Of a DNA stretch of 64,000 nucleotides, positions 1 to 64,000 are shown in pieces. Where the stretch lies: NCBI RefSeq assembly GCF_004027225.2, contig NC_044289.2:9837761-9901760 (forward strand), in the 5' to 3' direction. Within the stretch, counting starts at the first letter, position 1. Every line of letters begins with the position of its first letter. The position numbers and the translations under genes were made by a program. The notes under the pieces were generated by a model. It was not told the origin of the DNA. It made no database searches and was given only the letters and a program-made list of their open reading frames with translations. The DNA comes from Strigops habroptila. Taxonomy: Eukaryota > Chordata > Aves > Psittaciformes > Psittacidae.

Positions 1-3000
1 TCCAGCTGCTAAGCAGAGCTAGAGAAAGGAAAAATAACAGCATCCTATTGTCACGTCAGAGAAACCCAGTTTCTCCAGCTAGTATCCTTCTAACACAATC
101 ATAACTGTTCCCTGAAGATGTTCTCCTACATCCCACCGTTTGTCCCAGCAGTCAGGATGCTGAATTGGGTCACGGGTGCTGCTTGAGGGGAGCCCACATG
201 GATACAGACAGTAAAGTCTCTCTTGGAGGTGGAAGATGTCCAGTCACACTCTGTGCTCTCAAACAGGAGCTCTGAGCGTTTACAGATCAGCCTTAACTTG
301 TGGGTGAGCAGCAAGGCACCCACAAGTAAAGATTTGGATTAGGCAAGCCAGAGCAGCATTGGCTTTCACCAATGACATGACATTGAATGAGCTGAGCAAT
401 TCCCATTTTTTAGACAGCTGTTGCTCCACCTGTTAATGGCTGAAATATGGCACAAGGAACAAACCAAGAATTGGTTAACTCGTCTTGAGGATTGTTACGA
501 AAGTGGAGGAAGGTGGAAAGCCCGTTAGCACTGGCATCTCCCTGCAAACACCCTTCCAGTAATTCAAAAGCACACAATCAGTAGTATGAAAGGTCACAAC
601 AGAGCTCAAGTAACAAGCACTGAGCACAGCAATAACAGCAAAAAGGAAGATGCACAGAAACATGGTGATGCTGACCTCTGCATAGGATCAGCTCTTTGAT
701 CCTGAACATTTGGGAATTGTGATAAAAAGAAACCTTGCATCTCCTTTCCAGCATTAATCAGGGTGTGGAACTCATGGTTTTGGGGGGGAGCACGGGAACA
801 AACGCTGTACCTGAACTCATGAAAAAAAGGTAATATTATGATATTTATCAGCAGTCATGGACAAACTGCACTATGGTTCCACCTTCACCCTTTCCAGTAC
901 CAATTCAAGATGTTTACAAGATGCAGCCAAGCACATCCTGCCCTGAATACATGTCTCAGTCCCACTAGTGTCACAGCGAGTTGTGCACATGTGCGACAGG
1001 AGAAGAGCAACTGGGGGTACCATGAACCAGAGCCTGAAACCCCTGCATACCCCTGTGGGTTTAAAAAGGTGGTGATTTGCAGAATACCTAGAACAGTCTT
1101 TAGTGCTTCACCCAGCTTGAGAATGGGAGAACCAGAGTATTTAAAAATGAAAGGGGGAAAAAAAGTATCTTGCTAATATTTGGGTTTGTAGTTTTAAGCT
1201 GCAGGAGACATATTTAGAGAACAGAATAATCTCTGCTGGTTCAGACTCTCCTCTCCTTTCTCACCTCTACTCCTCCACTTGCAGTATCACAACTATCACC
1301 AAGCAACTAATGTTATAACTGGAATAGAATTAAAAAAAAACTTAAAAAAAAAAAAAAAGGAAAAAAGAGTTGATGATCCTCATATTTAAATGGCTCAAGG
1401 ATAAAAAAAAATAGGTTTGAAAAGCTAAAGATAACAGAACAGCCTCATTTCTAGGGAAGTATTGCTAACTCCTACCATTCAAGAAAAATGTGCTCAACAA
1501 GAGCAGCAAAGCTATTTCAGAAAATGACTTTTTTTGTTGTGTTCTTTTCTTTACCCTGGTTCCTGGCTTTCTGGGTGCATTTTATCTCTTTTCTTTTCTC
1601 CAAATGCACAAGTGCTTTCTCCTTAAGAAAGAAGCAGATCCTCATATATTCAGATGACTGATATCCCAGCATCATGACACTGCAGGGAGCTAATAGGCCT
1701 AATGAAGATCTATGGTAAACAAATGGTTTTTCACCACCTTCTATTTCAAATGCAGAAGAAAACATTTGAATCACAGGGTGGACACTACAGGGTTAGGATA
1801 AAGAAAAGCAGAATTCACCAGGGCCTCCCCCTCTCTCCATCCCATGACAGTGAAAGATTTCTCTACAACAGGGAAAATCACATGGCTTCTTCAGCAGTTT
1901 GTAAAATGGCCTGGATTTTTTGCTTGGCTTTTCATCATTAAAAATTGAGATCCTCAGCTGAAGAGCAGAGGGAAGTGCAGTCGAGCTTAATTTTCCTTTT
2001 ACATAAATCCAGCTTACCGGCGCTTTGGCTTTATTTGCTCTTCCTTTCATCTGAAGCCAGGCTGGTGCCTAGAAGGTGGAGCTGCATGTGCACAACTGGC
2101 AGTTCCTCATTATCGGTCCCCGACAGAATGATTTATGGAAGATGAGGACTAAGCTCCTGGCTTCATGTACTTGCTGTGGGAGATGTTCTCCTGTTGATAC
2201 CCAATGGTGAAAGGTTTTTAGCGTTGTCATGGGAACGGCTGTCATCTTCAGTGAACAGCCTCTCCTCAATGTGAGCCTGCCTTGCTTGTTTACTGAACAA
2301 AGCCATTTTTCAGGAACATTTTGCCTTGGATTTCCAATAGTCTTATATTTCCCAAAACTCATAGAAATTATGGAGGTTAAGATAATGGACGGTAATAAAG
2401 CCCCTAGAGGGAAACAGGCAGGACCCAGCATGTGTCTACACCATGAGCTAATCTTCATTCACAGGGAAAGTGACCTGACAGCTTCATTATCTTCCTCTAC
2501 TTAAAAGGCTGACTCATGCTCTCTCTCACACACACTTGCATCTCTCCTTCCTTCCCCCAGGAATTTACCAATAGGATTTGATTGAACAGTCACCCAAGGT
2601 GTGGAGGTGAAGCCAGGACACTGCACAGCCCTTTTTAGGATGTGCTGATGCACTGAGACATTTGCAATGTCTTGTTTCATAGAGTGACATAACCTGTGTA
2701 GAAGTATAGCTGCTATAAGGGTCTTTGGGGGCTAATTCTTTCATTACTCCTGCATCCCCATGCTACGGTGACAGAAGCAAAAGACTGGAAGTCCTACCAT
2801 GCCACCATCATCAGCTCTTGTTAGGACCTCATGTTGTCAGCTCTCAGGGATGAGGCAGCAGCAAAGAAAACCCTGACCAACAAGTCGTTGGCCATAGGAA
2901 CAGACTGTTATGTGCTTACTAACTTAGTATCACAGCTGTCTCACAAGCAGGACCCAAAAGAGAAGACTATTGATAATACATCATTCTGATCAATTCAAAA

Positions 3001-4980
3001 TGAGGTTTTTCCTCAGCATTTTCCACGAAAGAGAAACTTGAAAACAATGAGGGGGTGAATGAAATATTCTGTTTGACTCAGATTGTTTCAGTCTTGAAAA
3101 TAAATCCCCAAAATCAAAAAATCAAAACACTTTCACTTAGGAGGTTATAAAAATGCCATTTCACCACTTCTGTAAATCCCCCTCTTTCCTCTGTCGTCCA
3201 TTACGAGGACTAATCATCAATGTTGGATGAATTCACAAGCAGCTTCAGTCAACCTATAAATGCGTTTTAGCAAGCCTACCCCCAAGGTCTTCAAGAAAAT
3301 AATCAAGCCCAGATTTCTGTAATAAACTGACCCAGAATTACTATTTCTGAGCAGCCTATTCTCAAACTTTTCAACTCTCACAGCTACCTTCACTCGAGAG
3401 ACTGATTCTGCAGAATTCCTACACATCAAATTTGTATCAAAACTGGCCCAGAGTTTCCTGCTGTTTCTGCCAGAATAGGACCAAGTATTATCCAAAAAGA
3501 ATCCTCTTAAGGCTCCCTTATTCTCCAGACAGTTGAAGCAAGAGGGCAGTCTTCTACCCTGAAAGGTTCCCAACCGGACTGACTAAGTATCTGTCAGGAC
3601 TAAAGTATTCTGACAGCAAGTGCATTTAATAAAAGTCTTTTCACATAAATATAGTACAGCTAAACACTTAAGTACTCAGTAAATTAAAAGGATTGCAAAT
3701 TGAGGTTACTTTAAGGTGCCACATCGTTTCATTGATGACAATAAAGGCTTTTTCCCACTTGACTATCATTTATAACTTTGCAATACAGCCTTTTCCTACC
3801 TGACTGGTTCTGATGTTGTAGGAGAGGGGCACTGAGGTGAGCACAACTTGTAGAAGACTCAGTTTTTAAAGCATTATTAAGCAAATTTTATAGCTTCAGT
3901 ATTCAACTCAACTCTGAAAGCACCTGACAAGAGCAGGGTTTCATGTTGTCAAAAGTTTGAGCAGATTTTGAAAATGAGAAATGTTTCCAATAGCTGGCTG
4001 CATTCTGCTCCTGAAAAGAGCAGCCGCCTATTTACAGTCCTGGTGCCTAATATGGGGCTCCTGCAGGACAAAGAAAACCTTCCAATGAATAAGTGCTACT
4101 ATGATTGCATATCTCCACCAAGAAAATGAAACTGGCTTCCAGCTTGACAGAAATTCCTCACTGCAAAAACTGAAATGGTGAACACTAGTTATTTATTCCC
4201 AAGCCATCTCTCAGAGGATCGCATCCCTCTGCTCGCAAACCAGCGAGTACTCCTGAGCAGGCCACAAGTTAGTGACAGATTATGTCAGACCATGAAGCAC
4301 AAGCCTTTTTTTTCCTTTTCTTTAAATCTTGTTAGTCTGGAATGACATCACCCCACTGTGAGTCATTAATCCACAGAGACAGCTGGTAGCATACAATGAA
4401 AATCAGAGCCTTGCTCTCAAATCCCTACTGTACTGGCTAAGAGGCATCAGACACTTTCTGACCTCTCATCACTGCACTACACACACCTCTGAGCATCTCA
4501 AGCATGTAACCACAGCGCCCTTTAATGTTTCTGTAAAAGACCCTCAACATGGTCACTAGATGGGTTTCATGATCCAAATCTAGACAGACTTGAGCATTAA
4601 AACTCTCTTCTAGAGCCACCCCCAGCCACTCACCTGGGTTTTGACAAATCTAATTACCTAGCTGCTCACCACTGCAGCGCTCTACCACAAAGTACAAGTC
4701 CTTTCTGTAACTTTGCTTAAGCAGATTCAGAAGTATGTGTATATTAAAAGAAATACCACATGCACTTCTGCATAGTGGTGGGTCATAGTGCTGGACTTCC
4801 ACCTGTAAATCTGGATATCCTGGAAACCCACCTGTAAGTTCTGGATCTGGACAGCAGCAACTTTTCCTCTAGTCTTACCTCCTGGAGCAGAGGAGTCAGC
4901 TGCAACATTGGCTGGAACAAATTAGGCAGGTTCAGGAACTAAAGAGATGGAAGTACACAGATTAATCAAACAGATACACA
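1..4980. other. Intergenic flank, no gene recognised
   Basis: This stretch lies beyond the 3' end of SBSPON. I found no exon with recognisable protein similarity on either strand, and no tRNA or snoRNA. In mammals TERF1 lies on this side of SBSPON, but I could not see its Myb-domain exon here. It holds an A-rich simple tract at 1331-1366 and a short CT/CA tract near 2518-2536. The reading frames present (up to about 130 codons) overlap on both strands, have no splice context and look like chance. Confidence 0.6.
1331..1366. repeat. A-rich low-complexity tract
   Basis: Runs of A interrupted by CTT and GG, followed by more A. It is a simple low-complexity tract with no other signal. Confidence 0.8.
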
Positions 4981-4984
4981 CTGG

Positions 4985-5835
4985 GAGAATGTCTCCAGCC
5001 TCCTTTATTTTCATTTATAGAAAAGTATGAATATAAATCAGCAGAATATAAAGAAAATACTTCAAATATTTTCCAGTCAAAAATACAAGGCTATAGCTAG
5101 CCCTCCTGGTGCAGCTGGGATGACCTCCAATTCATAGCCCCAGGACTGCACTGTATTTTGGGGCAACTCAGAGATGCTGCTTGAAACCTGAAGTCCAAGT
5201 CCAATTTATCCCTGGTACCTTCTATTCTCACAGATTTGAACTGGCTCATTGCTAAGTTTTGCCATTATCTCAGCAGCACAAAATCAACCATCAACCCTCT
5301 GTAAGACTGAGGATCAATATGAAATGATGAGACCAGGGAGCATGAAAACAAAAGGCAATGACATCTCAGTACAAGCAGGAAGCATCCATGAAGAAGTGCT
5401 ATTGCCATGAAAAGAAGGCACTTGAGTTAACTTATTTTGCATTGTTGATTCTTCATTGAGACTTCAGAAAAATAATAATTAACCCTGGGTTCATACAGCC
5501 TTTTTTGTCCTTATTCTTATTTGGTGAATTCTTGTTCTTCTCAAGAAAGGGGGAATTTGCAAGATGTCATCAGGGTCAGACAGACCTCTCTCAGGGATGC
5601 GTGGGCACAAAGAGATTGGCACTTCACAGCCAGTCCGATTTCTTTGGAAACCAAGGAGTATACACAGACAGAAGGGATTCAGGGTGCCCCAGTCCAGACA
5701 GAAATCTCTTGAAAAGTAAGAGGCATAGCCTCTGACATGGAGAAGTCATTGTTTTGGTTGTGGTTCCTAGTGCTGCCGCATGCTGGTGCCAGACAAGCCA
5801 TCACAACACTCGCTTGCTGAGACTCTCAGGAGAAG
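4985..5835 (-). other. SBSPON: SBSPON 3' untranslated region
   Basis: This is the minus-strand sequence downstream of the SBSPON stop codon (TAA at 5838-5836). An AATAAAG signal reads on the minus strand at 5009-5003, followed by a GU-rich stretch at about 4985-4968, as expected for a cleavage and polyadenylation site. The predicted 3' UTR is about 850 nt. The upper boundary is certain because it is the stop codon; the cleavage position is inferred. Confidence 0.6.
5003..5009 (-). terminator. SBSPON: Candidate poly(A) signal of SBSPON
   Basis: Canonical AATAAA on the minus strand about 830 nt after the SBSPON stop, with a GU-rich downstream element (AGTGTGTATCTGTTTG). I did not see a better canonical signal closer to the stop. 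Confidence 0.55.
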
Positions 5836-5953
5836 TTAGATGAACAAGAAGCTGTGACAGAAAGGACAGGAGCAAGTGTCCAGCTGGCGAATTCTCTTCC
5901 AGGTTCCCTTGCACCGAGGGTTCCCTACTGCCTGCCAGTGCAACAGCTGATTC
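5836..5953 (-). CDS. SBSPON: SBSPON exon 5: C-terminal domain end and stop
   Basis: The acceptor is GACTGTTTCAG|GAATCAG; 118 nt in this exon to TAA at 5838-5836. It encodes NQLLHWQAVGNPRCKGTWKR and then IRQLDTCSCPFCHSFLFI. GNPRC-GTWK and the CSCP..HSF-FI ending are conserved in SBSPON. The FCH cysteine near the end is extra compared with the mammalian form I remember; that comparison is from memory. Confidence 0.95.
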
Positions 5954-8900
5954 CTGAAACAGTCATAAGAGGGGAAAAGTTAATGTGCTGCACCAGCACT
6001 GCAGGGCAGTCACTTGTACTTAAATCTGGCTTAAATCACCCAGTAAATCCCATTCAGTTTGCTAACATCCATTTTCACTCCATGGACCCAATTCTGCGTT
6101 TCTACTGCTGTAAAGAAGCAGCAACCACAGTGACCCCCATAGGATTATAATAGTGTAAAGTAAAGCCAGAGTCAGTCAAGAACATTGGAAGAACCCAGAG
6201 CAGCGCATATTGTAGATGTCAAGTCCAAAAGGATTCCACAGAAACATCCACTCGAGGTTGCACAGCATTGCATGAGCAACTCACAAAGCACATTGACATC
6301 CCCACAACTCCTGTATTGAAACGCCTGACAGGTTGCAAAGTGAGCAAAACACCTCTTTCTCCCATTTTTCTTTAAATAATACCATTGTTTCATCTCAGCA
6401 AGGCAGAGCTTCTATTGGCCACCCATTGTCCATTTGAGATTTGCTGGAATTATGCAAGCAGGCCGGCTAGACATACAATAGCGCCTCTGGCTAACCAACG
6501 TTAGTGAAATACTTGCCTAAGCTTTTCCCACTTGCTGAGGCTACCACGCAATAACACATGTTCTTGGATGACAGGTTGGCCGGAGGTTACCAGACCTCAC
6601 AAGCCACTGGAACAACCGTTACTTCACTAGGCCTCTGAAAGCCAAAAGGCAACAACCCAATCCAACACCTCTTTTGCTCCGATGGCAGTCCATCTAATAT
6701 ATTGAACCAGAAACTGAACAGAGAAATATCTTATTAAAACCAGCAGATCCACAGGCTATCTTTCACAATCAATGGCTGTCCAAGCAATGGTGGACCTAAC
6801 AGTGGGACAGAAAACTGAAATTTTGCTACAGCACTGCCAGATTTAGCATTAGTTGGGTTGAAGGGAATTCCTCACATCACTGTGACCCAGCCCTGACCTT
6901 TGGAGAAGCATAAATACCACAACTGGATCAATTCTTGCCCTGTGCAGAGACCCTGCTCATAGAATAGCCAACAGACCTCTGACTTCTGCTTGTTTTATAG
7001 TTCTGTGGAAACTGGAATTATTGATCTAGCTCCACAAAGATAACCCTGCCCTTGGTTTAATGAGATGTCATACTCCAGAGCAGGGGTTTATGCATCACAC
7101 ATGGTTGGAGAAGGCTTACTGCATTTTTCTTCTGCTGGGGTCATTTCAAGATACCAGAATGTGCACAGAGAGGATTAAGATCCCAGATAAAGCAGGCTGT
7201 GCACAGAGCAGTCCCATATCCTTCAAAGCTCTGGACTGCAGTTTTACCTTTAAAGAGCTTTGCTCCTTGAACACATAAGCTAAACTTGCATATTCTCATC
7301 TTGCTGGTGGGGAAGGCAAATAATGACTTTGCTTGCTATAAATCAAGCATCCTTTCTCTCCCTCCACCCCATGAGCATGGGCATAAACTGCTGCAGTCTG
7401 GATATTCTTGTGCTACAACCACTACATCTTGCCCCAGATGATGTAAAGCAATTGATGCTCCTAGACACAGGCTGAGTAACAATTCCACAGATGTCAAGTC
7501 TGTGCTTTATTTGTAGATCTTTCAGAAGATGATCCAAAATTAACAGATCCCTTTCCCAGCTCAATGCTCTGCCTTGTTTAATCTCATAACCTTCTGGAAG
7601 AAAGAAGCCAATACAAGCTAGATTATCCTAGTGCCCTCACTTGATGGCCACAGATCTGGCCATAAACCAAGGTCTTTGGTAAACCTCCTGCACTTGCATA
7701 GCAGGGGTTAAAATCAACTAGCATCTTCTACAGAGTGGGAGACAGGTGGAAGGCACAGATAACAAGCATCTCTCTTTAACTTGGAGCATTTATAAAGCCA
7801 GACTCCACTTAGACACAAGAAGATAATTAGGAAATACTCATCAAAATATACCAGCATTGCTGAGTTTATTTTAAACTCTGTCAGATGTTTTCCTTCCTGA
7901 GAGTCACTCTTGGAACAATATCTCAGGGAACTAAATGCTGGCACAAGCTGCCAAACTGACAGGGTGAGAAGCAAAGCACAGGCATGGTGTGAGTGGGACG
8001 GCAGCAGCTGTCTATGCTTCCACACACAGCCCCAGAGAGCTGGGGTCAGCAGCATCACCACTGCCCTGGGGCCACCACAAACTGTCCATGTCTCCTGGCA
8101 GAGTTACACCAGCAAAAATTCACAGTGAGGGTGAACCGAGTACACAGCCAGAGACTTGTGAGCAGATCCGGGCAGCCTCAACACACGCTGCATTCTAGGC
8201 TCTGGCACCATCCTCTTTTCTCAGGGGCAACAGCTGCATTCCCATCCTCTTCCATCTTTCTTTACAAACATCACATTTTATGCCTTCCCTATCTGGCCAG
8301 CACACCCCAGCCTGAGGAGCTCACCATGCAACCCCCTCAGAGAACTGCTCCCTTTGCAAGGCTGCATGCTCAGATATGGCCACTTACTCTAACAGAAGGT
8401 AGAAGCCTTTTCACAGACATTTCCCTCATCCCACTCAATGGCTGTTCCCACCAACAGTACAATTATTTCCTCAGAGATCAGAGAGGTCAGTTTTTTCCTC
8501 CATGCAACCTAATGAAAAAAGATTATTATATCTGGGAACAAATTAGGGGATAGCTCTGTTCACATAAAAGAATACCTATAGTAAATACTTGCACTTGAGA
8601 TGTTCGTATCAAGAAAATCAAGCAAGATACCCAGCCCTGGACAACAATCAACCCCACCACAGTAAAGGTCAAATAGTGATAAAGAACTCCAGACCATGCC
8701 CTGGAGGTTACCTATTTAGGGGATATGTGGGGAGTTATCCAAAAGATCCATGTGAAATGTAAGGGGGGCTTCACACACACACATGATGAGAAAGCTGCAG
8801 ACCAGAGATATCATTCCTGTTCCACCTGCCAGTCACTTACTCATCTCTGACAAAGCTGCCCAGAACTGCTGGTTCAAGGAAGCTTAAAGTGCATCTCCAT

Positions 8901-11900
8901 TGCCTTTTGTAGATGGGAGCTTTGCCCACTGCTCAGGCCAGCCCAGGCCAGCCCTGCCTATCCTCCAAGCCTATGTTACTCCCCTGACAACGAATCCAAG
9001 TGAACACACACAGTACCTCAGCTTGGCACAAACATAGAAAGCTCATACCTGCCTAGAAAATGACACAGACATGACTTCATTTAACATTACAGGCAGTAAT
9101 ACAGGAGGGATAAAAGCTCACTGTGTTAAAGGTTGGCTTTTCTGCTGGTTTTCACATGCCTGTAACTAAATGGATCCAACAGTTCATCTTACAGACGTCC
9201 GGCAAGGCTCTGAGAACTGTTTCTGGGCTCTGCTCAATTGGGATGGATTTAAAACATCTGCTGAGATGTGGGCTGAGTCCTGACTTCAGTGAACCAGTCA
9301 CCACCCAACTCCATTATCACTACCCATAATCCAGCCTTCAGCCTGCCAGCACCTGGTGATCAGATCATCATTCCTAAAGGACAGAGTCCCATTTCCTTTG
9401 TGCTTCCATTCCATGTGCAGTGCTGTTCACCAGATCAGGTGAATGAAAATGCCTCCTCTTTTTGCAGTCCAATGAGGAAACGAATTCCTGAATCTATTTT
9501 TTTATTTTGCTTAATCTGATGTTCCTGTCTGGCTCCAGGGTTTTAGTAAAATAACATTACTGTAAGCTATTATAATTATTTATACATTGAATGCAGGTAA
9601 GAGCTACTCCTGGCCACACCAGCTAATTTTTTCTTCGTTATCTTAAAGCTTTTGGAACATTTGCAAGTAACAAGCTGAGGCAGGGAAGGAAAAGCCTCTA
9701 ACATGACTTCCTCTTACCAAAAGCCTGAGAAAAGCCCTGCCTAAAAAGGCCATTATTGGCAGTCCTGGTAGTGCAATACATTGTGAACTTGAGGCCTGAC
9801 AATCCTAGTTTAGTTTCTAATTCAAATGAATGTGCTTGTTTCAACATTTATATAAGTTTTAAAAATATTCCTGCCTAGACTGATTGGCAATGATTTCTCA
9901 GGCAGGGACGCTAACCAGTTTCAGAGGATGTCTTTAATAAACTAACAATGGGGTTAAAAGTATCAGGATAAAAGCAGTGCAGAAACTGTGCCTCCAGTGA
10001 CCACAGCAGAGGGTTGGGAGCCAGAACTCTTCTGTTGTAGGCTCTATCACAGGTGTGTTTCAGAGCTTCAAGCCATTCCCTTCATCTGTGCTGGAGTATG
10101 CCCAATATGTACAACCTGTGTGGTGCCCATCAATCACCTCAAAGCTTCTTCAGCTTCCCAGGGAAAGGATGCCGAAAGTGCAAAGATTTAACAGTACTTC
10201 CATCCAGCCTCAGGTGCCAGCACATACCCCAAGTCCCTGAGCCAGCTGCCACTCACCAGAAACACTAATAAAGGGTCAATTGTAGAAACAAAATCCCCAG
10301 TGCTTAAAAATCAGAAACAGATTTGGTTTTATTTGACATCTGACAGAACTGCTAACCTTAGAAGCATTGCTGGAGTGTCTTTAAAACAAAAATGCTCCAC
10401 AAGTGTACCACTTAAAACTCAGTGAGATTTAGCAGACTAAGCGCAGGTACTCCCACATTTCAGTCCTGGCTCTGCCACTGGCTTACTGTGTGAGCTTCAC
10501 CAGGTCATTTTATCTCCCCAAGAAACTCACGGTATGCAACAAAGACCAGTTAATATATGTAGAGTACTCCAGAGACCTGTGTGCTGAGCATTACGAAACT
10601 GGGACAGATCAAGAGAGAAGAATTAAAAATTTTACATGAAAACAAAAGCTAAAACTCTTACTTTCTGCTTCCACTGCCATCGCCATAACAATGTAGACTT
10701 CTGGAGTCTAAAGCTGGGTGCTGACACTCCACGCAGACAGTGTGGCCCTCCCTGAGGTACTGCATCCAGTGAGTGTATGAGTGGTGGCTGTGCAAGCACC
10801 CTGGCGTGATGGCCACAAGCTGGAATTCAACACAGTACCTGAAACCAAAATAACCAAGTAGGTTAGTTCAGTAACCGGATTAGAGCCCACCCACCCACAG
10901 GACTGGGTGAATAAACTGGGTGACCACAGATCACTAATTAAGGAAAACAAAAAACAAACTAACCCGCACACAAGGTCATAAAAACCAGAACATATGGTGT
11001 ATCTGCATTTGACAAGGTTAAATGGGAACTAAACCTACTCTGTTGGTGTTTTCAACTAACATATCAAAAAACATCAGGTATTACTGGCATCTGTTTTTAC
11101 AAATAGAGACAGAGTGGTCAAGCATTTGACTAAAGCCAAGAAAATCCCACAGATAGATTTTCTGATTCCAAGTCTGGTATCCATTTGTTGCACCACTTTG
11201 TCATCTGCTCTGTTACTTGTAATGGGTTTTGTGCAGCAACTTGATACAGGAGCTAAAATTCAGGTTTTCCTTGTGATGATCTCCCTCCTAAAAGGCAGAG
11301 TAACGTCGTCATATTTCAGTGGGAGGACTACCAGATCACATAGCACTTCTGCCCTGCTCAGACTTGTTTGTGCTTCTGCCTTTAACCAAACCAAAACCAA
11401 AGAGGACAGCCCAAAAGAACTGGCCTTGTTTGGAGGGGAAAACCAAGGAAGTTCTGTAATCATCTGTAAGCCCAGCAGAGAATCGGGTTCTAGTCTAGAC
11501 TGGTTCTGTATCAATCATCATGAGGATGTCCAAACACCTTCAAGGAGCACACTGAACCATGTGAGCAGTTTGCTTCCTTGTCTTATCTGAGGGAAGGACA
11601 GCAAGGATGAATACACATGCAATAGAGCTGTGCTCACATTTTTGAATTTTAGAGGGAGAAGGCTCAACTAATGAAGAGTACAAGGGAGGCTTAGGTTGAA
11701 CAGATGTTCTTCCCTTCAGACACTCTAGTGAGGGGGATGGATGCATCCAAGCACTATGGAAATGCTTACCCATACAACAGCATGTGGGAAAATAAATCAA
11801 CAAATGCATGGCTGCTTCGTGCTGCAAGAGCAGCTCTGGGAAACTTCACACAGTGTTTACAGGAACGGCAGCTCTCAGCAAGAAACAGGCAAACCACCAG

Positions 11901-14900
11901 GGACTGCAATAAGAACCCCTGGGAACATCTAGCTTGCAAAGCTGTGTATGAGGGGCTACAGGGTGGAAGATAACCTTTCCCATCACCACTGTGTCACTGC
12001 TAGCAATGACCCCAACTGGGAAAGAGGAGAAGAGGGAAGGCTGATGCCAGCTCCCATGTGTTTGGGGCACCAGTCTGGACGTAGAGCAGCCCACACAGAG
12101 ATGGCTGTGCCTCACAAGATAAACTACAACAGAGCTTTCTGCACAACCCTGCCTGTACATGTGCTGTGCAACAGTGCTGCAGGGGAAAACAGGCAATGTT
12201 ACAGCAAGGGGGGTGAAATGGGAAAGGTGCTTCCCATGCAATCAGAGAGCAAATTCTGCCCCCTGAGAATTCAGCCCATTTATTTTAAAAAGTGCAAACT
12301 GCACCAGATTCCACATTGGGAAGAGCTGAAATGAATGGTCTTTGGCTTATTGATCACACAACCTTAAACAGCAGTGATGCCATGAGCCAAATCTCAGCCT
12401 TGTACTGGCCTTACATCAAAGCAAACCCACAACCTTCAGACACACTGCAGGTCCTGCTGTGCCTGAGGGGAGAGCAGCATCCTGCTCTAGTGAAGTGCTG
12501 CCCTTCTTCTGGGGAACACAAATTCTGACCAGCAAAAAGCTGGACCCAAAACTGCAACCACAGAAACACTGAAGGTGGAGTATAACTGAGCCCCTGTGCT
12601 GAGCCTCTGACTTACCCTGCTCTTTCGTTGCCATCAGCTGCAGCTCTTTTTTTCCTCGCTTTTCCAAACCCTCCTGTTGTTATTAACGCTGGGACTGTGT
12701 ATATCAAAGAGAGAGTACATAGTATAAGTGGTAAACACTAAGGCTATTTACGCCTGCAAAACAGCAAAGATGGGCCTTTAATGTCATATGGTTTTATCTT
12801 CAGCAGGAAATAAAAACAATGATAACTTTGTATTTTCGTATTATCCATGACGATCAACCGTTTCACTGAAAAAAGAATGTTTGTTGCCAAATATTTGCAT
12901 GAGCAGTGTAAGCCTACTTAGCAGGCACACTAAAAAGACAGAGAGGGGAGACAATATTCACTTAATACCAACTCTCAACAGATTTGAAGTCAGTTGTAGC
13001 CAACATCCAGACTGGACAGATTTTGACCCCAGAACAACAAAAATGACAAGCAGTTCTTCTAAAATTATTACAGGTGTGTCATGAAAACTGGATTTGAACA
13101 AACTGTAATCAGGCTTTTTCTCCAGAAACTAGCTGGGAGTCCCATCTGCCTGCACTCTGCTCTAGAACAGAGAAGTCTTATCATGCCTTTGATGGGTATT
13201 GCTCCTTCCTGACTTTTTGCAGGTGACTGATAAAATTTAAAAAAGACATTAAAAAGTGCTCAACACCCACTTAAAACTGCCAGAGATTCACACTTGTATA
13301 CAAGAGGCCTGTAGTATAGGCCTCTACAACAGGCCTGTAGTATTTCACTTTTGAAACACAGCAGACCACAGCAAACAGCAGGCACTGCCTTCAAACACTG
13401 TCCTGGGAAGGACATCTGTAAGCCTCAGTGTGAAAAGCTCACTTCTCAATTACACCAGACAGGCCCAGAGCAAACATGCTGATGTCTGAAGACAGCTCTT
13501 TTCAAATACAGTGAAGAAAGATCAGCTCTGCTGACCCAAACAAGAGTCCTTCCCCTCATTATCCAGACACTTACGTTTTCAGTGGACTTACTCAGGGACT
13601 GTTTGCACTCTGTTCCTTGCTGAGTCCAGTACTCCACGCAGCCAGCCCTCTCCTCCAGAGGAGGGCATGCCTCTCCTCCATTCCTCGCCTCCTGGATGAC
13701 ATGTCTCCTTCGAACACGATATGTTGTCTTGCAAGGCTCTGCACAGCCACTCCAGGCACTCCACTGGGACACGACACAGGGGATAACTGGAGGAAGAGTA
13801 ACAAACAGGGGTGTGGAAGGTTACAGAATTGATACCAGCGACATGCCTGCTCCAGAAATGATACTTTTCAACATACCTCAGAACAATCTTCATCATTTCA
13901 CACCTGTCCCACAGTTGTATTGGGCAGCTCCCAGGGGGCTCTGCTCCCAGAAAACTACCTGCCCTGAAGCTCCAGCCATCCAGGGGCCAGTCACCTCCTT
14001 CTCCTATACCACTGCAAGCCCCCCCTGCAAACTGGGACTTCCACTGGGTGAACTAAGTTTTAGAAGTAAATGAAGTCAAATCCATTAAGAGCCACTATGC
14101 CCAGCATCTTACAGTAACAGACATTCACACTTCGATTTACAAAGGTATTCAAAAGCCTGTGTCCCACTGATTTCACTGGGACATAAGCTCCTAAATGCTG
14201 CTGCGAATCCCAGCTTTTCTGAGCAGCTTAATACTTGTCCCACAGGACACAGATAACCCCTAATTACTGCATTAACCTCAACTGAAACTGCCCTGGTCTT
14301 CAGAAACTTTAGGAAGATCTTTCAAATGCTATTGCTCTTTGTCTAAAGTAACACAAGCAGCTTTTTTAACCTATTCAAGTATTAGGCATTAAATCAATTA
14401 TCTGAGTAATTGAGATATTTCTTATATGCAGCAATGCACCACAAAAATATAAAAAGCCTAGGGCTGTAGGCTACCCAACACTAGATTCTTCTTGTGCATC
14501 TGATTTATTTGGAATGTTCTCCTCTCTGCAGTTTTGTTTGGTGTCAGATATTAATGTCTTTGCCTTAGTATTTTGGTTTACAAGTCAGTTTATTAAAGTA
14601 ACTCTTCAGTGGTGGGAGAAAGAAAACTACCAAAAAAAGGCCAGGTAACGAAGGCAATACAAGGCAAAGCAGAACTATGTCCCTTACATCCAGCACAACG
14701 AATCACAAGAAATAACGCAGAAATATCTCCTTCTGCACAAACCCAGCTTCCCCGCCTGATCTCCGTAAGCAAGATGCTGCTATTCCCCCGGTGAGCCACA
14801 GGATGGCACCGGGCTGAGCGAGCACAGCCAGGGCTGCAGCTGGGACACTGGCACTGCTGCCAAGGTGCCCAGCACAAAAAGGGATCAGTGACTGCCCTCT

Positions 14901-16257
14901 GCCAGCCCCTCACAGTGCGCAACAAGGGCCTGCGAGCACGTTTGTCTTAGTACTCTTCCATAACATGAAGAACAGACACGAGGAGTCCCTGTCTATCCCA
15001 GTTATCCCTGATGACTGCCGAGAGCAGCAGGATTCGGACACAGTGGTAATGAAGGAGTACCCAATCATGTTCCGATATTAAAGGCTATGAGGCATCCAGC
15101 CCCAGCGGCAGGACAGCCACGCTGCACCCCTGCACCAGGACAGAGGTGAGGCAGGTTTATGGGATCCCGTGGGCACCCCTTCGATGCTCTCTGCTGCACT
15201 TAGGAGTTGTTGGTCTGCAACCTGCCAGCCTGTCCTCATTCACAGACACAGCTTGTTGAAATCACTTTGCAACAAACTTATTTTCCACCCATTTTCCAGC
15301 TCTCTCTTGAAAGGAAAAATGCAATTAAATCGCAGGAATGTCTGCCCATCTGCCTACAGCAAAACTGTGCTAAGGCACAGCTTTGTTTGAAAAAAGATGC
15401 ATGTTCGAAAAAAGAGAAAAAACCATTATGTGAGCAGGTAAGACACTTTGAGGATGCTGTTTGTGGGAAGGGAATATGCGATTGTACCACTCGCTAAAAT
15501 AACTCACCTCCTCAATTCACATCCACGCTTTAACAGAAGACGCTTACGGAGGGAGTGCTGCTGTGCTCCCGGGAAAGGCAGCGCTGCCCAGGAACCCCGG
15601 CACTCAGCTGCACGGGCACTGCTGTTGAGGCTCTGACCACATGAAACGCTGTGGCTGCTGCTGTTGATGCCTTTTGCAGGGAAGCATGGACTAACAGGAG
15701 CAGCAGATCTGATCCGATCCACAGTAATTCAATCCACAAGAGGAAAAGGGATTGAGAGACTCTGACTCAGCCAAGAAACGTCCTGTTTCACTTTCTGTCC
15801 TGCACAAACACGCTGCATCCTGACGTTACGGGGCAGCTACCTGCTGCTGGGGACCTCACATCCCTGAGAGCCACAACCCAGGGGGGAAGCACAGTGTCTG
15901 CAGCATCGCTCTCTCTGCCACCTGCACGCTGCCTGCCCCTCTGCTTCTCCCGGCAGCTAGGCAGCATGAATACAGCCAGAGCCCCTGGGCAGCCCCTGGG
16001 GACGGTCACAGCCCCGCCGGCCACTCACCTGGGCAGGCCTCGGCGTAGTCATGGCAGCAGTCGAGGGTGCGGGCGCAGGCCTGGTCGCAGTAGCAGGGTC
16101 CGTGGGAGCCGTCGGGCCGGCGGCCGGTGCTCAGGCAGGCGGGGTCGCGGCCCGGGCAGCACAGCCCGCGGGCGGCACAGCCGGCGGCGGCGCGGCGGGG
16201 CAGGGCCGGCAGCACCAGCAGCGCCAGCACGGCGGCCCAGCGGGGGCAGCCCGCCAT
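5836..16257 (-). CDS. SBSPON: SBSPON, somatomedin B and thrombospondin type 1 domain protein (whole spliced gene)
   Basis: A complete coding sequence in five exons: 16257-16029, 13786-13592, 12694-12616, 10838-10662 and 5953-5836. Exon lengths 229, 195, 79, 177 and 118 nt sum to 798 nt, or 265 residues plus TAA, close to the mammalian length of about 264. Every junction is GT-AG and every phase closes. Order of parts: signal peptide (about 1-25), somatomedin B domain (about 26-76), TSP1 domain (about 84-130) with the WSAWSGC C-mannosylation motif at 85-91, a basic linker, and a cysteine-rich C-terminal domain with the signature HWMQYLREG. The family is secreted and matrix-associated (also called RPESP); its biochemical role is poorly known. 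Codons split across exon borders give Gly168 and Lys227, matching the family pattern AGYC. The start has a perfect GCCGCCATGG context inside a CpG island. Confidence 0.95.
5954..10661 (-). other. SBSPON: SBSPON intron 4
   Basis: This is the largest SBSPON intron, about 4.7 kb. It holds a MIR-like fragment near 10455-10545 (separate entry is not warranted beyond the one given) and a short CA tract near 8772. No additional exon, RNA gene or convincing reading frame was found; the 186-codon frame at 7993-8553 is on the plus strand and has no family resemblance. Confidence 0.7.
10455..10545 (+). mobile_element. MIR-like CORE-SINE remnant
   Basis: The phrase CCTGGCTCTGCCACTGGCTT followed by ACTGTGTGAGCTTCACCAGG and TCATTTTATCTCCCCA follows the MIR core (ctctgccac, ctgtgtgacctt, aagtcacttaacctc). 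It is heavily diverged, as expected for an old SINE fossil. Confidence 0.65.
10662..10838 (-). CDS. SBSPON: SBSPON exon 4: C-terminal cysteine-rich domain, first part
   Basis: The acceptor is TTGGTTTCAG|GTACTG and the donor GCAGAAA|GTAAGAG; 177 nt, phase 2 to phase 2. It encodes YCVEFQLVAITPGCL, then THWMQYLREGHTVCVEC, and ends SLHCYGDGSGSRK. WMQYLREG-TVCV-CQ-PA is the most recognisable signature of the SBSPON C-terminal region. Reading past the donor meets TAA at once. Confidence 0.95.
10839..12615 (-). other. SBSPON: SBSPON intron 3
   Basis: About 1.8 kb. Near 11150-11200 there is a weak MIR-3'-end-like phrase, not strong enough to call. Overlapping frames of about 80-158 codons on both strands (11114-12334) show no domain or splice context, and I treat them as chance. 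Confidence 0.65.
12616..12694 (-). CDS. SBSPON: SBSPON exon 3: short basic linker
   Basis: A 79-nt exon found by requiring a phase-1 to phase-2 link between exons 2 and 4. The acceptor is ATACACAG|TCCCAGCG and the donor AGCAGG|GTAAGT. It encodes IPALITTGGFGKARKKRAAA and then DGNERAG. The family has the similar phrase VPAFITT at this place, and the joined AGYC agrees with mammalian SBSPON. The RKKR segment fits a furin-type cleavage consensus; whether it is cut is unknown. Confidence 0.9.
12695..13591 (-). other. SBSPON: SBSPON intron 2
   Basis: About 0.9 kb. It contains a 13-bp unit (AGGCCTGTAGTAT) at 13305-13317 and 13331-13343, with a diverged copy between them, making three tandem units. 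No other feature seen. Confidence 0.7.
13592..13786 (-). CDS. SBSPON: SBSPON exon 2: thrombospondin type 1 repeat
   Basis: The acceptor is CTTCCTCCAG|TTATCC and the donor CCCTGA|GTAAGT; 195 nt, phase 1 to phase 1. It encodes C-V-V-S-Q-WSAWSGC-AEPC, then KTTYRVRRRH and NGGEACPPLEERAGC, a TSP1 repeat with the two-tryptophan C-mannosylation motif and the conserved cysteines. The ladder ends with VEYWTQQGTEC. The frame stays open for a few codons into the intron, but homology stops at the donor. Confidence 0.95.
   Translation of the reverse strand, partial: LSPVSCPSGVPGVAVQSLARQHIVFEGDMSSRRRGMEERHALLWRRGLAAWSTGLSKEQSANSP
13787..16028 (-). other. SBSPON: SBSPON intron 1
   Basis: About 2.2 kb. 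GC content rises toward exon 1. No additional exon or RNA gene was recognised. Frames at 13588-13896 on the minus strand are other-frame readings of exon 2 and its flank. Confidence 0.7.
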
Positions 16258-16600
16258 GGCGGCACGGCGCCTCCGCCCGCCTTCGCGCCCCGCCGCCCGG
16301 CCCGGCTGCCGGCTTAAAGGCGCTGGGTGTGGGCGCTGAGGGGGAAGGAGCCGGCCCGCCTACCCCGCGCCCCGGGGGAAGGCGGCGGAGCCGACCGGGC
16401 GGGGCCCCGGTGCCACCACCCGAACGGCTCCTCGGGCCGGGCCACCGGCGCGCCCAGCCCGGGCAGAGGCAGAGCCCGGTCCCCACGGCTGTACACGGGC
16501 AGGTGTGTGAGCCGGGCGGCCGCTCACCCCGGCGCTGTGCGGTGCGGCAGCTACACCCTGTGCCCCACGACGGGCTGACAGCCACGGGAACCCTTCACAC
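15900..16600 (-). promoter_or_regulatory. SBSPON: CpG island and promoter region of SBSPON
   Basis: Dense CpG and GC-rich sequence surrounds exon 1 and extends about 300 bp upstream of the ATG. The minus strand has CTTTAAGCC near 16311-16319, a weak TATA-like element about 55 bp upstream of the ATG, so a start site around 16285 is possible. No strong TATA box or single start site stands out, which suits a CpG-island promoter. The long frames on the plus strand here (for example 15894-16706) are GC-rich artefacts. Confidence 0.7.
16029..16257 (-). CDS. SBSPON: SBSPON exon 1: signal peptide and somatomedin B domain
   Basis: The exon starts at the ATG and ends at donor CCCAG|GTGAGT, phase 1. 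The N-terminus has a hydrophobic stretch (AAVLALLVLPAL) ending in RRAAAG, a plausible signal peptide. After it comes a somatomedin B cysteine pattern: C-x6-CC, CYCDQAC and DCCHDYAEAC. The CYCD..C...DCC core forms the disulfide knot of this domain. The exon is GC-rich and contains frames on both strands that are not real genes. Confidence 0.95.
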
Positions 16601-17554
16601 AAATAAATGCCCCTTGTTCTCCCGACCACAATGCTGCTTTGCCTTAACCCTCGTGGCATCGCCTAGTGCCCGTGCATCAAATAGTTCCATTTCTGCAGAC
16701 TTTTAAAGCTAAAAGGTATCATTTCCTCACTGCTAGCACTTACCAGCCAAATTATCACAAAGATTACCATCAAAAACAAATTATAAGAGACCATTTTTTG
16801 CCAGGTTTGACTTCAGCATGCCTCAGGAGCCATTCAAAACCTGAAAGTACTTCACTCCCAGTATAGCAGCTTTTAAGAAACACAATCCAGCTGGCTATAG
16901 TGCCTCTCTACAGAATTACTCCAAATTTTTTGCTTACATTCGAACACAAGAAGCTTAAAGCGATTAGAGCCACCTCTGTGAATTATTTAGCTATTCACTA
17001 GGAAGCTGAAGGCTTTACTGAAACTTTTTATCAAACAGGCTTACTCTAAAATATTGATCACAACAGATGTTATACCTTGCTCAACGCTGAACTGGGATTT
17101 ATAAAACCCACCCACCGATTTTTTTGCAACTGATGATGCTATTCTACTAACAGTGGGTATGGGCAGAGTGTTCCCACTTCAGAGAGACTGCAGCAAAGAT
17201 GCTTCTAGAAAAAACACAAAATAATATTAGAGGACAGGCTAACACCATCATGTGCAATGCTGGAGGCATGGGAGCAGAGGAGACCTGGCACCACACCAGT
17301 TCAGGCATAACATGGTAAAGTATTTCAAAAAGATAAGAAATAAAAGGAACTTTAGCTTCTGAGTATGTCAATAGAAGTCTGTAGCAAAGGGCATACGTCT
17401 CATTTTCTTGGCAGCCGTCAGATATTGTCACCTTGGAAATCGCACATGTAACAAATCCTGCAGTGGGCAAGAGGCAAAAGGGCCAGGAGAGGAAAGAGAA
17501 GCGTACTTAGAAATAAGAGGCAACGGGGTCTGGGAAGCAGGAATTTAACAATAC

Positions 17555-17650
17555 CAGGTGTTAACTCCTGCCTCTGCCAATGAGTCACTCACTATGTGAC
17601 CTTGGCTAAGTCATTTAATCAATGTATGTCTCATTCTTGATCTAGAAGAG
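17555..17650 (+). mobile_element. MIR-like CORE-SINE remnant
   Basis: CCTGCCTCTGCCAATGAGTC followed by ACTATGTGACCTTGGCTAAG and TCATTTAATC matches the MIR core in order and spacing, with moderate divergence. Confidence 0.75.
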
Positions 17651-20600
17651 AAAGAACGTTTAAAAGGAGATTGCATTACTCAGCTAATTAGTCAATGCAA
17701 ACCAGAGGCCTGTGCAGCTCTTGTGCAATTAACAGAGGGTCAGTAACAGAGCCCCAAAGCACGTTTCCCAGGTGCTTCTGTCCAACTGCCATGCTCCAAG
17801 TCCCCCTGCCAACAATGGTTAAGGTAGGAGGAATACCTTCACATCATTCTGAGTCACAGAGAATTGACTGTATCAAAATTAACTTTAGAAAGCAATGTGT
17901 CCACATAAAGACTGCAATTTTGACTGGCCCTGTGCTGTTTGGAAAATTGGATCTGGGTCCATGCATCTCAATAGGGTTTATATTCAATCCATCCACACCT
18001 AAAGGTCTTGGGAGCAAACTTTGTTGCTCATCTTACATTCCCAGCCTGAAAACAGTTCTCCCTTGTTCTGGTTTGACATAGCCCTATGGGATTTTTTAGG
18101 GTTTGTTTGGGTTGGGTTTTTTCCCTGACAGGCTCTAAAGATGGTAATGTTAAAGAAGCCAAGGAAAACACAGCCTAAGCCATGCTGGACCACGTCAGCC
18201 CAGCAACAGATTTCTTACAAGACAGTTGCAGAGCCTAAAAGTGGGACTGTTGGCCCTATGAGGAATACTAGAGCCAAGCAAGTGTGCTCTGCAGAAAGGA
18301 AATGTGGCTAGTCCATCTTACAATGAGAGCTTCAGAAGTAGAACAGCTTACAGGGCTGTCCTCTGCAGTGGAGATTGTGTCTTCCAGCCTTCGGGAACAT
18401 CGAGAGGCAGCTTGGTAGAGCAGGTGGAAATGCAGCTTTATCTGCTTGCTCCAACGCAGCTGCTTTCCTGGATGGCCACATAGGGGTCCTGCCCTCTTGC
18501 TTATTTTCCTTCGCTTAATTAAGCTGCACTGTGCTGGAGCTGCCACTGACCCAGTTCCCAGAGGCCCTCCTACTCCCTTCATTAACTCTGAGGGGTGGGA
18601 GGATGTTGCAGATGGAAAGTCCCTTCCAAGGGACAAAGGGAACCTTACTCTCACTTTCACTATGGATAGTTAATCCGTGATGGCTGATCCACCCATCTGT
18701 GGAATGGGGAATGCTGTCCAATACCAGCCCCTTCTTAAACGTTATTTTGCCATAACTTTCACGCTTCCCCTCATCCCCCCCAAAAAAATAATTATGTATT
18801 TGGGGCAGGATTTAACAGGTTTTTAAGTAGGATTTACCCTATTCCCAAGTGTTCACCCCTTTGCCTCTATGCAGGACTTGGATTCCTGTGCATTCCAGCA
18901 CTAAGGAAACTAGCAAAGCTATCAGTATGGAGGATCCCCCCAAAACCAAAAAAGATTCTGGTTTAGAGTGTCTGATTTTACTTTCCATTGTCACAGCCAA
19001 GTCTGTAAAAGCATCAGAGGAAAGCAGCCAACCAAGTGCTCTGATTTCTTGGAGCTGATTTCTACAGATACGTGAAGGCCACAGAAGAGCCGGCTGCCAC
19101 TTCATTCAAACCCTTCTCCCAGGCTATCACAACAGCTGCTTTGCTTGTTCATTATAATTCAGCAAGAAGCACCACCAGTTCACGCAAGTTTTCCAGAACA
19201 TGACGCAAATCAACAGCAGTGACAAAAATACTTGCCCAAAAGAAGGCAAAGGTCAATATTTCCACCTACACTTCTGCTGCTGTGAACAGGTACTAACTTG
19301 AAAAAACAATTTCTGCAGCACAGTCTGTTCTGTGGTCTGCTGCCTTTCCTAGCTCAAACCCAGACCGTGCAAGGACACACTTTCCCAGGCTTTACTGGTG
19401 AGAGTTTTAGCACACGTGGTCCTAAACCAACAAAGTCCTGCTGGGCATAGAGGTGCACAGGAGGAATTCCAGTTGCACAGAGCAGCTTTGTTCTCAGCTT
19501 CTAAATATCATCACGGAAGTAGAGAAATCCTCAGAAACTTTAATGTTGTCAAAGAAAAGCTAGGGCAATGCTCAAGCTTCTTACAACTCACTTATCTAAT
19601 AAAAGCAGCAAAATTCCAACACGAGGAAACCCAGCAGATGCTTCAGCATCCTCTGAAACAGGTCGTTGCATTTTCAACAATATTTACATTGACACAAGCC
19701 CTACATTTCCTCTTAGGCTGGTGCTCTGGGTAAGCAGCAGGATTTGCTCTTATGCCCTGCCTGCCTGAACTGGAGACAGTGCAGCAGAGGAGAGGACCAC
19801 CAACATGCATCCAGAGACGGAACTGCCCTACATTACTCTTAACTAACTCTCCCTTTCAGACTGTACATTATGCTTGTGCCTGACTGATCAGGCAGCAGAG
19901 GAGTAAGCTGGCCTCATGCCAAGGCCAAGGGAACTGCTGTGGTTTTGTGTTCACTGCACTTACCCGATTCTGCAATTTGCTGAATGTTTTCCCATCCCAG
20001 ATCCTTCCCTCTGTGTGGCACATAGAAAAAGTGCCTCCAGCACAGGAAAAGCAGGGAACACGTGCAAGAAACACCTGGCTGTCTCTGAGGATTTTACCCT
20101 GCCTGGCTATTCCATTGAAGCCATTCAATGGCTCCATTCAAGAACATCCACCTGAGGTTTTACTGTTTGTTTCATTCAAGTGCTTAACTCCCTTCCCCAT
20201 GCCTTGGCAATAGGAAATCTTTGAAGCATCTCAGCCATTCATTACATCCAAGACCCAGAGGATTCTGCTGTCTTAGTCCTGCCAGACTCAGCTCTCAACA
20301 ATCGATCTCAGTGCACAGCTTTTTCCTAAGACACGTCAAAGATGTCCTTTGCACAAGCTAGTGCAAAGCGTCGTCTTACTCCTCCTCAGAACTGATCTAA
20401 CCATACCAGTGCAGAGAGCAGAAACTGGGTTTTGAACTCAGACTACAGCTGATAAATGCTCAGCTTTTTTTCATCCACTAGAAAAGCTGCATTGAGTCAA
20501 AACAAAGACCTATCTCCCCCCAGCATCTGTTTTCAATAGCGGCTAACAGCAGATGCCCAGGACAGAATATTAGATAGGATAAATGTAGAGTAGTATTTCC

Positions 20601-23600
20601 CAGAATACTTTCACATTTCTGGTAATTTCACCTCCAGGATTTCCTAATAGGTGATACCTTTGCCTCAGTCCATGTCTTACACAAATTCTCTCCCATCTCA
20701 TATTGAGCCGACGTGAACTTTCAACACCCACAGTCTCTCATGACAGAATGCCACAGAGCACAAGGCACAAAGTTGTTTTGAACCTACCATCAGCTAATTT
20801 AATTTAAATCTCTAGTTCTTGTATTGGAAGAGACAGGGACCGATCAATTCTCATTTACTTTCTCAAGGCCACTCAGGATTTTATAGATCTCCATTGAACT
20901 GTCCCTTAACCATCCACCCTGCAAGCTGAAGAGCCACCCTGCCAGGAGGGGCTGCCTGGCCAGTGGTTTGAGTCACAGAGAGGTTGGCTAACCTTTGACA
21001 ACAAAAGAAATCACTGCTGTGGATGTGCTCTTGCTTTCTCATGCACCCCACTCACAGTATGAATTCATGCACTTAAGGCCAAGATGAAACAAATTCACAC
21101 AGGCAGATAACAAGCTCTTAGTGATGAGAAAAAGAGAAGAGTCTCATGTATGAAAATATTGTAATACAAGAATTCAGTCTTTTCCTTTCTTTTGATAAAC
21201 TCAAAATAATAACAGTAAGAACTAGAGGAGCTGGCTTATTTACTTCCATACCTGCTCCAGCTTTCTTAAAATGCCTGTCTGCCTGCTTCCCCAAGGCACC
21301 CTGTGCAGAAAGCCATCATTAAAGAAGTGTTGGGAGGAAGAGGGATCAGGAAAGGGATGAAGGTGGAGCATTGAGTCTTAAAAAAGGCTTATTTAAGAAA
21401 AGATTCAGGTGGAATTTTCTTTTGTCAAAACCAGTAAGCACAGAATACATCTGCAGGGGTCCTAACACCTCTTTACTTGGAGGAGTTTCAAACTCTGTAC
21501 TGTGATACTTTCCTTCAAAGTGTTCTTTGAGATCTTACAATAGAAGTGGAAAGACCTTTTAGCACCATTCCCCTTCTGTGCACATCTGCTAGTTTTTAGA
21601 ACACAGGAACATGGGAGAAGAGTTGATTCCAAACAAGCTTCAGATTTTCCTAAAGAAAATTTAAAATAAAATCAGATTACAAGCCCATGTATTTAAGATT
21701 TTTCTGTCTTTTGCCAAAGTAAAGAACCAAACAGTCCTAAACTCCACCTAGGAACAGTCTTATACTCTGACAAAGGGATGGGATCGCATTAGGACTCAAG
21801 GGAGTTTTGGCCAGCACACCTGAACTGAGCTATTGACTCATGGACCAAAAAGCATCTCATCGAGAAAAAAAAAATCCCTTCTTGTTAGAACTGAACTTTT
21901 CTGCATCAGGAGGCCAGCAACTGCTGCACACCTCTTCAGATGTGCCATTGGCACCCTTGTAAAACTCACCCTGAGCTGGCTCTGAAGAGGAGAACCACAT
22001 CAGCTTTGCAGAGGGACCGCAGAGAGTGCACTAGCAGAGGGCAGCAGTCTTCTCTAGAGGCCCACTGAATGACCAAATAGGTCCAAAGCATCTGCTGGTT
22101 TTCAGGTCACCAGTTTTGTCCCCAAGGTACTGCCAAGAGAATCCACACCTTGGCAGAGCAGTTATGGCTGAGCAAACACCTTCTTGGATTTAAACCCCAA
22201 TAGCATTCACCCTTGATAAAGACTTCATCTCGACACAGCAAAACTAGTGTCTCCAGCAGACTCCAACACATGGAAAGTGTGATCTGCTTATTCTGCCTTC
22301 TCCTCTCTCATATATAATGCTGCGTTATAAGACCATGGGGGGAAGTCAGGCTGGAAGAGAAGCTGGGAATTCCCACTCATTCAGATGAGGCCATATGCAC
22401 AGAGAACACAGGTGTTGCCTTCTCTCTTCTGCCAAAAGCCACTGCACAACCCCATCACATACTGCCTCTCCATAGAGAGCAGGGCTGTGACTCATCCCAG
22501 GGCATAAAGGAAACAAACTTGTTGTCATTAAAATGCTATTATCTTTAATGAAAGCTGGAGAAGGTTCAAAGTGACCAAAAGTCTTATTTAGAAAATAGGA
22601 AAGATAAATACTTTAATAAAAAGCTTCTAGTGGTTTTCTCTCTGGGTCTTTTGTTTTCCCAATGAAAGAGAAAGAAAATCAACCAACTTTTATGAACCTG
22701 GTACTTTCAGTTAATCTTTTTCTTTTCCTAAGAGAAAATAAATGAGTAGTTTGTGAGAGTCTGAGCCATGAGAGGGGACCCTATGAACAAGATAAGGCAT
22801 ATTCCTTTCCCAAAGCGGAAGAAAAGCCTTTAACAGGTTTGCATTCAAGTCAGACCTGGAATTTTTCTCAAGTCTTTGAAGGCCCATTCCACAAAGCATT
22901 ACTGGGAATCTTTTAAATCCAGAATGACAAGGCACATTCTCTAGCAGAAGGAACACCATGCCTAAAATCCTCTATCAATTCCATAAGCTACATGACCCTC
23001 TCCCACATTAAATCAAAACCAGTGCCTCACTTTTCAGATTCCTCCCAAACTAGCTCCATTCTCATGCTTTCACCAGCTGCCTCCACAGACAACTGCCTCC
23101 TCCTTCAGCCCTTGCACCTTTGCATCCTCCTCCAGCAATGCTTCTCCTGCAGCCCACGCCATGCTGTGAGATGGCTCCAGGAGCAGCAGGCAGCAGCAGC
23201 AGCCTTCCCTCCCTTCACTGACTTGGGCTGCAGCTCAGTGCCTCCTGCTTCTGTAACCTGTGGGATTTTGCTGCTGGTGTTTATGGATGAAAGAGATAAA
23301 CAGGAACATGTATAACACAGCCAGAGACTTCTCTCAGCAGGCATTCCCTCACTCCAAAGAACCTGTGGCTCAACAAGAAGATGAAACTTTCTATCTTCTT
23401 TAACACAGACTATTTTATTCCCTTCCTATGAGGAATCTCCAAGTGTGCATGAGATGCTACTCCAAGAAACAAGAAGTGCACACGTACCCCACAAACAGCA
23501 GCCTGGTTCACAGCCCACAAGATCAGTCTTCCCAGTCACCATCAGATCGTTGTCTCACACAAGTTGATCATTTTGGCTAATGTGTTCTCAACATAAGAGC

Positions 23601-24889
23601 CTGGCACTCCAGGAAAAATCTCCTTCTCTTTAGTCACAAGACAACAGTTACAACTGTACAGGCAAGAATCCAGGCCCCCTGATTTTTTCACAAGTGGCTA
23701 TTTATAAGATTAAGATGAAATGAAGAAAACATCTTAATTTTCTGGAACTGATAAATCTAAGAAAAACAAATTATTTTTTTTTTACAATGGGTTTCCTAAA
23801 AGAGACATAAAGTGGATATTGTCCTTCCATGCAGCATAAGACACCGGATAAATGAATCCACCCACAACTAAAGGAAGCCGCATTTATTTGCTGAAGTGTC
23901 ATGTCACTCAAGCTGTTCTGTGAGTCAGCAATTGCAAATGGGTCATATGCAAGTTGAAGCATTAGGCTCCAATGTGTCACGGCACCACTTGTCCCCTTGT
24001 GACCCCGTACAACACAGAAGAGTTGGGAACAGTCTTCAGTACAGTTTCTTCAATGCAGTTATCCAGGCCACACATTTGCCCCTCTGCTAAATCTCTCCCC
24101 AGATTTTAGAAAGAAAAGCAAAGCAAATCTTGAAGTGGCATATATGCTGCTTAAACAGGATGCTGAGAGGTCTCTAAATTCAAGAGCATGCTTAAATATG
24201 GTACTTAAAAATATTACACTGCACCCAGACATAAACTGTTCTGACTAATCAGGCTCCGTAATGAGCTATACCAGCCGCAAAAGAAATCAGATACACTTAC
24301 TATAACTGGTCCTTAAACTACCAGTTTTCTGCACATCGTAAGAAACCTTGGCTTTAAATGAATCTCTCCAATAAACTGAACATGCTTTAGGATCTGACTG
24401 CAACAGGTGAAACTTGAAACACAATTGGTTTAGTACCAATATACATTTCAGAAATTTCAGTTGCCCAGATGGAAAACAGATTGACTATTGCCAACATTAG
24501 CCAAGCTTTTAGCTGACACTGGTAACAACATTAAGAGAAAAAGCAACTGATTTTTGATTACACTGTCTGGATCTCTTCAATCCAAGTGCTGCCTGTATCA
24601 CACAGTCACACTGACTTTGCTTTATACATGGCAATTATCAAGAAGCCAAAGAGGTCAGAGAAACAGACCCCAGTTTAATCTCTGCTGTGCAGAGTTCCTG
24701 AAGTCCACAAAGGGGAAGACTCCTGGTCTGATCCACACCTCTGCCTGCCAGAGATAATGTGAGTGCATTACAATCTCATGGATGCAATGAGTCAGACACA
24801 TCTGGTGCAATCTGACTACCAAGTGGCACAGAAATCACTGTTCCAGTGTTGTAAGCAAAGCCTGGTCCTCCTAAGTCCTATCTACCAAA

Positions 24890-24983
24890 TAGGACTCATT
24901 TGTGCTGGCAGTTCCTTGTCCTCACTGGGTCTTTTCACTTGACTAAGCATTTGTAGGACTAGACCCAGAACAAATGAGTCCTA
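24890..24983. repeat. Inverted repeat, 14-bp perfect arms
   Basis: TAGGACTCATTTGT at 24890-24903 is the exact reverse complement of ACAAATGAGTCCTA at 24970-24983. A second inner pair (TGGGTCT and AGACCCA) lies within the spacer, so the 94-bp segment could fold into a long imperfect hairpin. It could be a fold-back element or a chance palindrome. Confidence 0.6.
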
Positions 24984-27965
24984 CTTTCTGGGCCCCTCCT
25001 CAGCTTTGGAACCACTGAATGTGGTTCCTGAAATGTGCCCATTTCCCCTTGTTTTAACAGGAAAAAGGTAATAAATTGACACTTGAAAATTAATAAAGTC
25101 ACAGCTAATCTACAAAGCTGATGTTTATTTGCAGTTGGGTATCACTTAGGTGATGAAACCAAAGGCCTTCTCTACAATTAATATATTTCCACAAGAGATG
25201 CAAGGTCACCCATCTGCACAAATCCAGTCTAAACACTTCACAGAACTTAAGAAGCAGCACAGAAATATGACACAAAATAAAGCTAAAAACCAAAGCACTG
25301 ACCTAACCTGTCAGAAGTCAACTCTCGGCACAGAGACTCCTTTCGTGCCTGGCATTTCTGAGTGCAAGTAGGAAGCAGCATGCAGCAATACCAGGGATTA
25401 CAATAAACAGAACCTGTAACTCTGCCTCACCTATTTAACAGCTTTATTCAATTGATGCAATTTACATGACATAAATGGTCACATTTATTTTCTTAGATGA
25501 GAGCAGAAGCTGTCATGGGCGTGGAGAGGCATTGACCAGTCAAGCATTCATGTTCTGTGGGCAAAACCAAGCCACAGAGTGCTCTGCCCTTTGCAATGCA
25601 GTAAATGCAGAGAAAAATAGTTTGCTTTGTTTTACTTGGGATAAGGTGCATTGATTTTTTTTTTCCCCTCTCCTCTAGAAATTAACTTTTTTTTTACTAT
25701 TTCAACACTATTTCAGCTATACACAGGTTTGAGTTATAAAACTCTGGGAGAAACTTAATTTACATCCTTAAAGCACATTCCTCTCTTCAGCTGAGCTCTT
25801 CAATCTTTCAAGGCTCCTACTCAGATCCTTGAAAAATGATGCAGTAAATCAGAACATGAAGAAAAATCTTGTAAACAAGATAAAGAAATTAAGTACAGGA
25901 GGAAAACGTTTTTCCCCCCTTCACTGTTAAAGTGTGTTTTATATAAACAAGCTGTAAAACTCCACCAAGGTATTTCCACTGGAATTTAGTTTTCATTGCT
26001 CAGAAACGTGCTGTATTTTTCTTATGGTAACTGTAGGAGGTAGCGTATTGGAGACTTGATTACTAAAGACTAGTGGCTCCTGTAAAGATACAGGGTAAAA
26101 GAAGTTTGATCTCAAACAATTCAGCAGATGGAGATGTTTCTAGACAGCCTGTTCAGAAGACTGCAGTGTGCGAGTCCTTTATTTCTTATCAGTAAGAATA
26201 ATTGCATAAAATAGGAGTTTCCTGTTATTCTCTTATCAGGAGGTGCGTTCTTTTGTTGATTAAAATCACAATTAGTCACTGTGGAAGCTTTGACAATGAT
26301 ACAAGCAGAGGATGCAAAGATTTGGGAAGAATGGGTTAACTGCATCTTCTCCTTTTCTTTTTTCCTGGATTGTTTTTGCCCTGGGACCTCACAGCAAGTT
26401 TACCCAGGCAGACTCCCAAGTCCAACTCTCCAGGTCTTCTGTTAGGATCTGCCTTTTAGTCTATTGCCTGCAGGATGTGGGCCACAAGTCTACAGTGTGG
26501 AGATCATTAGTAATTTTTGACAAGTTAGATTAATTGTCCTATGGATGGTAAAAGAATGTGTTTTGCTGAATGACCAGAGCTGCCTACAGACCTCACAGCT
26601 ATTTTTCAGTAGCCAGACCAGGATTTTATCCTGACACATTGCAGAGAAACAAGTTAAGAGCTTTTTTGGTTCCTTTTCCTAAAACTTTATTTCCACAGAC
26701 CTGTGTGACCCTGCCAAATTAAAAATTAATAGAAGTGCTGTACATTTCTGTTCCAACTGCAGCACAGCATTGCTATTAACACTGTCTGACTCAGAGCCTT
26801 CAAGAAAACAGGCAGCAGCTGACATCTGGATGACAGAAAAGATCAATAGGCTTTAAATAACAACATTTTGAAGGGACTTTTAATAACATCTCTAATGAGT
26901 CCAGGAAATTGACATTAAAAGCCCAAATATGACTATCACTGAATATTCCCTTTTGTATCTCTGCTGATAATGAAAATAATGCTTAATAGTACATTGGCAA
27001 AGGGAGCCACAAAAGCAGCTCACAAGCACCAGAAAGCTAAATCTTGCGGAAACTTCCATGTGTGAAATTCAGATTTTAAAAATGATAATTGTGTTGATAT
27101 TCATGTTTTAAATCCAGAGAGTTTTGGAAAGGGAGATGGGTGAAAAATGATCCACAAAAGCTTTTCCAATGCCTGGCCTCATCCATGCAGGCAGCTCATA
27201 GCCACTGGACATCAGTCATATGCCATCCCCTTGCTGAAGGGGGTGGAAATGGTGATTTGGATGGCTGTGGCCAAGACACTGAGGAATCCTTGCTTATGGC
27301 AAAAAAAATCTGACAGTTTCTGCCAGCCCTGATGAACTCAATCGTTGACTTCAACTCAGTTCTTAACAACTACACAGCTCCTTCCACCTTCATATACCCT
27401 CATGACAGAGAGCCTGATGAAGCCTCAAGTCACCCTGGATGTCAGTGCTACATCATCTAGAATTCAAGGTCCATTCACTCCCATTCCAGGCAATGAATAT
27501 GGATTATATTTTTGGAAAGACATTGCATTCTTTTGTTTCCCTACCTGTAGGTAAGATCTCCACCAATACAGAAGGAACACTTTCAACAAACTGGTCAATC
27601 ACAGACACTTAGAACACAACTGGCTTCAACTACTTCTTGGTCAACCTCGAAATCACCCTTACACATCCCCTTTCCAGGTAGGTCTTTCACTTGTGTACTA
27701 TGTGCTCACATTTCATGCATAAATACATGGACAATCAAACACCTAATTCACTTGAATTATTGCCAGCTATGTGTATGCTGTGTCAAATAATTTGGTTGAC
27801 TCTGCGATAGCAAACAGACTTACAATGCATGTTAGATGTACAATAGGTGACACCTTTCACTAGGCAATATTTGGCCTATGTGGTCAGTCTGTTGGATAGG
27901 AGTTGTCTGATGCTCAGTTTTGCTTCTTGCCTTATAATTTATAGGACTCAACTCCAGACTACATA

Positions 27966-27992
27966 AAATCATAGAATGGTTAGGGCTGGATA
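27966..27992 (-). mobile_element. CR1 3'-end fragment (very short)
   Basis: AATCATAGAATGGTTAGGGC followed by TGGA is the reverse complement of a CR1 3' terminus. Only the last few dozen bases are recognisable. Confidence 0.6.
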
Positions 27993-30721
27993 TATTCCCG
28001 TTCTGAATTGACTTACTGCCTTGAACTCTAAAAATTGAAAAGAACTGAAAGCACAAGGTGTTACTGTTCAGACTAAAAGCTACAGCTTATTTGTACCCTC
28101 AGTGGACTAGGATCAGACAGAAGAAGCCACCACAGGAAAACCCCAGGGATTATATTTGCCCAGTAAAACAGATTATCAGCATTCAGCATGAAACCAACCC
28201 TACCTACAATCACTGCCTTGACTTAGGTACAAAAAGCTCAGCTATGGGAAAATTGTGTAACTGCTGTTTATTTAAGCACTGTCTTGAAGGCAAAAACAAA
28301 GCAATGACATCTTTCCACCTCCATATGTTTGGTGCTATGATAATAACAGGTCTCTGAATAAGATGACCCAAGTAACATCTCTTATGAGGACTACACAGTC
28401 CAGTTGCACAGTCTTTTGCAATGTGGTCCAAAGGGAGCAAAACCAATTTTTGCTTCTGCAAGAAAAGTTAGACTGCCAACTGATCTGCTTTAGACAACTC
28501 ACAACTAACTGTGACAGCATCTTGGATGAGTTACAGCTGCAGAAGCCAAGAGCCAGAGCACCATGCATATGCCTACAGATCTCACAGGACATGGGAACCA
28601 TTCCTACTGTTTTAGCTCCCAGGGTCTTAGCTCCCAACGTGAGGGAAATGAAGATGCATAAACCCTGTGATGATGAAGATGAATAAATCCTCTTACCACT
28701 CCCATCGCTACAATTCTCTCTACAGGGCTACTAGCTGATCTCTCAGGGATCCTATGCAGGTTTAAGGATCAGGCAAACCTACAGGGAACCACAACTCACC
28801 AAGCAGCCTCTCACCTGTGGCTGAACCCAGTGATGCATTCCTGAAGGCCTGAGAGATTCTGTCTTCTGTTAACCTTGTGGACCTCCCATACAGCTTTATT
28901 ATCTTCCTCCTTTCAGTTCTTGAGCCACAGTCAGGGAAACAACAATGATGTGATGGATAGACAGACTCCCATCATCAGACAGAGGGAATATCTGACAACA
29001 GCCAGATAAGGGTGAGCTTTCCTCTTCAGTGTGAGAGAAAATCATTAGGCTCATCCATGGATAAGTGCCTTTGCCAGATTCCTGCCACAATTCAGACAGG
29101 GAGAAGGCAGCTCATGGAAGACTGTGACCTTTCCGTTACCATTTTGGTACCCAGCCTATCATCCAGAATCAGAGGCAAGACTGGCAGGGAGTATGTGCCA
29201 TAGTTCAGAAGAGCAGCAGAGAGGGTTTACAGATGAAATCATGACCAGGAGCACAAGGTACGTGTGCTCTCATGATAACAATAGCTGTTGCGAAGCATGT
29301 GCCTGATGTACAGGTTTAGGGAAGCTAGGAACAAGAGATGCACATTGCTCTTGGCACCTTTGGCAACCCCCTTTTTCTCCAGACAGTTTTCCCAAGCCCT
29401 ACTGAGGTGTTTCCACAGCAACATAAATTGCTGACTAACAAATTTTCAGACACTTCCAGTTCTCTCTAAATTTCCAAGAAAATTACACCTATAAATATCC
29501 TGCTGAAAAAAAGTGACAGTGAATACTCAAAGTCAGTTTTGAGCTGCTGGTGTCAAGGGCCTGATCCACATCCACTGAAAAATGGATTCACTCTCAAGAT
29601 AGACTTTCCCCCATGAGCGCTATATCTCAGGGAAAAATTAAGTTTTCATCTCCTCTTGGTAGATGAAATTCTTGCAAACATGAATGAAGACTAAGCCAGT
29701 GTAATGTGTAACAATTACAGCAACACTCTCATGAGCCTGCAGATGGTTTGCATCCATCTTTCTTCATCAGCAGGCCATTAAATTCTCCAGATTGATTTGG
29801 AAAAATTGGTGAAGGCAAGGCAACATCTACCACTGCTGCAATTACATACCATAAAGGAAGTGCTCCAAGCTGCTAAACAAGGGCAGAGGTAGAGCTTAGT
29901 ATTTCTCCTCATTGAGGAATGGTATCTGGAAGTTAGCTGCTGCCTACAGGCCAGGCTCTACCTTGGACCAGTATGCAAGCATTCCAGTATATGTGGGAGG
30001 ATCAAAAGCACAAGCCTCACCCTATCAATTAAAAAGCAGCCCTGAACCAGAAGCGGTAAGCTGTTGAAGACATTATGACCACCCACAGTGGGAAATGCAA
30101 GCATGTGTGGAGCAGAAAGCATGTGTGCTACTCTGGGCCAGCCCCTGGGTGCTGACATACCACCCTACCTTCAGAGAGCTGCTTTCAGGAACAGGCTTCA
30201 GGGAATCCATCTGAGCAAGCAGCAGCACATGGGGCTGCATCTGCTTACCTACCACCCTCATGCACCAGATGAGCCTCCTCAGCCCTCTGGAAGGACACCT
30301 GCCACCCTGCTGGAGGTGGAAAACATGCCTTGCTTCTTTGTGCAGCCAGTGCTGAGCCCGCATCTCCAAGTATTTCTGGCCCTGGACATCCTCACTGAGG
30401 AAGGTTACATGAACTCAAGGGAATCTGCATAAAGTAGAGAAATTAGGAGAGCCCCCAGCTTTAGTATTTGCTTTGAGAAAAGACTAGGGAAGTCAAGCTT
30501 ATTCTCAGTGCTAGAGGGAAGACTTCGAGGTGACCCAGCCACAGCATTCAAAACTGAACAGAGCAAATGACCAGCGCAGTGAAGTGTAGACTATCCAGTG
30601 GAAACTTTTCTAACTCTAACACTGAATAAATCAGGCAGATTCTCAGCTAACATAGAAATGGTCCTGAACCCATTTCCATGAATGCAAATCAATCTTAGAG
30701 AATAGAATGGAATTGCTTTGA

Positions 30722-30800
30722 ATCATAGAATAGTTTGGGTTGGAATGTTCCTTCAAAGGTCATGTAGTCCAACCCCCCTGCAATGAGCAGGGATATCTGA
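30722..30800 (-). mobile_element. CR1 retroposon 3' end
   Basis: AATCATAGAATAGTTTGGGT, then TGGAA..TTCCTTCAAAGGTC and AGTCCAACCCCCCTGCAATG, is the reverse complement of the CR1 3' terminus. The element is 5'-truncated, as is usual for CR1. Confidence 0.9.
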
Positions 30801-33800
30801 TGTACACCATGAACATGGTCTTGCATAAAGAACATTTTTACTTATCACCAAGACAACTCTGTTACTACCTGCAAGCTGCCAGGTGTTTCCCATCTGCTTT
30901 ATAAAAGACTTGAGCCCATTTTAGTCACTGGAAAGCCTGCGATGGGGGCTACATCCAATCCTTGGCACTGAGCAGGGAAACAGGTGAGGAGAATTTCTTT
31001 ACCTGTTTCTGTAAACATGAAGAGAACCATCTCCAGCACTTTTCCCCAGTTTAATTTACTGTGGCACAACCTAAAAGGCTTTAGCACCAATCTCTGATAG
31101 CAAATCTCTGGGGCAAAGGGGAGATTTTGGTGGCGTGTGCTGGGAACCTCAGCAGAAAACCAGAGCTCTCACTGTCCCCTCTTTTCACCCTGTTGAAAGC
31201 ACACTTTCAAGTCCTCCCTTTACAGTGAACTGAACCTGAGCATCAGCCAGGTGGTCTGAGCAAGAAGTCATAGCAGCGAGCAGAGGGACATAAACTGCAG
31301 TTTTCTGCAAGATGAAGGCTGCCAGAAGACAGCCAGTCAGTGCCCAAGTGCCTCAGCCCTACGTGCACCCTGTGTCCAACACTTGGATGGGAAAGTGCCT
31401 GGGAACCCTACGTGCTATAACAAACCAGCATTTCCCACAGCACGAAAACAGAGACTCAGGCTGAACCAAGACACTTGGCTTCACCCCACTACTGCAAGGG
31501 ATCTGGCATAAAGGGTGGAAGAGGAACAGAAGCCTACAGCTGCAGAACATCCCTTTAAAACACTGGATGCTGGAGGAGAAAGAAGCCCTCTGCTTCAAAA
31601 AGAAGTCTTCCCCTTACTACCTGTGTGGCAGCCCGAGTGCCCGGAAATCTGGGCCTTGCTAGGGCGATCACAAAACCATGCATTGCTTTATTGCTATCCA
31701 TGATAACATCTAGCCTGTCAACACAGCTGATGTGTCAGATGACTTAATCCATCACTGAGCAGAGAGGGAGGCAGAGGAAATAATGCAAAGAGTAGAAGCA
31801 GCAATGAGTAAATGGACCATGCTATTTCATAAGCTAATGCAGCCGCTTAACAGATGGATCTGAAAAGAAAAATCACCATGCAGTCAAAATGATGCCTGGG
31901 TCTTTGGGAATATAAATGTTAAACCTCTCACTGTGTATGAAAACATGTCTATTAAAAACAACATCAGACAGAAATAATCTGTGCTATTTTCCTCTCAGAT
32001 GCTCATGGCACCAAGAAACAGAGCTGTTTGAGAAAAGTAAACATTTGTTTAAACATACCAGCCCAGCAAGTGACTCCAGATTTCAGTTTTAGAAAGTTAC
32101 ACTCAAGTATGTACAGCATTGTCTGTTCCTGCTAGAACTGATGGAATTGACAATTCTGCCTTCATCCTCACTGCCCTGATCAGGCATTTCACAGCAGCAG
32201 AATATGAGCTCGGGACATGCTGTGATAACCCTTTGCCAGCCTCTGAGAGCTAGCAGGGAGCTCTCAGTGCAGAGAAAAAGCTGTGAATCAGCCTTTGTCC
32301 AAAACATACCTTCTGGCCTTCCTCTCCTACCCATGTCAGGAGTTCACCAGTGCCCGCAGAAGCCACGCAAGCAATGGGGCAACAAATGCCAGACAGTTCG
32401 AAGGAGGAGAGCTGCAAATTACTTTAAAATTCAGTGTTAACACCCTCCCCTCTCCATCTTTTATCAAAGGGCTATCTATGTTAAGAGATCTTCAAATGGG
32501 GTGATCTTGCCTTCATGCTTGGTATAGACAATAAAGTTCATATGGTGGTTTCTATATTGACTGGGAGGCCTACTTCATTGCTTGGCTGTAACACAGTTGT
32601 ATTAGGAAGTCCACTGCAGCTCAAGTTTTTGAATAGATTATGGTTACACACAGAAATCATACTTTCGAGCATGGTATGTGGGAGTTTGGAGCAAAGGTGC
32701 CTAACAAGTGTCAAGGGATGCTCTCTAGACCCAAACTAGTTCCAGAAAAAAACACCATAGAGACAGATATAAAATGAAGCCACATTTAAGGAGCTCAACT
32801 GTTTGCAAGTCTATCAGCAACTCCAGCAGATGAAAGCTCTGAAATGAAAGCCTGTCAGTATGGAAGACCTCATCCACCTCTACTCCTCTAAATAAAAGAC
32901 TTGGACAAGTTCAGATGGTACTTCCAGGGTTTGTCTCCACTTTGTCACCCTTCTTACAGATAAGCTAATAACCACTGGTCCAGAGGTTTATTAGAGCACA
33001 CTGCTATAGTCACAAGGTGAAAGCAGCCCGACTATGTATACACAGAACAACTCAACAAGCAGAGTTTGATTCAGAAACTCCATCTGGCCCTCAGCTGCGG
33101 GCAACGCATGCACACAGCACCCCCTACAGCTGCCAGGTCAGGACAGATCGAGAGTCGCTCCTTGTCATGCAGTGCAGCCCCCGCATCCAGACGAGAGGTT
33201 GCCTACAGTGGATCAGCTATCAGACAGTTTTGTCTTCCATCCCTATGCACGTATGCAACAGCAGTGCTTGAATCCTGACCTGAGCAACTCTTCTAGGAGA
33301 GGTAATAAAACATGCAAAAAGCACGTTCCAGCTACATCTGTCCTTACAGCTCCCACTGCACAACCAGCACTCTCCATTCCCTAAAGCATGCTTGCTGGTA
33401 GGTATGCTCATTAGATTATGAAAGTAATTATATTAGCAGTTCTGGTCCCTCATCAATATGTTTTTTCAAGACATCATGCTGCTTACATTAATTGAATGAG
33501 AAAAATCTCTACCCAGTTTAATAGAAGACTGCTTTGAATGCTAATAGCTAATTTTCCATCACTGCTGTTTCCTACTAAACAGACATGCCAAAGGCCACTA
33601 TCAGCTCAGTTTCCCTCCCCTAACTACCGAGACTGTTATTTATGCTTTTAAGTAGCAGAAATACCCTCTAAACTTGGAGTTGCTGTAAATAATCTCCAGT
33701 CCACTACAGTATTAATTAAGCTGTTCCTATCAGGCAGTAAAAATAACACAGCAATACTTCAAATGCTGCAGGACATCATTCCTTAAACATTTCCTCAGCC

Positions 33801-36800
33801 TATTACCCATGCCTCACTTTTGCTCTCCCACTACATCAAGCCCAATTGCCCCCGTTGGTGTAGCTAGTTCACCGCACCCCCTGCTGCTTCCAGGCAGCAG
33901 CCCCTTGGTAGGTATTTACCATGTATGACCCACCAGAGAAAGGCTTCCACAGGCTCAGAACTAGCAGCACAGGAACCTTCAACAGCTGCCAGATGGCCCT
34001 ACTCCTCAGGAACCTAAGGAGGCTGCAGGGGAATTGGGTTTTAACCCCTTCCTAATGCACATACCTGCTTGTGCTGCTTCCCTCCAAGAGCACACGGGGA
34101 ACAGCTACTTCCATCATTAGGCCCAAGGTTTGAATCTGAACCCGCTGTCTGAGACACCGCAGGTTAATGTATATTCCAGTTCTTCACAACAGCTTGATGT
34201 GAAGGGGCCATTTACTCCATTTGCATTGCCAGTGGGGTCTACAAATGCTACCAGACCAGGACCTGCATGAGACATCTGCCAAGGTCCATTTGTGCATCAG
34301 AGACATCACTCTCGACTGCCAGGCTAATGGGCACAGCAGACTGAGAATGCCTTCTCCCTCCCTGCAGGACAGACTCACACCATTCAACACCTCTATGTGT
34401 GCAGACATCACACAAAACAGCTACATTTACACAGAATTTTCACCCCTGCTGAGGCCAGATGTGTACAGTCAATTGATCTGGGATATGGAAGTCAGAGGTA
34501 CAGGAAGCAATGCATCTTGGGGCTCTTGACTATCTCTCTGGCATAAGAAAAATCTTTAGCTTCCTCCTATTCAGTGGTTCCCTACTTGAAGCACATATGT
34601 GCAGTTCATATTTCATTCTCCTTCTTCGCAAACCTGGAAGTTTGCCAAGGAGCATCCAGGGGAATGCTGCAGGATCTGGATGAACATCTGTCACCAAGTC
34701 TCTAGCCAGCAGCAGTCACTCCTGCTAGATGAACACATGGCACAAGGGAAACGTCCAAATCCTCACAGCAGCTGACATCAGCTTCCCTTCCTTCCTAGAC
34801 TGCTGTCACTTCTCTGTAAGACTTCTGTATGGAAAAACGTGCAAAGCCAGTGACTCACCTGGGAACACACTGACCTACACCTTTTACCAGGCCAGCTAAA
34901 ATCACCACTGAACCATGTTCTACTCTAAGGGAGAGCCTTTGTGCAAACATAGTGTGGACTATACCTCTCCCTCTGGTCCAGAAGACAGACCTGTTGTCAA
35001 CCTTTCAGCATTCAGCTGTTATGTGCAGACAACTGTGCCCTCGTGATGCTTCCTGCAGCACAGCAGCAGCCAGAAGTCCCAGCTAAGCACTTGTACTTCA
35101 GGGTATGTGAAGCTATACTGCCATGAGGTCATGCCCCTTTCCCCTAGCTTGAGGCAGCAGACACCTCTATGTAAGCAATGATTACACGAAGCATTTTTGC
35201 CATCCAACTCCCAAAACCAGTTAGGAGATCCAGAAATTGGCTGTTAAAAGCACATAAAGAGAATTTCAGTCACCAGCTGAATTCATCTAGTACTCAGATT
35301 TTATTAAAAACAGGTTCTAAACAGTACAGAAATGCACACTGTGCTGCAGCATCCAAGTGCCCCTTCCCTGCTTTACAGGCTGCCAATGATACATTACTAA
35401 AGTGTCCTGGATGACAAGGGAGAGCCAAGACTTGAATCCCACCCCTCCATACACATGAGGCCATCCTCCCCAATTTGACAACTGCTCTCTAAAGAAAGGC
35501 TTCCTTACTTTTAATGGTTGTGGTAGGGTAGCATTAGCTGTCAGGTGGCAAATGCAGCCCTTGGAGACAAAAGCATTCAATTATATTAAACATGCAGCAA
35601 GTTTCAGAATCCATGACAGTTAAATGCCTCATACCAAGAGAAAGAAAAATGTAACACTCTCTGTCTGTAAGTTGGCAGGACACCAATTTATCACTCCTGC
35701 TAGCTCTGAGAAAAGACCAGAGCTGCTGGCAGGGTGATGTGAATGCTGTAGCTTGGACAAGTGATCACAGGCAGCAGCATGGAGAGGGGCATCATTAGCA
35801 GAAGACAGCTTTCTGCTAGTGCACTGAAATCACAGCAGGTCCCAGGACAACTTCTGACAAATCTCAACCTGTCAAGAAAACAGCCAACATTTTGTCAGTC
35901 CACTCTACTGCAAACAGCAAACATACAGCTTTCAAATAGCCCCACAAAACCAGACAGCAAGCATTCCTCTGCAAAATCAGCAGAGGAACAGCAAAAACTT
36001 CTTCACAGCCAGGCAGCCCAAACAGGACACACTTAAAACTGTGGGAGCTTTTATAGTACTTGATAAAAACCTGGGAGAGCTGAGCAGAAAATGCCAGAGT
36101 ACCATATCTGGTCAACTCTACCAGCTTCACCACCTGACACAGACCACTCATACTCTAAAACTTCTGAATTCAACAGTGCTATATAGCTCACATTTATACT
36201 CTTCATAGACAGAGGCTACCAAAGAGACTTTGAGATACAACAGCTGCACAAGAGGCACCTAAACAGCAATACAAGGCTGTAACTGAATGAAGCCAGTGAC
36301 AATAGCTGCTTATCCAATGAAGGGAAGTTCTGTTAAGCACATTTTCTAGAGCATTAGTGAAATCCTAATCAAACAGCTAAGTTTTCAGATGTCACATCAT
36401 TGATCTTCTATTAAAAAGAAAACAATAACAAAAACTGAAACAAAGAAAAACACCAAAAGCAATCCTCCTGCTGCAAATAGACGCACTGCTGGAAGCTGAT
36501 TTTCATCCATGCTTCTGCAAGGCATTGAGAATCTTCTACTGAAGGAGGCAAGGGGAATACATCAAGAAAAGCTCCCTGGATCTCTGTACGAAGCAACTCA
36601 TTTAAACACTGCTTAAATGGGGCAAAAAAGCTGTGCCCTTAAAGTTAAACTGAAGCCTGTCAGAGCTCTCTGCCATTTACTTAAGATCTTTTGAAAGAAT
36701 TCTTCCACTTTTGATCCTCTTTTACGCATGTCAGATAGCGTTATACAATCAGTGTTACTATATGTGCAGACAGTACCCTCCAGTGCTGCCGACCCTCAAA

Positions 36801-37029
36801 GCATGCAACGTATTTCCTTGTGATAGGGGTGCAAGTGCATGTAGCCTCAATATACAGCCACATGAGGAACTGAAGCATCCTGCATCTGTGGCATCAATCG
36901 ATCTGGCCAAAACAGAAGATGCATCAGCACTGCCAATCTGGTGGGGTAAAAAAAACCCACAAAAAAGCTTGAAGTCATTATGACAGATGCTCTTCAGCTG
37001 AGCATTAAAAGGCAATCAATTACATTGTG

Positions 37030-37228
37030 AGAAGCCCTCCCCCCCACCTTTATTTTTATTTAAACCAGTGAACATAGGTGATCAAAGACTTACCATTCAA
37101 TCCCCCTGCTGCAGGGTCACATGTGGTGAAGTAAACCAGGCAACTCATCACACAATTCATCGCTGCCAGCTACAGCCACCACATCTGGTCTCCAGGAGGT
37201 TCAACACACCTTCTGCCTTCTCAGCACC
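37030..37228 (-). ncRNA. snoRNA host exon A (probably terminal)
   Basis: The acceptor is TTACTTGTAG|GGTGCTG at 37229/37228. A donor-like ATTGAATG|GTAAGTC sits at 37094/37093, giving 135 nt if used. No downstream unit follows. Just after the donor the minus strand reads AAATAAAAATAAA (37061-37049) and then a G-rich stretch, so the exon probably runs through the donor and ends near 37030. A further spliced exon at lower coordinates cannot be excluded. Confidence 0.6.
37049..37060 (-). terminator. Double poly(A) signal after exon A
   Basis: Two AATAAA hexamers in tandem on the minus strand, about 35-45 nt past the exon A donor, followed by GGTGGGGGGGAGGG as a G-rich downstream element. This is the likely 3' end of the host transcript. 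Confidence 0.55.
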
Positions 37229-37302
37229 CTACAAGTAAAACCAAAGGGAACAGTTAGCACCAGGCCCTACCAGGGGTGTGGGACACAGCCAACACTTCCC
37301 CA

Positions 37303-37392
37303 CTGGTGCATCAGACATGATCTGGCTTGGAACAGCAAGAAATCAACACTGTCGCTCTGATGGGGAAAAAATTTAGTCATCATTTACACCAG
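37303..37392 (-). ncRNA. Box C/D snoRNA, copy A
   Basis: A 90-nt RNA on the minus strand. The terminal stem pairs CTGGTG (1-6) with CACCAG (85-90). Box C is ATGATGA (10-16) and box D is CTGA (79-82). An internal D'-like CAGA (34-37) and a C'-like TGTTGATT (45-52) are present. The 3' end lies 74 nt above the exon A acceptor. The guide upstream of D ends CCAGATCATGT; the guide upstream of D' is T6-CCCCAT. I could not match either to a known rRNA or snRNA site from memory. Identical in sequence to copy B. Confidence 0.88.
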
Positions 37393-38084
37393 CAGGTCCC
37401 ATGGGGTTATGTGGCTGCACACCCACAGCAGGCGTGCCACACTCCCACCTCCTGTGGCAGATCTGCAGGGAGGGAGGTAACTTAGAGCAGAGGAAGTGGC
37501 AAAGCCATGCACACATATGGCACCACTGAGTGCTGAACATCTGCAATCCCCTCACATTCCCTCAAGTCAGCCAGCAAGGGACAGAGCAGAAAAGACTTAA
37601 CAGCACCTCTCTTCCAAAGGGACACACTTCAGCCAGGATGATTCCTTCCTGCCCCTTATGGGGGCAGCTGCTCTGAGCAGCAGATCATCCCCAGGTCTCC
37701 ATGCAGGGTGTTCTTAAAATGAGCTCTCTGATCTGAATGCATCAGGGAAAACAAGACAGACCTGTACTCCACCATCCTGCTCCAGCTCAGCCTGCACTGA
37801 TGCAGCTTGCAGATTCCTTGCCCTCCTGATTCCTGTTCACTAGCAACACCTGCCACTTTGGGCATGCTGAACAGGAGCAACACAAGGCACAAAGGACCTA
37901 ATTGCAATGCTTCCAGATGAGGGAAACCTCTATGCTTTTACTTCTACAGTATCTAGGCTAATGCTCAAATTTACGTATCAGCCGAGTCTCTAGTGAAAAA
38001 CTGGAAGCAACTCCCTTGCAGAAAGGTGTATCTCTTTTTTTATTTAATTTAAACCAGCAGTCAACAGTTATTCCAAGGACTTAC
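37393..38084 (-). other. Host intron between exon B and snoRNA A
   Basis: The part next to snoRNA A (37393-37550) is duplicated at 38385-38526 beyond snoRNA B and partly at 38917-38970 beyond snoRNA C, marking the amplified unit. The rest (about 37560-38010) is unique and shows no feature. AATAAA on the minus strand at 38044-38039 lies 40 nt past the exon B donor. Confidence 0.7.
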
Positions 38085-38221
38085 CATCCCTACTTGCTAG
38101 CGGTTCAGCCATGGTGGAGCAAACCAGGCAACTGCCCTCATGACACACTTCATTGCTGCCATCTACAGCCACCACATCTGGCATCCAGGAGGTTCAAGGC
38201 ACTCTCTGCCTTTGCAGCACC
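38085..38221 (-). ncRNA. snoRNA host exon B
   Basis: The acceptor is TTTCTAATAG|GGTGCTGC and the donor AGGGATG|GTAAGTCC; 137 nt. It is clearly homologous to exons A and C along its whole length (shared AAAGGCAGAG, CCACATCTGG complement, TTGCCTGGTTTGCTCC). No long open frame. Confidence 0.8.
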
Positions 38222-38294
38222 CTATTAGAAAAACGAAAGGAACAGTTAGCACCAGGCCATACCAGGGGTATGGGGCACAGCCAACACTTCCCCA

Positions 38295-38384
38295 CTGGTG
38301 CATCAGACATGATCTGGCTTGGAACAGCAAGAAATCAACACTGTCGCTCTGATGGGGAAAAAATTTAGTCATCATTTACACCAG
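38295..38384 (-). ncRNA. Box C/D snoRNA, copy B
   Basis: A 90-nt RNA, identical base for base to copy A, including the CTGGTG/CACCAG stem, box C ATGATGA and box D CTGA. The 3' end lies 73 nt above the exon B acceptor. The identity suggests recent duplication or gene conversion. Confidence 0.88.
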
Positions 38385-38620
38385 CGGGTCCCATGGGGTT
38401 ATGTGGCTGCACACCCACAGCAGGCGTGCCACACTCCCACCTCCTGTGGCAGATCTGCAGGGAGGGAGGTAACTTAGAGCAGAGGAAGTGGCAAAGCCAT
38501 GCACACATATGGCCACCACTGAATGCTGAGCAACTCCCTTGCAGAAAGGTGTATCCCCCACCCCCCTCATTTTTTGTTTTATTCAATTTAAACCAGTGAT
38601 CAGTTACTCCAAGGACTTAC
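38385..38620 (-). other. Host intron between exon C and snoRNA B
   Basis: A duplicated unit flank matching 37393-37550. Near the donor it contains AATAAA on the minus strand (38583-38578) and a CCCCCACCCCCC tract on the plus strand at about 38556-38567. Confidence 0.7.
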
Positions 38621-38754
38621 CATCCTTACTTGCTAGATTCAGCATGTTGGAGCACACCAGGCAACTGTGCTCATCACACAATTCGTCACTGCCAGCTACA
38701 GCCACCACATCGGGTCTTCCAGAGGCTCAGCAGCCCCTCTGCCTTTGCAACACC
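38621..38754 (-). ncRNA. snoRNA host exon C
   Basis: The acceptor is TTTTCTAATAG|GGTGTTG and the donor AAGGATG|GTAAGTCC; 134 nt, homologous to exons A and B. Stops occur in every frame. Confidence 0.8.
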
Positions 38755-38826
38755 CTATTAGAAAATCAGAAGGAACAGTTAGCACCAGGCCCTACCAGGG
38801 ATGTGGGACACAGCAGCACTTCCCCA

Positions 38827-38916
38827 CTGGTGCATCAGACGTGATCTGGCTTGGAATAGCAAGAAATCAACACTGTCGCTCTGATGGGGAAAAAATTTAG
38901 TCATCATTTACACCAG
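38827..38916 (-). ncRNA. Box C/D snoRNA, copy C
   Basis: A 90-nt RNA differing from copies A and B at two bases, both in the segment upstream of box D (GCTATTCC for GCTGTTCC, and CACGT for CATGT). Boxes, stem and the 72-nt distance to the exon C acceptor are intact, so it should be processed normally. Confidence 0.87.
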
Positions 38917-40112
38917 CAGGTCCCATGGGGTTATGTGGCTGCACACCCACAGCAGCCGTGCCACACTCCCACCTCTCCCAGCAGACTCATGGGCACTGAG
39001 TGAATTCATGCAAATCCTTCCCCCAAAAGAGCTGGCTGATTGGCATGTTTAACAGGCACATGGGATGGAAATACTACAAAAACCCAGAGAAAACAGTGAT
39101 GTATGGGGCTTCAGCAGCAGAGCACAAGACAGATGTAACAGAAAAGGAGGAGGCAGGAAAGAGGTAAGAAGTTACACATTCCTGCAGGCGCAGCCTTTAT
39201 GGCCATGTGAGGCTTCCACCTTCCAATGCAAAGGTAGGTCAGCTGGGCCATGAACAAGGCACAGGCCATACAGTGAACACTACTACACACCTACCAGCAA
39301 CGGGCAGGGCAGGAAAACTCCAGAAGCAGCCCCTCCTCCGAGGGCCCACTGCAAGCAGCCCAGCTCTGCCCCATGCCAGGCCTGCAGCACAGCCCCATGT
39401 GCTTCCAGCAATGCCTGGTCCCCAGCTCGCTGGCCACAGGGCACTGAGCACTCAACCCACTGCCCCTCCCAGGCTGTGGACTTCTTGACCTGCTGGATCT
39501 GCCACCTTGCACACAATGGGAGTGAGACGAAGCAAAAAGGGCCTGGTGGCAAGGCTTCTGCAGGAGAAAACCCTCTCTGCTCTCAACTCCACAGAATATG
39601 CGCTAGTGGTCATACCTACATATCTAAAAGAATCACATTATCATTAGGGCTGGAAGAGACCTCTAGAGATCATCTAATCCAACACCCGTGCCAAGGCAGG
39701 GCCACCTAGAGCATGTTACACAGGAACGTGCCCAGGTGGGTTTTGAACGTCTCCAGACAGGGAGACTCCACAACCTCCCTGGGCAGCCTGTTTCAGCGCT
39801 CTGCCACCCTCGCCATGAAGCAGTTCTTCCTCATGTTGAGGTTAAACTTCTCGTAGTTTAGTTTATTGCCACTGCTCCTAGTCCTGAAAAGAGTCTAGCA
39901 CCATCCTCCTGGCACCCACCTTTGAGATATTTATATGCATTAATGAGATCCCCTCTCAGTGCTCTCTAGACTTAACAGGCCCAGAGACTAAACGTCCCCA
40001 GGGACACCAACCTGACAAAGCATTGCAGAAGCAACTCATTAACTCTTCTGAAAAATAATTTAAGAAGTACCTATTTTTAAGCCAGTGAGGCACAGTTATT
40101 TTAACGACTTAC
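38917..40112 (-). other. Host intron between exon D and snoRNA C
   Basis: The longest host intron in the unit array, about 1.2 kb. The first 60 bases beyond snoRNA C repeat the unit flank, then homology stops. The interval 39629-40000 is a CR1 insertion. The rest (39000-39628) shows only chance frames. Confidence 0.7.
39629..40000 (-). mobile_element. CR1 retroposon, 3' part
   Basis: GGGCTGGAAGAGACCTCTAG..ATCATCTAATCCAACACC begins the element (reverse complement of the 3' end). It continues through CAGGTGGGTTTTGAACGTCT, CTCCACAACCTCCCTGGGCA and AGTTCTTCCTCATGTTGAGG to GAGATCCCCTCTCAGTGCTC, a long recognisable stretch of CR1 near its 3' end. It lies in the host-gene intron in the same orientation as the host transcript. 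Confidence 0.95.
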
Positions 40113-40208
40113 CATTCCCCCTTGCCAGAGGCTCATGCATGGCAGAGTAAACAAGGAAACTGCTCTCCTCGCACGCCTGACCCTGCGGCATCAGGTCTCC
40201 CGGAGGCC
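40113..40208 (-). ncRNA. snoRNA host exon D (exon 2 of the gene)
   Basis: The acceptor is CTTCCCTTGCAG|GGCCTCC and the donor GGGAATG|GTAAGTCG; 96 nt, shorter and more diverged than A-C but alignable at its 3' half (TTGTTTACTCTGCCATG and the GGAATG|GTAAGTC donor). It contains the stop of a short spliced ORF at 40135-40133. Confidence 0.75.
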
Positions 40209-40510
40209 CTGCAAGGGAAGCCGAAGGGAACAGTAAGCACCGGGTCTCACAAGTGCCTGGCACCCAGCGGCGCTTCCCGCCGGTGCATCAGACACGACCT
40301 GGCTTGAACAGTGAGAATCAACACTGTCGCTCTGACGGGGAAAAAACTGTCATCAGCGGCACCAGCGAGCCCCCGGCCCGGCCAGGGGAACCACCATCAC
40401 CTCCCCGCGAAAGGCGGCCAGGCGATCGCTTACCGAGAAGCGCCGCAGGAGCGCGGAGCAGAGCCCTTGGGGACAGGGCCCCCGAGGCTGGACGGGGAAG
40501 AGGCGGCCAT
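40133..40510 (-). CDS. Short spliced ORF at the 5' end of the snoRNA host transcript
   Basis: An ATG at 40510-40508 in a strong context (GGC-ATG-G) opens 25 codons in exon 1 (MAASSPSSLGGPVPK...), joins across 40434/40208 as an Arg codon and stops at TGA 40135-40133 in exon D, about 51 residues in all. No family resemblance. With three more exon junctions downstream, the stop should read as premature, so the likely consequence is nonsense-mediated decay of the spliced host RNA, as in other snoRNA host genes. It depends on the predicted exon 1 being right. Confidence 0.3.
40280..40365 (-). ncRNA. Box C/D snoRNA, copy D (diverged, promoter-proximal)
   Basis: An 86-nt RNA. Box C is CTGATGA and box D CTGA; the terminal stem CTGGTGC/GCACCGG keeps seven pairs through G-C and one G-U pair, despite several changes from copies A-C. 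The block TCAGAGCGACAGTGTTGATT is unchanged in all four copies, as is TTTTTTCCCC. The 3' end lies 71 nt above the exon D acceptor and the 5' end 68 nt below the exon 1 donor. Confidence 0.85.
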
Positions 40511-40707
40511 GCCACTAGGCCTTGCGGCCCCGCCGCTCCCTCAGCGGGTGGGCATGGAAACGAGGCCGGCGGCCGCCAGAAGCCCGCCCAGGCAGGATAG
40601 GCTACCAGGAAGGGGCAGAAAAGAAAGGCCCAGGACCCACCAACCCGCCGACCGCGTCGGGAGCCTACCCACGACCCACAATCACCTCAGTCACGCCGGA
40701 GCAAGAG
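40434..40707 (-). ncRNA. snoRNA host exon 1 (predicted)
   Basis: Predicted from a start in CCCTCTTGC, 30 nt below TATAAAG, to a strong donor GCTTCTCG|GTAAGCG at 40434/40433. Earlier weak donors (GTGATT, GTAGGC near 40660-40690) would make a shorter exon 1. The 5' end is inferred from promoter geometry. Confidence 0.5.
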
Positions 40708-40737
40708 GGCGACAGGCCCCACGCGAGGCACTTTATA
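40701..40737 (-). promoter_or_regulatory. TATA box and 5'TOP-like start
   Basis: TATAAAG reads on the minus strand at 40737-40731. Thirty bases further is CCCTCTTGC (40709-40701), a C followed by pyrimidines as at the start of TOP transcripts. TATA plus TOP is characteristic of ribosomal-protein and snoRNA host promoters. Confidence 0.6.
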
Positions 40738-41949
40738 GGGTCCTCGGGGCCCGCCCCGGCCCCGCCCGCGCCGAGGCAGGAGGGCGGGCTCCGGCGCCAT
40801 GTTGGGCGGTGCTGCCCGAGCTGCGTGAGGGGATGGTTTCCTTTTTCATCTTACCTTCGTCTGCCCGTGGATGGGTTCCCGCTCCTCTGGGAGGCCGTGG
40901 GCAGAGCCGTCCGCTCTCCACTGCGGGAGGCTCGGAGCCGGTGTCCCGGGGTGCGCTCGGCAGCGCGGGCGGCCGCGGCCGCCATTTCGCGGCGAAGGGC
41001 AGGACGGGTGCGGGGCGTGCTCGGCCGCGCCGCTGCGCCCTGGCCCCGCTCGTCTCATGGCGGTGCGCGCGTGTGGAGTCTGCAGGCCCACCCCGCTGTG
41101 CCCGGGCTTCATGTGGGGAGACGGGCTGATGCCGGCTTAAACAAGTATTTCATTGTGTATAAAGATGTGGACAAGGCTACAAGGTCAGGCGTGCAACAAG
41201 AGGACCACATGTTTTCTCTCAAATAGATGTGGGCCTTTCTCCTGTCAATAAGGCCCGAGAAATAGGTAAACAGCTGCAAAAGGAAACAGCTAAAGGAGCT
41301 TTTCAGAGTTATAAACTAGCCTGTTTGTAACTGTAGTTAATTGGCAAGACTTCCAGTGTCCTTAACTAACAGATTTCTATAAAAGGGTAAAAATGAGTAG
41401 GGGTATTTCTCACCAAGTGACCCCCAAAGACCATTCCTCAAATTCACAGCGTTTGCGCTATGGCTTTATCTACCAAAATTACCATATGCTATGAGTAACA
41501 AGAATTGCGTGGGCATTTTCTGGAATTATGATGAATATGCATATAATAAAGGTATATAAGCTGTAAACTGTCTCTTCTGGGTGTGCATGGTAGGCAGAGC
41601 GATCCCCTCTGCACCCAATACCATAATAATGTTGGCTTTCTAACCTATCGTTCTGCATAGAAAGTTTATTTCCGAGATTTCGGTGACAGGGTGAAGGCGG
41701 GAGGGTGCAGCCATGTGCCTGTCCCTGCACTCGGAGTTGGGTCCTGTGGCTGCAGCCTCCCACCCAGATCTGGCACCAGCACCACGGGGCAGCCTTGGGT
41801 CCTGCTTCAAGTGCTGGTACACACCATGTGTCACACTGCAGGGGGGTCCAGAGACAAACAGATGCTTGTGGCATCAGTACATGTAATGTGCTTTGCTGGG
41901 ATGGGCGGGTATAGCTTTGGAAATTAACTTTTTTTTTATTTTCCTTTTA

Positions 41950-42045
41950 GAAAAAAATTAGGTTCAGAGGCGTTTAGTGACTTGTCCAAAGGCATGTGCA
42001 AGTGCAGTGGCAACATCAAGCCAGTGATCCAACCTTAATCCAGAG
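41950..42045 (-). mobile_element. MIR-like CORE-SINE remnant
   Basis: AGGTTCAGAGGCGTTTAGTG followed by ACTTGTCCAAAGGCATGTGC and AAGTGCAGTGGCAAC follows the reverse complement of MIR (cagagaggttaagtgacttgcccaaggtcacacagc..agtggcag). Confidence 0.7.
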
Positions 42046-45000
42046 CAGGAGCCCCCAAACAGGTAACTGAAGGACTGGCTGCTATACCACTGTCCCTCTC
42101 CCAGTTCAGGCTCCTGCTGATGCGCGACTGGTTCTGCTCAAGTTCGTGTCACTTAGAGGATGCCCACTGCAGTTTGGAGAACACAGCACAGCAGCAGTTA
42201 CCTTGCTTTTAGGTGGCCATAGACAGGCAATTTGTGTTGTGTTAAATAGGTTGCCACTGAGTAATGTGAGGAATGGAACAGAGAGCAAAGGATGTGTCTT
42301 GAATGAGAACAGCCTGGCTTGTAACCCAAGCACTGCTGTGCGCTGCGATTTTATAGCTATAAATTCACCTCGGAAATGGGGCATGAAGGTCAGCCAAGCA
42401 CAGCGTTTATCCCTCACCAGAGTCGCTGCATAGTAGAGGGTGCCACCGTATGATTCAGAAGTGTTCTCCAGCCATGGGCCCCCCTCCCAGCACCTCCTGG
42501 GGAAGGTAGGAAATTTTGTCACTAGAGTAAGACCAACTAAAGAGATGGAGTTGAAATGGAGTCAGAGTGCTAAGAGGCAGGAGGACAGGCAAGGGAAGGC
42601 ACAAAGCCATATACCAGTTTTCCATTGGCAGGGTGGTCTTTTGGGGTGAACACAGGAGTTGCAACAACCCTGAGTTACGCAGTAAGCAGCTCTGGTCTAG
42701 ACTAGCTCAACATCATGTAATTGCTCCATGCTTTAGTTTTTTCTCTTTGTAAAATACACACTGGTTATGCTGAGGCACCAGGCATAGCAGTTCAGTTGCT
42801 CACTCGCTCACTCGGAGTTGCATGAAATGGGATGTGGGATTTGTCACCTCAGTGCTTCAGCAAACCAGCCCTTACTTTGGTATCAAGCTTCTACTAACTG
42901 AACAAGGATTCAGTGGCAAGGGAACCAGATCAGGCTGATTGCAAGGTGAATATGTCCTCCGGGACCAATGGAAGGGGTAGTTCAAGGATGGTGCTTGAAA
43001 CGTGATGAGAACAAGAAAAGGCACGTGGTCAATTTGTTGGCTAGTTTGCAGGCGTACAGCTGAGGCTCTGCAAATCTGCCAAGAGAAGCCACGTGAGGTA
43101 TTTTAGACACTCTGAAATGAGTAAGCCTATCTTGTTTAATTCACCTCCCTGTCTAGTAGTATCTACAGACATAAATACCACAAGTACATATATAGGCCTT
43201 ACAGTGTGTTTGGTGTAACACTGCATAATTCAGCTACCCATTAAAATGCTTTTACCAAATTAAACGTGCTTGTAGGCAACTAATTCTTGAAAGCAGCTTA
43301 TCAAACAGGACCTGTGGAATAAATCTCAATCCCATTAATCCAAGTTCCAGAACACCAAAAGATGAAAAGACAATCATGAAGGACATTTTAAGAGGATTAC
43401 AGGGAAAACTAATCTTGTTACGCTGCAAACCCATGTCACGTGCAAGAGGAACTGTGAATGTGATTTGTGTTGCCTAGCTTGGCAAGGAAGGAAAAATGGG
43501 AAGATCTGGGATGTTAAACAGCTGCAGCAGAGCTTAGTATCAAATTTACTTGACTTCACTGGGTTTTATTCTCCGTGTCAGAAAATGTTGAAAATCTCTT
43601 TAGCTAGATGAGTTCTTCAGCTCAGTCAGGGCTCGTTGTAGCGAGACTCATTTGAGTGAGGAAGTTCCTCAAGAGGCAGCAAAAGTCAGAACATACACAA
43701 GTCCCAGTTCTCTTTATTACTTACTTGGGGAGGGACCTCTCCTGTGGCGCATTGCTGGCCAGATCAGGCAGCACATGAAGGCTTCACAGCCGATTAGCAG
43801 GACTTCTGGCTGCAGGACTGCTCTGTGCTTTTCTTGCACAGGCTGGTTATTCCCAGCAGTTATTCCCTGTGCGTGCTCTGGTAGGAGTCACACACTCTGC
43901 CTAGCCTTACATGAGTGGCTAAAGCCAAGGAAAGAGGTTGAAAGGCAGTTTAGTCACGTGCATTGTTTTAAAAGTACCACGACTTCTGAAGAGTGCTTTT
44001 GCATTGTATGCCAGCCTTCACAGGGACATGTTTTCAGCTTCTTCTGAACGCCAACACTGAGTGCTAGCAGAGAATCATTCTTTTCTGTAGGAAGGGGAAA
44101 CCTGATGAAAGAAGAAATGTTTCTGAATTGCTAAACAAGACCTTGTTAATCTCATGGGATGATTAAATATTTCACATGCCGGCATCCAACTGCTACATTG
44201 TTGCGATTCAGGGTTTTTCTTTTCAATCAGAACTGAATATTGCAGAAAGCCAAATTTTAATTGGGATGCAACCTCTGACTTCCCAACATAATAACCTGAA
44301 CTGAAACCCCCGTACCAGATGTCTCCAATATTCAAGAAAATTCTAATACAGATTGTAATTTTCTAGCATAAAGTTTTGTAAGATAATAAAAATAATAACA
44401 AAAAACAAGCTGTGCATCACAAGCCATGAAAAGATCTCTCTGAACTGTTGTGTCAGCAACTTCACTGTGGAGTATTATAGTAATAAAATAGTGCACTGAC
44501 AGGGTATTGGGAAAAAAAAAGTGTGAGCATGTGCCAAATCTCACACCCTGGTCTTCTGGACTATGAAAAATTCCAAATACAAAATTCACAGAATGGCTTA
44601 AAGGGCAGTAAGAAAGAAACTGCCATAGTTTGGTTGTGGAGCCAGAATTTTTCCAGCCTGCAGCTACAACTAGAAACAAATGAAGACTCTGAATGACCCA
44701 GCTGAGTTTAAGTAAGAGACCCAACAGGGAGATGTATTCAGATTTACCAGTTTAATAGGCCTAGTTGCACAGACATTATGTTCTCTTTTTTTCCTTTCTC
44801 CAGACTGTCATGGGTTTCCATCCAGAAATGACAGAAATGGATCACAGCTGCAGTGCGACTGTAGCAGGATCTTCAGGCCAGTTTGCAGCAGCAGGTTTAG
44901 AGGTCAGTAGCTATGGATCACAAGAGACACAAAGCACTCATATGGAGAGATCCCAACATTCATTTTTTCATGAACACAAGTCTTACCTAGGGACACTGCA

Positions 45001-48000
45001 CTGAGTCAGGGTCAGTGCAGAGCACTACACCTTGCAGGACTAGGTCCTTTGCTGATTTTTATGCATCTGCTCAGGTTTAGTTTTGTTCAAAATGTTATAA
45101 CAGTATTTCCAAGCTCAGATAAACCATTTAAAACGTGGAAACAATAAATGCCTGTTGGACAAGCAACTGCCTTGTTAACAGCTTTGTACTGAGGATACAG
45201 CAATTTCTGATGCTGCATGACACCAGTTAAGATCTTGCAAAATTACTGGCTAATCTCTACAGAAAACATTTTTGGAGGGAGAAGGGAGCTTTGTTGGCTT
45301 ACAGATTACTTTGTGATTATTAGCAAATGCATTTTACATAGGCATCGATGAAAGACACTGCTCTGTCAGAAAGAGATGGAACAAAAGACAAAGGAAATGG
45401 TAGACTAATATGGTACTACTTAAAAGTTACTTTAGAAATGTTTATATCCTTCTTTATGTTGCAAAAATAACTAAGTGGTTTTAGTCCATTTACATGGGAG
45501 AAGTGTTTCAACTGCAGCATGTTGAAAGAACACGTGCAAGAACACATTACAAGACTTTTCAGCTTAACACAGGTGGAAATGCTTTGGCTCAAGAGGTAAA
45601 CAGCAGTTTAGTTCATCTGAACAGTGTGTTATTAGCTACGATCAGAAAGGCACCACATGCCTTGCTAGTGGCTTCTTGAGATCAGGGGGTGTCAAAATAA
45701 GCAGTACAGAATAAAGAGAAAACACATCTAGAAACTGAGTTCCCAGAGCAGAACCTGGAGCTATCTTCAAACAGCTCTATTTTTTGCACTGAGTATGACA
45801 ACACTCCAAGGTAGTCAGGTGAGGAGCACAGGACCTCACGCAGCCCTTATGGCGAGTACAGCTTGCTCTGTTTCCCGAGTTTGGAAGAACACCTCATAGA
45901 ACATTTTGTTGAAATGTGTTTCTCTCTAGGGAGAGGAAAGATACTTCATATGCTTCAGAGATGCAGGAATCTGTCCATCACAAGTGAGGTCGTCTTAAAG
46001 CCTGCTTTAACAGATGTTACTCTTCTAGGAGTAGCAGGAGTTCATGGAGAGGAGAGGAGGGGAGGGGAAGAGAGTAAGCATCTATAAAGTAAAACCACTA
46101 GTAGAAAGGGAGGAGTGAACATACCATATAGCTAAAGGCTAAAACAGGTTTTCAGAAGAAAGGGCCAACAAAAAATACTGATAGACAAGAAACAAGGAAG
46201 TAATGTCAGCATTTACAGGGAATTTGGAAACGCTTTTGGTCCATTCCCTTGCTGGATGGACCAGAGGACCGTGGGCTCAAGTGTGTGGAGTTGCAATATG
46301 TGCAAGCCTGTGCATATTCACGGTTTGAATACTGGTTGTGTGCCTGTTTGAAGGCGGACTAGCTTTGTTTAATGTCCAGCCTAAACACAAACACCACACT
46401 CCGCATGCGGCACAAGACCATTAAAACCAAGAAAGTTACATGCAGCTGACTGATGAATGACAAGACGTCTGCATTTGACCCAGTTTAAGTATCACTTTAA
46501 TCTAGGTACATCTTCCCTGTCTGCATACAATAATGGACCAGCAGAATGGGGAGGGGATAGACAGTAAAAGCTCTTAAATAACATTTTTTTCTCTTTTAAA
46601 CAAAAATCAGCTATAATTTCTACATCAGTCCTTTAGAGATGGAAATACAAGAAGTTAAAACGCTCACTGAAAACACCACTTAGCTTTGAAGTCAGTACAG
46701 TACAAGAGAAAGCACAACAGAGTTATTGCTAGAATGCTTAAAGAGACAATTATTTGAATGTAATTAGCCTTTGTGAGTTTGAAGTAGCACATTTTCTTCA
46801 AGTTTTTATCCACTTTAGTAATTAAAAGAACTTGGTGGCTCAACATTTTAGTAAGCTCCTCTACCTACTTACGCTTTAAAAGGAATTCACAAACTTCTTA
46901 TGCAAATGCAGTGGCAGTTTGTAGGACAGTTACACGGAATCTTATTTATGGCAAACTACTGATGGATTTATTTTTCCAGTGATGCTTTCCTTTCCCAGTT
47001 GTTTTTTCTAGGCAAGAGCTCAATGTTAAAACCAAACTGCTGCGTGAAGCCAACTATGAAAGCAGTGCTTAGCAACCAGACACAATACATATCTGTACTG
47101 TGATGTGCTTGGTTGTGGCTTTAAAATGGGAGAACAGCAATTTGGGAGACTGCACCCACAATAAAATAGGGACTAGAAATTAGCATCTCTTGTCCCAAAC
47201 AGATTTTGTATTTGGGCTTTGACATAAAACATATCAGAGGTTTTGTCCCTTAACATAGGGTTGGGATTGCCGCCTTTGGGAGCACTCATCTCCCTTCTGA
47301 GGGGGGGACAGGGAAAAAAAAAAAAAGAGGCATTTAAACATAAAAGACTATCTTTTGATTGGAAATAGTAAAGATAAATGAAAGAATGGTAGCAGAGGAT
47401 GAAAGCATTGAGAGCATACTCTGAAGAATATTTTCTGCATCATTAACACAGGACACTTAAAATCTAAAGCATCCCATATTAGCAGGTTGCTAAAAACACT
47501 GACATTGGAAGTGGGAGAATGACTGAAGTTTAAAAGCACTATAATTTTTTCATTGCTAATCAAATTTTATTTTTTTGCATTAGGATACTGCCAGTGGTAT
47601 AACAAAATAGTTATACTGGAGAATAGAATACACTCTTGATTAAGGTATTATTCACCATCTGTGTGCTTTTATTCAGTTCTAATCCACAGATTAAATGAAT
47701 ACCCTAGAGATTTTCATTTGCTCCAACAACTTATTTTTTTCCCAGCCTCTTTCCACAGGATGTTCAGTTCTTGCTCAGAAGTTCCTGAGTTTTAAATAAG
47801 TGTACGTGTCCATTTGACAGGTAAAGGGAAGCAATACGGGATGTCACAGCCACAGAGATAAATATGAGTGTTTTCAGATTTGTAACCACCTCTGAAGCAG
47901 CATTCCTTTGTCTGAGCTTAAACAAACAGTCTAAATAAAATCACATAAATATAGAAGCCCTTAAGGAAGGTATTACATCAACTCACACTTACTCTGTTGG

Positions 48001-49319
48001 TTTCTATCTGCAGACCTTCAAAATAAAAGAGCAAACAATTACATGGTTGCCTCACAAAAGATGATCCGTGAAGTGGTATACACACACCCTCTCCCTTCCT
48101 GCAGTTAGGCACTTTTGGAACCTCCACCATTTGTCTTCATACATTCAGACAGAATAAAACAATTTTTAACTTTGATCAGTGGGTTAGAACAGAATTTTGG
48201 TTTCATCCTTCAGCAAGGCAGTAATTGCAGTGGAACTCCATGTACAGCTACATTTTGTGTTACTGAAATTTGGCCAGAGAACTGACAACACAGATAACTG
48301 CCCTGCTGGCTCCAGACTCCCTAGCTGACTCCATTCACATAGGACTTATCCTAAACCAAAACAACAACAAAAAATTACAGGAATGTATTTTAATGTATTA
48401 TGGAATAAACGGGTATCACAGTGAATCCAGGCTAATTCACATTCTATAGGCACATTATAGCTATCCTACACGTCAACGTTCCCCAGAATAAATTTTCCAC
48501 AAATCCTTCTTTTCTGTAAGATCTCCATCCTGAAACCAAGAATGATGCATCATGAAAAGTCATATTTCTTCTTTTGGGGGGTCAGGACTTCCCACTAGTG
48601 AATAAAATATTCTGCTTTAAAAAAATTCCCTGACCAATTTTCGTTATTCCCCTTTAACTTTTATGTAATGCAGTTGTTTGCCTCAAGGACAGTAAACTGA
48701 CCCATTCAAGAAAGATGATACTCCAAAATCCCTGGATGAACATGGACTACCTTCCTTCTGGTACACCAACTTCAGCATGCAGCATGTTACTTCATACAGG
48801 AGACTTTTGAGCAGCAGTCTTCAAGCTCAGTAACAGAGCACTGGAACAGGCTTCATTTGCAGCACCATCTACTAAGCCACTCTTCATGTTCTTATACAGG
48901 GCATTAGGACCAGACATTTGCCTGCACCTCTTCAAAGAATAGTGGCACAGCACCATTCTTCTGACAATTACATGCAGCTGTATAATTGTATGAATAAGAA
49001 AAGGCTTGAAGGAAAGCAGTGCAAAACCTGATAGAATTTAGAGGTTGCCTTAAGGCTTTGAAATCTGAGAGAACAGTCATAAGTGCTTTCTTTCCAATAC
49101 CAGAAGATAACATGCAGACTGGAGTCTGTCAAAGTCTAGACATGTGAGGGAGTAGAGGCAGACAGGACATTTTCTTTGGTGAAGGAAAATGTATTACCTA
49201 CACTGTCAGGTCTCTGCTGATCTTAATTACAAGCTGACCTGCTGGAAAATGAACATCAGTATTTCCAGAATCTGGTTTCCAAACTCCTCAGCTACTTCCT
49301 TTGAGCCTGTATTCTCCAC

Positions 49320-49594
49320 ATGGGGAAGTAGGATGGGCAGGCATTAAGAAAGGTCCAAATGAACCTTTCAAGTTATATATAAGGAAGAAGTTCGTTACTG
49401 TGAGGGTGCTGAGGCACTGGAAGAGGTTGCCCAAAGAAATGGTGAATGCTCCATCCCTGGCAGTGTTCAAGGCCAGGTTGGACAGGGTCTTGAGCGACAT
49501 GGTCTAGTGTGAGGCATCCCTGCCCATGGCAGGGGTGTTGGAACTAGATGATCTTAAGGTCTTTTCCAACCCAACCCATTCTGTGATTCTATGA
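49320..49594 (+). mobile_element. CR1 retroposon 3' end
   Basis: Sense-oriented CR1: GGCACTGGAAGAGGTTGCCC, CCCTGGCAGTGTTCAAGGCC and AGGTTGGACAGGGTCTTGAG, then CATGGCAGGGGTGTTGGAAC and ending CATTCTGTGATTCTATGA. This is the avian-type CR1 terminus and supports a bird origin. Confidence 0.97.
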
Positions 49595-51130
49595 ACAAGA
49601 CTGAAATGCACTGAAGTTCAGTCTCATTCTGCCATATCACATCTTCCGTCCCCCAGTGACCTGCCTCCTCAGGAATCACCCTCACAGTGCTAGCCAGCTG
49701 GACTGCTGCAGTCACAGAACTGCACCTTCACCTCAGATTTCTCGTATTTGTGTTCTTTGTAGAACATTTTAGTATCTGTGGAAGAAGAGTGTCATATAAA
49801 ACCTTCAGGGGATTACATACCATACCATAATCATTCTTCCTAGCCTTTGCTGCATCAAGCACAGAGGAGACAACAGAAAAAGCAAGTGGTTGTAGTGCTC
49901 TAGAAATAACACATTTTATCTAGAACTCCCTTTGGCTTACCTAGAATCCACACAGTGACCTGAAGTCTTCCATAATGCAGCTGTGATTACAAGGCCTTTG
50001 ACAAAAGAACCTTTTCTGATGAAGCACCTCTAAGATGACAGATGCATGTAAGAGTACTGAAACAGAGGGATCTACAGCAAAGTACCTTAATTCAGGATCA
50101 TAGGAAACAGCATTCTCAACAAATGAATGCTGCAAAACAGTCAGAAGAATAGGCTTTAATCCCATCCGGAGAGAAAACTAAGTAGCAGCAGGTAAAGCTA
50201 GGGAGACCATTTAAACTGCTGTCCATGTGGTACCTGTTTTCCAGTATAAATTGTTTTGGTAAGTAGTAAGAATTTGCAATACAAAGCCTCAGCCTAGCAA
50301 GTTTCTTTTAATTTTTAAATGTACAGCATTTTAGTTCTACAAATGTAAAAAAAGAAAAAAAACCAAACCAAAGAACCCAAAACCTTTACAATGTTCTTCT
50401 TTTTTCCGCTTATAATGATCAAACCAACCTGATTCAATAAAATTTGGTATGCAGTTAATGTGGCCCAACTGCTTTTGATAATGCAAATAAAATAGCAGAG
50501 ACATTCAGCTTTGAGACACAGCGTATGCAGTAACTGCCTTCTGTGACAGGCACTACCACACGCACTGCAGACGGGTGCTTACAAGTGCTGCTGTAGGTGA
50601 CCAGTTAAGCACACACAGAACCTAGTTCACATCCAAATGATACACTGTCACGTCGTCAGTCTATGGTGCCAGTTTCTGTTGTTAGAGGGAAAGTTCTGTT
50701 TTGAAAGTACTACCCTCCAGAAATTACCAGGTGCAAGGCAAGGTTGTGACTCAAATTACAAGCAAACAAGGAAACTTAAAAGTAGAGACTTAAACTTCGA
50801 AATCATACCAACCTGTTGTGCCAGGTTTCTTGTCATAATCATAACTTTAGTTTAAGCTCCCATTAATACAGTTGCACTAACACACTGTGGCACAAGTAAC
50901 AAAATGTACCCACGTTACTTTTGAATTTCCTTGACCCTGCCAGGTTTTCACATCCTCCACATTACTAAATAGTAGTTATTTATATGTAATTGATACCCAT
51001 TGTACAGTTACTCCATAGCTTTACAATACTGCCCATACTATATCACAAGCATTACAAATCCTATAAAAAAAGCAGCCCCTGTAGTGGCATACAAGAATAA
51101 ATTAACCAAAAAAAAAATTTAGTATTACCA

Positions 51131-51136
51131 TTTATT
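51131..51136 (-). terminator. STAU2: Candidate distal poly(A) signal of STAU2
   Basis: AATAAATGG on the minus strand, about 880 nt past the stop, followed within 15-25 nt by a run of ten T and GG, a good U/GU-rich downstream element. Confidence 0.5.
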
Positions 51137-51258
51137 GGTGACAAACACTACGTTTTACTTACATTCCATGGGGAGAAAAAATTCCAGCGTAAACAATGAA
51201 CTGAAGCAGTACTTAACTTGCAAGGCTATCGTGCTTTACCTGGACCATATGCAAAAAC

Positions 51259-51286
51259 TTTATTGCGCACAGTCCGGTGCGCAATA
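51259..51286 (-). repeat. STAU2: Perfect 10-bp hairpin overlapping a poly(A) signal
   Basis: TATTGCGCAC (51261-51270) and GTGCGCAATA (51277-51286) are exact reverse complements around a 6-base loop. In the minus-strand transcript the AATAAA hexamer (51264-51259) starts inside the 3' arm, so folding would hide four of its six bases. Confidence 0.8.
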
Positions 51287-51519
51287 ACACAACATCAAAA
51301 GCAACACAGTTTATATATAAACATAGGTAATTTTTTTCAGCCCTACATGGAGATGTAATTAAACAGTATAAAGCACTCAAGGAAAATCAATCTGCGGTTT
51401 TATATGCACTACACTGAGATCATATCCTGTAATGTAGTGAGCTGTGCGCCATCTATACACACAATCTTTAAAACATAGATCAGAGATCATTTAAAGTCAC
51501 GTTGCATTCAAGTTTCCCG

Positions 51520-51534
51520 CCCCCCCCCCCCCCC
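51520..51534. repeat. C15 homopolymer (G15 in STAU2 transcript)
   Basis: Fifteen consecutive C on the plus strand, preceded by CCCG. The transcript strand has G15, capable of G-quadruplex formation. Length is likely polymorphic or prone to sequencing error. Confidence 0.8.
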
Positions 51535-52016
51535 GAAAACTAGAAATTAACCAAAAATGATCAAAGTTTAAAATTCCTAAAGTGTTTTAATTCATTCAGC
51601 CGTTGGATAATTAAGCTAAATGCGAAAATCCTGGACTTTTTAAAATGGTGGGCACACAATTTGTTTCCAGTGAAACTTCGCTATTTCAATAAAAACAAAA
51701 TAACCACATACATGGATATGATCTTCCCAAGTTAGTTCACAGATAACATGTCAGTCTCAGAAGACAAAGTTTCTAAACTGTGCTATTGTTCTAGATACAA
51801 TTAAGAAACTTTTAAATGAAAAATTTATAGTGTCATTTCAATCAAAACAACATAATGAAACTAAAAATTTATCACTGAAGAAAAAGCAACGGTTATGATT
51901 TAGACACTACAGTAGGTTGTAAAGACTGTAGCACTCTAAAACAGTTAGGTTACATTAATAGGAAGCATTTGATTTTCTCTGGTGCTTTCAGGTTTGGGTC
52001 CAGTCAAAAGCCATTT

Positions 52017-52104
52017 TTAGGCAGTGCTGTCCAGTGTTTGTCCCAAAGTGTTTGAGTTAGCCGGTTTGAGAAGAGGGTCACTTTCCATTTCTTGTTTCAC
52101 ACAT
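52017..52104 (-). CDS. STAU2: STAU2 terminal coding exon: C-terminal tail
   Basis: Acceptor CATTTGTAG|ATGTGTG; coding 88 nt to TAA, closing the phase-2 codon as Val402. Encodes [20 protein letters not shown] and [12 protein letters not shown] fits a SUMO-acceptor consensus, which may or may not be used. The exon continues as 3' UTR. Confidence is lower than for the domain exons because the tail is less conserved and alternative ends exist in the family. Confidence 0.8.
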
Positions 52105-55100
52105 CTACAAATGAGAAAACACCTGTTACTTAGGAGATAAAACACTGTTGCCATGAATAAGGTGCTTCTAAATCACATACAAAGAATTTGAGAGGCATCT
52201 AACAATTTGTTTCCACATAACTTCTTTCCATTTTTAATCAATTAGCACATTGTTAATTCCACCATTTTGACAGTTTATTATCTAAATGGGAGGTTAAGCT
52301 TTTTCTTTCCCCATGGTCAAAGGGAGTAATTTGCAACCCCTCCATGTTTCTGCTGAAAGCAAGCTGTGAAACCTACAGGTTGTTTACATGTTGCATACAG
52401 ATTTCTAGAAAGAGAAGAGCAGCTGTATCACTTAAACACACCGAGGAGTCACACTATTTACAAATACACATAAATGAATAGGTGAAGAGAGGGATCACAG
52501 GCAGAACTGCTCTGTGTCACAGCCATCACATATTAACTACTTGCTTCTGCTTAGTAATTTGCATTTGACAGGTGAAAATGACAAGCTTGATCATAAAACC
52601 TACCCTCTGATCCTTCTGAAGAAGGTAACAGCCTTTGGCATTTTAACTTTTCTGTCAAAGGAAAAAAACCCTCACATTTTATTTGTTTCTAGAACATCAC
52701 AGGGTTAGAGGCTTCCGTTAATGCAAGGGAAAGTCAATGGGTCACACTCACACAGACATTGGTCCATTTCCCGTTCTTGGCATCTCTGTGGTTTGTTGGT
52801 CCAACTCAGACAGCAATTTTAAAATATTCAATGCAGCCTAAAGAAAAGAGAGAGCACTCAGCAACGCAACCTGAGCCCCTTCTGTTAACTCAGTGAAAGG
52901 ACCAGGGCTCACTTAAAGTAAATATTCTGATTTTGGTAATATATTTCCTAAGATGTGTAATTATGGTGGCAAAAAAATGCAGTGGTGTAGTTTCATCTTG
53001 CAATATTAAACAATCAAATGGTGCTGTGGCTAGGGCGTTCCTTTGTGTTTGTTTTAGCAATGGGGAAAATTAATTACTATTACTTATATATAATTACTAC
53101 TAACATCATAAATTAAGTACTACTAACATCAAGGAAAAAGACGCTAACTTAGTAACGGCTCAAAAACTGTACAGAGCTTAAGATAAAGGACATTAAAATA
53201 CATAGAACCAAAAAGTTCTTTGCAGAAGAAGAATATAAGTTACACAAGAACCAAAACTACAAAACTAATAGGGCATGTGTGACTGTGTAAAAGAGTCAAT
53301 GTGACGTGACTACTGCAAAAGTAAGTCACCTCCTTTGAGAACTGAAGTTTTGTCACCTTTATTCAGATCAATTTCAGGTTTCCCTTTTCAGAGCACGCCT
53401 GATGCATTATGGCATGGGCATTAGCAAAAGCTGAGTATCTGAACAGAGGCAGTTCTCACACTTACAGGAGCTCTTTACAGCGGGATGTAGAGATGGGTGG
53501 GAAAATGTCAACATTAAGTGGCAAAGATCAAAGAAATTTGTATCAATTATAGCCATTAGAAAACTGCTGCAAATTTTTTTTAGTATAAATTCAGCAAACG
53601 CAGGTTCTCCTAAGTGCATTTATATATTGGAAACTATTACTTTAGCCCACAGTCGGGGCACCACTGGATACAAAAAAAAAAAAGAAACTCTGCTACTGTT
53701 AACAAAAGATGTTATTTATAAAGGGGGCTTAACAGATGTAGAGCGTCTCCTGCTATTTAATAGTGAACTGCATTTCTTCCATTTTTGGATTCTGACAGAA
53801 AGTCTGGTAACATGAACCCAGGTGTTACAGTGCCCAGTGAAATATCAGCCCATTTTGTTACAGAAAATAATCTGATAAGCTCTTCCTTTTTATACCTTTT
53901 CTTTAACATGTGCTCATGCAGATAATATCATGATAAAGCAAATGTATTTTTAATAGACAAAAATTGTGAGCATGTGTTAAACATTTTAAAGGTTATTTAG
54001 ATTCGATTTGGATACTGTTAATCAGTTGTTACAGCAATCTGTGAAATATTAGACAAAAATTAGCCAGGGAATTGTACAGCATTTAATTCACTGCTGTGCA
54101 GCAGTAATATGAAACCTTGGTCTATCAGCTGCATCCCTCAGTTCACACTGAAGGGCAAAGAAAAGCATTTCAGCAATATTCATCATACCATGTCGTGGCA
54201 AGATTCTACATCCTTTCCAATCCCATGGCTGATCAGTGGTGGCTGAGAGGAACAGTTTATAAGAGATACAAACTCATTCTTGTTATTTTTTGGAAAGTCT
54301 TTATATTCAACCTGAAGAAAAGAGAAGGATTTAGCTCTTTTAAATTAACCACGTACAGGAAATATACCACAACTGCTACAGATTATTTACCCCTATATGA
54401 AGCTGAACCTTACTTTTAATCATTCTGTCAGCCTAACTAATCATTTTGCCAGCCTAAACTTTGTATTCACCTGCAATGTTTTTTTAGTAATCAGGAGAGC
54501 TTTGCAAGTCTTCTGATTACAAGTGGCTACTTAACAATGATTGTTGCTGGGACCTTTTTTCTTATTATAGCCACCTACATTTAAAGGTTTCCTCATTATA
54601 CTTTTTAATCCACTGAGCTCATTTAACATATCAATATAGGAACTTACACACAATTCTGATTAAAGGGACCAAACACATGAAAATATACTGCTTACAGTAA
54701 ATGTTAGTGGAAGAAAGATTATTTAAAAAACCTTGATTTCAGATCAGCCAAGTTCAAGTTCATACTATGTTCCTACATCATGACAATCAGAAAATGCTGC
54801 TTTCAATTTTGTTCTTCCAAGACTTCAGAGTAGAACTGAATTAAGGCTGAGGATGCGGTACAGAAGCGCACAAATGAAAACTATATAAGAAAGCTGTGAA
54901 ATTCAGTACATTTCATAGGTAAAGTAAAACATTTACACGAATTTCAGCTTCACAGGCAGCCTTGGAATACGTCAGCCACCAGCAAAACTAAAAAGCTTTA
55001 GAACAAGCAACAGGCTGGACCAGTTTGGGTAGCTTTGGAAGAAATCTTGCAAAGCCGAACGTTTACCTGGATTCCTTGAACATTGGAAAGATAGTCCAGC

Positions 55101-58100
55101 TGCTCAGAGGGCCGAGTAAGTGGTCCGTGGGGTACGTGGCCTGATGAGTTGTTGTTCTTTAGTATGGTCTCAGCGGTAGGAGAAGTGCCACCATACAACA
55201 GCTCTCTAGCAATCATGGCTGTTACTGTAGCCTTGGCAGGATTTGGGGCTGCCCTGTTGAATTCTTTGGTGTGGTGTCCTTGATTGGCTCCTACAGCTTG
55301 TGCGACCTCAGGGACCATGGGAAGAATTCCAGCAGGAAGCTGCTGATGGCTGAGATAAGGCATCCTAAACTCATCTTCTTTATTACCTGAGAAGAGAGAG
55401 GTGCACACTAACCAGATGCTAGCCATTTCTGTGAGGCCTCCTGCAGGCACGCAAGGGGCATAGATAGGCATCAAAAGCCACTTCCAAAAAAACCAATGTG
55501 TTTCTGATTACTTTTGAAACACTAACAAACTTGGTGAGCTTGATTTGCCTTTGGTGGGTCAGAGATTCAGCATCAAGGCACAGTTTTCTTACTGAATAAA
55601 TAATTCAACTCCTGCTTCTGCCAAACATTCTTCTGAGCCAGAGGTGGATCTCACGTCCTCCCCTTACCTTCTTCCCCCCACAGGAATTTCCCCCGCTTAA
55701 ATCCTGCTGTTGGTTGAAGGAGCCTGGTCCCTGGATCAGAACCAAGCTCAGTCCTGAACATTAGTTCTTGTACACCTCTGCTCATTGCAGCGTGTTAAAT
55801 GACATTATTGGTGGGACTGAGAACCATATCTTACACAAACATATGCCAACAGGGCTGTGCTTAAGCTAGGTTACTTACTAGTTGAAGTCTCTTCAGATCC
55901 TGGCTCAAAGAAGGTTACTTTTCTTCCATCACCTGGTTTCTTCACTGGTGTCTTTAAAATAAAAAGAAAAAAGCCAAACACACAATATCCCTTTAAAACT
56001 TTATCCCTCCACCCCAGGTTTTAAAGTTTTCAAGACGTAGGTGATCTGACTAGTCAGAATTTTACTGAAAAATTTATTATTCAAAAACCTCAATTACTAC
56101 ACGGTTACTAAGGAGAGACAAGTTCAGTGATTCTTACCGACTGAATGACAAAAACTATCTACAGAACAGTGAAGTGGTATTAAGAACACATACTGAGAAC
56201 TAGATACCATAATAAAGCCGGTTAAACTAACATTAGTTATTGGAATTCCTGAGGACAATATACTGGACACAAATGAGCATATACGTGAAAAGGATATAAC
56301 TAAACCCAAACTTGCTATTTTAACTCCCTGGTAAGATATGCTGAATCAACAGATTCACACAAGGTTCTTTCCCCCTTAAGGGCCCACTAAAGGAAGAGAT
56401 CTGTAACAAACTTTCAACTGCAATTGCTGCTGAGCCTATGTAAAACCTATTGCTACCACAAAGTCCTATAACCTAGGTTATCGGCAGGTTTCTAAGAGCA
56501 ATACATCAATTATCACAGGTTCTGAGCCATTCTATAAAGAAGAAATACGTTAATTTAGCCTTCTTTGATTTACTTGCAAAATCACACCCTTAATGTATCC
56601 AAAACACACTACTTTAGAGAACAGTCACCTCAATACAACTGCTTCCTGGCTAGGGGAGGAGGCATGAATTTACAACACTGTTGCTGCCTTGCTGTTATTT
56701 CAGTTCAACTTTTGCTGTAGTATTAAGCAGCAGCTGATTCTTAAAGACTCTTACCTTCTCTTCTGTCTTTAATGCTGGCTTTGGAGGCTGAGGTTGAGGG
56801 ATTTTGAAACCTAAAATTTCCAACATGTTTTCAGCTGCATTGCGTTTAGCAACTTTTTTGTTCGTGCCCATTCCTTCAGCTGTGTGTACCCCAACTTTCA
56901 CCTAGGCAAAGAGGAAGAAAAACCAAATAGATTCTTAAACAGTAGTGTAAGGATTCACCTATTAGTGGTCTGTGTCTCAAGCACTCCATGAGTCACAAAA
57001 TAGTTCAAGTGATCATTATTCTAAGCAAGTTGTCATTTATTATCAATGATCACTGGCTTCCAAGCACAAAACCCCAAACAGAAGTCACACAAACCACTAC
57101 ATTTCATCATCTCGCCTTGACAACAGCTTAAAGGCTCAAAACTGGTAACACAGCAGATATAAATTTTCCAAGCTGAAGTTAGAGGTTTAGAAGATTTACT
57201 AATGTAATGGAAAGAAATAAACTGTCTTGGCCAGGATAGGCGAGAGGTCTGGAGAATGCACTTAATTATTAGAGGCTAGTAGATACTCAGTATTAAAACC
57301 ACTGCTATGCTATTGGGATTTGCAGTACTATGATCAGAAAGCACTGCACATACAAAAACTCAGGGGAAGGAGGAAATGAGGGATACTCAGGTTCATGTTA
57401 ATAAATACTACATTACAAAAGGTAAGAAGCTCAGTATTTCTTCACAGAATATTAATACTCCTGTTAATTAAAAGATTAGGCAGTTATAACATAGACTTCT
57501 GGTGCCCTATGCCATTTTTCTCAAAAACATGACTCAGATCATCTTTCTTGAACCTTTATCCTCTTTGAATGTAGCCCACTAAATATTTTCTTAATAAATC
57601 TCATGGGAATTTGGCTCTAATACTCTTAACTTTGTATATCATTGTGACAACCTGATTACCATAAGCCAAAACCCAAGACATCACAGCCATGGAACTAGAT
57701 TTCTCAAATCAACATACAAACCTGCATGACAAACTCTCTGCGCCTTGGAAGACCACGTTCTGTGATGAGCATGTACTCTGGTTCCTTCTCTTTCTTGGCC
57801 TGCTGTATCTGGGCAAGTCTGCTAATGGGATTCATTCCTTGACCATATTCTGGACTTGTCTGCAGCTACGTAGAACAATGTTTAGGAAATAAGCCAAAAA
57901 TTCATGAATATTTGGTTTAATAAACAAAATGCAGCATGCCACTAAATTCATTCATCTATAGAATATAAAAACCCTACAATAATAGTTGCTTAATGAAACA
58001 CTGTCACAGCCAAAGAGAAACACTGAATTTATTTGGCTCTGCTGTCACAGCTGACCACATTTAACCTACCACTGGTAACAGTTTTACAAGTCCTAATCCT

Positions 58101-60104
58101 GCTATTTTAGGAGGGACAGGGTTACGGGAGAATTTGCACAAGCAATACCATGCAAACCCGAAGCTGTAAAGTCTAAAGCTTGAAAGTCAGAGCTTGATTT
58201 TTTTTGTGCCACTCATTCTTTTATAAGGTTTCTCTTTCATCCTGAATTTACTGATAACTGTTGTAAACGTGGTGTCAGAACCCCATTTAGAGTGGGAGCA
58301 AAAGATCATCTCATATGTAGTATCAGACTGCTGATTAACGCTGAGCAGTTGAAGAGTGTTTATAATTAACTCAGAAATGCCTCTCCTCTGCTGATTATTT
58401 ATAACAGGCAGATTTCCAACCTGTTTGTCTCTTACCTTCACTATTGATTTCGTTTTCTTTTTGATTCGTGGCTTCATTTTCTCAACTGTAGGAAGGGGTG
58501 GCAATTTTTTCAGTTCTTCTAGGACTGCTATTGCAGCATTTTTCTTCGAAATCTTCTTGCTCTTTCCTTCACCTTCACCCATAAATTCTCCAACCGACAC
58601 CTTGGTTACAAAGCTCTTCATATGGGGAGGACCACTTTCCTTGGTCACCTGTTTCAGAGGGAAAAACTGAGTGAAAGCGTGATAAACACTTATTAAAAAT
58701 GGTAGGGTACGTTGTTTATAGCAAACTTCTCTCAAGAACTACAGATCATGACATTTCAGATTCTCATACAATCCATAAAGTAGACATGTAAATCATACTC
58801 ATTCTAATAACATAATCCCACCCAAATAAACAGATACTTTAAAAAGATCAGATGCAGCAAGCAGTAAACAATATTTACATGCAAGTCATTAACCCATCTC
58901 ATTTAATTTACTGATTTACTCCTTCGGTATTAAGATATGACTGTTCTATCTCATCAGCATGTACTTTCACACAGTTAACATCACCTCATTAAATACACCA
59001 TCTTGTGGTAATAGAACATTACAGAGAATGCAATTCTTTAGGATCCAGCATTTTAGTTCAGAAACCAGAAACTCTGGAGACATCTAAGAGATAGATGCCT
59101 ACTACAGATTTAGTCTTTTAAGTCCACTCATAACAACACATCATACTTCAAAATAATCATAAAGTCAAAAAGTAAAATCAATTAAGAACTTCCACCCACA
59201 ACTGGCTTTGTGTGACAGTATATTTTTTATCAGTGATGCTCAAGCTAATCTGCAGTAATTGAAAGCTTCATGTAAAATTTCATAGAACAGTTTTAGAAGC
59301 AATTTAGTTACACACAATTGCATTTTCTTACTATAATAATTCAGATAGTCGACTTAAACATTACTCTGCCAGCTCAGGAAAGCAGCATGATAAATTAATA
59401 TTTTAGTGAAACAGAGATGTTCCTATGGAAGCTATTGATTTAAGATAACTAAAATGATCAGGGAGGGTCAAAGAGGCAGCAAGCAGCCAGGCCAAAAGGA
59501 AAGGAAAGATGCACATGAGGTCACTTCATGGCAAGAAAAGAAACCTATTTGTGAGATTCTGCACCTTGTGGGTAGTCCATATCAGTGCTTAATTAAGCAA
59601 ATACTTCCATAAATGTCTTTTAGAGTGAGCTATCCTCATTTGCCTCAACTCTGCACTTCAATGTTCTAACCATTAATGTCGGGTTCTGTTTTGTTTCTCC
59701 ACTGTAATACTGATTTCTCAAAAAGCTTGGAAAAAAGATTGCACAGACAACCACAGCATAGCTGTTCACTCATGGCATGGTTTTAGGGCATGAATTTGTG
59801 AACAGGTGAGTTTTTCTTTTTTCTTCCCTTTACCATATAAACCCCAAGACAATCAATCAGTGTGACTGTCAAAGGTAAAAGTGTATGCACAACTAACAAG
59901 ACATGTTAAAAGTCAGTTGTTTGGGTTATCTAGAAGAGACTCAACTTAATGTGTACCCTTAATATTCTAACAAAAACAAATCTAGAGCTTGTAAAATAAA
60001 CATACCTCAAAATTCACAGGCAAGTTCCTTTTAAGTGCAATCTCAAAAACTTGGCTTATTTCAGATTTATTGAGATTTTCATCATCTGGTTCTTTTCCGT
60101 TAAC
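52017..60104 (-). CDS. STAU2: STAU2, Staufen double-stranded RNA-binding protein 2 (3' nine exons; 5' part outside window)
   Basis: Nine exons in order: 60104-60006, 58648-58436, 57865-57722, 56901-56755, 55951-55879, 55386-55067, 54311-54189, 52837-52752, 52104-52017. All phases close, giving 430 residues to TAA. The fragment holds dsRBD3 (about 13-85), dsRBD4 (about 116-185), a linker with [17 protein letters not shown] (tubulin-binding region in the family), and dsRBD5 (about 319-388), then a tail. Staufen-2 binds structured mRNA, mediates dendritic transport and takes part in Staufen-mediated decay. Exons for dsRBD1 and dsRBD2 must lie beyond 64000. Similarity to mammalian STAU2 is very high in exons 6 and 7 and lower in dsRBD3. 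STAU1 is excluded by the [19 protein letters not shown] segment. Confidence 0.95.
52752..52837 (-). CDS. STAU2: STAU2 exon: final helix of dsRBD5
   Basis: Acceptor TTTCTTTAG|GCTGCA, donor ATGTCTGT|GTGAGT; 86 nt, phase 0 to 2. Encodes [15 protein letters not shown] and [13 protein letters not shown]. If the donor is not used, the frame meets TGA inside it, ending the protein at GPMSV. Confidence 0.94.
52838..54188 (-). other. STAU2: STAU2 intron (between the two last dsRBD5 exons)
   Basis: About 1.35 kb, AT-rich, with no additional exon or repeat recognised. A run of 12 A lies near 53671. The other introns of this tail, 52105-52751 and 54312-55066, are also featureless. Confidence 0.65.
54189..54311 (-). 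CDS. STAU2: STAU2 exon: dsRBD5 core
   Basis: Acceptor TTTTCTTCAG|GTTGAA, donor CGACATG|GTATGA; 123 nt, phase 0. Encodes [20 protein letters not shown], then [20 protein letters not shown] and M. This is the beta-sheet of the degenerate dsRBD5, which serves protein contacts in Staufens rather than RNA binding. Confidence 0.96.
55067..55386 (-). CDS. STAU2: STAU2 exon: interdomain region and start of dsRBD5
   Basis: Acceptor TCTTCTCAG|GTAATA, donor GAATCCAG|GTAAAC; 320 nt, phase 1 to 0. Encodes [32 protein letters not shown] and [19 protein letters not shown], then ending [14 protein letters not shown]. This long, low-complexity segment is very highly conserved in STAU2 and is the surest identifier of the gene. 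Confidence 0.97.
55879..55951 (-). CDS. STAU2: STAU2 exon: tubulin-binding-like linker
   Basis: Acceptor TATTTTAAAG|ACACCA, donor TTCAACTA|GTAAGT; 73 nt, phase 0 to 1. Encodes [20 protein letters not shown] and [20 protein letters not shown] is conserved in STAU2. The human form I remember continues DENG where this bird has ETST. Confidence 0.93.
56755..56901 (-). CDS. STAU2: STAU2 exon: rest of dsRBD4
   Basis: Acceptor TTTGCCTAG|GTGAAA, donor GAAGAGAAG|GTAAGA; 147 nt, phase 0. Encodes [20 protein letters not shown] and [20 protein letters not shown]. The [16 protein letters not shown] helix carries the KKxAK RNA-binding lysines of dsRBD4, so the domain should bind dsRNA. Confidence 0.95.
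57722..57865 (-). CDS. STAU2: STAU2 exon: start of dsRBD4
   Basis: Acceptor CTACGTAG|CTGCAG, donor GTCATGCAG|GTTTGT (a weaker donor); 144 nt, phase 0. Encodes [20 protein letters not shown] and [20 protein letters not shown], then [28 protein letters not shown] is nearly invariant in STAU2. An alternative acceptor 6 nt in (CTGCAG) would drop Leu-Gln. Confidence 0.95.
58436..58648 (-). CDS. STAU2: STAU2 exon: rest of dsRBD3
   Basis: Acceptor CCTCTGAAACAG|GTGACC, donor ATAGTGAAG|GTAAGA; 213 nt, phase 0. Encodes [20 protein letters not shown], then [20 protein letters not shown] and ELKKLPPLP. The GPPHMKSF beta-strand phrase and the [14 protein letters not shown]-binding helix start are diagnostic of dsRBD3. 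A basic tail [13 protein letters not shown] follows, overlapping the family's nuclear-localisation region. Confidence 0.95.
58649..60005 (-). other. STAU2: STAU2 intron within dsRBD3
   Basis: About 1.36 kb of AT-rich sequence with no repeat or exon recognised. The smaller introns 55387-55878, 55952-56754, 56902-57721 and 57866-58435 likewise show nothing beyond splice sites. Confidence 0.65.
60006..60104 (-). CDS. STAU2: STAU2 exon: start of dsRBD3
   Basis: Acceptor CTTCTTTTAG|GTTAAC, donor TTTTGAG|GTATGT; 99 nt, phase 0. It encodes an acidic linker ([12 protein letters not shown]) and then [20 protein letters not shown], the first helix of dsRBD3. This is the most 5' STAU2 exon in the window. 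Confidence 0.93.
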
Positions 60105-62041
60105 CTAAAAGAAGCATACTCTATTTAAAATAAAGATCCTATTAAATTGAATTTTATCCATCCAACCAGTTTACTGAGCTGTCAAAAATTTTAAGTAGTC
60201 TAACCTTGACTGCCATTTTACGTGAATGTGTAGAAATGCAGCACACATACTACGGAATTGAAACTTAGGAAGCTCATTTAAGGTGTATGTGTAAAAGCTA
60301 GCAAACCTTCATATTTTCATGTGCTCGTTACAGGAAAGAACAAATGGCATAAGGGCCAATATAAAAATCTATTTATAGAAAAAACAAACTGAAGTGTTAA
60401 ATGAACTGATTTCCAAATGGAAGTACCTTTATGAAATGCAATTTTCATATACTGATTGGACATTTGTACCAAAAGCACTAAGACAGTATCAGATAAGAGA
60501 AAGGGCAGGAAAAATAAAGAATTCTGAGAATGGGACCAATGTGAATAAAGGATGGCTAATTAGAATCTGGCATCGTCCTGTCTTTAATATGCTCCCTTGC
60601 AAGTGCTTCATCTACAGACTGTTTTCTCATCTGAAGAACACACTATCAGGAACTTGCCTTAAATCAAATGTACGTCTCTGAAACTTACACCTGCTAGGAG
60701 GACAGCAGTGCCAGCTGAAGCTTACCTACAGGCACTTCTATGTACCTCCAGGTAAAATTTTGATTGTGATCCCAAAAATGTCTTCACTGATATTGGGATC
60801 AACATGAACTAAGAGGCATGGTAACAGCAACAGAGAAATTTTAAGACTAAGTGTCCAGCAGTGATACTGGAAAGATTATGATAAAGATGAACAGCAACAA
60901 TTTCACCAATTATATCATGCCACAACACTAGTTATGCAACCAGGTGACAAAAATTATTGAAATATTTTATTGGAGCAGCAGAAATATGCCAGAGAGCTCT
61001 CATTGATTGAAACTAGTTTTGATGGTAACAAGGATCCCCAATGTCTGTTACTAACAACTTAGATTAAAACATGAAGGATTTTTTTTTATCCCCCCCACCA
61101 CTTGAAGCAGCCTCTTCCCATCTCAGAAAGAAATACTAGTAAAATCAATCTGTGGTTTTCACTTCTCCCACTGTCCCATCAGATTTTACACTGTACTTAT
61201 GGGTTGACCTTGTATTTCAGTTCGAGTTGCAGCCATTTCAGAAGAGCGCATATAGCCCAACGTCCTTTTACAAAGATAACATCTAATACTTCTGATCCCA
61301 CTACTACATCCAGTCTCCAACCTCGACGTGGAGGTGTACTTAGGGCAATCTTCAGGTCTGTGAAAACTGAGACCACACGATGGCACCACTCCCATGGGAG
61401 CACGGTAGATGCACTGTGACTGCATGAGAAACGAGGAGGCAAAACCTACACTAGAGGAACCATACTATACCTCAGCAGAAGGAACGACGCAGGTAAAAAT
61501 TGGGAAAACCAAGACTGAATACAGGAGTCAAAAGTCTTGAGCATCATATTCTAAAACCTATTTCAAATGCAATTGGTAAGTTCAAAAGGAATAGCATCAT
61601 ATACCTGGAAAAAAATATGTGAACTACTAAGGTCTTATTACGGTCTAGGTGTTGCAGCAACTTTACCACTAGCAGCTCTAGGAATAATCTGTCATTACCC
61701 TTACTGTCAAAACATTAGCACAATTACTTGAATTACAAGTATTTTTCCCCTCCTTCTAATTTCAGATATATCCTAGTTTTTCAAGTGCCATGTTTTTTCC
61801 TTGCAAAGGTGACAAGGACTTCTTTTATGGGATTAGATTTTTCCCATTTAATATCCTTTCAAAAGAATACAAATAAATAGTATGGAATGCTTTGCTATAT
61901 TACAGTATGTATTCTTGACATATTCCAATTCTGTTCACACGGTGTTAAACATTGTACTTTTCTTCAATACCTCTATCTAAAAAGAGTAAATCGATAGCAA
62001 AGTAACAATTAACAGACCTTTGCTATTTTACCAATTATTTT

Positions 62042-62072
62042 AGTAGAGACCTCTACTTTGGAGGTCTCTACT
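62042..62072. repeat. Perfect 12-bp inverted repeat
   Basis: AGTAGAGACCTC (62042-62053) and GAGGTCTCTACT (62061-62072) are exact reverse complements separated by 7 bases. No gene context beyond the intron. Confidence 0.85.
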
Positions 62073-62306
62073 TGAGTTCTGGATCAGTTTATTTTATAAA
62101 TCAAAGCTAACTATACACACACGCTCTCCCTCTTTCTCTTTCCCTGCACACCTCAAGCCAGATGACCTATAAAGTTTGCTTTCAAAGTAGTTTGCATGTG
62201 TGCATAGACTAAACTCACCAAGGACTAAATTAGAACAAGACCACAGCTATAAGCATTTACCAGACTCAGCTCTAACCAAATTGTTCAAATCCATCTCTAA
62301 CAAGTT

Positions 62307-62323
62307 AAAAAAAAAAAAAAAAA
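62307..62323. repeat. A17 homopolymer
   Basis: Seventeen consecutive A on the plus strand, in a STAU2 intron. It could be a retroposon tail, but no retroposon body was recognised beside it. Confidence 0.8.
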
Positions 62324-62766
62324 GTCCCAAAGGAAACAAAGCAATAGATTCAACAACTCCCAAGCAAGCTGCAGAAGTAATATACTCTTTCAAGAGGGAT
62401 TTGCCCTTCTAGGAACGCCTTCAACATGCACTTCCTCAAAGACTGCTTATAAGCAAATTATGAAAACCAGTACAGTTGCTGATGAGAACTACACTGATAT
62501 CAACACAGCAGTCAGTGTGACTGCTTTCTTCCATGTTAAGGGTATAAAGAGCAGCTAAAATTTACCAAATAAGTTTGCAAAACACAAAGAAGCAATTCTA
62601 GTTTTAGTATTTTCAGGCTAAGGTTAGAATTTTTGACTAAGAATTGTGCTAGAAAGCATAGCTTTCTATGTTTTCTAAGTGTTAAAATCGATGCTTTATC
62701 ATCTCTGTCTTTGAATATGCAAAGTAACCCTGTTCTGCAACTTTGTCAGTGTATCTTCAATCAGAC

Positions 62767-62885
62767 TAACTGAGGTTGGAAGGGTCTTTTGGAGATCTCT
62801 TACAACAGCCTCCCTCTCAAAGCAGAGCAAACTTTTAAACTAAATTGGAGTTTTCAGGCAGGGCTTTGTCCAGTTGAGAGCTAAT
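62767..62885 (-). mobile_element. Diverged CR1 fragment
   Basis: GAGGTTGGAAGGGTCTTTTG, TCTCAAAGCAGAGCAAAC and GGGCTTTGTCCAGTTGAGAG follow the reverse complement of the CR1 3' region (ggttggaagggacc, caaagcagggtcaac, ggccttgtccagtcgag). Confidence 0.75.
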
Positions 62886-62996
62886 ATTACTCATTTTTTT
62901 CCTGCCACTTGCTTCTAGATTTGCAGTCTGAGAAGGTGTGGGAAAAGGTCACATTATCATAAAGTCTAATCATTTTATTCAATGGTTTCTTCTTAG

Positions 62997-63070
62997 AATC
63001 ATAAAATCATTTAGGTTGGAAAAGACCTTTAAGATCATTGAGTCCAACCATTATTAAGCACTGAGTAGTT
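62997..63070 (-). mobile_element. CR1 3' end
   Basis: AATCATAAAATCATTTAGGT, TGGAAAAGACCTTTAAGATC and ATTGAGTCCAACCATTATTA form the reverse complement of a CR1 3' terminus. It lies just beside the fragment at 62767. Confidence 0.9.
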
Positions 63071-64000
63071 CCTATTTTGAAAATACAAGAGTAAAATCCT
63101 GTAAATACAAAAATCTGTAAAATAAGAATAAAATAAATAAAAAGAAAAAAATTACTGCCCTAAATACAAGAGTTCAAGCTTAAGCATATTCTGTTCACAC
63201 ACACACAAATGGGGTACACAAAAGTAAGTAGATTTAAAAGGAAAATTACTGGCAACATCAACTGACAGGTAGGAAGCATCAAGGATTATGTCTGCTTCTG
63301 AAATCCTAATTTGCCTCCTCTGTATATGCCCCTTATAATAGCATCTCTTATGATCTGACACTACTGTATCCTTCAAGGACCTTGCCCCACTGAATGCAAG
63401 AATGAACCGTGCTCGCTCTGTGTTAGAATCTTCCTTATATTATCTTCATCTTTTCTAGTGCAAAATGCTGTTACAAAATCAGCAATTCCCTCAGACATTT
63501 CTAAAACTACAATATTTGAAAGCCATTTAAGACCTGATTTATCCCAGTACAGACTGTACTCTCTGTTCAAAGGACTGCTCTCCTTAAGCATAACTGCAGT
63601 TCTTACTGTTCTTTTTGTAGACAAGTTAAACAAATAGAAAAGTAAAATGATAAATGCATGTTTCTCATGAAAGTGTAAGTGAAATGCCCAGCATATATAT
63701 AGCAGGGTCAAGACAGCATTCAGTTCCCAGTGAGCTTGCAACTGGTTTCTTCATGAAGTAATTCTCCCTTCTTCCAATGTCCTGCATCATTTGCAATAGT
63801 GTTTCCCTTATGATGTCCTTACAAAAGAGAGAGACTCTATAGGTTTTCTTCCTTTTCCTCCTGCTTTACACCCCTTACACTGAAGTAGACATCCTACAGG
63901 AAAGGATACGTGGTCATATAAAGACAATTGCAGTGTTTGTTCTGAAGACCTCACATTACTCAACTTTAAACACAACTCTACAACTATTCAGAAAGTCATT

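Follow-up and report, generated by a model that had tools for sequence, protein, structure and literature searches.

We found that a locus on the minus strand of Strigops habroptila DNA, within the 64,000-nucleotide stretch that was analysed (the window), carries four copies of the box C/D snoRNA SNORD12 in consecutive predicted introns of one gene, as judged from sequence borders. We take this locus, with a probability of about 0.92, to be the avian counterpart of ZFAS1, that is, a spliced SNORD12 host producing a methylation guide and built of duplicated units, of which units 3 and 4 would have been converted and a fifth would have decayed. The preliminary description of this DNA had recognised no named counterpart; the snoRNA is, however, SNORD12, whose human host is ZFAS1, and PMC2653536 reports a four-copy chicken locus.

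SNORD12 copies

The Rfam covariance search that had been proposed for this locus was run, and it placed four minus-strand copies above the cut-off as SNORD12 (RF00581), with scores of 68.7 to 78.1 bits against a cut-off of 43 and E-values of 9.9e-13 to 2.6e-15. These are copy 1 in unit 1 (40279..40366, 68.7 bits), copy 2 in unit 2 (38826..38917, 77.8 bits), copy 3 in unit 3 (38294..38385, 78.1 bits) and copy 4 in unit 4 (37302..37393, 78.1 bits), the last being identical to copy 3 at 92/92 positions. Rfam thus agrees with the four intronic C/D snoRNAs described earlier on this strand, each of whose 5' ends lies within 1 nt of the match. The UGAUGA C box, the terminal CUGA D box and the closing stem are present in all four copies. 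A 24-letter core pattern, searched with up to three mismatches, matched the window four times, always with 0 mismatches (0.00 expected from 100 shuffles); together, the Rfam scores and this shuffled control rule out chance C/D boxes. When the whole 1.15-Gb genome was compared with RF00581, at least four matches were obtained, all inside the window, a count that is a lower bound based on scoring 57 of 104315 first-look candidates; no other place among the candidates examined scored as SNORD12. The genome size and CR1-like repeats are in keeping with a bird. The core pattern was found in 0 stretches of genome_contigs and 0 of viral_contigs, neither of which is eukaryotic.

A fifth copy, absent from the preliminary description, is located at 36882..36990 on the minus strand. 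Unlike the other four, it falls below the RF00581 cut-off (29.6 bits versus 43; Rfam match 36963-36885), and a second model search gave 36962-36885 with 20.7 bits and an E-value of 0.0057. It has no UGAUGA; with boxes and stem chosen by eye, UAAUGA at 36980 and UUGA at 36897 stand in place of the boxes, its sole CUGA is internal (36927), and its outer stem is GCAUCUGU (36990) with ACAGAUGC (36889); the boxes and stem so chosen extend partly beyond the Rfam match. Because neither box is intact and there is a gap between the D box and the stem, we rejected it as a working copy and call this unit a putative decayed relic.

Structure of the predicted host gene

A TATAAA element (40732..40737, minus strand) is followed some 30 nt downstream by the pyrimidine start CCCTCTT (40709-40703), which by eye reads as a TOP sequence. 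Exon 1 (40434..40707), whose start is inferred, ends at the donor GTAAGC (40433), and splice borders alone define exon 2 (40113..40208), exon 3 (38621..38754, with an alternative donor at 38629) and exon 4 (38085..38221), all on the minus strand. Exon 5 (37094..37228, minus strand) is predicted likewise from splice borders and may be internal or terminal. Between 40760 and 36500 there are six GTAAG sites: GTAAGC at 40433, GTAAGT at 40112, 38620, 38084 and 37093, and the alternative at 38629. The distance from the Rfam 3' end to the acceptor is 70, 71, 72 and 73 nt in the four units; both the AG and GTAAGT borders and the regular snoRNA-acceptor spacing noted previously were confirmed; the sequence is also consistent with the earlier view of a multi-copy intronic C/D host with a TATA/TOP-like promoter. 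We considered the AATAAA motifs downstream of exon 5 (37060 and 37054) as a mark of the terminal exon, but dropped them since AATAAA is also present downstream of exons 3 and 4 (38583 and 38044) and therefore cannot mark the last exon.

Relations among the units

The snoRNAs of units 2 to 4 are identical at 90/92 to 92/92 positions and that of unit 1 shares 84.1-86.4% identity with them, in line with the divergence previously assigned to the promoter-proximal unit. Aligned sites of the exons of units 2 to 4 are 86.3-87.4% identical, and the alignments contain 9-21 gap columns; hence the proposal of three near-identical blocks holds for the snoRNAs and for some of the intron sequence, but not for the exons. 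Similarly, duplication of exon, snoRNA and intron as one block fits the likeness of units 2 to 4 throughout their length, but not the uneven identity of units 3 and 4, in which the snoRNA-bearing core matches at 199/200 columns and the exons at 111/127. For this pair, the intron before the snoRNA (99 matches, 1 mismatch) differed from the exon (111 and 16) with a Fisher p of 0.00064, the stretches having been picked after the identity profile was inspected, and the contrast was missing between units 2 and 3 (p 0.27) and between units 2 and 4 (p 0.46). The difference between core and exon suggests gene conversion after duplication, by which units 3 and 4 were probably homogenised on top of an older duplication.

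Comparison with known SNORD12 hosts

Human SNORD12, SNORD12B and SNORD12C lie in consecutive introns of ZFAS1, according to PMC11971394 and PMC13238724; the host described here shares this arrangement, with four copies and a relic as against three copies. PMC11971394 also gives the human snoRNAs as orthologous to yeast snR190 and fission yeast snR107, which have both antisense elements in common with them; snR190, however, is processed from a precursor that also contains U14 and is no methylation guide, and snR107 resides in one intron rather than four. The closest layout is that of chicken GGgCD57, for which Shao et al. 2009 (PMC2653536) list four isoforms, carried by introns 1-4 of EST BU281079, the target 28S-G-3388 (12 nt, 5') and the homologs snR190 and HBII-99; the likeness in copy number, introns, family and target follows that published description, not sequence or chromosomal position. 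A relic copy, present in our host, is not mentioned in that description, nor is BU281079 termed non-coding there, the gas5-like gene being given as the sole non-protein-coding host found in chicken. GAS5-type hosts resemble the present gene in having short exons, a TATA box, a 5' TOP start and one snoRNA per intron, but the chicken gas5-like gene contains ten snoRNAs of several families whereas our host repeats a single family (PMC2653536). Thus, the four-copy layout has been known in birds since 2009 from chicken, and what is new here is the map around the host: KCNB1 at 0.18 Mb, STAU1 in the window, ZNFX1 at 6.46 Mb and collinearity with an RPL7 segment.

Genomic neighbourhood

KCNB1 (exon at C13:9694387-9694953, 93% to a human query) is 0.18 Mb from the host on the same contig, and STAU1 exons occupy 60059-52751 of the window on the minus strand; the order KCNB1-host-STAU1 is based on the window and the KCNB1 match, with 143 kb between the first exon of KCNB1 and the window. 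In human, the wider neighbourhood of ZFAS1 likewise includes KCNB1 and STAU1, and ZNFX1 adjoins ZFAS1. In Strigops, however, the single ZNFX1 match (79% across 105 of the 216 aa) is at C13:16342203, 6.46 Mb from the host, so that ZNFX1 is not head-to-head with it and the feature behind the ZFAS1 name fails. Within the window, an N-terminal ZNFX1 fragment gave matches at chance level only (E 2.4 and 3.7), and a ZNFX1 next to the host was rejected. Pfam searches of 73 plus-strand ORFs of at least 50 aa right of 41 kb gave only two weak, unrelated matches (E 0.0047 and 0.0069); at most 10 of the 67 minus-strand ORFs of that size in this region were also covered, 91 minus-strand ORFs of 21-41 kb were left out and the 87 ORFs of alignment A2 were not covered as a set, so further genes between the named ones are possible. 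Since ZNFX1 is not adjacent, we call the locus a ZFAS1-type host or positional counterpart. A literature search on ZFAS1 synteny or conservation in birds or chicken found nothing.

Alternative explanations

Growth of the array from a single-snoRNA gene by unequal exchange, as the preliminary description proposed, is possible. In the rival reading built on it, the amplification would be recent and specific to birds and would raise guide dosage. The likeness of units 2 to 4 over exon, intron and snoRNA, and the identity of copies 3 and 4, would fit such an event, but the four isoforms already reported in chicken (PMC2653536) and the three copies in human, together with an identity between units 3 and 4 that drops from one difference in 200 core columns to 16 in 127 exon sites, make it unlikely. 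We consider it highly improbable that the cluster is partly dead, with only one or two of the paralogous copies in use: the fifth copy is degenerate and unit 1 is only 84-86% identical to the others, but all four main copies retain UGAUGA and CUGA, exceed the cut-off by 25 bits or more and have intact splice borders.

The distance of 6.46 Mb to ZNFX1 on the same contig might instead indicate a host not orthologous to ZFAS1, the snoRNA having been gained independently at this site. A position between KCNB1 and STAU1, which corresponds to the wider human ZFAS1 neighbourhood, and the finding of no other SNORD12 among the 57 scored candidates argue against independent gain, which we regard as very unlikely.

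Proposed function and origin of the units

For the ZFAS1-type host, we infer an apparently non-coding gene of TATA/TOP type, transcribed by RNA polymerase II, whose introns 1-4 would each yield one SNORD12 after splicing. The snoRNA would join the C/D proteins SNU13, NOP56, NOP58 and fibrillarin, and UUUUUUCCCC, its antisense element linked to D', would pair with large rRNA to direct 2'-O-methylation of one G, equivalent to human 28S G3878 and chicken 28S G3388; in human, Gm3878 is guided by SNORD12C. Pairing with a 28S segment spans 12 nt in unit 1 and 10 nt in units 2-4; the observed score is reached by 21, 84, 97 and 70 of 1000 shuffles for units 1 to 4, respectively, and the pairing taken by itself is weak. 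The second antisense element may help pre-rRNA processing, as snR107 does in fission yeast. Tandem duplication of an exon plus its snoRNA-bearing intron probably gave rise to the units, after which units 3 and 4 would have been homogenised and the fifth unit would have decayed.

Possible relationship to RPL7

The KCNB2-TERF1-SBSPON-RPL7-RDH10 segment of C1 and the host locus are collinear, and host and RPL7 occupy the equivalent slot, on the same strand, across the paralogous segments; the genes placed included neither STAU2 nor a C13 counterpart of TERF1. Outside the host, RDH10-like remnants in RDH10 order are found at 44804..48933 on the plus strand (44804-44902, 47026-47079 and, doubtfully, 48892-48933). 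With a query lacking exons 1 and 2 of RPL7, the host region (36000-41000) showed no trace of RPL7 coding sequence above the controls: its best E was 0.19, and five control stretches gave 0.14 to 3.2. Alignment of the host and RPL7 promoters scored 59, a marginal, GC-rich result equalled in 0 of 500 block shuffles (largest 57), and was set aside as evidence, being explainable by the shared TOP promoter type. In the hunt for SNORD12 or another snoRNA in RPL7, Rfam at E <=1 over 20 kb returned two matches, both below cut-off and neither a snoRNA, and model R1 had no match in L012, L013, L014 and L005.

The host may descend from a duplicate of RPL7. As a tentative and rather doubtful scenario, the host (ZFAS1) might be the whole-genome-duplication twin of RPL7, having kept the TOP promoter and snoRNA introns but lost the reading frame and become non-coding, while the other RPL7 kept the protein without SNORD12; the mammalian ZFAS1-ZNFX1 pairing would then be a later rearrangement. 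Neither ZFAS1 nor RPL7 is mentioned in PMC3349704 or in the main text of PMC5644071; our literature search was limited, and prior publication of the idea is possible.

Taken at face value, the finding confirms in a bird a known host gene of an rRNA guide, and its added value is the map. If the locus is the ZFAS1 ortholog, the host here is not antisense to ZNFX1, and ZFAS1 roles based on ZNFX1 therefore need not apply beyond mammals. If the RPL7 scenario is true, one class of snoRNA hosts would have an origin that can be tested, namely ribosomal protein duplicates minus the protein, plus snoRNAs.

Structure of the SNORD12 host gene and its published counterparts

The predicted minus-strand gene at about 36.9-40.7 kb contains four units, each comprising a snoRNA-bearing intron and the exon that follows. 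Searching with Rfam 15 (cmscan; RF00581 cut-off 43 bits) located one SNORD12 copy in each unit, at 40366-40279 (copy 1, promoter-proximal; 68.7 bits), 38917-38826 (copy 2; 77.8 bits), 38385-38294 (copy 3; 78.1 bits) and 37393-37302 (copy 4; 78.1 bits), all on the minus strand, and the core pattern of the family occurred four times in the window versus 0.00 times in 100 shuffles. Candidate acceptors open the exons 70-73 nt past the snoRNA 3' ends, GTAAG donors are present at 40433, 40112, 38620, 38084 and 37093, with an alternative donor at 38629, and TATAAA is found at 40737, upstream of a pyrimidine start that was judged by eye. AATAAA follows exon 5 (37060 and 37054), yet it also follows exons 3 and 4 (38583 and 38044). 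The preliminary description of a snoRNA host gene was right in substance; the observation is sound, and the gene belongs to a type that is already known. In the genome (1.15 Gb, 89 contigs), at least four matches to RF00581 were found, all in the window, with 57 of 104315 candidates scored.

Human ZFAS1 is described as carrying SNORD12, SNORD12B and SNORD12C in consecutive introns (PMC11971394, PMC13238724), and yeast snR190 and fission yeast snR107 are given as orthologs of these snoRNAs (PMC11971394). Of the two antisense elements of the family, the D'-linked ASE1 is reported to direct methylation of human 28S G3878, whereas pre-rRNA processing in fission yeast is reported to depend on ASE2 (PMC11971394, PMC13238724, PMC7243338). 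Introns 1-4 of the chicken EST BU281079 contain the four isoforms of GGgCD57 (target 28S-G-3388; homologs snR190 and HBII-99; PMC2653536), a layout that agrees with that of the present host and has been in print since 2009. That study states that a gas5-like gene was its only non-protein-coding host, so it did not recognise the GGgCD57 host as non-coding (PMC2653536). Unit 1 pairs with a 28S segment through 12 nt and each of units 2-4 through 10 nt, beside CAGA as D' box; because shuffles also reached the observed scores (21, 84, 97 and 70 per 1000 for units 1-4, respectively), the putative 28S target rests on the published assignment.

Relations between units and a degenerate fifth copy

Compared module by module, snoRNA copies 2-3 and 2-4 are identical at 90/92 sites and copies 3-4 at 92/92, with copy 1 sharing 84.1-86.4% identity with copies 2-4. 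Identity at aligned exon sites is 87.0% for units 2-3 (9 gap columns), 86.3% for units 2-4 (21) and 87.4% for units 3-4 (18), and 74.4-80.0% for the unit 1 exon against those of units 2-4 (43-51 gap columns). When units 3 and 4 were compared in 50-column bins, 199/200 columns matched over 38489-38290, and three bins over 38240-38094 matched at 40/50, 44/50 and 35/50. In this pair the intron just upstream of the snoRNA differs at 1/100 sites versus 16/127 in the exons (Fisher p 0.00064, for stretches picked after the identity profile was seen); the contrast is absent from units 2-3 and 2-4 (p 0.27 and 0.46). Since selection on the snoRNA leaves the identity of units 3 and 4 outside it unexplained, a conversion tract is the simplest reading. 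Host intron 2 contains, at 39680-39960 between units 1 and 2, a repeat that we take to be CR1-like; part of this intron shows weak alignment to two stretches near RPL7 that resemble repeats (E 0.024 and 0.29), a result consistent with insertion of a CR1 element between the two units.

A fifth SNORD12-like stretch, overlooked in the preliminary description, emerged at 36963-36885 on the minus strand once thresholds were relaxed (29.6 bits; E 0.0055 with all families searched over 5.5 kb), and a model derived from copies 1-4 scored it at 20.7 bits (E 0.0057 for a 97-kb search). UGAUGA is absent from this copy; UAAUGA at 36980 and UUGA at 36897 were chosen by eye as boxes, as was an 8-bp stem, GCAUCUGU (36990) / ACAGAUGC (36889), 4 nt away from UUGA. 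Kink-turn rules predict that boxes and stem in this arrangement would not form a C/D core, so we read the stretch as a probable decayed unit.

Genomic position and the paralogous segment

The window spans C13:9837761-9901760. A human KCNB1 fragment matched the same contig, C13, at 9694387-9694953 (plus, 93%), 143 kb from the window, and another contig, C1, at 32899016-32899579 (minus, 89%); we take the former as KCNB1 and the latter as KCNB2. STAU1 exons (60059-52751, minus; Staufen_C E 1.3e-22) run toward the host promoter, and a ZNFX1 match (C13:16342203-16342514, plus; 79% over 105/216 aa) lies 6.46 Mb from the host. With KCNB1 and STAU1 nearby, ZNFX1 distant and the human order being STAU1-DDX27-ZNFX1-ZFAS1-KCNB1, the host is the positional counterpart of ZFAS1, though not adjacent to ZNFX1. 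Human ZFAS1 adjoins ZNFX1 (PMC13238724), whereas this mammalian neighbourhood is split in the present genome.

The window also holds an SBSPON-like gene (5839-16161, minus), with somatomedin B and TSP1 domains and exon matches, distinct from a second SBSPON at C1:32672675-32679789. A second GC-rich island (15756-16703), with long ORFs on both strands, coincides with its first exon, GC reaching 64% at 16001-17000. One exon of the C1 copy shares 76% identity with human SBSPON versus 57% for the window copy, and in the others the two are about equally close (61/58, 56/55 and 67/67%). Because of this exon and the flanking RPL7 and TERF1, we take the C1 gene as the likely ortholog; the window gene is perhaps its whole-genome-duplication twin.

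Three RDH10-like remnants, in RDH10 order on the plus strand, stand between the host and STAU1, at 44804-44902 (31.2 bits, exon-wise E 2.4e-6; splice-like borders TTTCTCCAG and GTCAGT, by eye), 47026-47079 (27.7 bits, E 5.9e-5) and 48892-48933 (20.0 bits, E 0.031). Position is all that speaks for the last, doubtful one, which scores no higher than a minus-strand match obtained with a different exon query (20.4 bits). The remaining 3/6 exon queries reached best E values of only 0.15, 0.79 and 2.2; reversed queries gave E 0.68-2.9, and 60 triplet shuffles at best 27.3 bits. The whole RDH10 protein matched the first two remnants at E 4e-4 and 0.005, whereas two control stretches gave best E values of 2.7 and 0.40.

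The order RDH10(-), RPL7(+), SBSPON(+), TERF1(-), KCNB2(-) on C1 and the order KCNB1(+), SBSPON-like(-), SNORD12 host(-), RDH10-like remnants(+), STAU1(-) on C13 correspond in gene succession and relative strands, with the host occupying the RPL7 slot; a TERF1 query turned up nothing convincing in the window, where its best match had E 2.4. RPL7 coding remains were not found at the host, nor SNORD12 in the RPL7 region of C1, so the host may have arisen as a twin of RPL7 whose protein was lost, or may once have been a neighbour of RPL7 and been retained where RPL7 itself disappeared, and the data fit both. The finding as a whole is of modest interest, and what merits further attention is the genomic position of the host.
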